DNA of 64,000 nucleotides from Gautieria morchelliformis. Taxonomy: Eukaryota > Basidiomycota > Agaricomycetes > Gomphales > Gomphaceae. Location: contig WHVA01000339.1 of the NCBI GenBank assembly GCA_015179125.1, forward strand, positions 62,001 to 126,000. Reading direction: 5' to 3'. Both the position numbers and the translations under genes were made by a program. Shown piece after piece: positions 1-64,000 of this stretch; the first letter of the stretch is position 1; each line of letters starts with the position of its first letter. The notes under the pieces were generated by a model that did no database searches, was not told the origin of the DNA, and saw only the letters and a program-made list of their open reading frames with translations.

Positions 1-1503
1 AGGTCACCAATCCCCTCAATGTGAAAACAAAAGTACATGTCCCTCGTTCACCAACAGCCTTGCTGTCCAGGGCTGAGCGGGAAAAGGTCTTCCTTGAAGT
101 CCATGTCCAGAACTTGACACAGGAGCCAATGTGGTTCGAACGCATGCGTTTCGAAAGTGTAGACGGTTGGGAAGTGGTTGATGGCAATATCTCGCATAAA
201 GATGGTACAAACTTGTTCTCAGGTCCCATCGCAATCATGCAACCACAAGATGTGCGACAATATGTTTACATCCTGACTCCAACATCTGTTCCATCGTTCC
301 CTCTTGTTCACTCTCCCGGGACGATTATTCCTTTAGGTCGACTGGATCTGTCTTGGCGTTCTTCTTTTGGCGAACCAGGTCGCCTGTTAACATCGGTGAG
401 TGCGAGATTTAAAACAGGCCATCCGCAACTCTTACCCTCCTTTCAAGCTTCTTTCTCGTCGTATCCCTATTACGCCGGTACACGCTCCCCCATCGGCAAT
501 TCCTCCCCATCTCCAGCAAACTCGCCCACGTTCCCCCCAACCAGCACTTTCTCGCCCAACGACACCTCCTGGATCACCAGCACCGTTCAAGCCACGCCCT
601 CCTTCCCAACAAGCAGGTCGGCCTCAATCACCAGCGTCAATCGTGCCACCTTCCTCTACTCTCCAGGCTCTTCAAGATCTTGAAGTAGACCTGGTCGTGG
701 GTTCTATCCCGAGTTCACATATTTCGCTTGAGGAACCATTCACAGTCGGATTTGAGCTCACATTGTCTGCACTCTTACCAGCGCCAGGGAAGACACGTTT
801 AGTATATCTAATGATCCAGCATATTCAGCCGACACCAGCCCCTTCAGCACTTCCTGTAGGCCGCCCCACATCAGTCCTGGCTAGCCCATCTCCTCGTCAC
901 TCTGCGGATGTATCGAGTCCTAAATCGCACGTCAGCCGCAATTTTCAACGAGATACGGAACCCCCTGAAAGTGCCTCACCCACTATGTCGCCCAAACGTG
1001 GAGCTTTGAACTTTGGTCTTGGTTTAGCTCAGACATACGTCGAATCTCCACTCTTAAACCACACTGAAGGGCCTCAGGGGCCAACCCCTGACCCTCAAAG
1101 CCGGCAAACTCCCACCACGGTAATATCGCGTCCGACTCCCATCCGACTGCCCCCGCCCTTCTCCTCGTCCATCAAGTCACATAGTGTTTTGCCTTTGGGT
1201 GCTTCTGTAATATCTCTTCCAGCCTACCAAATCGTACGACCACAACCAGACACATCCAGGCCGGAAGTCTCAAGTATCCACGCAAAGGCAGAGGTGATGC
1301 GTGAATTCGAGTGTACATTCGTTCCCATGCGCAAAGGGCTTGCGAATGTGGGCGGACTTCGCGTGTTACTGATCGAGGATCGAGAGGTTGAGACAGCAGA
1401 TAGCCAGGATGACTTGACACTTATTTCTCATGTGGATATGGATGCGGAAGCTAAAATACTGTGCGAATGGGACGTGATTGGGGAGGTCTGGATTACCTGT
1501 TAA
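1..1503 (+). CDS. TRAPPC13: TRAPP complex subunit TRAPPC13 (DUF974), 5' partial
   Basis: Subunit of the TRAPP tethering complexes, which activate Rab GTPases at the Golgi. The window opens inside the gene: the first residues (VTNPLNVKTKVHVP) already match the family's NPLxVKTK segment, followed by EKVFLEVHVQN and GRLDLSWRSSFGEPGRLLTS, all typical of DUF974. A 52-nt GT-AG intron fits at 396-447 and keeps the frame; the next exon starts LLSRRIPITP, as expected after the GRLxTS motif. The central part is a long Pro/Ser-rich linker, then the second beta-sandwich region resumes (ISLEEPFTVGFELTLSA, later KGLANVGGLRVLLIEDRE). Stop at 1501-1503. It converges on the V-ATPase gene with 122 bp between stop codons. 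The N-terminus lies outside the window. Confidence 0.82.
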
Positions 1504-1625
1504 AAACCAGGCGTGTATTATTCAACGGCGAACCGTGTAGAGGAATTAGATACGCTAGCACCATCTTTGCTGTGATAGCAGTCCTATAATAGCATCGCTG
1601 CCATAATCCATATCCATATCGAGTG

Positions 1626-3455
1626 TCATCTCCTCCATGACCCACCGACGAGCCGTTGTACACTTATTATTGCTCGATATCGCACGTCTGGATTATCATG
1701 GCTCATCAGCTCCATGACACGTCGTTTTGCACCTAGATCTTCAATAACTCTTTGGAGCGGTGAATAATCTATCCGGCAAGCAATAGAATTCAATTCAGTA
1801 CATACCGTTTGCCTCGATCGCAATGCCTAACATATTGGCCCACGTCGTGTACTGCAACAGCTAATACCAAGGGATCTGTCGCTTCATTCAGAAGCTTGAC
1901 TAGTGCCCTGGCGTAGGTTAGGTCGCGTGGTTAATTACGATGACATGTGAGGAGTAAGAACATAGAAGAACTTTAGCTGATGGTAATCAGACTCATTAAG
2001 TTTCATGGCGTTTTCACTCCAGAAAGCCTCTGAATCATGTACGGGTGACCAAATGAGATGGCCGGAAGATAGCTCGGACGTATACTGGTCATATGTTCTG
2101 AACACAAAAACGCGTCAGGGTAGCGCGCGACTGTCCCATGGAATAAGACCATTGACTCACGTCAAATCTTGAAAGTGTGCGCTAAGCTCCTCGTTGAGAT
2201 ATTGGATATCCTCGATGACTTCGTCATCGGACCATTTACGAGCAGCCAGATTTCGAACAAAAGGAAGCAGCTTGACGACAAACATGGCCGGCAAGTTTTG
2301 AGTAGGCGCCCTCGAAACCAGATTCTATCCATTGCACTTCATGAGTCTATGTAAGGCAATACAGGAACACCTGCCCGAGACTCACACGAAACGTGGCGAT
2401 TACCACGCGTATGACTTTCTCTTTGACAGCAGACTGGGCAATGTCTGTCAGTACAGGTATGATATCATACTTGCTGAAACATGTTGTATGCTTAGCACAA
2501 GCGGTCAACATATAGCAATGCAGGACTGACGCGTTGATGTTTTCAGCTACGCGTGGTTCAAATGTAATCAACCAGAAGCAAAAGCCGACTTGATACGACA
2601 TCTGAGGCCCTGGGTTTGATTTAAGGATATCTACCAACCTGAGCGGACGTAGTTAGGTCTAAATCATCTCAAGAAACTATATTATACCGACCCAGAGAGG
2701 ATTTTCGGCTTCTCCCACACAGCTGACCGTACTTCTGTTCTGGTGAGTAAAGATTCAAGGCACTGCACAGCAACATCTAGCTTGTTGATGTTATTGGTAT
2801 TAGATGTTTGAATGATAGATGTGAGGGTGTTGACGAAAGGTGCAAGAATCTCCGGCGGCAAAGTTGAAGGCTCAGAAGAAAGGAGGACAGTGAGTATTTG
2901 AGCTGCTTTAAGTTGAGTGAATTCGTCATTTGTATCAAGTGCGCTGATTTATACGATATAGATAAGGTATTTATTTCAATGCGAGTGAGAAAATACGAAC
3001 CGAAGTAAGGGTGCATATGGTAACTCCGGATCCCACTCTACCGCCTTTATGAACAAAGGCAATCGTTCTTCGTGGTCTAGGTATTGGAAGTAAGAACGAT
3101 ATCAAGTGAGATCTGAATACTGGCTTGCCTGCGAGTGCATCGGCGATGACGACCAACAGCCACTGCAGGGTGTCGACTCTCGCAAGTTTCTTCAAGAGTT
3201 TTAAATAAAGCTGGGCGTAGCTTTGTGCAGAAGTAACAAGAAGTGATTCAACCTTTGCGCGAGGTTGACGATCTACGCGCTTTATCAAGCTCAGTTCTTC
3301 AGAGGTCAAGAGGCCAGCGCGTTGGTAGCCCTGTGTACAGTTCAACTCAAGGCGTGATTATGGAGGATGCAAATTACCTCCCATGGCACCGGCTTTGAAC
3401 GTATCTTTGCGGACGCTTCGTCGAGATATGGATTCGACACTAGGGATATAGACAT
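1626..3455 (-). CDS. VMA13: V-type proton ATPase subunit H
   Basis: Regulatory subunit H of the cytosolic V1 sector of the vacuolar proton pump, needed for coupling and for holding V1 in its active state. The first exon 3378-3455 encodes [19 protein letters not shown] and ends PWE; a 47-nt intron (3331-3377) leads to [20 protein letters not shown], a family signature. Further exons give [40 protein letters not shown] and the helical-repeat middle. The C-terminal domain shows [20 protein letters not shown], a WSPxHxSEAFW stretch, [20 protein letters not shown] and, after an intron at 1750-1805, [20 protein letters not shown] ending at 1626. Several other short introns lie between. Its start lies only 64 bp from the divergent mL46 gene. 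Confidence 0.88.
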
Positions 3456-3519
3456 GACGAGGTAATAAACTCGGTCACGTGTTTGAAAGTCCGACCAAAT
3501 CTTTTGCTTGAAGCAGTTA
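3456..3519. promoter_or_regulatory. short divergent promoter between VMA13 and mL46
   Basis: The two start codons (3455 minus, 3520 plus) are separated by 64 bp, so both genes must share this promoter space and parts of each 5' leader. A CACGTG palindrome lies at 3476-3481, a classic site for bHLH factors. That the box is used is inference. Confidence 0.55.
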
Positions 3520-4608
3520 ATGGCCAGTAAAGCTTCCTCATCGCTGCTGGGGGCTTCATTCAGGGCATGTAATCACGCATCGAGGCAATGTGGGACTGCA
3601 TTATCTTTATCTCGTCATTGGGAACTCAAAACATTTTCAGGGCTTCCACAGGGTCCTCCCGAACGCAGACAGATGTCTGGCACATTCTCTTCCTCTGAGG
3701 AGATATCTCCTAGTCGACTGATCATACCTAACAAACTGCCATACCGCATACAAACCGCCATTCTTCTTAATCGATCACCAATGTTGACACATCCTCCGAC
3801 TCCCTTCGAGACTGCATACTATGAATACAACGCACACATCGCCCGAGCGTTGTTCAACCCTTTCCCAAAAGATTTCTATTTTAAACCTGGATCAGTATTA
3901 GAGAAGCAATTTAGGCGCGAGGAACGTCGGCGAGAAAAGGAGGCATTCAACTGGGGTAGACGACCCGGCTCACAAAAACGACCTTCAGGGCGTAGGGGAC
4001 AAGGGAAACGGCCGAGCAGTAATATAGGCATTATGGCGAAAGAGGAAGAAGAAGTTATTATGCCCCGAAGGACTGAAGCTGACGAGAAGGGAGATGTGAA
4101 GAGCCTAGATCGGAAGGGGCATCGCAACCTCTACTTGCTGATCAAGAAGAGCAAAGGACGAGACGACTGGCGGCTTCCAGGAGGAACGATGGATTTGCAG
4201 GCCCAAGAACTTTTGCACGAGGTAAGGGATTTGCACTTGTTGATTATTTTCATGTTTAGCTTTTTATTCAGACTGCTCGACGAGAGCTATATGCTGAATG
4301 TGGCGCCAACCTTGATGCTTGGCTGGTGGGGCGTCATCCCATTGGCTTCATGGACGAACAATTGCCGTTGGACACGAATTTATCAACACATTTTGCTGGA
4401 TGCAAGGTTAGTCTATAAGCAGAAGTCTAGATCACCATGTTCATTCTCCCCGCAGACATTCATCTTTAAGGCCCATATTTTAGCGGGCCAGATCGATCCT
4501 TCTGCCGCATCCCTTGCCGATTTTGCTTGGCTCACGAAAAGAGAAATCAAGCGAGCTGTTACACCAGATTACTGGACTAATATTCAGAATATCCTGTCAG
4601 ATTTTTAA
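3520..4608 (+). CDS. MRPL17: mitochondrial large ribosomal subunit protein mL46
   Basis: Component of the large subunit of the mitochondrial ribosome; the family carries a degenerate Nudix fold. I start at ATG 3520 because an upstream TTG codon is not credible as a start. The N-terminus is basic and Ser-rich, consistent with a mitochondrial presequence. Signatures are AILLNRSPMLTHPPTPFE, the charged RREERRREKEAF-like helix, then NLYLLIKKSKGRDDWRLPGG leading into a Nudix-box-like GGTMDLQAQELLHE / TARRELYAECG in which one acidic residue of the usual REUxEExGU is replaced. Two introns, 4222-4271 (50 nt) and 4407-4455 (49 nt), both phase 0, restore the family sequence (ANLDAWLVGRHPIGFMDEQ, then FIFKAHILAGQ and FAWLTKREI). 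It converges on NUC1, with 48 bp between the stops. Confidence 0.87.
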   Translation: MASKASSSLLGASFRACNHASRQCGTALSLSRHWELKTFSGLPQGPPERRQMSGTFSSSEEISPSRLIIPNKLPYRIQTAILLNRSPMLTHPPTPFETAYYEYNAHIARALFNPFPKDFYFKPGSVLEKQFRREERRREKEAFNWGRRPGSQKRPSGRRGQGKRPSSNIGIMAKEEEEVIMPRRTEADEKGDVKSLDRKGHRNLYLLIKKSKGRDDWRLPGGTMDLQAQELLHEVRDLHLLIIFMFSFLFRLLDESYMLNVAPTLMLGWWGVIPLASWTNNCRWTRIYQHILLDARLVYKQKSRSPCSFSPQTFIFKAHILAGQIDPSAASLADFAWLTKREIKRAVTPDYWTNIQNILSDF

Positions 4609-4656
4609 AATAATAGCAGATCACTTGGGTGCAAATTATACGGCTCATGCAACAAA

Positions 4657-6019
4657 TTATTTGGACCCGGGCGCCGCAATAGCTTTGATTTTTTTGTCCA
4701 TTCCTAACTGCTTCTGCGCATCGTCGAACCGCCTCACTTCTAGTTGACACAGTGCCGACTGGCAAACGTGTCTGGACACTTTCTTTATGTCATCGGAAAA
4801 GAGCTCTAGTCCCGCAGCTTTCTCAACTGCTTCAACGGGCACGACAAAGCTTTGTAAGGGCGCATCATGTGGTATCGATTCGTTAGGAAGTACGAATGCC
4901 CCTGTAGAAATTTCCGAGATATCTGGTGTGCTCGGGGAAGCTGGGCGAATAGTAAGAAGTACTTTGGCAAAATGCGTCGGTACTGCGATGTTGGGTGGGT
5001 TTCCAATCACCTCGTATGTCTGGGGCGGATCAGCAACTGGAGTGTGCGAAAACGGTAGATAGACATACGACACGCCATTTCCCGTCCGCATCCATCTTGG
5101 GAAGGTATAATGGAATGGTGAATACATACACGTCCGTAAACGACAGTGTTAGGTCCCGGCACCAACGCTCCAAATAAGCCCAGTCTAGAATCATAAGAGG
5201 TTGATACTTCATGAATGAGTAAAACCCTTGTGAGCTCACAGTGTCTGTTGAAGCCGTTACCCACTTGCGGGGCAATGTTTGATAAAATGAATGTTTCATC
5301 CATGGCCTCCTGGGTACCAATCAGGATGAGCATTGGTTGGAACAGCTTTGGAGAATGGTCATACTTGCGATCTTTTGGCATCTGCGGCAGGGACCCTAGG
5401 CGACCATTGGGTGAGATATACAAGTGGCCAGTGAAGCAAGTTCCTCACATATGACCTCTGTCATATCCGCTTCTGAAGTAATCGGCGAGACGTGCTCGGA
5501 AAGGAACAGGGAGCCCCTCATCTTCGGTAAAAACGGACTTAGAGCGATCACCATCTTCTTCCGAGTTCGGTTGTGCGGATTTTCCAAGGGAAGCACGCGT
5601 TAAATGTTCAGCAACCTTCCGAGGTATACTGTAAGCCACGCGGGTATGCGGGGAGAGTAGAGTGAAAACCAACCCATGCTGGATGGCGCAATCGTCTGTC
5701 GTATCCTGCGACGTACGCTTTGCGAGCCAGCAGGTCTGCGATAGGGCCTTTCCCAAGGCCAGAACGCGCCCAGTTAGACTAGCCCATGGGCAACCGCCTT
5801 GGAAGAAAGGATCTCACCAGGATTCCCATACTTCAGGACGTCGCCCCCTGGGGTAGTCTTAAGTTGTACTGTGCCAGTCTTTTGCAACGCCACCACGGGT
5901 GTGACTGCAGGTGCAGACGTGGGCTGCTGCCGCCTATGTGTGATGGTGGCTGCAGCACCTGCGCCGATGACTGCCCCCACAGTGAAGACAGCGGCATGAA
6001 CGATGGCTGCGCTCGGCAT
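4657..6019 (-). CDS. NUC1: mitochondrial DNA/RNA non-specific endonuclease (EndoG/NUC1 family)
   Basis: Sugar-non-specific nuclease of the mitochondrial intermembrane space, degrading DNA and RNA through a beta-beta-alpha-metal active site. From ATG 6019 the protein opens with a hydrophobic anchor (VFTVGAVIGAGAAATI) as in fungal NUC1. A first intron after GNPG leads to PIADLLARKAYVAGYDRRLR, then ADYFRSGYDRGHM, which contains the DRGH motif with the catalytic His; next comes an EAMDETFILSNIAPQVGNGF exon supplying the metal-binding Asn region, then WAYLERWCRDLTLSFTDVYV and the C-terminal part (GNPPNIAVPTHFAKVLLTIR, PVEAVEKAAGLELF). It stops at 4657. An in-frame ATG further upstream (6106) would lengthen the N-terminus; I prefer 6019 because it directly precedes the anchor. 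Confidence 0.88.
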
Positions 6020-6389
6020 TCGGAAAAAAAATTTCAAGAAGCGGGAAAATTGCAAGCGCCGACAAGAGCGTACTCGCAACCTCCACGTTCTCCTAGGTAA
6101 GGTCACTGACGATTTGCATTACTCATGGTATCTAGTCTGATTATTGAGAGCATTTGATAAATATCTATCTTATCCGGAACGCAGTTGCATGAAGATCAGC
6201 CATCATGCTGAGATTTCCGGGGTCGACAATAAAACAGGTGTATACGGTGAGCGTACATACAGACTGCAAGCGGTATATGAAACACGAAGGGCGCTATGAA
6301 ATCGCAGTTGGCACGGATAACCGTATCAATATGTACAACGACGCGGGGTTCGAAGTGGTATAGTCCCAGTAGGGTGGCATAAGAGGCCA

Positions 6390-7250
6390 CTACGAAGACT
6401 TATCAACAATTGGTCGGTAGTGACGCATCAAGTGAGCTTTGTATTCTGCACCCAATCATTAATCGATCGGGAATCAAGAAAAGATTGCAATAATACCATT
6501 AGGCTGGTCCCATAATGAGGCGGCATCGGTATTAAGTGGAGAGGAGTTGTTAGGTTCTGAACGAGGAGTGAGTACGTTGCGGGCATAATCCAATCTGTGC
6601 TTCTATGCTCACCGCCAAGCAGACTCTGCAGACTTAAGAGTATTGTGTGTACGCTGTACACGGCGCTCCATTTGTCTTGTAAAATGTCCAGACAGATATT
6701 ACCCTGTAGATCAAAATTGGGGTGGAAACAAGGAGTATTGGGGTCAAACTTGATTGTCGGTGCGACGTAGGGGTAATTAGGTGGAAATGATATCAAGATC
6801 TTAAATGTCAGGTTGTGATAGTACTAGTAAACCCCAGATGAGATGTAGCACTGGAGATATGGAGGGCGGCGCACTGTTCCAGACGGCCCTTCAATGGTTC
6901 CCACCCATTCAAAAAGGTTCGCATCCGTTTTTGGAAAGGCAGACTTCGGGGACGGTTCAGTAACTACTACGGCTATTCCGAATGTAGAGAACGAACGATT
7001 CCAGGCGAAGAAGACATCTAGATGAGTGATGAGCATAACTAGCAAACACGCGCAGGACGGTACACACCATTAGGGTCATGAGCTCATTCCCGAGTCTGAA
7101 GAAACAAAGGTGAGGCTATGACACTATAACTGGACAGAAAGCTCACCGTTTGGTAACGCTCCCATTACCCTCATTTGAGGTAGCGGACGACTGAGGTTTG
7201 TTTGTCGCGCTGGTGCTACGAGGTAAAGAAACAGACGAGTACGCATTCAT
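6390..7250 (-). CDS. UBE2C: ubiquitin-conjugating enzyme E2 C type (Ubc11/UbcP4)
   Basis: E2 enzyme that works with the anaphase-promoting complex to build ubiquitin chains on mitotic cyclins and securin. The start is ATG 7250 ([12 protein letters not shown]), giving the short Ser-rich N-terminal extension of this subfamily. Small exons then give [35 protein letters not shown], and the core [18 protein letters not shown] with the HPN-type FHPNFD followed by the catalytic Cys in [18 protein letters not shown]. The next exon reads [20 protein letters not shown] and the last [18 protein letters not shown], stop at 6390-6392. The LLG-EPNxxSPLN stretch and the [12 protein letters not shown] segment distinguish E2 C from other E2s. 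At least six introns of ordinary size are needed. Confidence 0.88.
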
Positions 7251-7697
7251 CCTGCCTGCACAACGCTTTCGGAAATTGTTCGTGAAGAAAAAAAAATTAT
7301 AGCTGTGGAGGAAACGGTAATGCGATCGAAACAATCGAGTCACGTGACCCATGGCGGACATCAAAATTGCAAACGTGATCAACTTCTGCCGCGTGACCTT
7401 TGTTTTTCCTCCTAGTCCAGATGTCAAGATGCTTCCATCTTAATCTGCAAGATCATCAATCTACCGGCAGTGTTCACTTCCAAGTCCCCCGGAGACACAA
7501 TTCCTCCGACAATCCGATTTTTGTATTTCTCATTGCTACATCACCCATCCCGTTTCTCCATGAGCGATGAGGGATTACTACTGTCACATATAAGGGACTG
7601 GGACGAGATGATCCTCCTCAGCTGAGGCCATGAATTATCTGCTACAGGAATTGTATTGGGTTCTTACACGACAGTTATTGTAGCTTCGTTCCGTATG

Positions 7698-7835
7698 CGT
7701 TTAAATAATTACGTCACACCTCAACGAGGCAGTGTTGGGACGATCAGCATTGAGTACTTACGGTGGCGTGAAGGCAGTGTTGTGGGGTATATTTAAACCA
7801 CCCCAATAAACACCAGAAATGCCAGGCAGCGTATC
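7698..7835 (+). promoter_or_regulatory. promoter of DUF6593 copy 1 (conserved in all three copies)
   Basis: A block of the form GTTTAAATAAT-TACGTCAC (7699-7717), then CAACGAGGCAGTG, a GAAGGCAGTGTTGTG box and a TATA-like TATATTTAAACC (7788-7799) about 40 bp before the ATG. The same order of boxes precedes copy 2 (about 9135-9257) and copy 3 (about 10430-10524). ACGTCAC resembles a CRE/bZIP site. Conservation shows duplication of promoter with gene; the factor is unknown. Confidence 0.55.
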
Positions 7836-8500
7836 ATGAACGTTTCCTTCCTCCAGAATGAGCCGCTCAACACTGTCATCGTTGACAGCAGCACTGGACA
7901 AGCCCTCTACGAGGTCGACACCCCATGGAGAGCTGGCACTCGCACGACAACTGTTCGACGTCCAAAACCAGGTGTTGCTCCTGGCCAAGGCCAGATAATT
8001 GCCGAGATACACTGGCGCACGCTCGGTTCCTCTACGATCACATTATATGGGACCACGATGCGCATTAAAGACTGGTTGAAGAAGACTGGCGTATTAAGCT
8101 CGTACGTGGCATTGCTATGCCCTTTTCCCTTGCAACTCGTCGCCCAGATCTAGAACACTCGTTGCACCAGATGGCAAGTCGTATGTGTGGAGCCGAGGTT
8201 CCGGCAAATTCACAGTAATTCTGCTCTTCTGTCAGCAGTTAACAATCGCTTAATTGCATACAGCTTACGGACGTCGGGACCGATACGCAAGCTGCACAGT
8301 CTCACCGCAGCAAGAGCGGGTGGTTTGGTGGCAGTTCGAGGAAGATGAACATCGATATTTCGACCCAGGCGATAAATTTCCAGGATATTGTTGTGATTAG
8401 CTTCATCATCATGGAGCAGAAAGATCGGCGTGCAACAGAAACTGCAGCGACAGTTGCAGTTGTGTCAAGCGCTAACACTGCTGCTGCCAGTGCAGGTTAG
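7836..8500 (+). CDS. DUF6593 domain protein, tandem copy 1
   Basis: Member of a basidiomycete-expanded family of unknown function (DUF6593), recognised by LYEVxTPW-RTTTVRR, AEIHW..SSTITLYG, MRIKDWL, an APDGKSYVW block and a C-terminal QDIVVISFIIME. Start MNVSFLQNEPLNTVIVD. Two introns, 8102-8147 (46 nt) and 8215-8263 (49 nt), give an unbroken 189-residue protein ending in an Ala/Thr-rich tail. It is intact as read. Compared with copies 2 and 3 it has a longer C-terminus and slightly diverged residues, so it is likely the oldest of the three or under its own selection. No signal peptide or membrane segment is evident. Confidence 0.78.
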
Positions 8501-9134
8501 CCACATGCACGGTTCACTTTCACGCCTGAAATAATCCTACTCTGTTGGCGTGGGGGACCAAACATTTTGACATCCGGACTACTTTCTTGTATTTCCATTA
8601 CAGCGGATGACTTCCATAGCCTTGAAATCCTAAACTCAGTTTTAAGCAGCTTCGAGACTTCCGCGTGAGCAAAGTTGTAGATTTAGACAAACTGTAGGAC
8701 CAATTTTCAAACGATAGGCGTAAGGCGAAGCTGTCATCGGCGTACTCTCAGCATCTCGCTAGCCCGACTTCTAGCCAGGCTCCTGGGTCAGCGTTGATGC
8801 ATGATGCATGATGCATGTGCATGATGTCCGAATTGGGCCAAATGTGATGCCAGCTGTCAGAAATCGGCTATGGGATTTGATTATGGCTGAAACGGGGGTC
8901 AGCTCTCAGAGCTCAGACCCCGGTTTGAACAGCTTTAGTGTGCTTCCCTGTCACTGGCTACTTCCCGGCTCGCTGTTCCAAGGCATTTAGGAAAAGGACT
9001 TTGCGCGCGGGGGGGGGGGGGCGCGTTTAGAGATATGGAAAGTCGATATAATCCACAAAATGACATATTATAGACAGCCCCGAATGCAGCATCTATCCTC
9101 AGTCACGCGTTACACCACGTGGCCGTAATTTAGA
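8501..9134. other. intergenic, no gene seen
   Basis: Spacer between DUF6593 copies 1 and 2. It holds a repeated ATGCATGATG-type stretch near 8800-8822 and an uninterrupted G tract near 9009-9022. The last ~90 bp (from about 9041) are duplicated before copy 3 near 10045-10150 (shared GAATGCAGCATCTATC and GGCCGTAATTTAGACGCG blocks). Confidence 0.5.
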
Positions 9135-9257
9135 CGCGTTTAAACAATCACGTCACCTCACAACGAGGCAGTGCTGATCAGCATGAGCACGAAGGCAGTG
9201 TTGTGGTGACACTGGTGCATTTAAACCATAAACTCCAGAAATGCCAGGCATCCTATC

Positions 9258-9886
9258 ATGAACGTTTCCTTCCTGCGGAATGAGCCGCTCAACGCTGTCA
9301 TTGTTGACAGCAGCAGTGGACAACACCTCTACGAAGTCAAGACCAGTTCATGGACAGCTGGCACTCGCACCACAACTGTTCGACGTTTAAAACCAGGTCT
9401 TGATTCTGACGAAGAGCAGATAATCGCTGCCGAGATACACTGGCGCGCGCTAGCTTCCTCTACGATCACATTATACGGGGACACCATGCGCATAAAAGAC
9501 TGGTTGACGAAGACTAGCGCATTAAGCCCGTACGTAGCGCCCCATGCTTATTTGCCTTTCGATTCCACTCATACAACTCGTCGCCCAGATCTAGAAAACT
9601 CGTTGCACCAGATGGCAAGTCGTATGTGTGGAGCCGAAGCCCGGGCAAGTCCACGGTAATGGGCATCATCCTGCTCCTCTGTCAGCACTTATTAATCACT
9701 TCCGTACAGCTTACGGACGTCGACACTAATACCCAAGTTGCACAGTCTCACCGCAGCAAGAGCGGGTGGTTTGGAGCTTCCGAAGCAAGGAAGATGAACA
9801 TCGACATTTCGTCCCAGGCGATGGATTTCCAGGATATTGTTGTCATTAGCTTCATCATCATGGAAGTTCGTGCCAGGGCCGGTTAA
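9258..9886 (+). CDS. DUF6593 domain protein, tandem copy 2
   Basis: Paralogue of the neighbouring DUF6593 genes with the same signature order. Starts MNVSFLRNEPLNAVIVDSSS; intron 1 is 9530-9588, and intron 2 lies between the KST codons near 9654 and LTDVDTNTQVAQ near 9709. The C-terminus is short (VISFIIMEVRARAG). The protein appears intact. Intron 2 is 54 nt, a multiple of three with no stop, and would encode a hydrophobic stretch if retained. The downstream GCTGCTGCTGCTGCAGGTTAG is the remnant of the longer tail still coded by copy 1. Confidence 0.77.
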
Positions 9887-10157
9887 TGCTGCTGCTGCTG
9901 CAGGTTAGCCACATGCTGGATCACTTCATCCCTGGAATAATCCTACTCTGTATTAAGTTATACCATGAATGCATGTACTCAGCTTCTCAGACTATTTCCA
10001 AGTAAACGTTTTGACGTCTGGACTAATGTCGAGTATTTCAATTGACAGTAAGTCGATATGATGCTAAATCCCCAGTTACAAACGGCCCCGAATGCAGCAT
10101 CTATCTTCAGTGACGCGTTACACCACATGGCCGTAATTTAGACGCGTTTAAATAACA

Positions 10158-10430
10158 GGAGGGACATAAAGTGAAGGAGTGCGCCAAGACACCGAAACCG
10201 TCAAGAGAAACTAGCGCCATCAAACATTGGAAAAGGCAGAGAGTCAGGGAGGAGCAGCACAAGACTCAGAGCGGTGAGAGCAGTCAGGCCAGTCTCGTCT
10301 CACAGAACAGTGCACAGGCACGTGACAAAACAAGGACCGAAGCCGGTTATCTGGCGATAGCATAATACTCGGTTAAAGTGTCAGAATTCCCACGATTTTA
10401 GATCCCCAGACCCAAAGACGAGCAAGGGGA
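10158..10430. other. about 270-bp insertion splitting the duplicated promoter of copy 3
   Basis: Upstream of copy 3 the conserved GACGCGTTTAAATAA box (ending about 10156) is separated from the conserved TTACGTCAC box (10431) by about 270 bp absent from copies 1 and 2. It contains a Lys/Gln/Ser-rich open frame (10171-10365) that I do not recognise. No terminal repeats were found by eye. Confidence 0.45.
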
Positions 10431-10524
10431 TTACGTCACATCACAGCGAGGCAGTGCTGCACGTACGAAGGCAGTGTTGTCGTGTATTTAAACCATAAAC
10501 TGCAGAAATGCCAGGCATCCTATC

Positions 10525-11148
10525 ATGAACGTTACCTTCCTCCAGAGTGACCCGCTCACCAATGTCGTTGTTGACAGCAGCACTGGACAACACCTCTACG
10601 AAGTCAAGACCAGTTCATGGAAAGCTGCCGCTCGCACCACAACTGTTCGAAGTTTAAAACCAGGTGTTGCTTCTGGCCAAGGCCAGATAATCGCTGCCGA
10701 GATACACTGGCGCGCGCTAGCTTATTCTACGATCACATTACACGGGAACACCATGCGCATAAAAGACTGGTTGGCGAAGACTAGCGCATTAAGCCCGTAC
10801 GTAGCACTGCCATGCTTATTTGCCTTTCAATTCCACTCATGCAACTCGTCGCCCAGATCTAGAAAACTCGTTGCACCCGATGGGAACTCGTATGTGTGGA
10901 GCCGAAGCCCCGGCAAATTCACAGTAATGGGCATCATTCTGCTCCTCTGTCAGCACTTATTAATCACTTCCGTACAGCTTACGGACGTCGACACTAATAC
11001 CCAAGTTGCACAGTCTCACCGTTACAAGATCGGGTTGTTTGGAGCTTCAAGGAAGATGAACATCGATATTTCGTCCCAGGCGATGGATTTCCAGGATATT
11101 ATTGTCGTTAGCTTCATCATCTTGGAATTTCGTGCCAGGGCCGGTTAA
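10525..11148 (+). CDS. DUF6593 domain protein, tandem copy 3
   Basis: Third tandem paralogue (MNVTFLQSDPLTNVVVDSST). Exon boundaries match copies 1 and 2, with introns after the ALSP codons (about 10799-10857) and after KFT (about 10926-10979). Here both introns are in frame and free of stops, so the whole span reads as one 207-residue frame; the intron 2 part would encode a very hydrophobic stretch (MGIILLLCQHLLITS). Spliced, the protein is close to copy 2 and ends FRARAG. Whether the unspliced form is made is unknown. Confidence 0.75.
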   Translation: MNVTFLQSDPLTNVVVDSSTGQHLYEVKTSSWKAAARTTTVRSLKPGVASGQGQIIAAEIHWRALAYSTITLHGNTMRIKDWLAKTSALSPYVALPCLFAFQFHSCNSSPRSRKLVAPDGNSYVWSRSPGKFTVMGIILLLCQHLLITSVQLTDVDTNTQVAQSHRYKIGLFGASRKMNIDISSQAMDFQDIIVVSFIILEFRARAG

Positions 11149-11348
11149 TGCTGCTGCTGCTGCAGGTTAGCCACATGCCTGGTTCACTTTGATGCCTCGA
11201 ATACTGTCCTACTCTGTATTAAGTAGCCCTATACCATGAATGCATGTACTCAGCTTCTCAGACTATTTCCAAGTACACGTTTTGACATCCGGATAGGAGG
11301 TTAGGATGCTAGCGCCGAGGCGGGCTTACATGTCTCAGCTGTCTTCGG

Positions 11349-11534
11349 ATGTCCACCCGAAGCCCCCAAGCCCACGATCGAAAACTCCATCAATCCGAAT
11401 TGTCGTATTCTTTCATTGATGGCGAGCCGCTTACTGTGACACTGCATGGAATTATATTTCATGGAATACATTACCAGAACGTAATAGTTATTAGCTTCAT
11501 TATCATGGATCAAAGAGATCAGGCAAAGGATTAA
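11349..11534 (+). pseudogene. relic of a fourth DUF6593 copy
   Basis: The end of this short frame (NVIVISFIIMDQRDQ) matches the C-terminal QDIVVISFIIME of the array, and VTLHGIIFHG resembles the ITLHG block, but the N-terminal domain and the middle are missing. Read as a decayed, internally deleted copy at the edge of the array. Confidence 0.5.
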
Positions 11535-11578
11535 ACTGATAGCAGGGCAAGAGACTAGCATATGGAGCAGTGGACGCT

Positions 11579-11908
11579 TCAGTCAGCAGAAGCAGTCTCC
11601 GTTGGAACAGAATCCGCGGCGTCGACTGCAACATGTGCCGGAATAGCTGATTCATAGAGCCACTTGACATAGATCGCTTCTGGAACTTGCGAGATTCTTA
11701 CCCTGCTTCCTCGTTTCTTCAATTTGCGCAGCCTGTGAATAGGCAAAAAATCGATCCTGAAACTGGCAATGACCGTCAAAGCCAGGCCTTCCGGTACGCC
11801 GTAAAGGCCTGCATGGACGTCATCCATGGAGGAACAGCCGGCGAAGCCTATGAGGATAGTAGATTACACCCCGAGTTACCAGAACGGCAAGTCAGCGTGA
11901 ACAGCTAG
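11579..11908. other. unrecognised open frames, possible decayed gene
   Basis: Open frames exist on both strands (minus 11579-11827; plus 11687-11908, with QPVNRQKIDPETGNDRQSQA). Neither is recognised, neither has a clear promoter or introns, and both are short. From 11908 to 12290 I see nothing definable. Confidence 0.25.
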
Positions 11909-12291
11909 TGCCATCCACTATACTACCCTACAGCAGAGAGCAGAACGTGTATGCGGACACGGCTGTTCACACAGGATACACAGCTGGGGGCACACATGTC
12001 CAGCAAGAAAGATATGTTCGCCGACTCACGAGTACACAATAAGTGTACGCTGCGATACGCGACGCTCAATCAAAGCGGACTCGCAATGGTATGCCATTAA
12101 ACATACAACTGATCGCTCACAGAAGACCTTACGAGTTCGCGGACCCAGACCGTGCACAGACGCAGTAGCTCAGCCATTGTCTACACATCTGAAACACATG
12201 ACATACAAGACATAATCAGCCCATTCGCATAATTGGGGACCGTCGCTGCGTAGCACGGTCGATTGATCAAACGGACGAACGAGGTCCGATC

Positions 12292-14159
12292 TCATGGAAT
12301 CATGATCCACTGGACATCCTCATCCAATCCTAAAGGTTCTCCACTGAAAACATCAGTCATCTTGCCTTTCCAGTCACGAACCCGTTCCCAAGGCTTCTTT
12401 TGCGTTAATGTGCGCAATGCCTGACGAATGCCACTTGGAGAGAGCAGTTCAAGCTCACAATGGCATTCCCCGAGTTTCAAGCGGGGGGTGCGCAAATGCC
12501 AAACCATCCATGGGCCTAAAACGACCCTCACAAGTGTCGGGCGAATGTCCTGAGAAACCCGGTGGACAAAATCGTGCTGATCGCCCGGTGAAAGCCAAAA
12601 GGATAGGCTAATATCCGCACTGCAGGAGAGTGTGAGGAATTTCAGAGAGCCCAAGTCTCTGAGCGGTTCTTCGATCTCCGCTATACAGTCGAGCATGTCG
12701 TAAAGCTGTGAGGTGCTATTTCAGCCAGGGAATAAACCAAGGCTCTATGCCATGATATACGTACACCATGCCACATCCGAAGTTCAAGCTGCAGATGAAC
12801 AACGTTCGGGAAACATGAACGGAGCATTGTCACCCATGTATCCTTGTGAACAAGGGGCATGAAGAGATCCTGTATACCTTCGCCGTTAATCTTGAGGTTA
12901 TTCCAGCTATCGTGTTTTGTTTCCATCTGTTGAATGTAATCGAGGTCGGTGAAGCTTCCCATATGGATATGCGGGAACACAGTCAAACCATGCAGAGCGG
13001 GCATGAAGATGGCATGACCCAGCCCTTGAAGATGGCAGCCCAGCGCCAGCCTCGTAACGGGCCGGGAGTGAACGAACTTCGGAGCTAGGGCGGAGGGTCC
13101 AGAAAAGGACCGCAGATCAGGCAAGTCGCCTCGATCGAGGTCAAGGGTTGCGTAAGAGAATGTAGTTCGCCCACTAACAATGGGTGGCAGGGCACTTGTC
13201 CCACCAAGAACATGATCAATACCACCTTCATGAAGGCTTACTGTCAGATCTAGGAGAGCAGGGTGTGCTTTAACAAACTGAATAAACATCGGCACGGGGA
13301 TCCTGGAGAAGTCTCCGCTGAGCGAAACAAGGCGTTGTGAAATACGTGGAAGTAGGAAATGAAGCCAATAACAGTCGGCAATAGCCAAGGATTGAAGAGT
13401 TGTTGCGCCGACAAGGGCAGAGAAGGCTTCCTCGAAGACATGCCTCAGCTGGAAGTCTGTATCTTCCATGGTGAATTGACGCAAAACGGCAAATGGTGTT
13501 TCGTGGATACCAAATATGGCAACGGCGGGACAATTGCTTCTGAGATCAAGATTACACCAGAGGACTACCAGCCGCTGCAAGGCTGGTAGTCTGCCGACAG
13601 CTTGCAGCAGGAAATATGAAATCGGTGTTTCCGACAATCTAAGCTCGTTCAAGTTGTCAAGTCTTGACAATACGGTGGGGAATTGCCTCAGGAAGGTCCT
13701 GGTCATCTGAACCTCAGATTGGTAGTGGCTTTCGGACCAGGAAGACCAGTTAGAGATGTCGCACTTCTTTACACTGGTCCGGAGCGTTTCCATTGGCTGA
13801 AGCCGCTTGATAATACTGGCGCACCAGGGCCCTGTTGGTGTCCGGCATCTTGAATGTTTTGCCCCGCCATCAAAGTCAAGGCAGCGGGCGACTTCGTGAA
13901 CTGCGTAGTATGCAAAGAACCTGCAAACAGGGGCAAGACACGTTAAAATTTCATGGTATGACCTCGTATCCATGCTCGGGTCCACGCTGGGTTGTATCCA
14001 TGCAAATATTTCCTCGTAAATGTCGACTGGAATATGCTTCAGGTGACGTGACCCGGAAGCGCGTTCAGGACCTGTTCTGTCGTTAGTTTGATCCTCGTAA
14101 TAGTACAAGCTAGGAAGCTTACACCGCCATTTCAAGAATGCGCCTGAGAAACCTGTCAT
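12292..14159 (-). CDS. F-box / leucine-rich-repeat-like protein
   Basis: Probable substrate adaptor of an SCF-type ubiquitin ligase, of the large expanded mushroom F-box family. An F-box-like helix set is visible near residues 38-90 (HIPVDIYEEIFAWIQPS ... LAPVCRFFAYYAVHEVARCL), followed by irregular leucine-rich segments (LNELRLSETPISYFLLQAVG, LPALQRLVVLWC, TTLQSLAIADCYWLHFLLP). Exon 1 ends at 12765; a 59-nt phase-0 intron (12706-12764) joins it to the last exon, which starts LYDMLDCIAEIEEP and ends DVQWIMIP at 12292. The start at 14159 is uncertain: an upstream exon with a splice junction near 14060-14120 is possible. The substrate cannot be inferred. Confidence 0.7.
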
Positions 14160-14553
14160 CTGTAGCTGTGATTATGACTTCCGTGAGGTCATGGATAAGC
14201 GCCCGCCTTGTCAGTCGATGTTTGTTCCAAGCGCTCGAGGTTCTGGTATAACACAAGCGCAGCACACGTTGGAAGGGTGACGCAAGCAAACCGTGTCACT
14301 GCATGTGACAATAATTCAGGGTTCCATTGTTCTTCAAGGTCTCTAGAGTGATCAGCAGAAAATTTTAACTAGTTAGTACGTTCTCTTCCTCAGTCGTTTG
14401 CATACAAGTGAACACTGAGGTAAGAAATTCATTACTAGTCTTGTGTTCTCTTACTTATCTATATGCTTTGTAGAGCATCTCGTATAGCTATTCTTAAAGG
14501 TTATGGGCCCCGCACCTAAACCACAGACCACTCCTCAACAGCTCCTTTCTGAT
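14160..14553. other. intergenic, nothing definable
   Basis: No gene, repeat end or RNA gene recognised. Short AT-rich stretch with matches to general promoter composition only. Confidence 0.35.
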
Positions 14554-14810
14554 TATGTCTACCACAACTCTTACTACCACCTCCCTTCCTCAGTCCCAAA
14601 GCTCACGGCCAATGGTCTCAACTGGTCCATGTTCTCGATGTGTTTCCAAGATGCCATCGAAGCCAGGGGCCTGTGGGGGTACTTTGATGGCACGACCCCA
14701 CAGCCAGCCATCAGCATAAGATAGAGGACACTGTAGACGCTGAGATATCCATGTATCTCAACATCTAGCGCTGGAGCACCCACACCGACCCCATAGATCA
14801 TCGAGGGTAG
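14554..14810 (+). mobile_element. Ty1/copia gag fragment (fossil)
   Basis: A short piece of a copia-type gag N-terminus (VPKLTANGLNWSMF, IEARGLWGYFDGTT), the block that precedes the UBN2-type gag domain. No LTR, protease, integrase or RT of this element is nearby. It is a broken remnant of uncertain age. Confidence 0.6.
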
Positions 14811-15168
14811 ACGATTCCCTACTTGAGGGACTGTATAGTAGCGGAGAGACCCAGAGATGACAGATCATCCTTAGCTCTTCCTCCCATACCAGACTATGAG
14901 TTCACGTTGTCTCTCCAGTATTTACGCGATCTACATCTTTATTCGTTCCTATTTGACGCGATCCGCGTCCACAACACTCTAATAGGGCACCCTTCCATAA
15001 TCTACTTTAGCCCAATATTTTGAGCTCAATAGACGTTCACATGGTCACTTTTTCACAACTTTGCATCCTACAATCCATGCAAATAACCTCTAGAAATCAG
15101 TCCCAGGAAACTGAATATTATTTGCATAAAAATTGAGCTGTATATAGACAAAAAACATGAATTTTACA

Positions 15169-16836
15169 TAGTGATGGGCACAGCCTGGCTTGGCCTGAAA
15201 GCTGTGGCTTTGGCCTGGCTAGCGCCGGCTTTGGCTTGCAAAATCCTGAGCCAGGCCGTTGGCACTTGGCCTGGCTCGGCTCCAGCTTGGCCTTGGCTTG
15301 GGCCATGGCCTGTTGGTGGGGGAATGGCTTGAATCCCATTGTAGACACAGATATCATTTTTTTGTATGTAGCGCAAAAGAGATTAAAAATCTTCCTTAAA
15401 ATTCTTCCTCACACTGTAGGCATAGAAAGGTATTCTGGTTGAAAAACTGTTCAAAAAACTGTAAAGATATTCCAAAAATTTTCAGTGTTTTTTATGTAAA
15501 AAAAAACTTTAACAAAATTTTGTGTTTTTGTTAGAATTTGTTAAGCAAGAAAATTGTAAAAAAAATTCAAAGTTTTTTGCAGAGTTTTTTTATGTGTTTC
15601 TTTGTGTTTTCACAAAGAACCATATAAAAACACATAAAAATTTTGCAAAAAACTTTAAATTTGTTTACAATAAATTCTAACAAAAACACAAAATTTTGTC
15701 AATGTTTTTTTATATAAAAAACACTAAAAAAAATTGGAATATCTTTACAGTTTTTTGAACAGTTTTTCAGACCAGAAAATTTTGCTATGCCTCCAGTGTC
15801 ATTGTTGATGATGTCGTCATTATTACCTTGTGAAACACTTGCATATGCCTGCGAAGTGTAGATACATCATTGATGTATACTTTACTGATTCATAAATAAG
15901 TAAATAAGTAGAGTTCAAAGGCCATGGTGTAATATACCAACACAGTGTGCAATCAATTATTTTTCTTCTGGCTTCCAGTTCCACCCATGTGTCAGCAAAA
16001 AAGAATTGAGTATCTAATGTGTGATCCTTTGGGTTTCTGGATTTCATTGCTGGTACCTCATCTATCCCATCTATATTTACCAGCCATCCATCCGGGTGGG
16101 CAGCATCATGGTCTAGGACCGGCTGTGCTTCAGCGGGTCTTGCTACTGCTAGGTAAATCAGTAAATCAGACATTGAAACAAAAAAAGGGCCAGGTTATGA
16201 ACCAGGAGAGCTTACCAGGTATCTCTTTCTCTGATTGACTTGCTTTTGAAATATCCTTCTGTTTACCTGCCCCGGCCTGTAATTGTTCAGGTGCCGCCTT
16301 TGGTCTCTCGTCTCTATGAGCATCCACCTCTCTTGCCGAACCAGCCTGTTCTTTCTGAGCCACCATTTTGTCTCCTGCACCTGTCTTCGCCGCAAGGGAA
16401 GTCTTGGTGGGTTGCCGGGCCATGTTTAGGGGATCACGTAATGCCGCACTGGGTTTCACCACGCGTCCAGTGCTTGTGATTGTTCACGCTGTAACTAATT
16501 CACTTTCATGATCAGAAGAATTGTTGGAATCATTGATACGATGACAACATGTGGCAAGTGGGTAGAGAGTAAGGTTTAAGACCACTGTAACTACACTACA
16601 TATCATGAAAAACTTTTTATGTATGTGCCAGTATCAGAGCATGTCCTTTTGGGTGACCGAAGATCCTGGATTTAAGCGCCCGCAGGCCCTGGCTTCCTGG
16701 CTTGGCTCTGGCCTGTCAAAACCTGAGCCAGGCCCTGGAGCTGGATGTGCCAACAGCTTGGGCCTGGTTTGGCTCGGCCTATTGGCAGCTCAGCCTGGCC
16801 CGGCAGATGGCCTGGGCCGAGCCGTGCCCATAACTA
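15169..16836. mobile_element. hAT-type DNA transposon, non-autonomous, with 8-bp TSD
   Basis: Both ends carry the same inverted terminus: TAGTGATGGGCACAGCC at 15169 and the complement of TAGTTATGGGCACGGCTCGG ending at 16836. A perfect 8-bp duplication ATTTTACA flanks them (15161-15168 and 16837-16844), as expected for hAT. Subterminal zones (15180-15320, 16680-16825) are packed with GCCTGG/GGCTTGG-type repeats, a usual hAT feature and probable transposase-binding region. At 1668 bp the element is too short to encode a full transposase. Reverse-strand frames 15823-16173 and 16166-16462 may be the 5' remnant of the transposase gene (DTQFFFADTWVELEARRK before a Cys pair resembles the region before a BED-like finger), which is a weak call. 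Confidence 0.82.
15411..15799. repeat. 389-bp AT-rich near-perfect hairpin nested in the hAT element
   Basis: Arms of about 190 bp pair around a centre near 15611 (TTTGTGTTTTCACAAAG). The outer ends read ACACTGTAGGCATAG and the complement of ACACTGGAGGCATAG. It resembles a fold-back MITE. No clear target duplication was seen at its ends. Confidence 0.7.
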
Positions 16837-16844
16837 ATTTTACA

Positions 16845-17020
16845 AAAGTGCAGGAAATCACTTCTATGATGCAAGGACATGCTCAGAAAATTTTGGGGCA
16901 AGGATGACGAAGGACATTTGGCCGCTTACATACTCAATCACGTGACCTCGGCAGAGCACGAAAATTGAAGCAAAGCTGGCTAAACCAACCACATCTCTAT
17001 ACCTAGAGCATCTAGCATGG
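16845..17020. other. host spacer between hAT element and gypsy element A
   Basis: No gene seen. It ends with the target GCTGG (17021-17025) used by element A. Confidence 0.4.
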
Positions 17021-17025
17021 GCTGG

Positions 17026-17554
17026 TGTAAGAACCCGGCCTTTGGCTGGTTACTTACTGGTAGAACCTTCTTCCGAGCCCGAGCCTTGTGATATTCGTGC
17101 CTGAGTACATATGATCCTTATCCTGCGCCCGAGCCCGAGCCCGAGCTTGAGTTCATATCCGACCTTGATCCCATGCCCGTATCCCCTTAGTTACTGATTC
17201 CGCTCCATCACGCATCATTCGTATATTACCTCGCCCTGACCTCCACTGCCCCTGACTCGTACCCTCGCTCGTATATAACCCCCCTTGTATGCATTCCTAC
17301 TCCTCAGTCTGAAAATCAACTATCGTATCCCTTCGATCCTTAGCTAGTTTCTAAGCCTCGCCTCTTAAGCCAAACCTCACCTCTTATTCGTTTACCTCCG
17401 AAGTTGGGACTCGTGCGTAGGGTCGGCGCAGCACATAAACTGAAGCCAAGTCCCTCTCCGACTTCCCCATCCAAACCTCGCCCCGTAACCTCGGACCTTG
17501 CCTCGGGTTTCGTCCCCGACCTCGGTCAACCTTACGACAGATCGTATCATAACA
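17026..17554 (+). repeat. 5' LTR of element A
   Basis: 529 bp, TGTAAGAACCC ... CATAACA. It contains a TATA-like TATATAACC near 17272 and, near 17305-17316, CAGTCTGAAAAT, the complement of the site directly after the LTR. Rich in CCTCG and CCCGAG. Confidence 0.85.
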
Positions 17555-17568
17555 GTATTTTCAGACTG
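17555..17568 (+). promoter_or_regulatory. self-complementary primer site of element A
   Basis: ATTTTCAGACTG (17557-17568) is the exact reverse complement of CAGTCTGAAAAT (17305-17316) at the likely RNA start. Tf1-type elements prime reverse transcription with the folded 5' end of their own RNA instead of a tRNA. Confidence 0.6.
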
Positions 17569-17598
17569 CTTACACCCTACGTATCCCTTTTCTTCACT

Positions 17599-18825
17599 AT
17601 GTCCATGATAACTCGTTCTCGCACCCTTCGGGGTATCTCAGGACAACGACGTTTCTCGGAAGCCCCCGACGACTCACCACCGTCCCCGGGGATACCCCTC
17701 GCAGACCCTGCCGAGCCTAGTAACAAAGGCAAAGGTAGGGATAACCCCGGTGATCCTTCAGGTGATCCAGGTGATGGCTCTGGAAGTTCTGACAATGATC
17801 AGGACCTCCCCAGCCTACCACCCGAGGACCTCGGTGACCTCGAGGACAACGAGCTTATGCATCGAGTGTTCATCAAACTCGCGAAACCTCGCGAGTCCGA
17901 AGCACGAGCCAAGGTCAAGGAACCAGATAGTTATGACGGTACTGACCAGGCCAAGCTTCGCACCTTCTTCCTTCAATGCGTACTCAACTTCCGAGATCGC
18001 CCCACAGCTTTCAAGACTGGGGCCTCGAAGGTGCAGTATGCTATTTCTTACCTGTCCGGCTCAGCTCTACAGTATTTCGAGCTGGCGATCCTCGGCGAAG
18101 TCCAACCCGAGTCAGATTGGCTCGAGGACTGGGACAGCTTCAAGGCCGAGCTCGAGCTCAACTTCGGCCCATACGACAACGCCGCCCAAGCCGAGATCGA
18201 CCTCGAGAAGATCGTTATGAAAGAGCACCACAAGGCCGCGCGATTCTTTATCGACTTCGCCCGAGCTTCGACTCGGACTCAGTGGAACGATGCGGCCCTT
18301 CGACACTTCACCTACAAGGGCTTGGCCAAACGAATCAAGGACGACTTACTTCACTTCCCTCGATTCCGCAGCCTCGCCGAGCTTAGGAACTTCGCGCTGG
18401 AATGCGACAGCCATTACTGGGAGCGTAAGGAATACTACACCATGATCAATGGTCGTAGCCCCAGCCTGCACGCACCGCTAATCAGTCCAGCAGCAATGCC
18501 ACTAACAACAACCAGTCCTCCAGCGGTTCCAATAACAATAAGAACCGCAACAAGACTAACAACAGCGGCAAGGGTTCCAACAACAACTCTTCGAACAACA
18601 AGAGCCAGCCCGACATTTCGAGCAAGCTCGGGAAGGATGGCAAACTACTCCCGAGGAGCGCCAACGTAGGGTCTACCAAGGCCTTTGTCTGCTTTGCAGC
18701 ACCAAAGGCCACATCGTCAAGGACTGCCCGAAGAACAAGTCTACCAGTGGTAGCGGTTCTAAAGGTCGAGCAGCGAAGACCCCTCACGAGGGGACTTCGG
18801 CTTCCATTACGGAGGTGAAAAAATA
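17599..18825 (+). pseudogene. gag region of element A (fossil)
   Basis: Capsid-type retrotransposon gag: DSYDGTDQAKLRTFFLQCVL, LNFRDRPTAF, ALQYFELAIL, FIDFARASTRTQWNDAALRH. The C-terminal part has a CCHC knuckle (CLLCSTKGHIVKDC). A long acidic Pro/Gly/Asp stretch precedes the capsid. Confidence 0.75.
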
Positions 18826-18939
18826 GGTAGCAACCTCGGAACCACACGATCCGAGGATTGCGGTAACCTCACCCGTGTGCTCAGACTCAGTGCCGCTTCT
18901 CATTCATTGTCCAAAGATTCCCTTAATGTAGACTAACCT

Positions 18940-20507
18940 CGCCTTCGCTCCCCAACGTCGCTTTGTTGCATTAGTTGACTGCGGGTCCTCAGATTGTTTT
19001 ATTGAATCCAGATTTGTCCAGAAGTACTCTATGCCTGCTTATCCTGTCTCCCCTATACCTTGAAACTATTTGACGGTAGTACTAACACTACCATTACCCA
19101 AGCTCTAGACCTCTGCATTTGCTTTCCGACTGGCGAACAACAATGGGTTACCTTCTACATACCTCGCTCGACTCGAGTTGCTCGATGGTACTTGGCCACA
19201 ACTGGCTCACCCGCTACAATCTGTCGATTGACTGGGTATTGGGCAGTATTACTTTCAAGACCATCGACCTAACAACGACTCCAGCGACCACGGCGACGTC
19301 AGCCCGCTCAGCTTCGGCTACGACTTCGACCTTGCCTACGGCATCTTCACCCCCGCCTCTGACCTCGCCTCCGAAGTTGCAAGCACCGCTCGTTTCCCTA
19401 ATCAATGCACCCGCTTTCATATGCGCATCTATATTGGAAGGGTCCGAAGTGTTTCAGCTCAATCTGGCTTCGCCTGAGCTCCTCGCCAGAGGGGCAACAT
19501 CGGGAGAAAGTTCTTCCGAGCTTTCTGAGAACGTTAAGAAACATGTTCCCGAAGTATATCAGGACTTTGCAGATGTATTCAGCAAAGCACGCGCTGACAC
19601 TCTAGCTCCCCACCGACCCCATGATATCAAAATCAACCTCGAAGAAGGGACCTTGCCGCCTATCGGTCCCATCTACTCTCTCTCGGCTTCTGAACTCAAA
19701 GCACTTGGCGAGTTCATTGACAAGCACTTGAACATCGGGTTCATCCGACCTTCACCCTCACCTTTGTTCGCAAAAAAGATGGCTCACTTCGGTTGTGTGT
19801 CGACTTCCGAGGTTTAAACAAGATCTCGAAAAAAGATCGGTATCCATTGCCATTGATTGCTGACTTACTTGATGCTCCAAAGAATGCTCGCATTTATACG
19901 AAGATAGACCTTCGTCACGCTTACCACCTCGTACGGGTGGCCGAGGGTGACGAATGGAAAACCGCCTTCAGGACTCGCTATGGGTCTTTTGAATGGTTGG
20001 TTATGCCATTTGGTCTCACTAACGGCCCTGCTGCTTTCCAGAGATTCATGAACGAGATTTTCGCCGACCTTTTGGACGTTTGTGTGGTGGTATACTTGGA
20101 TGACATACTAATCTACTCCAGTGACCCCTCCAAACATGTTGAACATGTCAAGGAAGTCTTGCGACGACTGCGACTCAACAACCTCTTCCCCAAAGAAGAC
20201 AAATGCGAGTTTCATCGCGATTCAGTTGAATTCCTCGGCTACATACTCTCTACCGAGGGCCTAACTATGGCAAACGACAAGGTAAAGGTCATTCAAGACT
20301 GGCCTGAACCTCGCAAAGTTCGCGACATCCAATCCTTCCTCGGCTTCGCCAACTTCTACCGACGTTTCATCCACAACTACTCCGACATCACCATTCCTCT
20401 CACCCGACTCACCCGCAAGGGTACCCTTGGAACTTTTCCGAGGATTGTCGGCAGGCTTTCAACTTGTTGAAGAAGGTGTTCACTACCGCTCCTATCCTTA
20501 CCCACTG
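18940..20507 (+). pseudogene. protease/RT region of element A (fossil)
   Basis: A protease-like stretch is followed by RT with [40 protein letters not shown], the YLDD catalytic box and [18 protein letters not shown]. It stops where element B's LTR begins at 20508. Broken. Confidence 0.75.
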
Positions 20508-20721
20508 TGTAAAGATGTCGATCTTAGGACCTTGTATCACAAGGGCACTGCAGAACTTGACCAATGAGTGGTATTCTGAATGCTACGTAGTGACAGGTAA
20601 GAGTAAGATGCGATGGGAACCGCTGGCCGGTTCCCACGCATAAACTATACAGTGGGTCCCTAAGGGGCCCACTGGGATTATGTAATAACTATTGTACATG
20701 TAGATACACAGGTTATTTACA
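20508..20721 (-). repeat. 3' LTR of element B
   Basis: 214 bp; on the minus strand TGTAAATAACC ... CATCTTTACA, with perfect TGTAAA/TTTACA ends, preceded on that strand by the purine tract AGAGGGGGAGGG. Confidence 0.7.
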
Positions 20722-20757
20722 CCCTCCCCCTCTATAGATAACTATAGGGGTTGACTA

Positions 20758-22704
20758 CTACTCATAGAGGTCGTCCATGAGGGAATCCTCTAGAGTGGCC
20801 GATACGACGACGACGTCGTCGTACGGGGCCGGAGGAGCACGTGACTCCTCCGGGGGCATCTCCGCGTCGTCGGTGGCCTCACCACTGGTGACGGTCTCCG
20901 CTTGGGCGCTGGGGCCCGTGTCCTCGCGGAGCATAGCCTCGACGGCCGGGTCCTCCGTTTGAGGAGGGGGCCGGAAGCGCGCCAGCTCTCGGTCGAGCTG
21001 AGCGTGAGTGAGGGGTCGCGGCACTGCGGCCCTCACATGGCTGGTCTCGATGACCTTTTGTTGGCCCTCATGGGCGGCGGCGCTGAATGCCGTGCCAGTG
21101 ATGCTGCGCTGAACGTAATGTTCAATGCGTGCTGCTCGCTCGCGAGTGACCCCCGCGTAGCGGGCCAACCATCTCGCGATCTCCACGAGTGGGATGTCGG
21201 GGCTGGCTCAGCCCTCCACAGGGAATGGGCCCGTGATCGAGAGCCGCAGGGTGGTGCTCTGAGGCGTCAGCACTTCCCTGGCATCGACGAGGCTCGACCA
21301 TTGGTCAGTCGAACCGAAGAGGTCGAGTAGTCTCGCCCTGAGTGGTGATGCGACCCCTTTGACCCGGGGTGCAAGGGCCTTCAACCACATCCAGATGTCC
21401 ATATCATCTAGGTTGAAGGTGCCATCCGCGTTGACGGATGGCGGATGGAATTCCCTCGGGTTGTGTATCCAACCCTTCAGGATGGCCACGATATCGTGCG
21501 GGGTACCGCCTGCTATCACGAGACAATCCCTTTTGGGATTGCGAGCGGTTGTTCACGCTCGATACGTTTGAATACGTCGATCATCTGCGTGTACGGCGAT
21601 CTGCGGCGTTTCTTTTGCCTGCGCTATGAGTTCGACGAAGCGGGGTTCGTCGAGCGGGCAGACATCGTACCATTGGGTACGACGTTGTTGGGCCTTTCCT
21701 ACCGGTCGTGGTAGGAGGCCCGTCTCGGAGATTGGTGGATCTCTGAGTGGGATGAGCCTTCCCTCCCCCGGGTAGGGAGGATAAGCCGACTCAACTGTCC
21801 CCGTCGGCGGCGGTAGGGCCACGCCAGGCCGATGTACTGGGCCTCGACCTGAGCTATCCGCCGCTGAAGGGCGGGGTCGTGGATGGTGTGCGACGATGAC
21901 GCCGCCAGGTAAGTGCTGATCGCGCTTTCCTTCGCAATGGCTAGCCCATTGACGTTGTGGATGGGGTCGTGCAATTTCTTGCGCTTCTTCTTTGGCTGCT
22001 CTGCCAGCCGCTGTGCCCGTTCGGGGTCGTACGCCTTCCAGACGGACGAGTCGGAGTCCCATCCATCAGGGATGCCGTACGCAGAGTCAGAAGGTGCGCT
22101 CTGCCCTTCCATTGTTGTCGTGGTCCGCGTCGGCGCGGACAATCAGGACGTGAGCCCCGATGTTGCGTGTGCCGGCAACGGCGCCGTCGCACGAGGTGAA
22201 GATGGCCCGGCCACTGGGTCTGTGGCTGGGTCATGTCGCGGCCTTTTTGAGGCAGCGTGGACCAGGGTAACCTGGAGCTGGGCTGCACTCAGCTGTTGCT
22301 CCAGCTCCTTGATCCTGGCGCGCTCGGTCGCGGTCCTCGACCACACGTTCTAGCTCCTTGACCTCTTTTTTGAGGTCGTGGACGTCCCAGAGGGGCTCCT
22401 CTCGCGCGTTCACGCGCGATGCCCCTTGGGAGCCATCCCCACGCTGCATCGACGGCGTCGCCGATGTCTTCGTCCCGCAGTTTGACCTTGCGGGTGCCTG
22501 TCGCTGCCCTTAGGTGCACGGCATAGTCCGCGCACGTCGCGCAATCGTCCGGGTGGACGATGGCGAGGGCGTCCTCCCATCCCACGATAGTCCAGTGCTC
22601 CTGGTCTACCGGAGCACGGAGAATGTCCGCGGCCCCTTGTCTCGGGGCCGTTGTTCACGTTGTGGACGTTGACGGTCAACGTCCATCCCATCTTTGGGGG
22701 GCAT
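20758..22704 (-). other. 3' accessory region of element B, sense strand (fossil)
   Basis: Downstream of pol and before the 3' LTR lie long same-strand frames, unlike gag, protease, RT or integrase. Recognisable pieces: EHWTIVGWEDALAIVHPDDC followed by ATC-Cys spacing, AEQPKKKRKKLHDPIHNVNG, DDMDIWMWLKALAPRVKG, and WLARYAGVTRERAARIEHYV ending in an acidic tail at 20758. Function unknown. Broken into several frames. Confidence 0.5.
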
Positions 22705-22829
22705 CATCTTCGTGGGTAGATGATGGTGGTGGTAGCTTCCAAGAAGCGATGCGCCCTCGGAAAGATCCGAGGTGAAAATTTAACCGCGCCGTGGCGGTGC
22801 GTCACGTGGTCTGCATGTGACAGACGCGT

Positions 22830-24272
22830 CTAGCGGCGTCTGGGGAGGTCGCGTGGCTTGCCCACCCCCCGAAGCTCTAAGTAGCTATCCAGGGCTTCCA
22901 GGTCCTTGCAGGACGACATGGGTTCCCATGTCACGTCACCTAGGGTCCAACGACCTGGAATTCCAGGTCCGTCGAGTTTATCCATCGATGTGCGATAATC
23001 TCGTCGATGAGCCACTCCTCGTCGTCATTTGCTCCAAAGTCATAAAATGACTTGGCCTCACGACAAGGGAACAATTTGTCGTTGTTAGCCTCGTATCGCC
23101 GTATGAGGCTGGAATGGAAAACCGGTGAAATGCGACGGCTTTTCAGCTTGTCGGGAAGATCGAGGGTCACCGTCGAGGCATCGTTGTGAGCCTCGACGAC
23201 GCGGTACGGTCCGATGTACCGCGGGACTAGTTTTCTGGCTCTTCCTTTCGGGAGAGTTAAGTTTTGTGTCGAGAGGTAGACGCGGTCGTTGGCCGCGTAT
23301 CTGTCGCTCGCCATACGTTTCTTATTTGCGTGAAATGTTTGCGTCACTCGATGCTCTATGATTGCATCGTGTGCCGCCATCAGGTTCCATTTTGCCTGAT
23401 GTGCGAACCGGGCCACCCCTTTGAACGGGGTGTCCGCGTCTATGGGGAGGTCTATCCGCGGCATATAGCCGTGGTTCAGCTCGAAAGGTGCGAACCCTGT
23501 GGTCGCACTGACGTTGCTGTTGAGGGCGACCTCAACCATTGGGCATTTCACTGCCCAATCCTTTTGATCGTCTCTAACGACCGCGCGCAATATCTGGCCG
23601 ATCGAGCGGTTTGCCCGCTCGGTTGCTCCATCCGTTTGTGGATGGAAGGCAGTTGACATGAGGAGCTTAGTCCCCATGAGTCGCTGGAGTTCACGCCAGA
23701 AGATCGACGTGAACTTTGAGTCTCTGTCCGATACGATAGAGTCGGGAACTCCGTGTAGTCGGATGATCTCCTTCAGAAACAGCCAGGCTACTCCCTTGGC
23801 TGACACGCTCGTCGTGGTTGGCACGAGGTGTACGAGCAATGTTAGTCGGTCGATGCTACCATCAGGTAGTCGCAGTCGTTATATCTGGGCAGGGGGCCCA
23901 TGAAGTCGATGCCAATCGACTGCCACGGCCTATCCGGAATGGGTAGGCTGTGTAGTAGGCCTTTGGGCCGTTGTGGCCCAGTTTTCGTCATCTGACACTT
24001 CGTGCACGATGTGCAGAACGCCTCTATGTCTGGGCTCATGCCCGGCCACCAATATGCCCTTCAACATAGTTCGAAGTCTTTAGATGGCCATAGTGGCCGA
24101 CTATCTGATGTGCCCGATCGATGATAATTTCGATCAGCCTCCTTCCCCCTTGAAGAACAGAGCGGGGGATGGCAATGACGTCTCTCTTGAGCTGATTCTT
24201 AGTCCTTAACAGCCCGTCCCGGATTCCGAATCTCGGGTGCACGTCCGGGTGTGCCATGATCTTTGTGAACAT
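22830..24272 (-). pseudogene. integrase of element B with chromodomain-like tail (fossil)
   Basis: Zinc-binding and core parts are visible: CTSCTKCQMTKTGPQRPKGL, GIDFMGPLPRYNDCDYLM, SDRDSKFTSIFWRELQRLMG, FHPQTDGATERANR, then KLVPRYIGPYRVVEAH. The tail reads EEWLIDEIIAHRW ... WTLGDVTWEPMSSCKDLEAL, a chromodomain-like pattern. Confidence 0.75.
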
Positions 24273-24313
24273 GGTGTCCCTATGGTACGCATCTCGTAGG
24301 ACCTTAGACAGGT

Positions 24314-25695
24314 CTACGCCTTGCTCGACATCCAGCGCAGGGGTGCGCTGTCGTTCCCTGCGTCGATGGCTTTGACGTCATCATCGTCGTCGCTGGATGC
24401 AGCGACGTTCGCGGGCTCTGGTGAGCCCTCGTTTAATGCGGTGGCTTCTGTTACTCTCGCCTCTGCCTTCTCAGCGAGGCGTTTAGATCGTCTTGTCACC
24501 GCTGTTCGCAGCTCGACATACCGGTAGGTGGGCAATAACTCACCGTCCGGATATAAACGCGCATCCACGTTCACGAAGACGTGGTCCGGGTGATTGTCGT
24601 CACCCGTGTCGCTCTCGTAATAGCGCGACAGGCAGTCCGCTACCTTGTTCTCTACACCGTCAACATGAACGGTGTTGAAATTGAACCGGGAGAGAAACTC
24701 CCACCATCTGACCTGTCGGTCAGATAGGCTCTTTTGGGTCTCGAAGTATTCGAGTCCCTTGTGGTCTGTGACAAGGGTGAACCTTTGCCCCAGCAGTTTG
24801 TCCTCCCATTTCATGAGAGCCTCGAGCACCGCAATCGTCTCGTGCTCGTGAGTCCGATAGTGTTGCTGAGCAACGCTGAACTTCTTTGACAAGAAGCCGG
24901 CTGGTCGACAAGTTTTCCAGTCGGGACCTTGGCCGTAGACCGCACCGACGCCGGCTTTTGATCCGTCGGTGATCACCCAGATTGGCTCTGGGCACCTTGC
25001 GTCTACTGGACGCAGGATCGGGGCCTTACAGGCCAATGCCTTAATGCTTTGCCAGCATTTGTTGAGCAGAGGCGTCCATTCGAATGGACAGTTATTATGC
25101 GCACAGCCCGATAGCGGGGTGGTATATGCGCTGACATCCGGCATGTAGTGCCAGATACTGTACGAGCCCGAGGAAGCGCTGGACGTCGTTGAACGTCCGT
25201 GGCCTGCGCCACTCGCGGATGCGTTGCATCTTATCCTCGTTGGCATGTACTCCTCGGCCATCGATTATATGGCCGAGGCACTCCATTCTGATGGAGTAGA
25301 GGTCCACCTTTTTCTTGCTCAGAAAGAGGTGGTTCTTCCTCAGTCTGTCAAAGATGATGTAGAGGTGCTCTTCATGCTCTTGTATTGAGAGCGAAAATAT
25401 GAAGATGTCATCCATGTATACATGGACGAAGCGACCTATGCAGTCACGGAAGATGGCTGTCATCAGCCGTTGGAATGTTGATGGGGCGTTACAGTCCCCC
25501 ATCTGTATCACCTGGCTCCTGAAGGTGCCGAGGATCGTAGCAAAGGCTGTCTTTGCTATGTGATCCGGATGGATTCGGATCTGCTCGTATGCTTCTGACA
25601 TATCGAGTTTAGTTCGATATCGGCCATGAGTCATGTCGCTGCGTATGATATCTTGATCCGGGAAGGGCGTGACGTGAACCTTGTTCATATTACGG
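24314..25695 (-). pseudogene. RT and RNase H of element B (fossil)
   Basis: RT: TPFPDQDIIRSDM, YRTKLDMSEAYEQIRIHPDH, STFQRLMTAIFRDCIGRF, YMDD box, VDLYSIRMECLGHIIDGRG. RNase H: PIWVITDGSKAGVGAVYGQG, HETIAVLEALMKWEDKLLGQ, VTDHKGLEYF. Truncated at its N-terminal side. Confidence 0.78.
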
Positions 25696-25727
25696 CCTCG
25701 AGGGTCTCGGCCATAAGGAGGGGATAC

Positions 25728-26283
25728 TGTAAGAACCCGGCCTTTGGCCGGTTACTTACTGGTAGAACCTTCTTCCGAGCCCGAGCCTTGTGATATTCGT
25801 GCCCGAGTACATATGATCCTTATCCTGCGCCTGAGCCCGAGCTTGAGTTCATATCCGACCTTGATCCCATGCCCGTATCCCCTTAGTTACTGATTCCGCT
25901 CCATCACGCATCATTCGTATATTACCTTGCCCTGACCTCGGCCTCCTGACCTCGCCCTGACCTCCACTAATATGTTCGCCCCTGACTCGTACTCTCGCTC
26001 GTATATAACCCCCTTGTATGCATTCCTACTCCTCAGTCTGAAAATCAACTATCGTATCCCTTCGATCCTTAGCTAGTTTCTAAGCCTCACCTCTTAAGCC
26101 AAACCTCACCTCTTATTCGTTTACCTCCGAAGTTGGGACTCGTGCGTAGGGTCGGCGCAGCACATAAGCTGAAGCCAAGTCCCTCTCCGACTTCCCCATC
26201 CAAACCTCACCCCGTAACCTCGGACCTTGCCTTGGGTTTCGTCCCCGACCTCGGTCAACCTTACGACGGATCGTATCGTAACA
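25728..26283 (+). repeat. 3' LTR of element A
   Basis: 556 bp, TGTAAGAACCC ... CGTAACA. It has about 27 bp more than the 5' LTR, mostly a short duplication in the CCTGACCTCG-rich stretch near 25930-25975. Confidence 0.85.
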
Positions 26284-26288
26284 GCTGG

Positions 26289-26889
26289 AAGTCTAAAGTG
26301 TGATTAGCACACCTCAAAAACCTGAGAAAAGGTGCCCCAAATGACTTATATCCAAAATTTCATTGTGAGCTCAACTGTATTGAGCAATACTGGGTGCAGT
26401 CAAGTTCCAATACAGGTCAAGTGCACAAATGACAGATATGGATGCCATGGAGCACAATGTGATTGCTTGCCTTGACGATATCCCATTGATCCAAATTCAG
26501 CGGTCAGTGGTTTCCAAGTCCATCATCTGAATATGGATTACCCATTGGTTTTCTTTTTCTTTTTATTTTATTTTATTTTTTTGGAGTAGGTATGCAAATC
26601 AATCTGCAAGATTCATTTCAGCATACTCACAAGGCCTTTCTGGCTCAATGGCTGCCTGGGCAAACCAAAACCAGAGGTATCATGGACACCAGGCTTTACC
26701 CCCTTGGATGGCTGAGAAAGCAAAGGCTGCCTATGCATAGCACTTCATTATTGATCTGGAGGTACTTAATACATTACAATACATAGATTAAGTGGGGAGG
26801 CATCCTTGATGTGAAATCTGATGAGTAGTTTTTTTTTTCAAACTCAACTTCAGGATTTGGCCACTTTTTAGGGTTAGGGTTAGAGATTA
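26289..26889. other. AT-rich host sequence, no gene
   Basis: Contains a T-rich run near 26549-26582 and two TTAGGG-like units near 26869-26882. No coding region recognised. Confidence 0.4.
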
Positions 26890-27477
26890 TGTAAGGTGCC
26901 CTATTAGAGTGTCCTCTATCTTACAAGTTTCTCTAGTACACGTACAGACAACAGACGGAATGCGGTACAACCTCATATGACATATACACATACACTGTCT
27001 TTGGAAATTGGAAATGGCTCGAAGGAGCAGAGCAGACAGAATACATCGAGCGCGGGAATAATAGGGGGATAGAATACGTAAATGTTTTCCTAGATCCTCA
27101 GGAGAGCTTGAGTCGTAAGTCTGGCCGTGACAGATGGCGACAGGCTGCTCGGGCATAAGAGCCCGTGAAGTTGAGTCAACATGCACGGACGATGGAAGAA
27201 CGAATATAAAGGACCGCCATGAGTGACGGAACGAAAACAATGAATAATGAATGCATCATAGAAGCACCGAATAACTGGCCAAGTTACTGAAGAACATCAC
27301 TCACCGAGAACCCCTCCACCTGCCTTGGGTTTGCATAATATGCAAACCGTCGCTTTATTGCGATCTCTAGCTCCGTTTCCGTGAGCCGCTGGTGCGGCGA
27401 CCCTTGGATCGCACAAATAATGATCGTGATGAGAGCATAGGGAGGGTGGTAATCCGGGCGGTCTGGGCGATATGAGT

Positions 27478-27542
27478 CGGCTAGGAAGTTAAGATCCAAG
27501 TCCGGCGAACTTCGCCGGACTTGGATCTGAACTTCCTAGCCG
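27478..27542. repeat. 65-bp hairpin in copy a
   Basis: Arms of about 30 bp (GGCTAGGAAGTTAAGATCCA onward and its complement) pair with a single mismatch around GCGAACTTCGC. Neither other copy of the segment has the inverted arm. Confidence 0.75.
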
Positions 27543-28177
27543 TCTTTATAGACCAGGCTTGTTGGACGCAATGAGTGACTGCCGGAACAACATTGCAACT
27601 TGCACTTGCTCACCGTTCCTTTGTTCCAACTGGTCGAAGGCTCTCTGGTGGTGCCGGAGTGGATAGTCTGCACGGTTTGGGACAGGATCGGAGGGGTTCC
27701 GCCCCGAAGAATATCTTGCCTGCTTGAAGAATTCCGGGTTGATGACCCAACGATCGTCACGGCGCACCAAGTCGGGGGGATATGGTGCTGTGATGAGAAT
27801 GAGTTTAGCATACTCTTCCATGACTGCATAGGCAACATGGCATCGCACCAACTTTGATCGTTCGACTACTGGCCATAGGGTCCGCGTCTTCCAGGCGCAG
27901 TAGTTCCGTGGTCTATGAGGGTATCAATAGGTTCAGAAGACGTATATGGCAAGACAGAGGCATAGAGCAGGACGAGAATAAAGAAGACAGCATGTCCAAG
28001 GGGAGCATGACAAACGCAGAGGACTAGTCAGCCGTCCTGTAAGCCAATGGCACCACTGCCATCTTTCGCCACGCGTGTTCGTCATCGACAACAGAGAATA
28101 TGTCAGAGCATATGTGGAAACGGCCAATGAAGAAGCAGAGGGGAGGAAAACAGTGGTGGAATGGAAAAGTCAGTCCC

Positions 28178-28233
28178 AGAAAACTGTCTTTGCCATTGTA
28201 GACTCTACAATGGCAAAGACAGTTTTCAGGGAG
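28178..28233. repeat. second hairpin in copy a
   Basis: AAAACTGTCTTTGCCATTGT is followed within a few bases by its complement ACAATGGCAAAGACAGTTTT. In copy b the same sequence occurs once, without the inverted arm. Confidence 0.75.
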
Positions 28234-28444
28234 TGGATGTCCTGATGATCGAGCTGTAGGAACACGAGGAGGTTGAGGGATGCGTCCAGGGTTATGGGAC
28301 GAGACGTCGGAGCGAGGGGAGATGTGAGAGGCTGGGAGAAAAGATACTCTGGGGCATAGAACATATGCTATCAAACCCCGTGGCAGATTATGTAACTTGC
28401 TTATCGACGAATCAGAGGAGAGAGAAGCCATTGTCGCAAGCGCA

Positions 28445-29275
28445 CTAGATGGGTACCCGCGCTTCGCGCGGGGGTTTAGGTCAAACACATCAGTAAATTC
28501 ACAGGCATTGAGACAATAAAAACTTGCATCAAGAAAAAGTATACTAAGTAAATTGTATCAGGGAAGTGAATGTCACAGTTCAAGGAGCTCTAAGCAATAC
28601 ATCTTCATATACAATATTTTTGGTTTGCACACCCTCCTCAAGCAAGACCTTAACCCTGTTCCAGTTGGTCCCCCTTGATACACCAACATACAATTGACCA
28701 TGTCCAAACACTGGATATCTCAGGTCCAGCCCAACCGTACCCAAAGACTGTCCCTGAGACTTGTTGATAGTCATTGCAAATGCCAAATGCACTGGAAACT
28801 GCCTCCTTTGCAGCACAAATGGCAATTCTCCCTCTGATGGCTTAATGATGATCCTGGGGATGAAAGCAATATTTCCTGCATGTGGACCTGAGATGATCCT
28901 GACCTCCAACACTCTAATGTTCATCCTCACCAAGCGCAGCCTTGTCCCATTGCATAGTCCTTGCCTCTGATCCAAATTGCGCAACAGCATCTGAGGCACT
29001 CCAGGCTTGACTTCCAAGCGAGCAGGAGGAAGACTGCCCATCTCTATGGAATTCAGATACTCTGCAGGATACCAATCTGCATCGTCGGATTCCGTAATGG
29101 AATTTGCACAGTGTAAGACCTGAGCATCACCTGGAAACTCCCTAAACCCTAAACACCATGGAATTGATCTCATTGACCTCAGTGTTTCTGGCACAGAGGA
29201 TGGCCCGCTCCAAAAAGTAATCATCCTGGGCAGGGACTGGATTGCCAATGCCAGGGTTGTTAGCAACTAGGGGGC
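28445..29275 (-). mobile_element. Helitron 3' part with Pif1-like helicase C-terminus
   Basis: On the minus strand the element ends with a GC hairpin (CCCGCGCGAAGCGCGGG) and CTAG at 28445, followed by host T, the standard Helitron 3' end. Copies b and c of the host segment show the uninterrupted site (GCGCATTGTATGGG and TGCATTGCATGGG), so insertion was exactly between A and T. Coding: ILCARNTEVNEINSM, FPGDAQVLHCANS, LEVKPGVPQMLLRNLDQRQG, LCNGTRLRLVR, FAMTINKSQGQSLGTVGLDL, FGHGQLYVGVSR, which are the last helicase motifs. One frameshift lies near 29145-29155 at a GTTTAGGGTTTAGGG duplication. Rep domain, helicase N-terminus and the 5' TC end are missing. Confidence 0.82.
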
Positions 29276-29817
29276 TATGGCAGGGAAGGTTCGGTAGAGT
29301 TCTTAGAAAGCTAGAATCAAATATACTCTCTCAGTGAATTTATTGTCACTGATGTATTAATACAATACCTAGAATCAAATATACTACATGATTTTCAGTC
29401 AACATGTTATGTAAATATGAAAGATACTACTCGCCTCTCTCAGTGAATTTATTGTCACTGAGAGAGGAGTGTAATCCTGTCTCAGAAGGCATATACTTGC
29501 ACCCGGCCCTTTAGCGCCCAAGGGCTCGCGCGTCGAAGTCATTTCAAACTCCGCTGGGTGCAGCCGCCTGTGAAAATAGAAATAACAGAATGAAATGGAG
29601 AGATAGAGAGTGACTAGAAAATTTCGAAAATAAGCAGAGAAATGGATGCATGGTACAAGAACAGTATGAGAAAATATTGAAACACCACACAATAAATTGA
29701 ATATATTATGCTTGATTTTGGTGCAGGAGCATAAATGCACCCAACAAGGGTATATTTCCTGGATCAGATCTTCAATTCCAGGGCCGCAAACCATGTGTTG
29801 AGGGAGTGAGAGGGTAT
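29276..29817. other. no gene; short direct repeat
   Basis: Two copies of CTCAGTGAATTTATTGTCACTGA-like sequence (near 29324-29348 and 29438-29462). Otherwise AT-rich and unrecognised. Confidence 0.4.
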
Positions 29818-30177
29818 GATCCTGCTACCCTGCACTGACTCTTTGTCTACTGGGTTGATCCTGCATGACCTATGGAAGGGACGTCCAGCGAACACACTTT
29901 GGCCATAGAAACACCCAAAGGGGGTTGGATTAAGAAGATGATGGGGTTAGTGATGAACCATCATGCCGGGTAAATGGTATCGATCGTATTTGATGGCGTG
30001 CCTGCTGGCGAAATGCGCGAGCAGCGAATAGTGGTTTGGAGAATGGGGCGAACAGAGGGTAGAGGGGATGTAGAGGAGGAGTGGTCGGAGGGTGCGGCAA
30101 ACTCTGGTGAAGATGCTAGGGAGTGACGAGGGGGAACATAGAGGCAGTGGGGTAAGAGAAATAGACAGGTCATGACA
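29818..30177 (-). mobile_element. E-family LTR, partial (fossil)
   Basis: Minus-strand LTR piece starting TGTCATGACC at 30177 and matching the E LTRs elsewhere (GCATGATGGTTCATCACT, TTAATCCAACCCCCTTTGGG). Truncated on its left near 29818. It sits against the RT fragment at 30178. Confidence 0.65.
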
Positions 30178-30520
30178 CGGAGCCGAAGTGAAAGCCTCCT
30201 TGAGGTAATTGAAGGACTTTCGGCACTCTTCGGTAAATGCCCATGGGGTGCCTTTACGGGTAAGCCGAGTGAGGGGAACAGTGATGTCGGAATAGTTGAA
30301 GATAAAGCGGCGGTAAAAATTGGCGAAGCTGAGGAAGGACTGTATGTCTTTTACCTTGCGGGGTTCAGGCCAATCGCGGATTGTTTGGACTTTGTCTTCG
30401 GACATGGTAAATCCATCAGTAGAGAGCATATACCCGAGGAATTCCACAGAGTCACGGTGCCATTTGCATTTATCGGGTTTGGCGTAGAGGCCGTGTTTCC
30501 GAAGACGCTGCAGTACTTTT
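30178..30520 (-). pseudogene. Ty3/gypsy RT fragment (fossil)
   Basis: A short RT/RNase H connection piece: [60 protein letters not shown]. Closest in style to elements A and C. Bounded by an E LTR on one side and a poly-T run (about 30519-30533) on the other. Confidence 0.7.
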
Positions 30521-30597
30521 TTTTTTTTTTTTCCAATTTTACGTCTTTTGGGGCAGTACCCTATGTAAGATGGTATGTACATTTTCTTTCTTGTGTT

Positions 30598-33066
30598 TGT
30601 CAAGATTGGTTTTCAGGCGTTAATATCGTGTATTAGTGAACACAGCGAATGCCCGAATAACTTGTGCGAATAAGTATGCCGTTCAGCGAATAGGTGAACC
30701 AATGAATGTTCACAAGGTAAGAGGGTTTGCCTAAACGGGGCTCACCCTATCTACAGTCGTAGCGAAATAGCCTGTGGCTCTTGACGATGTAACGTGCAAG
30801 GTCTCACGGAAGGGCTGTCTAAGTCTCGACAATCCCTTCGCCAACAGCACAGAAAATGGTTCGGAGGCTAAGGTAACGAGGATGAGGTATGAGAACTCAC
30901 CAGTGATGCCTAAGTCCTCTGCTAGTCAAAGATGGAAATCTCCAAGAGAAGGCTTAAGACGATGACCACGGCGAGGTCAAAGCTGCACAAGATGAACGAC
31001 GTATGATAATTGAACTGGGAAATATACATGCGAATGTACACTACTTATATTGAATGCTTGTAAGGTATCAGCGAATAGGAAAGAGGCCGTCGTGAGTTAG
31101 GGCCGGATAGGGGTGCGCAGTCATGATACTAAGTAGATGGAATAAACATACAATAGAGTGAGGGGAGAGTGCGAACATGAAATGACGGAGAGTAAAGGGA
31201 GCGAAGGCACTTATGGACAAAACCATGTCTTGGGACCCGCATACATGCTACCCTGCATGGGCTCTTTGTTTACTGGGTTTATCTGTTTTGGAACCCTTCA
31301 AGACTTTGGTGTTATTGCTAACACTTCAATCTATCAGTACGTGTCGTTTACGAGACTCAAAGAATATTAAACAATGCTGCAGCACAACTCCGGAAATAAT
31401 TTAATATTTGTACCTTGGTTGCAATCCACGTAAAAACTAGTCCAAGTTAATACGGATGGAAGGCAATACGTTTTTTAGCAGCACTGAACAATAAACTAAA
31501 AGAATGTAGGTTCAAGGACACTATCGGGGTCCAAGCGTATTCCAAAATATAAAGGAATGTACTTAGCAGGCGAGTTTATAAATGGACTGCCCTGATAATC
31601 TACCAGCACACAGCAATAAAATGAGGGACGAGTTTTGTGAACAAAGCGACTTGTGAAAGTCTCTAATCAGGAAAATCAACTGACTAGATCGTCTCAGGTA
31701 TTGGAGTGCGAATGGCAAGACTTTCAATTGACAGACTCACTCTGTAGAATTACACCCGGAGGATTAGTCCAAGTGGCTAAGCAGTAAAGTAACTACTTAA
31801 CAAGGAATTAGACACTAAAGTAAGTGAATAACCCTAGCTGGGATTAGCAGCTTAGTAAGATGCAAGTCACACGAGGTCACGTGTAGGATAGAAGATGGGT
31901 AGATTGCTTGAATGATCAAGGAGGTCAGAATGGCCTCCTTTTATATTGTAAAATACACAGGATTACGTAAAATGGGGTTCTTCTATCTATTAGGCGAGTG
32001 ATGTCATAAGTAAATATTTGCACTGCTGAGACACACCCTCGTAACTATTGTGGCGTGTTTGTGCAAAGAAATTGGAAATAGATAGCCAATCACCTTCCCT
32101 GGTTTGCATAGCCTTACACAGCCTTTCACAGCCTTGCACTGCCCTGCACAGCCCTACACAGCCCTACACAGCCGCTATGACATCAAGGGGCCTATTTGGT
32201 GTTGTAGCGTTGCGTTTGGAGGATCCATTCATCCAATAGGCTTTATCAAACCTGCACCCTAGTTTTGGCTTTGTACATCTTTGTGTGACTTTGTACACAG
32301 CCTTGCACATCCATGGTTGCTATGATGCAAGTCATGTGCCAGCTGGGTTTGAATTGCACAGGCTTGTGTAAGCGGTAGAGGACACATTCAGTCTCAGTGG
32401 CTGAGTTTGAGTGAGCCAAGGTACCAGAGTTGTAGGTGCTTGAGTGCCTGCAACTCCGAGTTTACGGTTCGTGGGAAGCTCCGGTCGGAGTTTGAAACTG
32501 AGCGGCTGTGGCAGAGTTGTGGATGTGCGTGGGTTCATAACTCTGCCTGACAGAATAAGGAGTTTTTGAGCCAGGAAAGCCAAGTTAAATGGCGAAAAAA
32601 TAAGAGGAAATTTAAGGGATATTTGAATAGAGTTCTCCCAACAATAGCCACGTGTATTAGCTACTATCAGCTGGGAAAACAGGGTTTTAAAGCGGTTTTA
32701 ATCCTTTTTTCGCGAGGCTTTTCCTTAGCAATGGTTCCCACACATGATCCCGCACGGCCTATGGAAGGGATGTCCTGCGATCACATTCTTGGCCATACGA
32801 ACACCCAATGGGGTTGGATTAAGAAGATGATGGGGTTAATGATGCACCATCATGCCGGGTGAATGGTATCAATCATATTTGATAGCATGCCTGCTGACGA
32901 AATGCGCGAGCAGCGAATAGCGGTTTGGAGAATGGGGCGAACAGCGGGTAGAGTGGACATAGAGGGGGAGTGGTCGGTGGGTGCGGCGAACTCTGGCAAA
33001 GATGCTAGGGAGTGACGAGGGGGAACATAGAGGTAGCGTGGTAGGAGAAATAAACCGGTCATGACA
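30598..33066 (-). mobile_element. solo LTR of family E (E1) carrying F1 (fossil)
   Basis: Minus-strand LTR with ends TGTCATGACC (33066) and CCAATCTTGACA (30598). The flanks GTGTT and GTTTT could be a 5-bp duplication with one mismatch. It is interrupted by solo LTR F1 (31284-32744). No internal region, hence a solo LTR. Confidence 0.65.
31284..32744 (-). mobile_element. solo LTR of family F (F1) (fossil)
   Basis: 1461 bp with ends TGTTTTGGAACC and GGTTCCCACACA; flanks TTATC and TGATC match at 4 of 5. The minus strand carries a TATA-like ATATAAAAGGAGG near 31940. It includes a CACAGCCTT-type microsatellite (about 32095-32170). It sits in E1, so it is younger than E1. Confidence 0.65.
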
Positions 33067-34442
33067 GTTTTGTCCCTCTCTCCTTTAGACCTCTATTCTC
33101 TGCGTATGCTCAAGGGGTGTTGCCCCGAGCGTGTCCGTGCCTTCGTGGGCGAGGTGTGTAGTTAGCGCCTTCTCTCCCTGTGCTGTTGTCTGCCTGCTCT
33201 TCTTCCTGTGTCCTCTTTCGCCAGTGGTAGTGCGACGTCTCCGTATTGATCCTCAAACCTTTTCGTGTCCTGTATGTACCCGAATAGATGCTCCAACACT
33301 TTGTGTCCTCCCAACAGTGTTCTCAGAGATCTCGCTCCTCATTTCAGTTTGCTTTCCAGCCTCTGCTTCTGCTCCTTGTATGCCTGGCACTGGAATAGAT
33401 AGTGCTGTACTGTCTCCTGTGCGCTCCCACATGCTGGACACAATGGCGATCCCGCCTTTCCTATCTTGTACAGGTATTTGATTAACGGTATGTGTCCCGT
33501 CCTCAGCTGTACTAACAGGCTGGCCTGTTTACGCGGCATGTTCTTCGTGATTTTCGCGAAAGCTGCTGATGGCATGGTAGGGTCAATTTCGTGCGCTCGC
33601 ATAGCTCTAGGTGACTTGGCAAAAATTTCCCTCGCTCTCTGCTTCAGGCTCGTGTTATGCCTCTGGATCTCTGCCGCTCTGCTCGCTGGCATTGTTCCTT
33701 GGCACTCGATCGGTATGTCCCTCTCCTCGCTGGTCTCTCCGCTCGCTGCCTTCTTCACCTCCTCATCCACCCTCTCATTCCCTGCTATCCCTTTGTGCCC
33801 TGGTACCCACCTCATGGTGACTTTGACTCCCGGCTGCTGCTGTACTACGCCTTAGATTTGTCTGTGTACTGCGTTGACGAGGTATTGACCGGGGATTGTG
33901 CGCTCCTTCCTAGTTGTCTGTATGGCCGCTTGGTTGTCCAGGGCGATAGTGTATCTCCCTCCCCGCTCCATGTTTAGCATCTTCGCCCCTATAGCTGCGC
34001 CTGCTAGCTCTGCTTCGAAAACGGTGTGTTCGTTTTCTGGGCCCATGTACAGCCTTGCTGACCTGCTCTCCCTTCCGTTTTTGTACATCACCGCGGCAGC
34101 CCCTATGCCACCCTCTATGCACGACCTGTCCGTGTATACCACTACCTCTGCTTCATCAGCGTCTATTTCTTCCTTTGCTTTCTCCTTGGACAGTGGGATC
34201 CTTGCGTTGAATGCCGGAGCCCATTTGGGCCCGAGCACCACCATGTGGATCTTCTCCATCGTATCTGGGTTCAGCTCGAAAGCGTGCATCATCTCATGGA
34301 GAGGAGATCTGTGGCGCTTGACATACCTCCTAGCTGCTCTCCTCGTCCTCTCTGCTAGCAGGTGACTCTGGGGCAGGCATGCTAGCCGTACTGCAGCTCT
34401 GTGCACTATCTTGGTCACTAGCAGCGGGAACGGCAGGAGATC
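33067..34442 (-). mobile_element. LINE (Tad1-like) 3' end with RNase H
   Basis: 5'-truncated non-LTR retrotransposon. The remaining coding part shows the RT C-terminus (AAVRLACLPQSHLLAERTRR, KRHRSPLHEMMHAFELNPD), an RNase H domain with its acidic residues (VVVYTDRSCIEGGIGAAAV, EAELAGAAIGAKML, IALDNQAA) and, in another frame, GHKGIAGNERVDEEVKKAAS followed by a C-terminal zinc-knuckle-like CPACGSAQETVQHYLFQC. A frame change lies between about 33815 and 33852, so the copy is dead. The 5' cut coincides with solo LTR F2. Confidence 0.8.
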
Positions 34443-35821
34443 TGTTTTGGAACCCTTCAAGACTTTGGTGTTAGAGCTAACGCCTTGGTCTATCAGAACG
34501 TGTCGTATACGAAACTGCAAGAATATTAGACACTACTGGCGTAATGAATAACAAACTATTAGTTTGTAGGTTCGAGGACGACTATCGGGGTCCAAGTATT
34601 CCAAAAAGAGAGGAATGGCTTTCGCAGGAGAGTTTGTAAGTGGGCTGACCCGATTAACGTCAACGCACTGCAATAAACGAGTGACTGGTTTTTGGGTAGT
34701 GACTTGTGAAAGTCTCTGAACAGGAAAATCGACTGATCAGATCGTCTCGGGTATTGGAGTGCTAATTGGCAAGAAAATCGATTGACAACCTCACTCTGCA
34801 GAATTTCACCTAGAGGGTTAGTCTGGGTGGCTAAGTAGAAAAGCAACTACTTAACTGAGAATTAATACACTAAGCAAGTGTAATAACCCTAGCTGGGGTT
34901 AGCAGCCTGGTAAGCTGTGCAAGCTTGGCAAGTCATGCAAGGTGCGTTGGATAGAATATGGCAGATTGGCTGATGAAAAGGCAGGCAAAAGGACCTCCTT
35001 TTATATTGTAATGTACATGAGCTTAGTAAGCAGGTAGAACCTTCTATCTATTAATGGAATGGGGGGAGCAGCTTGTGGAAGCTGGAAGAAAGTATAGGAA
35101 GGTTCTGGGTGGTTCCAGATGACTCACAGTGTTTCCTACCAATCACAGCTTGATTTGTCAGGAATGACTCACTGATCAGAGTCATGTGACTTGGCACAGC
35201 TTGGTTGAGTTATGTACTCCTGACTCTCCAAGATGTGCCTGGTTTGGTTGAGTCACTGAGGCTGTACCTTCAGTTATGACTTTGGCACTCAGAGGCTTAG
35301 TAAGCAAACCTGAGCCAATTAGTGCTCTGTAGCCACAATAACCAAGGGCACTGCTTAGCACTGCCTTGCACAGCCTGATACAGCCTTGTTGTCATGACTG
35401 ACCAAGATCCCCACTGTTTGGTTCAGCCAAACAGGCTGCATAGTTGCTATGGCTGCATATAGCAACAGATTGAGGCTCAGCTGGAATTACTGGGGGAGCC
35501 ATCCTGCCGGACTTGTGGGCGCTTGAGTGACCGGTAAGTCCGAAATTAAGGTACCGCCGAGGTGGCTGGTGGAGTTTGAAATAGAAAGTCCGTGACAGAG
35601 TTGTGGGTGCAAATGGACACACAACTCTGCAATAGCAGAAATAAGGCAGCTTGGGCCAAATAAATTGCGGAAAAATATGGAAAAATGGGGGAACGATGGA
35701 GGGATGTTTGAAATACTCCCACAATTTCTTATAGTTTCGTGTATATGCTATAACCTGTGAAAAAGCGGAAATACACCAGTATGAGCCCTTTGTAGCTGGT
35801 TGAACAGCTGATTCCCCAACA
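34443..35821 (-). mobile_element. solo LTR of family F (F2) (fossil)
   Basis: Ends TGTTTTGGAACC and GATTCCCCAACA, colinear with F1 and F3. No clear 5-bp duplication, so the right boundary or flank has changed. It contains several TGACTCA/TGAGTCA sites and CAGCCTTG repeats. Confidence 0.6.
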
Positions 35822-36486
35822 CTGCCCTCACCAACACCGGCAACCGGGGAACGATTGAAAGAAAGCTGTGTTTTTCCAACTGGCAATGCTGGCAAAACAT
35901 CTCAAGTAAAAGAGAATCGCAGACCAAACTAACTTGGTGCGCGTGTCTTTCCCCCATTCCCGGTATGGTTTTTTGTAAGCTGGGTCTGCGCATCTCTCAC
36001 TAATACTGACCAATTCACGATGATTGAAATCCCCGACTCACAGACTGGAAATGCAGACAAACCAACCTTTGCCAGTGCCACTTCGTATTTATCCTCCTAC
36101 AGCATGTCTCAATGTCTTCGATTCCACCCTGTCTGAGTGTCTGGCTGCGTACCTGTCGTCCTACCATCTGCTTCGTGCCTTTCGCTACCTTGAGTACAAC
36201 CAAACTTTGCCCCTGTTCCCACCATTGTAGGTACACTGTCTATAGCTGGGCAGCGATGAGCTGCTGCCCGGAGTGTGTTCTTTTTTCAGCTCCTACACCA
36301 GTGTATACTAGCAGTTGATACCAGTGACTTATATACTTATAATTTGAACATCTAAGCAGTTATTGGACACTGATGAGCAATGTCTAATTGTACTTTCAAA
36401 GTCATTTTGTTTACTGCACATCAGTGCGCGCCTTCCAACTTTGCGGCAGCCTCATCGAAGCCACTGCGGACCAGTATCTGAGCACT
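35822..36486. other. no gene recognised
   Basis: Short frames on both strands without recognisable domains. Confidence 0.35.
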
Positions 36487-36491
36487 GGTCC

Positions 36492-38083
36492 TGTTTTGGA
36501 ACCCTTCAAGACTTTGGTGTCAGAGCTAACACTTTGGTCTATCAGAACGTGTTGTATACGAAAATTAAAGAATATTAAACAATGCTGCAGCACAACTCCG
36601 GAAATAATTTAATATTTGTACCTTGGTTGCAATCCGCGTAAAAACTAGTCCAAGTTAATACGGATGGAAGGCAATATGTTTCTTAGCAGCACTGAACAAT
36701 AAACTAAAAGTCTGTAGGTTTGAGGACGACTATCGGGGTCCAAGTATTCCAAAAAGATAGGAATGGCTTCACAGGAGAGTTTGTAAGTGGACTGACCCGA
36801 TTAACGTCAATGCACTGCAATAAACGAGCGACTAGGGTTTAAGAAGTGACTTGTGAAAGTCACTGAACAGGAAAGTCACTGATCAGTTCGTCTCAGGTAT
36901 TGGAGAGCTAATTGACAAGGAAATCGATTGTCAGACTCACTCTGCAGAATTTCACCTGGAGTGTTAGTCCGGGTGGCTAAGTAGAAACGCAACTACTTAA
37001 CTGAGAATTAATACACTAAGTAAGTGTAATAACCCTAGCTGGGGTTAGCAGCTTAGTAAGCTGTGCAGGCTTGGCAAGTCACACGAGGTACGTGGATAGT
37101 AGATGATGATGTATTGGCTGATGAAAGGTGGGCAGTAAGGCCTCCTTTTATATTGTATCTACCATCTATTAATAGACTAGAATGAGTCACGAAAAAATAG
37201 GGTAGTGAGTCATTGAGAAAAAGGGTAGTGAGTCAGAGCATGTGTTGGCCAATCGCAGTTCACGATTTGGGTGTGAGTCATGCACTGAGTCACAAAGAAA
37301 TGGGGTAGTGAGTCAGAGAGAAATAGGGTAGTGAGTCAGAGCATGTGTTGGCCAATCGCGGTTCACGATTAGGGAGTGAGTCATGCACTGAGTCACGCAG
37401 AAATGGGGTAGTGAGTCAGGCATGAGTCACATCTAAGAATAAGATACACCCTTATTCTTAAAGAGGATTAGCTCAACACAGCCTTTCATTGGTAAGTGGC
37501 CTCTCAGCCAATGATACACCAGAGTTCAAGCATGAGTCATGTGCCGAGCCAGGCTCTGAGTCATGCAGGAGTCATTTCCCAAGTCACAAGACTTTGGACC
37601 AATAATACTCCAGCTTGGCAGTGAGTCATGACCCTAATTCTATTTTAGGAGTGTAGTCATGGCACAGCACAGCCTAGCATAGCCTTGTTGCTATGGTAGC
37701 ATAGGTTGGGCTGAGTTTGTATTGCACAAACTGTGTTGTGGAGGCTTGGGAATAAATTGCTTTTTCCAGAGTGCTGAACCGGTAGGTTGGCCAGAGTTTG
37801 TGGGTGCGTAAGTGTCCACAGGCTCGAGTTCGGGTTCGCGCGCGTCGGAGTTTGAATAAGCAGAGTTGTGGATACATGTGGATTCATAACTCTGCTGCTA
37901 CAGAATAGAAGTGTTTTGAGCCAAAGACTTCGTTAAAAATGGCGAAAAAATGGTAGGAAATTAGAGGAAGCTTAAATATTTCATCCCCAATGATAGCAAT
38001 ACCTGTATGCTATATTTTAAGGTCACTATATCGAAAATACATGGAATTTCTCCTAATTGACCGGCAAAGCAGGATCCCATACA
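36492..38083 (-). mobile_element. solo LTR of family F (F3) with perfect TSD (fossil)
   Basis: 1592 bp, ends TGTTTTGGAACC and GGATCCCATACA, flanked by a perfect 5-bp duplication GGTCC (36487-36491 and 38084-38088). A TATA-like stretch on the minus strand (near 37145-37155) matches F1 and F2. It defines the family's true ends. Confidence 0.75.
37183..37628. repeat. tandem array of TGAGTCA sites inside F3
   Basis: Fourteen TGAGTCA heptamers in about 450 bp, partly in two ~118-bp tandem units that also repeat TGTTGGCCAATCGCGGTTCA-like sequence. TGA(G/C)TCA is the binding site of Gcn4/AP-1-type bZIP proteins. Confidence 0.75.
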
Positions 38084-38088
38084 GGTCC

Positions 38089-38905
38089 ACAGTGGTTTCG
38101 ACACTTGTTATCAGTCCCTCCAGAACTGATGACAACTGCCTTTCTTCCTGCTGGTCTGTGGTTTCCTGGGTGCCACCGCCGGATTCCCTGCCGTGGCTAG
38201 CTTCCCTCTGGGTGGCAGAATGAGCACAAACGGGCACGCCTGCCGTCCGTCAGCAATATTCACTATTTATCAGCTGCGGGTAGTACTCACCACAGGCCAG
38301 ATGGTGTGTCTACCCTGTGTCGGTGTTCGAGGCCATGAGGTACAGGTTGGCCATGGACATCATCAGTCAGCATGGCCGGGTACCAACCTGTTGTGGTGCA
38401 TGCTGGTGGCCAGCACTGTGCACCGGCGATTACCACCGTTTAGCACCACATGGCGCTAACCCCTGTGAACCGTGTATAACTCGTATATGATACGGTTTGG
38501 CACCGTATGATACTGTATTTGTACGGCCGTGTACGGTATGTACGGCGATATACGGCATGCTTTCGATGCCACTCTATTATCCATCCGCCCATACGCTCTC
38601 CCCAAGTTCTCGTATTTCCCTAATCCAGACATATATACACCTCCCCTATGCTCTCCCACTTTCTATTTCTGTTTCTGTTGTGTATACCCCCCTTCTGCGT
38701 CGCTATGTTCTCGCATGCCGCAGTGCTCTGAACGGCTATATTGTGGTACAATGCTGTTTCTCGCTTTTTTTCTCTCTCCTCCCTCTCTCTCTGTTCTGGA
38801 TGCTCCGGGTGGTGTACATGTAGATAAGAGAATGCAATCAGGTTTAGAAATGCGTGGGTTGGTACTATAGGCGTGTTGTAGAGAGACGAACATTGTGTAG
38901 TTCGG
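38089..38905. other. no gene recognised; TACGG-rich stretch
   Basis: Contains a cluster of TACGG/CCGTA words between about 38465 and 38560 and a pyrimidine-rich zone near 38765-38795. It ends with TTCGG just before element D. Confidence 0.35.
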
Positions 38906-39917
38906 TGTTAAGACCCGTTCCCGAGTCCGGACCCAAGGCCTCCGCCTCGGTTCTTGCTCGGGAACCTTCGGGCTTAACTCAGGTTCCCTATCGGTTCATC
39001 ATTCACCCTGATCCCCATTCCTAGATAGTCCTGTTCCATTTCTGATGATCGTCCGTTGACCCTGCTTTCTGCTTGAGACGGGCATTGATGTCCTCTTTCC
39101 GTTCCTTGCAAAGTAGTATATAAACCCCCGTCATGTACACTAATTCCTCAGTTCTGATATCAACTTAGATTCCTCGTATCTTCCGCTCCTCTGTCTGATC
39201 CTCATTCCGAACCTCGGCTTCCAGCCGAACCCATCTCCAATTCCGTTTCCAAAATTAGGGCGGAACATTGTAGTGGGCGCAACCTACGAAGTTGAAGCCA
39301 AGCCCTCTGTTCCGAACCTCGGTTATCCTCGGCTCGGCCCTCGGGTTGAGTCTTAAGTATGACTTACGTTCTTAACAGTATATCAGAACTCTCCACACAC
39401 AGTTGTTCAATATGCCTATCACTAGATCTTACACCCGTGCCCGCGGTAGCCGCGTCACCCCAACCATAGAGGCCCGCCGCGCACGAAGTGCTTCACACTA
39501 CCCCGAAAACCCCCCATTCCGTCACCACTACAACAACCCCCCTCTGCCTTTGGACTCGTCTAGACGCCAAGTTATAGGTATCGGTCACGGACACATCAGC
39601 GAGGTTCCCGAGGATCCCCATGGTGAGTCCCCCGACCCTAGCGACCCCGGACACGGTGGTCATGGCGGCAATAACGACTCCAGTTCCGAGCACAATCCCA
39701 ATCCTGATGCAGAGGCCCTGAGACCGAACTCCAACCTGAATGCAGAGGCAGACGGTGAGGAACAGGTTGGGTGCCGTATGCTCGCGGCTTTGGAAAAGCT
39801 CGCCGACAATGGACTCGGTGGAGGAGACTGCGCCAACTCAAAGGCGAAACTTCGGGGGCCCAACCAATTCGACAGCTCGGACCCGAAAAAACTCCGAGCT
39901 TTCCTTCTCCAGTGCAC
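38906..39917 (+). mobile_element. Ty3/gypsy element D, 5' part only (fossil)
   Basis: 5' LTR 38906-39377 (TGTTAAGACCC ... CTTAACA), a self-complementary site after it (ATATCAGAACT at 39380-39390 pairs with AGTTCTGATAT at 39150-39160), then the gag start (MPITRSYTRARGSRVTPTIE at about 39411; LRGPNQFDSSDPKKLRAFLL at the end). Cut at 39917 by the E2 element. No 3' LTR in the window. Broken. Confidence 0.72.
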
Positions 39918-41187
39918 TGTCAAGATTGGTTTTCAGGCGTTAATATCGTGTATTAGTGAACACAGCGAATGCCCGAATAACTTGTGCGAATAAGTATGCC
40001 GTTCGGCGAATAGATGAACCAATGAATGTTCACAAGGTAAGAGGGTTTGCCTAAATGGGGCTCACCCTATCTACAGTCGTAGCGAAGTAGCCCGTGACTC
40101 TTGACGATGTAACGTGCAAGGTCTCACGGAAGGGCTGTCTAAGTCTCGACAATCCCTTCGCTGGCGAAGGTGCTCCTTCAGAGCCTTTCGCCAACAGCAC
40201 AGAAAATGGTTCGAAGGCTAAGGTAACAAAGATGAAGTACGAGAACTCACCAGTGATGCCTAAGTCCTCTGCTAGTCGAAGATGGAAATCTCCAAGAGAA
40301 GGCTTAAGACGATGACCACGGCGAGGTCAAAGCTGCACAAGATGAACGACGTATGATAATTGAACTGGGGAATATACATGCAAATGTAAACTACTTATAT
40401 CGAATGCTCGTAAGGTATCAGCGAATAGGAAAGAGGCCGTCACAAGTCAGGGTTGGATAGGGGTGTGCAGTCATGATACAGTATAGATGAAATAAACATA
40501 CAATAGAATGTGAGAAGAGGGAGAACATGAAACGACGGAGAGTAAAGGTGGCGAAGGCACTTATGGACAAAGCCATGTCTTGGGACCCACATACATGCTA
40601 CCCTGCACAGACTCTTGGTCTACTGGGTTGATTCTGCACGACCTATGGAAGAGATGCCCTGCGAACACACTTTGACCATACGAATGCCCAATGGGGTTGG
40701 ATTAAGAAGACGATGGGGTTAATGATGAACCATCATGCCGGGTGAATGGTATCAATTGTATTTGATGGTGTGCCTGCTGGCGAATGATGCGAGCAGCGAA
40801 TAGCCGTTTGGCGAAATGCAAGGAAGGGCGAACAGAGGTGACATAGGGGAGGAGAGGTCGAGGTGGAGGGCGAAGCCGAGCGAATACTGAGGAGGAGTAG
40901 CAAAAGGGAAAATGGGGATACCAAGGTGCAGGAAATACACAGGTCATGACAATCCAACTATCAGAACACCATCGGGAGAGGGTCGAGCAGAGGAGGTGGT
41001 AGACCCAGTGATGACTTGTCAAGTCAGTCCAAAGCCGTCGGTCGTGCGTTTAACGGCGTGGCGATGGTAAGGGTAATCAGCGAACATCGGTTGCCGAACA
41101 TGACAATGGCGATCGGAACAAACATGGAAATGGGGTGAGAAATGGCAGGACAGAGCATCTGAGTATGAGGAATAAATGCGTCATGAC
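39918..41187 (-). repeat. LTR of E2, composite 5' end
   Basis: Full family E LTR, about 1270 bp, with two successive TGTCATGAC starts on the minus strand (41187 and 40951). The TGTCATGA module is thus tandemly repeated inside the LTR, as in E3 and E4. Confidence 0.6.
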
Positions 41188-41370
41188 AGCACCCCCTTCC
41201 TAGCTTCGGAGTCCAATGACGTAGTGCTCTAGGACGGGGGACGAGCTTGAGGACATAATAGTGCCCCCGATACGATCTCTCGCCGCCTGGTCTGTGCATG
41301 GCTCAGCCCTGTGCTTTAAAAGGCGTTGGGATGTGAGGCGACGGGTCCATTCCACCACTTGATTCCTCAT

Positions 41371-42783
41371 GGCTGATAACGAATCGCCTTCTTTCTCCGT
41401 GCTTATTGAGCGAACGCGGGTAAAGCTGAAGGTTCGCCCTGACTTTCGGGGGGACTTGCACGAAGAGGTTGAGGAATGGGTTGCCGAGGCTGAAGAACTT
41501 CAGGTAAGAGAGCTCTCAGATCAAGTCTTTTGCTGAACGCCCGATCGTAGGCCGAGCTGCAGACCATGTTGTGTGTCGAAGCGATTGTGGATCCCGACTT
41601 CGAACGTCCGTCGGATGTGAACGACCTGGTGAAGGAGGTGAAGGAAGCGAAGGAGTGGCTTGGGGGTGCGGGCTTCCTGCTTAGCCCAGAGTTCCTTGAT
41701 GCCAGGATGAATGCGGTGCAAGGGATGACAGCTTCGCGGGGCCCGTCGAAGGAAGCCGAGGTAGTGGGGGATGCTGCGAAGGAGCTTGAAAGTACGTGAC
41801 ACGTATCCGTCCGCTAGCCAGGATAATTCGGAGCTCTGTCAAAGATCCTGCTCCTGTTGTTGAGCCCATCACTGCACCACCGGAATCACTCCGACCCTTG
41901 ACTGTAGGTCCGTCAATGGGCACAAAACATCGACCGATGTTTCTTTCGTCCGAGGACGAAGGCGACGATGCTCTGACACCAAAGAAGCCTCGCAAGGAAC
42001 GCGCTCGGAGCCCTATGCCCTAGATCGTCGCAGTTGAGCCAACTCCTGCCCATCGTCGCAAGGGTCGGGCAACTGCGCTGGTTGCCGAAGCGGACAAGGT
42101 CCCACAATCGGTGGCGAAACATGGCTACCCCGAGCATGCATATTTGCTCGGGTGGCTGATTTATCAAGGGGTAAGCAGCATGGTTCTTTGTTGAAGTACT
42201 TCGCCCGCTGACTGCGTGCTTCCCCGTAGCACAATGTATTGAAGAGGCCTGCGAAGTGTGCGCGATGTCTTCGCTATGGTCACACCTGCAGCGGCGAGGC
42301 AGGAAAGATGTGTGGACGCTGCATTCGCGATCGCCAGGGTTGTGTCGTGGCAGAAGGTAAGTTTCCATCGCCGTTATTTCTCCTACACCGTTCGAGCTCA
42401 TGTGGAGTCCTTGTACCTCCTCTAGAGTACGTGGCAAAGGATGAGAAGGATAGTCGAGAGCCAGAGGTGAAGGAGCGGGGATCAAAGGGAAAGAGTAAGG
42501 GGAAGGCGAAGGATAAGGGATCGACGACGGGTTCATCCTCGATTTCGTCGAAGGGTGTCCTTGGTAAGTTTGTTACGCCCTTCCTTCGAGCATCCCTGGC
42601 TGATTCCCAGATACCTCCGAAGGTACCCGAACATCTACGCTGGCCGGCGAGGAGAGGATGGAGGAACTGGTGGAGAGGTCGGAGGATCTGATGAGGAGTG
42701 TGTCCAGAAAGTTGAACGATTTAAGCGGAGAGGTGTTGGAACTAGAGGGGGTCCAGGCGATGATCAGGAAGCTAACGAAATAG
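41371..42783 (+). other. antisense accessory gene region of E2, cysteine-cluster protein (fossil)
   Basis: Runs opposite to the element, starting 184 bp from its 3' LTR (MADNESPSFSVLIERTRVKL). Blocks in order: an acidic helical part (DLHEEVEEWVAEAEELQ), a stretch with LSSEDEGDDALTPKKPRK, the cysteine cluster CARCLRYGHTC ... CGRCIRDRQGC, a Lys/Gly-rich linker (SKGKSKGKAKDKG) and a C-terminal coiled coil (MEELVERSEDLMRSVSRKLN). The blocks are separated by short intervals with GT...AG ends like the host's introns. The element C counterpart has the same position, orientation and architecture. Function unknown. Confidence 0.55.
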
Positions 42784-43074
42784 GGTAGAGTCTGTGATAA
42801 TTCTTTTTGTGAATATAGAAGCATTGTTTCTCTTGAAGCACTAGATGGTGTGCTAAGTCTTGGGTCTCTTCGGGGACTTCGTGTGGGAGTATGTGAACGT
42901 GGCTATAAGCGAATCCAACTGGAGGTGGTGTTTGGGAAGTTTGTGCCAAGTGATCACCAAGTTTTCCGAATGTAGGGGTTGTGAGGGTTTGTATAGTGCC
43001 TAAGCACTCACCCCCCCCTTTATGGTACACGTCGCCCCGACGGGTAAAATTGACTGGGGTGGTTGGGGACTAGT

Positions 43075-43460
43075 AAATAGTTTGCCATCCATGGCGAATG
43101 TCTGCGCGAAAACAGGAAGATTCGGGATAGGAAGGGGCAAAGAAAGGAAGAGACACCTGGTGGAAGGACTGAGGTGGGATAGGATAGTCCAATTGCCATG
43201 TTTGGGGCGTAACCCAAGAATAGCGGGGACGAGTATAAAGCAGTGATATGGAGGACTCGGTAGAGTGATGCTCGATAGGCTTTCGCTGAGGTAGCGAATA
43301 GTTTGCCGTCCATGTCGAACGTCTGTGTGAAAACAGGAAGATTCGGGATAGGAAAGGGTGAAGAAGGAAACAACACCTGGTGGAAGGGCCAAGGTGTAAT
43401 AGAGTATTCCATTCGCCGTGTTCGGGGCGTAACCCAAGAATAGCGGGGACGAGTCCTTGG
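43075..43460. repeat. direct repeat of about 165 bp in E2
   Basis: Two units (about 43075-43240 and 43298-43460) share TAGTTTGCC-TCCATG, AAAACAGGAAGATTCGGGAT and GGGGCGTAACCCAAGAATAG. Not coding as far as I can see. Confidence 0.65.
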
Positions 43461-44806
43461 AATGTATGTTGAAGGTAACTAAAGAGTGTTATGTGGTGGA
43501 AATATCTATCGAAGTGGAGTTTACTGAATGAGACGAAGATCTATGTGTTCGGCGAACGAGATGAGTAGTGGCTAGTGTGCTAACAAGGAGAAGGAGACAT
43601 TGTTCGAGAATTGGGGCCGTGAATTTTGAGAACTAGGATGAGAGGGGGAGAAATCGGAGACTGAGAAGATGTACATGGATGGGGAGAGATGAAGGGGACA
43701 GGATATTTGAAGCGAATGGGTACAGGGATTAGTACAGAGTGGGTAACGTTGTTGTTCGAAGGAGTAAAACGATCCATTCTTAACACCACAGAGGGATCGC
43801 GAGCTTAATCTTCCGCGGGAAAGCTTTTGCTATCTTCGGAAACCTCTTCGAGAATCGCAACCTGAGGGTTGCCTTCGAGAGTGAAGATAGCTCTGCCAGC
43901 GGTTGAGGCAGACTCTTGAAAGCGGTGTCATGATTCATTTATTCTGCGAATCATCCCTCAGCACAAGGCGAATGACTTCCCGAACCAGCGAACGACTTCC
44001 TGAACCAGCGAATATCTTGCCAAAATATTCATCGCCATACTGCTTTCGCATTCACTATTCGCATCATCCCTGCCAGCACACCAGGTGTTGGAGCCCTCAT
44101 CCATCATAGAACCCATCATCTGTTAAACTCCCACTCCATGACAGACCCACATGCTCAGGATGCATTCGGATAGTGTCAGTTGCAGCCTCCATGCAGGTTG
44201 GACTCAATGGGACTCGTACCACTGGACGAATTAGCTGCGCTGAAGTTTTCACTACACAGTTGTCATGACACATTCATTTCTTGTATCAAGCTATCCCTGT
44301 TTTCCCTTTCACCACTCTTCCATGTTCGCTCAGCTTCGCTCCATTCACTCCTTGCTCGATTCACTATTCGCCACATTCGCCAGTAGCCATGTCATCAAAC
44401 ACGATCGACATCCTTTACCTGGATTGATGGTTCATCACTGATCCTATCATGAAGTGCAAGGAGGTGCAGGCTGTCATGACTCATTTATTTCTTGTACCCA
44501 GCTATCCCTGTTGTCCCTTTCACCACTCTTCCATGTTCGCGTGTCTTCGCTCTATTCACTCCTCGCTCCATTCGCTATTCGCCACATTCGCCATATGACC
44601 ATTCGCTACTCGCATCATTCGCCAGCAGGCACGCCATCAAACACAATCGACATCCTTTACCCAGGTTGATGGTTCATCACTGGTCCCATCATCTTCTCAA
44701 CTCAACCCCCTTTGGGTGTTCCTATGTCCAGAATGCATTCACGGGGCATCCTACCCATTGGTCATGTGGGACCAGCCCAGCAGATGAAGAGTCCGTGCAG
44801 GGTGGT

Positions 44807-45467
44807 TGTTACGACCGTTCATTTCCGACTTCCGACCTTCAGTTCTGCAACACTTTCCGCCCCTCCGATATTTCTGACATTCCGCCCATTGTTCTATTCC
44901 CTTATTCTTTCGACTCTATTACTCGGACCCACCGGACCTGTTTCATCGTTCATCAAAACCACATATCCGGTCACCCTTGTAATTCGTTGTCAGATATGTT
45001 TTCCCGACCCCTTGTTCTTTGCCATTGTTCTACCTTACCCTGAACCCCCCTTGTAGTCCCATTGTTCCCAATAGTTAGTTCCCACGCATTGTCTACTCGA
45101 CTTCCGCTTCCTCTGGAATTTGCTTAGTACCATATCATTACCTGTTGTCTCAGCTCTTTGTATAAAAGCCTGTCATGTATGTCTCTTATTCTGCAATCAG
45201 ATAATCACCTTCGATACTTGATTTCCTTCGCTCCATCTCCTGTTCTTAGCACAGTGAGTCTAGCAAGATCTCAGTCTCTCCGCCTTCCATCTTCCGCCTT
45301 CCGCCTCAGTTCCGACTCAAGTTCCGACCAAACCTCTGGTTCAGCACTTTCCGACTTCCTACTCAGTTCCGAAATACTTAAGACGATAGTTCATTGGGGG
45401 CGCAACCTACAAGTTGAAGCCGCTGTCCTTTCCAGTTCCGACTTAGTGGAAATCTCGATACGTAACA
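44807..45467 (+). repeat. 5' LTR of element C
   Basis: 661 bp, TGTTACGACCG ... ATACGTAACA. TATA-like TATAAAAGCC near 45161, RNA start region with AATCAGATAAT (45195-45205), complementary to ATTATCTGATT just after the LTR (45470-45480). Twelve TTCCG and no CGGAA by hand count. Confidence 0.87.
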
Positions 45468-45504
45468 GTATTATCTGATTCCCACCCGATAACTATCGCT
45501 ATGC

Positions 45505-47092
45505 TGTCATGATTCGTTTATTCTGCGAATCATCCCTCAGCACAAGGCGAATGACTTCCCGAACCAGCGAATGACTTCCTGAACCAGCGAATATCTTGCC
45601 AAAATATTCATCACCATACTGCTTTCGCATTCGCTATTCGCATCATTCCTGCCAGCACGCCAGGTGTTGGAGCCCTCATCCATCATAGAACCCATCATCT
45701 GTTAAACTCCCACTCCATGACAGACCCACATGCTCAGGATGCATTCAGATAGTGTCAGTTACAGCCTCCATGCAGGTTGGACTCAATGGGACTCGTACCA
45801 CTACAGCGCAGGACGAATTAGCTTCGCTGAAGTTTTCACTACACAGTTGTCATGACACATTCATTTCTTGTATCAAGCTATCCCTGTTTTCCCTTTCACC
45901 ACTTTTCCATGTTCGCTCAGCTTCGCTCCATTCAGCCCTTGCCCCATTCACTATTCGCCACATTCGCCAACTGGCCATTCACTACTTGCATCATTTGCCA
46001 GTAGCCATGCCACCGAACACGATCGACATCCTTTACCTGGATTGTTGGTTCATCACTGGTCCTATCATGAAGTGCAAGGAGGTGCAGGCTGTCATGACTC
46101 ATTTATTTCTTGTACCCAGCTATCTCTGTTGTCCCTTTCACCACTCTTCCATGTTCGCGTGTCTTCGCTCCATTCACTCCTCTCTCCATTCGCTATTCGC
46201 CACATTCGCCATATGACCATTCGCTACTCGCATCATTCGCCAGCAGGCACGCCATCAAACACAATCAACATCCTTTACCCGGGTTGATGGTTGATCACTG
46301 GTCCCATCATCTTCTCAACTCAACCCCCTTTGGGTGTTCCTATGTCCAGAATGCATTCGCAGGGCATCCTACCCATAGGTCATGTGGGACCAACCCAGCA
46401 GATGAAGAGTCCGTGCAGGGTGGTTTATGCAGGTCCCAAGGCATGTTTTCGTACATAGGGGCCTTCACCTTCTTTCCTCTCCGTCGTTTCATGTTCGCAC
46501 CCCTCTTCCATTCTATTGTATGTCTATTTCATATATTATGTATCCTGACTGCGCACCCCTATCCAATCCTGAATCCAGACGGCCTCTTTCCTATTCGCTA
46601 GCACCATATGAGCATTCGGTATAAGTAGTCTACATTCGCATGTATATTCTCCAGTTTAATTATCATACGTCCATCTTGTGCAAACTTGACCTTGCTGTGA
46701 CTATCATCTTGAGCCTTCTTCTGTAGATTTCTATCTTCGACCAGAAGAGGACTTAGGCCTCACTGGTGAGTTCTCATACTTCATCTTCATTACCTTAGCC
46801 TTCGAGTTATTTTCTGTGCTGTCCGAAAAGGGCTCTGAAGGAGCACCTTCGCCGGCGAAGGGATTGTCGCTACTTAACAACCCTTCCGTGACACCTTGCA
46901 CGTTACATCGTCAAGTGCCACGGGCTATTTCGCTACGACTGTAGATCAGGGCAAATTCCTTTCGAGTAACCCTCTTACCTTTTATCCCTTACCTCTTCGG
47001 TACTGTTCGCTGGGCGATTCACTAGATCGCACACGCTATTCGGGCATTTGCCACTAACATGCGATATTTACGCCCAAAATCCAATCTTGACA
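45505..47092 (+). mobile_element. solo LTR of family E (E3) with perfect TSD (fossil)
   Basis: Inserted between element C's 5' LTR and its gag start; flanked by a perfect TATGC duplication (45500-45504 and 47093-47097). Ends TGTCATGATTC and CCAATCTTGACA. It has three successive TGTCATGA modules (45505, about 45849, about 46091), as in E4, so the composite LTR spreads as one unit. It is the youngest layer here. Confidence 0.78.
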
Positions 47093-47093
47093 T

Positions 47094-48499
47094 ATGCCTC
47101 CTCGTACCACAGCTACTTCAGCTCGAGCAGGAGCTGTCGAAGCTCTCTCTTATTTTGGCAGTCTTAGATCCGCAGCACCAAGGCACGCGGAACCCTCCGG
47201 CAGCTCTTGTGCCAACGATGAGCTCTCCGATGCTATTCCACAACGATTCGAAGAAGTTCCCGACGACAATCCCGACTATGACGGAAATTCGACGAGTAGC
47301 AGCGGCGAACAAACAGCAGCGTCATTCCGACGCCCAGCTCCACCAACACCACCTCCACCAGGACCACCTCCAGGCGGCCCTCATGGCGGCCCACCTGGCG
47401 GTCCCCCAGGCGGTCCTCCACCTCCAATTCCACCTCAGATTCCCGCCAACCCAGTTCCGCCCGCGCCCGTTCCGGATCTTGCACAAGCCATCGCCATGCT
47501 AGCCGGACAACTTCAGCGCCCGGCCCAAGCACCACCACGCCCCAAGACAAAGGTCCGCGAACCAGATCAGTTCGACGGTTCCGACCCCAAGAAGCTCCAG
47601 CCATTTCTGGTCCAGCTTCAACTCAATTTCCGTGATCGTCCCGACGCCTTTCCCGACGACGAACGAAAGGTCAATTACGCCCTTTCCTATCTCCGAGGCA
47701 CGGCTCTCGACTACTTCGAACCCGCCCTCATGGACCCGTTCGCTCTCGTCAACTGGGCCGACGATTACCACAACTTCGTTTCCGAACTCCGCAGCAACTT
47801 TGGACCATTTGATATGGAAGCCGATGCGGAAAATGAACTCGATAAGCTTCGTATGAAAGACACTCATAAGATAGCTAAATATATCATCACGTTCCAGCAG
47901 CTCGCTCCTCGAGTCCAATGGGGAGAAGCCGCACTCCGACGCCAGTTTTACATGGGCTTGCCACCCGGATCAAGGATGAAATTGCCCACGTCGGAAAACC
48001 CGCCACCCTTACCGACCTTCGCAACCTTGCCCAATCCATTGATTCGCGCTACTGGGAAAGACATTCTGAGATCGCTCGCGAAACCTCCGCCCAGAGCAAG
48101 AACGACAAGTCTTCCGACAAGAAGTCTGACAAAGACAAGAAGAAGACTAATTCCGGAAACAACAACTCCGGAAATAACAACAACAACAACAGTTCCGGAT
48201 CTAACTCCGGCAACCGGAACAACAACAACACCCCTCGCAACAACCAGGCCTCTGGTTCCAACACCAATGCCCGGAAGAGCACTCCGGACCTTTCCGACAA
48301 ACTTGGGAAGGACGGAAAACTAACCCCTGTAGAACGCCAGCGTCGCATGGACAACAACCTTTGCCTTTTCTGCGGCAAAGGCGGTCACGTCGCTCGCGAC
48401 TGCACTCGCGCTTCCGCCTCTGCTGCTAAGGCCAAGGGCCGCGCAGCAAAGACGGAAGAGAAATCCGAAGCGGCTCCCGCTGCGGATTCAAAAAAATAG
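47094..48499 (+). pseudogene. gag region of element C (fossil)
   Basis: N-terminal Pro/Gly-rich part, capsid-type gag (REPDQFDGSDPKKLQPFLV, LNFRDRPDAF, ALDYFEPALMDPF, LRSNFGPFDMEADAENELDK), Asn/Lys-rich linker and a CCHC knuckle CLFCGKGGHVARDC. Confidence 0.8.
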
Positions 48500-48540
48500 T
48501 CAGCAGTCCTCCGGCCTCCGCACGAGCTGAGGGCTGTGTT

Positions 48541-51500
48541 GACCCCATTCATGCGACAAATGAGGTTAAACTCAACACATCCACTCTTTCGTCCTCCGAC
48601 TCCCTTTCCGTTCCGCTCACTTCCGACACCATTTCCGCACCCCCGTTCACAGCACTGGTCGACTCCGGTTCGACTCATTGTTTCCTCGATTCTGACTTTG
48701 TTTTGAAACATAAACTTCCGACCCGCAACATTCTGACTATTCCGCTCCGCCTTTTCGACGGATCTTCCAACACGGCAATTTCTCAAGTCGTGGATCTGTC
48801 TATCCGTTTCACTACTGGGGACAACCATGAATTTACGTTTTACGTTACTCCGCTAGATGCTAGCTGTTCCATTGTACTAGGACACAATTGGCTCACCCGA
48901 TATAATCCGTCGATTAACTGGGCATTGGGTCAAATACAGTTCCGTACCCCGGATAACTTCCGTCTATTCCAACGTCGTCTGCAAAGATGGCTCAGGCCTC
49001 TTCTGCAACTCCGCTTGTGGATTCAGTTCCGCTCTCCGGTCCCGCTTTAGCACCTCCGCCCCTCGAAGCTCCTCGAATTGTGCTCGTCTCCGCCACCGCT
49101 TTCCGCGTATTGCAACGGCAAGAAGATACGACCGTTTTCCAGCTTCACCTTTCCGATTCGGCTTCAGTCAAGGCTCGTTCCGCCTCGACTTCCGCTCCGG
49201 TCGACATGAGCTCAGTTCCAGAAGAATATCGTGACTTCCCGGACGTGTTCAATAAAGCCAAAGCCGACAAACCTGCTGAACATTGACCTTACGATCTGAA
49301 GATAGATTTGGAAGAAGGAGCATCTCCGCCCCTTGGACCGACCTACTCCCTTTCACAAAGTGAACTCCAAACTCTCCGCGAGTTCGTCGATGAACATCTC
49401 AACATGGGCTTTATCCGCCCTTCGCTGTCTCCACATGGCGCTCTGGTCCTTTTCGTCAAGAAGAAGGATGGATCTCTCCGCCTCTGCGTCGATTTCCGCA
49501 GACTCAATGCCCTCACTAAAAAGGACAAATATCCGCTTCTGCGCATTTCCGACCTACTCGACACTCCCCGCAGGGCGAAGATCTACACCAAAATCGACCT
49601 CCGGCACGCTTATCACCTTGTCCGCATCCGGGAAGGTGACGAGTGGAAAACCACTTTCTGCACCCGCTACGGTGCTTTTGAGTGGGTTGTCATGCCTTTT
49701 GGTCTAACCAATGCTCCCGCCGCTTTTCAGCAATTCATGAACGACGTATTTTCCGACCTTCTCGACATATGCATCCTAGTCTACATTGACGACATCCTCA
49801 TCTATTCTGACACGCCGGAAAAACATCGGGAACATGTCCGCGAAGTACTCCGCCGTCTCCGCAAACACCACCTCTACGCAAAAGCAGAGAAATGCGAATG
49901 GCATCACGACACGGTCGAATACCTCGGCTACATCCTCTCTCCAACAGGTCTTACCATGGCAGAGGACAAGGTCAAGGCAATTCAAGAATGGCCGGAACCC
50001 CGACGTGTTAAGGATGTGCAGTCTTTCCTTGGCTTAGCCAATTTTTACCGACGTTTCATTTATAACTTTTCCGACATTACTGTTCCGCTCACGCATCTCA
50101 CCAGGAAGGGTGCTCCATGGAATTTCACTCCGGAATGCCGTTCCGCATTTGAAGCCCTCAAATCGGCCTTCACTACGGCTCCTATACTCGGTTTCTGGAT
50201 TCCTGATGCCCAACTTGTACTCGAAACCGACGCTTCCGACTACGCACTAGCCGCCATTCTTTCCATCATCTCCCCCGACGACGGAGAAATTAATCCGATC
50301 GCCTTTTCATTCCCGCACCTTTTCCGCCCCGGAACTCAACTACGATGTCCACGATAAGGAACTACTTGCGATTTTCGAAGCCTTCAAAATCTGGAGACAC
50401 TACCTCGAAGGTCCAACCTATCTGATCGACGTTGTAACGGATCATAAGAACCTTGAGTATTTCGCAACTACTAAGATTTTGACTCACCGTCAAGTCCGCT
50501 GGTCTGAATATCTCTCACAGTTCAACATGGTGATCCGCTTCCGCCCCGGAAAGCTTGGAGCAAAACCCGACGCACTCACTACACATTGCGACGTCTACCC
50601 AAAAGAGGGAAGTAGCGACTATGCCAGCATTAATCCGCACAACTTCCGCCCGGTATTCTCTACTGAGCAACTGGCATCGTCCCTGCGTGCCACAGCATTG
50701 CAGTTTCCGCTACTCCGCGCCTCAATCATTATGGACACCGAGTCTCTCCATTCCGACATCCGTTCCACACTCCGTTCCGACCCCATCTCCGTAGCCCACC
50801 TCAACGACCCCACCAGTCCTGGATGGTCACTCGATTCCGACGGATTTCTCCGGTACAAGTCCTGGATTTACATTCCGGATACCAACGATCTACGACTTCG
50901 CGTACTCCAGCAAAGCCACGATCATCCGCTCTCAGGACACCAAGGCCAGAACAAAACCCTCGACATAATCCGACGTACCTATACTTGGCCCCTCCTCCGC
51001 ACGATGGTCCAAGACTACTGCAAGTCATGCACCACCTGTATGCGAGCCAAGCCTCAACGTCACAAACCCTACGGCCTCCTGAAGCAACTTCCGATCCTGG
51101 AACAACCGTGGAATTCGATATCCATGGATTTCATTGAGAAACTTCCTAAGTCATCTGGCTACGATACCATTCTAGTAATCGTTGACCGCCTTACAAAGCA
51201 GTCCATCTTTATTCCAACATATGACACCATCACTTCCACCCAACTCGCACAACTCTTCGTGCTCCACATCTTTTCCAAGCACGGAATTCCTTCCCATGTC
51301 ACTTCCGACCGTGGATCAGAATTCGTGTCCTCCTTTTTCCGCACGCTCGGCAAGGCTCTCGACATGAAGCTCCACTTCACTTCCGGTTATCACCCCGAAG
51401 GAGACAGACAAACGGAACGTACTAATCAGACCCTTGAGCAGTATCTCCGCGTCTATTGCAACTACCAACATAGCAATTGGTCCAGCCTTCTTCCACTCGC

Positions 51501-52203
51501 GGAATTTGCCTACAACAATGCGCCTTCCGCGACCACCAGAATTTCCCCCTTTTACGCCAACAAGGGCTACCACCCGAATCTCGCCATCCACCCTGAACGT
51601 GACCTCGCCTCTGCAAGAGCCCAAGATTTCGTTGTGGAACTTGACGACCTTCACCAGCACCTCCGAGAGAACATTTCCGCTGCACAAAAGAGATACCAAA
51701 CCTCCGCCAATCGGAAACAACTTCCGCAACCGGCATTCGAGATTGGCGACAAAGTCTTTGTCAAAGCTGAAAACTTCCGCACCACTCGCCCCTCGAAGAA
51801 GCTCTCTGATAAATACCTTGGACCTTACGAGATCATCGCTAAGGCTGGCAGCCGTTCTTTCACTCTCAGACTTCCTGACAATATGTGCGCAGTACATCTG
51901 GTATTCCATGTCTCCATGCTTGAGCCAGCAGTTCCGAACACAATTCCGAATCAAGAACAACCTCCGCCTCCGCCAGTCATCATCGACGGAGAACCGGAAT
52001 ATGAGATCTCGGAAATTCTCAACTCCAAGCTCGACAGACGATACCGCTGCCAACTCCAGTACCTAGTCAAGTGGGCAGGCTATGAAAACACCGACGAAGA
52101 GACCTCATGGATTTCCGCCACGGAACTAGACCACGCCTCTGACCTCGTCGCTGATTTCCACGAGTCATATCCTGATAAGCCTGGCCCCATTTCCGTGCCT
52201 TAG
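48541..52203 (+). pseudogene. pol region of element C: PR, RT, RNase H, IN, chromodomain (fossil)
   Basis: Protease with ALVDSGSTHCFLD-type active site near 48650. [53 protein letters not shown]. RNase H follows near 50210-50570. Integrase: HDHPLSGHQGQNKTLDIIRR, SCTTCMRAKPQRHKPYG, SMDFIEKLPKSSGYDTIL, VTSDRGSEFVSSFFRTL, GYHPEGDRQTERTNQTLEQY. The C-terminal YEISEILNSKLDR ... YLVKWAGYENTDEETSWISA is a chromodomain, placing it with the chromoviruses. Confidence 0.85.
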
Positions 52204-52333
52204 TCATTTCCGACCTCTTTTCCGACACACATTCCTTTCTTACAGTTCTCAAATCATTGTTAAAATCCGATTAAATTTCAGTTACGCTAATTTCCGACAC
52301 TTCAAGAAAAATATCACAAGTCACCCTGACACC

Positions 52334-53565
52334 CTACTCCTCCCTCATTGTCTCTGCCTCAACCTCTTCTTCTGCTTCCGGCTCTTTTTCCGCCTCTCCT
52401 ACCTCGACACTCACCAACTCCGTTTCCACCCTTTCCCTCGTTTCTGCCTCCCCGCTCGGACCCGCTTCCGCCCCAATTCCCTGCTCCTGCAGCCGCGCAT
52501 CCATTCGGTCCCGGACCAGATCATTCGGCCACCGCATTTCCCGCGTCAACTGCTGCAGGACTGTAGACATGACAGTCATCTGGTTCTGAATTGACAGAAC
52601 CTGATGCTGCTGAACCTCTGCCATGTCGATCATGATGTCCCAAATTTGGCGTTGCTGTTTCCGCATGGCCCTCAGCGACCCGGCAATATCGAGGAGGGGA
52701 TAAGACATGGTAAAACAGTTCAAAACCGCCTGTCCCAATTTTCCGGTCACCGGAAACGATTCCTCGGCCCTCCCTCCACTCGGTCCCGTTTCCGACTTCG
52801 GATTCGACTCCTCAATCTTCTGTTTCTTTCGCTCCAGCCTCAAAGCACACCCGTCCACGACGCAGCGTCTCTTCTTGTCACGGCACTGATCGCACGAAGT
52901 TTCCCGTGGGTTACTCGACCACGTGCAATCCAACCCCTTAGACTCGCATGGGTCGCAAGGAGCCTTTTCCTCCTCATCGTCATCCCGCGTTTTCCGCTTC
53001 TTAGTCGCAGGATTTTCCGGTCCTAGTTCACGCAGCTCCAACATCCAATTCAACTTGTCCTTTCGAGCCTTCTGGAATGCGTCCGCCCGACGTTTCTGTT
53101 CCGCCACAAGGTTCACCGGAGTAGCGATTTCCTTTTGCTTCCCTTTTCCTTCGGGAGACGGTGTACCTTCCGCCGAACTTTCCAAGTCTGACTCTGACTC
53201 GTCCTGAACATTATTCTGGAGGAACTTTTAGTTGATTCAAGAACTTTTTCCGCCGGACATTCCCGACTCACCTGTTCCTTTTCCACCTTCTCCACAGCAG
53301 CTTTCTCCACAGCAGCCTTGTCCACAGCAGCTTTCCGTGCCGTGTTCTGTCTCCGTTTCTCTTCATGGACGCACTCCTCCTCCTCGCGGCGCTCGCGATC
53401 TTTCCTCTCCTGTTCCTTCCGCTCTTTCTCCCGACGTTCCTTCTCTTTCCGCGCGGCTTCCTCAGCCTCGTGTTTTTCGGCCAGTTCCTTTTGCAAGAGC
53501 ATATCAGCAAAATGCTGTTTCATCTCGGCACTCGTCATCTTGGAGAAGTCGATTGGAGCACTCAT
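52334..53565 (-). other. antisense accessory gene region of element C, cysteine-cluster coiled-coil protein (fossil)
   Basis: Opposite strand to gag-pol, between the pol stop (52203) and the 3' LTR (53689), starting 124 bp from the LTR (MSAPIDFSKMTSAEMKQHFA). In order: a long Glu/Arg/Lys coiled coil (EEAARKEKERREKERKEQER), a Lys/Arg-rich part with a nuclear-signal-like PATKKRKTRDDD, the cluster CDPCESKGLDC ... SCDQCRDKKRRC, a predicted helix (RKQQRQIWDIMIDMAEVQQH) and an acidic tail. The spacing (C-x2-C-x6-C twice) loosely recalls Zn(II)2Cys6 clusters but is not that canonical domain. About one break or intron. Function unknown. Confidence 0.6.
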
Positions 53566-53688
53566 GTTGGATTGGACAGAAGACGCGTTTGTTCCTCAGC
53601 CTATTTTTTTTAGACTCCGACGCGTTGGTTCACAGGTCACGTGATCCGACCTGTGGTCTCGCGGGGCTTGACCTTAGAAGGGAGATAC

Positions 53689-54231
53689 TGTTACGACCGT
53701 TCATTTCCGACTTCCGACCTTCAGTTCCGCAACACTTTCCGCCCCTCCGATATTTCTGACATTCCACCCATTGTTCTATTCCCTTATTCTTTCGACTCTA
53801 TTACTCGGACCCACCGGACCTGTTTCATCGTTCATCAAAACCACATATCCGGTCACCCTTGTAATTCGTTGTCAGATATGTTTTCCCGACCCCTTGTTCT
53901 TTGCCATTGTTCTACCTTACCCTGAACCCCCCTTGTAGTCCCATTGTTCCCAATAGTTAGTTCCCACGCATTGTCTACTCGACTTCCACTTCCTCTGGAA
54001 TTTGCTTAGTACCATATCATTACCTGTTGTCTCAGCTCTTTGTATAAAAGCCTGTCATGTATGTCTCTTATTCTGCAATCAGATAATCACCTTCGATACT
54101 TGATTTCCTTCGCTCCATCTCCTGTTCTTAGCACAGCGAGTCTAGCAAGATCTCAGTCTCTCCGCCTTCCGTCTTCCGCCTTCCGCCTCAGTTCTGACTC
54201 AAGTTCTGACCAAACCTCTGGTTCAGCACTT
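53689..54231 (+). repeat. 3' LTR of element C, 3'-truncated
   Basis: Starts TGTTACGACCG after the purine tract AGAAGGGAGATAC. It matches the 5' LTR at about 98.7% over 543 bp, then joins E4 sequence near 54232. Confidence 0.85.
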
Positions 54232-54626
54232 GCGCTGTGACTATCTTCTTGAGCCTTCTCCTGTAGATTTCTATCTTCGACCAGAAGAGGACTTAGGCCT
54301 CACTGGTGAGTTCTCATACTTCATCTTCATTACCTTAGCCTTCGAGTTATTTTCTGTGCTGTCGGAGAAGGGCTCTGAAAGAGCACCTTCGCCAGCGAAG
54401 GGATTGTCGCTACTTAGACAACCCTTCCGTGACACCTTGCATGTTACATTGTCAAGTGCCACGGGCTATTTCGCTATGACTGTAGATCAGGGCGAATTCC
54501 TTTCGAGTAACCCTCTTACCTTTTATCCCTTACCTCTTCGGTACTGTTCGCTAGATCGCACACGCTATTCGGGCATTCGCCACTAACATGCGATATTTAC
54601 GCCCAAAATCCAATCTTGACAAGTGG

Positions 54627-56135
54627 CACCCCTTTGCGTGATGTGTGGGGGGTTTGTGTTAGGGATCGTCCACAAAGTAGCTACCTATTTATGAACATTT
54701 ACTAGGTAGTTAATTAGTTTCAAATGTCCTCAAGGAAGGTTGTATTAATATTTCTATGCTACACTCACATTGGGTCCACAAGATACAACAATCTCTTGAT
54801 AGTTTAGCTAAGAATCCCCCACGGTCACATGACTATCACATGACCTCAAAACAGCTCAAAGTCACCTGATCATCCACAGTCACCTGACAATCACATGACT
54901 CAAAGTCACCTGATTATCTACAGTCACCTGACAATCACCTGACCTCAAAGTCACTTGATCATCTACGGTCACCTGACAATCACGTGACACAGTCACATGA
55001 CCTCAATCCAGCATGAAGTCACATGACTTTCCTTCGTCACATGATAATCACATGAGCGTGTGAGTTTCTTACATACTCTTAGCTTTACTGTCACAGAGCT
55101 GTGACTTTAACCCAATATAGCAATAGAGCCTTCCACAGCCTTCCAATAGTTTCCAAACCTTTCCTGAAGCTTCTCTAAGCTTCCACAAGGTTCTTCACAG
55201 TAGTAGAAGCCTCTACAAGGTTCCTGGCAGTAGTTACATAAGCTAGATAGATGCAGTATAAATAGCCTGCAGTTTTAGCAGTGAAGCAATCAATCATCTT
55301 TCACCCAAACCACTCATACCTTGAGTAACTGAAGTGTGACTTCAACACAGCCTTGTACCGAAGTACTGGCTCACTGACTTGGCTACAGTCTAAGATTGCA
55401 GCAACTCTGATTGGCTCTGAGAAGTACAAGAGTGCTCTATTTTAATTGCAGCAGGCTCTGACTAATCGCGCTGTGAACAGCAACATTACTAAGAGTAACT
55501 GATTAGTAATCCTGTACCATTAGACGCCACTCTGAGCAGTGATCTAATAGACTTGGTTATTAGTTATTCAATTCACGCAATAGATTATTAACTTAACTCT
55601 GAGTTAAGTGGGTTAATAGCCTTTTGAGTAATTGATCTTTCTTGATCAATCAACGCACTGCAGATATTAACCTAACTCAGGGTAAGTGAGTTAATATCCT
55701 ACGTTTGTTGAGTTGGAAAACCAGAAAAGCCACAAGAATAGTGACATACTTGAACTGAGGAAGAGTTCAAGCGCAGAACTATCTTTTCACGTCTTGGGGA
55801 TTATTGTTGTCTTTAATTCACTCAACCCGCGGTCCTAAGACTCTAGGTAGCTTTCCCCCTTAAAGTATCTGGACCCTTGGACGCCTATAAACATTCTTTG
55901 ACCTCACAAAGTATTGCACAATCTGAGAACTACACGTGTTCAGTTAAATCTCTATTGCTACACTTCCTGTACCAATACTGATTCTGATTGTTCACCGGAG
56001 TATAATTTCTTAATTGGGTTCTCCGTTAAAATAGTTTCGAAGCTTGCGTGTGCTTGTAAAGTCAAATCTCTGATTGAACTTTAGAATTGTGTTTAACACC
56101 ACAGTTTTACGTTTAGTTCAACGGGTTCCAAAACA
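54627..56135 (+). mobile_element. F-related solo LTR (F4), divergent, opposite orientation (fossil)
   Basis: Right end GGGTTCCAAAACA (56135) is the reverse of the F1-F3 start; TATA-like GTATAAATAGCC near 55255. The left end is unclear (about 54640). It interrupts copy b of the fork-head segment at GATATGGTGCTG. Contains an E-box array (54825-55056). Confidence 0.5.
54825..55056. repeat. array of CACRTG/CACCTG boxes in F4
   Basis: More than a dozen units of the form TCACATGAC / TCACCTGAC / TCACGTGAC, spaced about 12-25 bp. These are E-box-like palindromes, some with the core CACGTG. Confidence 0.7.
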
Positions 56136-58220
56136 GATATGGTGCTGTGATGAGAATGAGTTTAGCATACTCTTCCATGACTTCATAGGCAACATAGCAG
56201 CGCACCAACTTTGATCGTTCCATTACTGGCCATGGGATCCACGTCTTCCAGATGCGGTAGTTCCGTGGTCTATGGGGGCATCAATAGGTTCAGAAGATGT
56301 ATATGGCAAGACAGAGGCATAGAGCAGGATGAGAATAAAGAAGACGGCATGTCCAAGGGGAGCATGACAAATGCAGAGGACTAGCCAGCCATCCTGTAAG
56401 CCAATGGCACCACTGCCATGCTTCACCACGCATGTTCGTCATCGACAACAGAGCATATGTCAGAGCATATGTGGAAATGGCCAATGAAGAAGTAGGAGGA
56501 AGGAAAACAGTGGTGGAACGGAAAAGTCGCATGCTCACAGGCTTTTTCTTGGTCAGTCATCGTGGGCGGCCCAAGAAAACTGTCTTTGCCATTGTAGGGT
56601 GGATGTCCTGATGAACCGGGTGTAGGAGCACGAAGAGGTTGAGGGATGCGTCAAGGGTTATGGGACGAGGCGGCGAGAGCGAGGGGAGATGTGAGAGGCT
56701 GGGAGAAAAGATACTCTGGGGCGTAGACTATATAGCATTAGCTGCCGCCAGAATCCCGTGGCAGATTATGCAACTTGCTTATCGACGAATCAGAGGAGAG
56801 AGAAGCCATTGTCGCAAGCGCATTGTATGGGAGCGGATGTACGCCCCGAAGAGCGTGTGAGGAGTGGAGGAAAATGAAACACCGCAAAGTGTTCTTACCG
56901 TATTGGGATCAACGGAAGGGCCTGAAAACTCATGATGAGCTGTCAATATTTGCCTCGTTTCACAGAGTATTGTGGCATCGGTAGTAAAACAATTAGCCAT
57001 TGTTTTGCGAAGTACCGGCAACAGCCTAGGTCCCTGAGAGCCCACAAGTAACATGAACCTGCCGCAGCATACGCCGATACTGAATATTCTGAGCTCTCAC
57101 TAGACATATTCTCAAACTAGTTAGCAGCTCGAGCTTCCCCAGAATGCGAGACGGCGATTTGAGCATTTTGCGTCGATCGTCGGCGTCTCTAGTGCGCCCT
57201 CTCCCACACGGTTTGATTTATCCAAGCACAAGAAAGCATAGTGGTTTGGGGGCCACAATAGCACTTATTTCAGGGATTCGTTGGTGGAATTCCATGGCAT
57301 GTCGCGAGACAGTTCTATGCTGACTCCTGAGTCGCACCGTATCCTTGCAAATTCCTGCCCACGCCAGAGCCGTCATACTGAAAATCATTGACATAGATTA
57401 GCTATAGATGGGCGAGCTATTCCATGAAATATGAGTTGCCCTTGATACTCAGTGTACATTGTCGTTACCGCAGACGGTGTGACACGGAGTCACGGAGTCA
57501 CGCTCACATAGTTACCGTCACTAAAAAGTTTCACTATTTGACCAAAACATATACTGAGACCAAGCAGGAAAGTGTAAATGGGGCACAGATCAGAGTTTGT
57601 ATCGAAGCAGGTTCTAGCACACGTTTATAAACCGTGATTATGCAAATCTCACCTGGTCATTCATCATCGAATTCGGCGGATTCCTGCTGCACCCTTACAA
57701 TTTTTGACGTACATCAAGATCTAGCATAGGCGGCGCAACTTGTGTAAGGATGATGTGAGTGGTACGGGTCAATCGTACAGTTTATGCTCCACATACCGGC
57801 CGTACCCAGCGGTATGTGCGCTATATATACGGTCTGTGACCGTGGCTGATGTATATACCCCAGCGGCTTCACTTTCCTGATGTACTTAATTTGAAACATC
57901 GAACTGTACCCATGATCGATCAGTCAAACGTTCAGGATCGATTCCCACGCGAATAAATTTCTAATCACCTCTATGATCGTGGTTACACCCTCAGCCGTGC
58001 CTATTCCGAGTAGATAAATGGTACCGCAGAGCACCATGAACTCTCCACAGCTTGAGGACGGTGAAGGCACTTGGAACGATCCTGAAGTACAATAGGTGAG
58101 TCTTTTATCTAGCCAGGAATTATGCCCTTTGACGATGCTGAACAGGAGGGGGAGCTTGTCAAGCTACCGCTGGAGACAAATTTAGCAGCTCTGGGCGGGA
58201 AGAAAAGCCGAACCCAAAAG
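56136..58220 (-). pseudogene. fork-head-like gene segment, copy b (5' part and upstream flank)
   Basis: Shares with copies a and c the N-terminal coding part, here cut at 56136 by F4, and the upstream flank through about 58220 shared with copy c (to about 63930). The homologous start codon has changed (ATAG at the ATG site near 56731). The uninterrupted sequence at 56810-56840 gives the empty Helitron site. It is a pseudogene. A short plus-strand frame at the far end (58021) is listed separately. Confidence 0.5.
58021..58095 (+). other. short conserved frame MVPQ..., copy b
   Basis: ATGGTACCGCAG starts a 24-codon frame ending TAG; copy c (63746 onward) has a 22-codon frame with the same start, an in-frame 6-nt difference and the same TAG position. 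A conserved downstream stretch encodes ELVKLP in both. It may be a uORF or first exon of a plus-strand gene; not recognised. Confidence 0.35.
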
Positions 58221-58229
58221 CTGGGGCTG

Positions 58230-60475
58230 AGGAGACAGTAAGGGTGGGCCAGGCGGAGCCCCCACGCGGTGCGTTGTTCCGGTTCGGTAGCGTACTTACT
58301 ACGCTGCGTCGAGGTCCGATGCTGTGATTTATCATTCAGACTTAGATTCGTGCTGGTGCTGCACAGCACCGCGTATGTGCTACGAGATGGGATGATGCAC
58401 TGGGCGTGACTCGTGTAAGTGAGGGATGAGGGATTCGGCGAAAGGCATAACGGGACGGGGTGCTGGTGAGACGCTCAGTGGGCGTTGTGCGGAGGGGAAC
58501 TAGAACCTCTCGGAGCCCAACTGGCGACGATATCAGCGGCACGGAGTAGGTGAGGATATCAGGAATATGCCACGGACATACCGACTGGAGACCGAGATGC
58601 GAATGACTAAAAAGACTAACACGGATCATGGATGCGGCTGAGGCAATGATACGCTCAAGGATGCAAAATGGATAGCGCTCCGTTCGCGGCAGCAGGACTG
58701 CTTGTTGTCTGATCGTCGGCCTAGTTTATTGATGCTGATTCTGATTCCGATGGTTCACCTCACATGTCGCGTTGCAGTCGTGGAGGCCCTCACTGTGTCA
58801 AGGGAATGGCGGCGGGGGGTAAACGACGGCGACGAGGGCGAGCGATACGCGTTGCAATGGATTTCGGCGGAAAAGCGAACTATGCGCAAAGGACTTCAAA
58901 CTTGCTCGACGCGACGTTTCCACGCAGCAAACCAGCGAGAGATGATAACACATCACGCGGGTCAAGGTGTCCAACACTGATGAGGGTGCGCTGGACGTAA
59001 TTCCTCAGGGTAGGCCTTGTGAATCTGCTCGGTGCGTGTCCCGTCTGCGTGGCATGCATGCGCAGGCTGACGCTGACGCTGACACGGTGACTCCCCATAC
59101 CTAGAGTCCTGGACTCCTCCCGCTCTTTCTTAGAACACTTTATCCTCGCGACTTCATGACACTGCTTGAGGCGATGGATCGGATCTTGTCAACAGAGGTA
59201 GATATGGAATGCGATTTTCACGCGCGGACTCGGAGCCTTGGTACGGAAGATCCAATTGGAGATCGGTGCGATGTTGGACGTGGCGGGTGCCGCGAAGAAC
59301 GGAAGCTAGGAGACGCCTAGTGTCTTGATGTGGCAAGTGCGAGTGTCCAGGTGGGTTACTTTAGATTATGTGTTGTGTTCGGTATTGTGAGAGATGGGCG
59401 GCTGACACTCGCTTTGCTCCCTTGCTGCAGGCAATGCTATACGACATGGGTCCTGCGCTGCTCGTCGCACACTCGACCGTGCAGAAGGGTTGGGGTTGGA
59501 GTTCCCAACGATACAGAGGGGGTGGGGCAAATGGGAGCGTGGTGTCATACGTGCTCCAGAAAAGCACTACATCAGCGTGGATATGGGTTATTAGGGTTGA
59601 AAACGAGGTGAGGTATTCATGCCCATAACCGCACTCAGGCGAGTACATATCCTTGTTTTCCGAATTATTGTTGTCTGAGTGCTTTTTGCTTCTTCTGTGC
59701 ACCTGGAGAATCACGGCGACGGTGCTGCACAACGGTGACTATGTTGAGCCAAGGTAACATGGTGTACTTTTTGATTATGCTGCACTGATGCGTCATTTGT
59801 TATGGCTTTATCGACGAGTCCTGACATTTGAATTTTGATTCACGACGAGTGGGGGCGACTGTCCGGGAGAGGAGTAATTCTTGAAGAATCTGGACACGAG
59901 AGTGGCAAGAAGAGACGAGGGGGCATGTGGCATTGTCCAGTGCCCCCTATCTGCGCCTTGACGTTCAAACGGCAGCTGCGTCGTGCCGGGCGCCTCGCAG
60001 CATTGCTGACCTCTTGCTCATGGGCCCAGCGACAATGATCATGTTTGGGATGTTCGGCGCCTCAAATGACTAAGGACATTAGGACCCATGCAAGATAATC
60101 TTTCCTTTGGTGGAGGTGAAATACATTCTCCTACTGTACTGCATACGCAGGTTCTTTATACCCTTCGTCGTACACGATTATTTCGCCATTCGGCTGAAAA
60201 AGCTAACGATCCTCATCTACAGAATATATGACCGTGATTGGGAAGTCTTATCCTCGACTCATCGAACGACACTCATCGAACGACACTAAGTACTGATAAA
60301 CTTCACGCTGTCCTGTGTCTCGTGTTTATCATATGACTGCCAAGACAGTACAGCCACAAAACCGATCACGATAAACCCGGCCGGCCGAGATGAGAGACGG
60401 ACGGCGACTTTTCCGCCGGTGAAGTGGACAGACTAGTCTTTGAAGCCCATTCACAAGAGGAACCATACGTAAAAA
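58230..60475. other. GC-moderate host sequence, no recognised gene
   Basis: Several short open frames on both strands (for example plus 58702-58980 and 59330-59611), none with known domains. A decayed gene or lineage-specific genes are possible. Confidence 0.3.
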
Positions 60476-60830
60476 AAAACAAAGTGTACATTCTTTAATA
60501 CACAGTCAGGAGACGGAATGTAGTACAAACTCTTATACACATGCATTAGTTGAATTTGGCCATTGGAAATAGGAAACGGCTCGAAGGAAACGGCAGGAAT
60601 AGAGCGAAGACTACATCGAGAGCGTGAAGAAGCAGGGAGATAGGAACCGATTCCATTCGAATAGGGTACGATACATATTTTGCTCGGGAGAGTCGCAAGT
60701 CTGGCAGTGACCGATGGTGCTGCTCGGTATAAGAGCCCGCGAAGTACCCCACCGAAGGGGACTCCCCTGACTTCCCACGCACGGCTTGTCCTTGCATCCA
60801 TCCCTCACAGCAGATATTGACTGACCTCTC

Positions 60831-62623
60831 TCAACGGTTTGCCTTCTGATAGGCAAATCCTGTGAGAGGGCATAGTAATGTTTGTTTGGTGAGGGTAGCT
60901 GGTGCCGGGACCAGTACCCTCCCAATTTCAGGAGTCGATTCCGGGCTCTGCCATCCTGCGGCGGCGAGCTCGTCGTGGTCGATGCTCTGCCTTTGGCCTT
61001 CCAGCTGTTCAGGCATGGCATCGTTTAGCGTCGCGGCCACGGCCATGACTGTTGACTTACGATCGTGTCCTTCAGCATCGTCTCCGCTAGGTGATGGAGT
61101 TGATGCATCCGCCCATACATCCTCTGAGTCACGGTCGCCCGTATCGACTTGGTCTTCTTGGCTCTTCGGAACTTAGGCCTGGATTTGTAGTCGAACTTAC
61201 GACCGTCTCCTTCAGCATCATCTCCGCTAGGTGATGGCGTTGATGCACCAGCCCATACATCCTCTGAGTCACTGTGGGCCCGTATCGACCTCGTTTTCTT
61301 CGCTGTTTTGAATTTAGGCCTGGATTTGTAGTCGAACTTACACGACCTGCTACTAGGCACGACTGTCCACCACCAGTCCCCATCCTGTGCACAGAGGTTA
61401 GAATGCCACTAATTGCAAACACCACACGTGGAACACACGCCTGACAGGGGTTGTTATCCGTTGCATGCCGGGGGATCAAAGTCAGCCATGGATGGCCTTC
61501 CAACAAGTGCGTAGATGTTCCTGCACAAATCAACAAGTCAACATGAAAGAACTACGAGTTACGCCCGAAAACACGAAAACAATTATGCATCCCACAAAGC
61601 GATGTAGGATTCGCAAAGCGATCGAAGAGGACACAACTCACCCAGAATCCTTGGTCATGATGGGGATTGGCATAATACGCGAACCTTCTTTTAATAGCAA
61701 TCATGATCTCTATCTCCGTTAGCCGCTTGTGTGGTGAGCCAAGGATCGCGCAGATCACTGTGTCGATCAGGAAATGGAGAGGATGGCGATCTGCATGGTC
61801 TGATCCGCTTGACAGTATGTTCAGATCGAAGTCCGGCTTTGCTCTTAGAGGTTGGGCTTGTGGACACGATGAGTGACTAGCACGACACATTGTAGCTTGT
61901 TTACCGTTTCGTTCTTCCAGTTCATCAAACGCTCTCTGGTGGTGGCTGAGAGGGTAGTACGTACGATGGGACTGGATCTGAGGGTTCGCCATAGAAGATT
62001 TCGCTTGCACACAGTAGTTCGGGTTGATGAACCAGCGACCATCGTGATGGACGAGATCTGGCGGATACGGTGCTGTGATGACGCTGTGTTGAGCACATTC
62101 TTCCATGACTGCATAGGCAAAATGGCATCGCACCAACTCGGACAGTTTGACTGGGGGAGAATTCGCGTCTTCGAGACGCGGTAGTGCCGTGATCTATGGG
62201 GATCAATAGGTTGAGAACACGTATATGACAAGACCGTGCACAGAGTATGACGAGAGTAGAAGAAGAAGGGATGTCGAAGGAAACCATTATAAACACGATG
62301 GACTAGTTAGCCTTCCTGTAGGCCAATGGCGTCACTGCCGTCTTTCGCCACGCGTGTCCATCATCGCCAACAGTTATATAGGAAAACGGCCAGTGAAGAA
62401 ATAGAGGGAAGGAAAACAATGGTTGAACGGAAAATTTGTAGCTCACAGCATTTGCCTGACGGGGTGGGCGGTCCTGCGAAGGTGGGCTGGCCATTGTAAC
62501 CTGATGATCGTGGGGTAGGAGCGCGAGCGATGGGAGTGATGTGTCCAGGGTTATTGGATGAGACGTCGGGAGCAAGGGGAGATACCAGAGGCTGGAGAAA
62601 AGGTACTCTGGGGCGTAGAACAT
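60831..62623 (-). CDS. fork-head-like domain gene, copy c (most complete)
   Basis: Start MFYAPEYLFSSLWYLP at 62623. Middle exon LVRCHFAYAVMEECAQHSVI, PPDLVHHDGRWFINPNYC; fork-head-like helices LHFLIDTVICAILGSPHKRL, TEIEIMIAIKRRFAYY; then an HLRTCWKAIHG exon and a DGDWWWTVVP end resembling the wing of fork-head domains. A basic C-terminal part follows with KFDYKSRPKFKTAKKTRSIR, duplicated (units 61057-61196 and 61197-61337), and an end YQKANR at 60831. A 1-nt length difference between the two units shifts frame unless one is spliced out, so the gene may be damaged or alternatively spliced. Likely a nuclear DNA-binding protein; moderate confidence. Confidence 0.5.
61057..61337. repeat. 140-bp tandem duplication in copy c
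   Basis: Two adjacent units (140 and 141 bp) from TTACGA-CGT-TCCTTCAGCATC to GGATTTGTAGTCGAAC, about 85-90% identical, each with a 3' splice-like end; looks like an exon duplication. Confidence 0.75.
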
Positions 62624-62639
62624 ATAGGGTCAGCTGCCG

Positions 62640-63930
62640 CCATCAAACCCCGCGGCAGATTATGCGACTTACTTGGCATGCAGAACTGTCAGTGGTATGG
62701 TGCGTATGAAACTTGCTTATCGACGAATCAGAGGAGAGGGAAGCCATTGTCGCTAGTGCATTGCATGGGGAGCGGATGTACGCCCCGAGGCGCGTGCGAG
62801 GAGTGGAGAAAAATGAAACACCGCAGTGTTCCTATGGTATCGGGATCAACGGAAGGGACGAAAAGTCATGATGCGATGTCAATATTCGACTCATTTCCCA
62901 GAGTATTGTGGCACCGGTAGTCCCCAGAACAATTAGTAACTGTTTTGCACCGGCAATAGCCTAGGTCCCCTGGAGCCCACAGTAACATGAACCTGCCGCC
63001 GCATGCGCCGATACGAGCGCCCTGAGCTCTCACTGGACATATTCTCAAACGAGTTACTAGTTTGAGCTAAGTCCAGAAAAGCCAGATTTGTGCATTTTGC
63101 GTCGAGCGCCGGCGTCTCTAGTGCGCCCTCTTCCACGCCTTTGATTTTCTCAAAGCACAAGCCAACATAGTGGTTTTATACCACAGTAGCACCAGTCTTA
63201 TTGTAGGGTGGAATTCCATGCCATGATGATGTCGCGAGGCTTCTACACTGAAAATCGCAGTACCGTACCTTCCAATTTCTCCCCCAACGCCAGATTCTTC
63301 ATACAGAAACTCAGCCACATACCTATATGGACGAGCCTTTCCATGAAGTCCGAGTTGGCCTTGATGCTCTGTGTAAATGTCTTGCCCATTACCAGAAAGA
63401 TGGTGTCACGCATGGTCACATAGGAACGAGTCACTCAGGCCGGCGGAAGCGACCAAGACTGAGGAAAACAGTATAAATGAGACAGAGCTCAGAGTTTGCA
63501 TCGAAACGGCTTGTAGCACATCGCACGTTTTTAAACCATGATTAGTTCCCGCATGGTAATGTATCGCCGAACTCGACAGGTTCAAACTGACTGGCACCCT
63601 TAGGCAAGTTTTGATGTAAAGTTGCAATATCGAGCTCTAGTCCCAGGTGATCCACTCTTGAGTATCGAAAAAGTAATCAATTCTTACTAACTCTACGGCC
63701 AAGGTCTGGTTACACGCTCAAGAAATCGCTGTTCCAAGCAGATAAATGGTACCGCAGAAAAACGTTAACACTCCACAGGACGGCGAAAACACTTTGAACG
63801 ATCCGTGGATACAATAGATAAGCCCTCTTACCTCAGGACGTATTTTTGACCCCTCGGCAACTGAGACTGACTGTCTACCAGCAGACGCAGCTCGAAGCTA
63901 GTCAAGCTACCGCCGTTAGTCGACGCAGCC
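62640..63930. repeat. upstream flank of copy c, duplicated with copy b
   Basis: Colinear with about 56750-58200: shared AACATGAACCTGCCGC, GGCGTCTCTAGTGCGCCCTC, AGATAAATGGTACCGCAG. It therefore represents a direct-orientation segmental duplication about 5.9 kb apart. Confidence 0.65.
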
Positions 63931-64000
63931 TCGCTCCCTCCTGAGGTTGACGCTAAAGCAGCGATGAATGCCCCTGTCTCTCGAGATGGCTGCATGCCCA
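63746..64000 (+). other. possible plus-strand gene start, copy c, 3' partial
   Basis: ATGGTACCGCAG short frame as in copy b, then an open frame to the window end with KLVKLPPLVDAASLPPEVDA. Splice structure unclear; not recognised. Confidence 0.3.

Follow-up and report, generated by a model that had tools for sequence, protein, structure and literature searches.

Element C lies at 44807-54231 of the window, by which we mean the whole stretch of 64,000 nucleotides of Gautieria morchelliformis DNA that was analysed, and it has its gag-pol genes on the + strand. Between its LTRs, reverse transcriptase (RT), RNase H, integrase and a chromodomain follow one another in this order, by which C is classed as a Ty3/gypsy chromovirus. 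The 5' LTR (44807-45467, + strand; 661 bp, TGTTACG...CGTAACA) contains 12 copies of TTCCG and none of CGGAA, and a search of the genome (122 Mb in 1113 contigs) with this LTR gave 47 scored matches, of which 39 are additional copies of full or nearly full length. The gag-pol part (47094-52203, + strand) comprises gag, a protease region, RT, RNase H, integrase, SH3 and a chromodomain, with Pfam matches to RVT_1, RT_RNaseH, Integrase_H2C2, rve, SH3_Tf2-1 and Chromo; it carries 51 TTCCG and 22 CGGAA in total, and its reading frames are interrupted in places. The 3' LTR (53689-54231, + strand; 7 TTCCG) is truncated to 543 bp, over which the LTR pair is 98.7% identical. C itself is inserted into an older X-type LTR on the + strand (left part 43926-44806, right part 54234-54621), and a solo LTR of family X (45505-47092, + strand; TGTCATG...TTGACA) sits between the 5' LTR of C and gag, flanked by the target-site duplication TATGC at 45500-45504 and 47093-47097. 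C and X are nested in one another within the window. A preliminary description had taken the whole interval 44807-54231 as a single element C; we reject this for the 1.6 kb of the nested solo LTR, and the remaining C segments are rich in TTCCG, as that description held. The segment bounds used in the computations are offset by one to a few bases from the coordinates given here.

Between pol and the 3' LTR, on the strand opposite to gag-pol, C has a conserved antisense coding sequence (52334-53565, - strand). The predicted protein has 391 amino acids, with the ATG at 53565, exon 1 at 53565-53272 and exon 2 at 53215-52334, separated by a predicted intron of 56 nt (53216-53271, - strand; GTGAGT...CAG). 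An intron in this orientation may be able to outlast retrotransposition, since it is the opposite strand that forms the genomic RNA. The protein contains a zinc-cluster motif, C-x2-C-x6-C-x10-C-x2-C-x6-C (52862-52957, - strand), which has the cysteine spacing of PF00172 and whose six cysteines are invariant in 11 relatives. The Pfam Zn_clus match scores 15.8 bits for the window protein and 19.1 bits for the relative at locus L072, under the curated cut-off of 21 bits, and nine of the 11 relatives gave such sub-threshold matches at E up to 1. AlphaFold models contain a long helix at residues 162-254, of which roughly residues 181-250 are modelled with confidence; the zinc region has a pLDDT below 60 in both models and is unreliable there. 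No match for the antisense protein was found among solved structures, and no relatives of this protein or of pol were found in IMG/VR.

Of the first 30 genome matches of the antisense protein, 27 are without a stop. The proteins at four subfamily loci (L070-L073) are 63-70% identical to that of C, and the comparison of the C gene with these four copies gave dN/dS values of 0.11-0.16 at dS values of 1.25-1.81; judged by these ratios, the gene is under purifying selection. The gag-pol dS is 0.10-0.25 in three of the same pairs, which indicates different histories of the two parts, and an exchange of modules would explain this most simply. The zinc-cluster sequence is nearly unchanged in both versions of the antisense gene, and TTCCG is kept in both kinds of element.

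Excess of TTCCG in element C

Counted across 44807-54231, TTCCG occurs 88 times and CGGAA 23 times. With the X insert left out, C contains 87 TTCCG where dinucleotide composition predicts 15.9, and 23 CGGAA where it predicts 8.1. When five C segments were each compared with 1000 dinucleotide-preserving shuffles, TTCCG was in excess in the 5' LTR (12 against 1.42 expected), gag (11 against 2.28), pol (40 against 6.68), the antisense region (17 against 4.25) and the 3' LTR (7 against 1.04), and in no segment did any shuffle reach the observed count. The nested X LTR at 45505-47092 has no such excess (1 against 1.82). Dinucleotide composition is ruled out as the cause by these shuffles, and the saturation of C with TTCCG that had been noted earlier is real: the earlier counts for the 5' LTR, for 52334-53595 in the antisense region (14 TTCCG and 1 CGGAA) and for a sample of pol (8 TTCCG, at 48606-48958) were all right. 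The same description argued that codon usage could not be responsible, and shuffles that keep both the protein and the codon usage bear this out, as TTCCG ranked first of 1024 pentamers in the four pooled gag-pol frames (40 against 12.7). Overall, TTCCG occurs in each of the three codon frames, though the five copies in gag's short second frame all share one. All seven copies tested have an excess of the coding-strand form CGGAA in the main ORF of the antisense gene (10-19 where 4.8-8.4 are expected, reached by 0 to 23 of 1000 shuffles); in the frame containing exon 1 the excess is not significant (5 against 3.2, reached by 140 of 1000).

The excess is shared by the family. TTCCG is the top pentamer at all 30 loci L009-L038, of which L009 is the window's own copy, with 38 to 69 copies per locus of 3.3-3.9 kb, and at all four subfamily loci, of which L071 is the 3' part of an element only. 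Both orientations together reach 14.0 per kb within C and 1.66 per kb in the remaining window. Directly 3' of the word, A or C is preferred and then C, giving an extended word TTCCG-A/C-C. Some LTR words sit in short tandem repeats (45279-45328 and 54156-54189). Inside C with the LTRs left out, direct TTCCG pairs at a spacing of 12 bp occur five times against 0.6 expected (p 0.0004, uncorrected for some 36 spacings), which is compatible with binding by a dimer. A distant relative of C at L074 (positions 1-2052) has 2, 1 and 1 TTCCG in three pieces of 1.84 kb, with about 1.3 expected, and has no clear word of its own.

The word had also been described as specific to one strand. An orientation preference for TTCCG does remain over the 30 loci, at 1646 observed against 261 expected (6.3-fold) for TTCCG and 332 against 100 (3.3-fold) for CGGAA. 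Strict specificity does not hold, as gag (10 against 2.55, no shuffle of 1000) and pol (12 against 4.41, 3 of 1000) are enriched in CGGAA too, and CGGAA ranks third of 1024 in gag-pol under codon-preserving shuffling (17 against 4.9). In dinucleotide shuffles of the C LTRs and the antisense region, CGGAA showed no excess. The + strand is C-rich throughout, with a GC skew of -0.36 in the LTR, -0.25 in gag-pol and -0.28 in the antisense region, and this composition accounts for part of the asymmetry. There is some asymmetry beyond composition.

Gain and loss of the word were followed on polarised branches. On the deep branch between the subfamilies, 7 of 44 words in both orientations were lost, while the other CG pentamers lost 160 of 475 (p 0.017); for TTCCG alone the loss was 7 of 35 (p 0.13), and six TTCCG were gained where 1.7 were expected (p 0.008). 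On the stem of a young clade none of 37 words was lost, compared with 27 of 342 (p 0.09), and the sister stem lost two of 30 TTCCG, where 1.5 losses were expected, and gained none. In the 3' piece, each of the young clade's 15 copies has 47-55 TTCCG, compared with 35 in the window copy. Terminal branches mostly lose words, with 0 or 1 gain per comparison, which is as expected for dead copies and speaks against ongoing gain. Together, the counts provide moderate evidence that the word was under selection during the active period of the elements. We place no weight on a simulation of substitutions in which words appeared to be kept through new gains, since decay from an ancestor with more words yields the same picture.

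Words in other families

Family X has a different word. In the X LTR of the window, TTCGC occurs 22 times against 2.15 expected and its reverse GCGAA five times against 0.46, neither reached in 1000 shuffles; the LTR has internal repeats, so the 22 are not all independent. TTCGC is not in excess in C by dinucleotide shuffles. The X copy at L074 has a shorter LTR with 12 TTCGC against 1.7, and its whole locus of 8.8 kb, in whose ORFs no reverse-transcriptase motif was found, has 44 against 9.3. The coding frames of X show TTCGC weakly: it ranks 12th in the gag-like ORF and is not in excess in the antisense ORF. This X-type antisense ORF (42230-42691, + strand; 153 aa, CARCLRYGHTCSGEAGKMCGRCIRDRQGC) is zinc-cluster-like, with a six-cysteine motif that differs from that of C, and its similarity to the C antisense protein is undetectable. 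A comparison of two X copies gave a dN/dS of 0.41 for this ORF from 44 changes, a hint that it may be functional.

Element A belongs to a third family, with an LTR, gag and part of pol at 17026-20490 (+ strand) and a 3' LTR at 25728-26284. Here ACCTCG occurs 15 times against 1.5 expected (z 10.9, the highest shuffle reaching 6.2). Under codon shuffling CCTCG occurs 17 times against 6.3 (z 4.9) and ranks second of 1024, behind AACAA, while control ORFs reach z values of up to 4.4. This is suggestive, not certain, of a word of family A's own, weaker than in the cases of C and X.

The top hexamer of 23 stretches was also compared with 60 shuffles of each stretch, and it beat its own shuffles in 13. 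These were seven stretches of C, X (the LTR and L074) and A, the loci L070 and L075, and four others: 7697-11293, 12000-17000 and 31300-36000, with margins between 0.4 and 1.4 z units, and 36000-39900, which is largely an array. Among the ten negatives are a minus-strand Ty3 element, 56136-63378, five loci with zinc-cluster genes presumed to belong to the host, and the internal stretch of X at 41000-43900, in which no word was found. Two candidate words were dropped: TGAGTC in 36000-39900 (z 12.3) lies mostly in the array at 37183-37623, and CTACC, beside a zinc-cluster ORF at L058 and L069, was discarded as that ORF translates into a repetitive array.

Discussion

In Arabidopsis, as set out in the parts of the literature drawn on here, the transposon VANDAL21 has an anti-silencing protein of its own, VANC21, and a dense family-specific short motif; VANDAL motifs form same-orientation arrays, and related families differ in motif (PMC5735166, PMC10398659). 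C is similar in having its own protein, a dense family-specific word and an orientation preference, and in that the word of X differs. VANDAL21 is, in those accounts, a DNA transposon with a DUF1985/DUF287 protein and a nine-base motif, YAGTATTAY, found mainly in non-coding regions and tandem repeats, whereas C is an LTR retroelement with its word inside all genes too and an antisense protein of the zinc-cluster kind. Neither DUF1985 nor DUF287 was among the best 25 Pfam families listed (E up to 1) for this protein and 10 relatives. Retand-type LTR retrotransposons of plants carry antisense TRP28 genes (PMC11963269, PMC7264820). As in C, such a gene sits between pol and the 3' LTR on the strand opposite to gag-pol, and its product is predicted to bind DNA; Retand differs in the TRP28 domain, in its plant hosts and in its tandem repeats, and the passages drawn on make no mention of a dispersed cognate word. 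Boty-like elements of Botrytis have the antisense gene brtn (PMC8365987). They share with C an extra antisense gene in a fungal LTR retrotransposon, and the corresponding text reports no word for them. Boty-like elements with brtn are also said to be the subject of Zhao et al. (2011). Among titles and abstract openings in the literature, we found no fungal LTR element that combines a cognate word with a zinc-cluster gene on the antisense strand. The C protein has the six-cysteine spacing of the fungal Zn(II)2Cys6 regulators (PF00172) and its word contains CGG; unlike these regulators, it falls below the score cut-off and is encoded by a retroelement. The basic residues of the C protein are in the second half of the cysteine motif, those of the regulators in the first.

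Several explanations of the word can be weighed. C might recruit a zinc-cluster activator of the host along its whole length. The genome has 56 Pfam Zn_clus matches, and TTCCG-type words resemble CGG half-sites. We nevertheless hold this to be unlikely: a separate host factor would be needed for each family, coverage of the whole body exceeds what a promoter needs, which disfavours a mere promoter element, and C itself offers a conserved antisense zinc-cluster gene. Less likely still, the word might have no function and have become common through local mutation, composition or slippage. The tandem repeats around some LTR words, the C-rich strand throughout the element and the decay of words on terminal branches would all fit, but the excess exceeds both dinucleotide- and codon-preserving shuffles in every part, and C and X differ in their words within one genome, which makes a host-wide mutation bias unlikely. 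The preliminary description proposed either a binding site for a protein or an RNA packaging signal, and a dispersed protein-binding site is the better supported of the two. UUCCG on the genomic RNA, if recognised by Gag or some other RNA-binding protein that packages, stabilises or exports this RNA, would account for the sense-strand preference beyond composition and for the lack of CGGAA in the C LTRs. This reading ranks below the previous two; against it, gag-pol has more CGGAA than either kind of shuffle predicts, and the reverse word of X is in excess as well. Both orientations in gag-pol favour a double-stranded DNA site, and it is very likely that TTCCG acts at the level of DNA. Least likely is a site-reader pair that helps the cDNA to enter the nucleus, to condense or to find its integration targets. 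In its favour, the word spans the whole element and hence the whole cDNA, and C and X are mutually nested, but the nesting observed joins families with different words.

We propose instead that TTCCG is the DNA site of C's own antisense zinc-cluster protein, which would act in the manner of VANC, a reading that we regard as about evenly balanced. That the antisense protein is the reader of TTCCG seems somewhat more probable than not. TTCCG/CGGAA, in the extended form TTCCG-A/C-C, would be a double-stranded site for this protein, perhaps bound as a dimer through the long C-terminal helix. Because of the density of sites, the protein could coat C copies from LTR to LTR, and once bound it would affect the chromatin of C itself, by counteracting silencing, by activating transcription, or both. 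A chromatin effect of the VANC type would be the most natural consequence of such a site-reader pair; anti-silencing as its main effect is a tentative suggestion, and the pair may instead serve transcription alone or handling of the cDNA.

More speculatively, each fungal LTR family may have its own short CpG-containing word across its entire body, genes included (TTCCG in C, TTCGC in X, ACCTCG in A), and an antisense zinc-cluster reader that recognises this word alone and so activates only its own family, with word and reader diverging together. If this is true, selection on a DNA word has shaped synonymous choice in every gene of a retroelement, which would be an unusually strong case of regulatory constraint within coding sequence. 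Sequence-specific self-recognition would then reach beyond plant DNA transposons to fungal retroelements, the so far unexplained antisense genes of LTR elements would be assigned a function, and natural word-reader pairs would become available for the study of how zinc-cluster specificity changes. As the words of C, X and A all contain CpG, we conjecture that binding and CpG methylation could compete. L075, a stretch that is 54% X-like, has 11 copies of CTTCAC against 1.3 expected, and these may be deaminated CTTCGC.

The antisense module of the Ty3/gypsy chromovirus (C), which carries the zinc-cluster gene, was probably swapped between lineages. In four subfamily loci of C (L070-L073), the antisense region shares only 66-74% identity with window 52204-53687, versus 88-95% for gag-pol and 89-93% for the LTRs when these loci are compared with the window copy, and dS contrasts about tenfold between the antisense region and gag-pol. 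Within C (window 47094-53688), TTCCG pairs spaced by 12 bp occur five times where 0.6 would be expected. The element also holds a small number of TTCCG-N3-CGGAA pairs (three, at offset 8).

The second LTR family, X, looks non-autonomous from its structure at L074:2424-8801, because its LTRs lie about 4.8 kb apart and we found a 337-aa ORF with no Pfam match and an antisense zinc-cluster ORF, with no RT motif seen in this copy.

The third family, A, is numerous in the genome and probably young, since 32 of the 150 scored RT matches (window 19721-20470 and genome-wide) all reach exactly 501.2 bits with 96% identity, and several of these lie within frames of 1249 aa. Between the RT of A and its 3' LTR lies a second Ty3-type pol on the minus strand (window 20500-25700), in which no hexamer was over-represented.

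At L058:1495-2415, an ORF begins with a classical-looking zinc-cluster motif and continues into a repetitive array whose word is CTACC (53 observed versus 4.0 expected). Window 37183-37623 is an array of TGAGTCA-like units, and 14 of the 16 TGAGTC occurrences in window 36000-39900 fall inside it.
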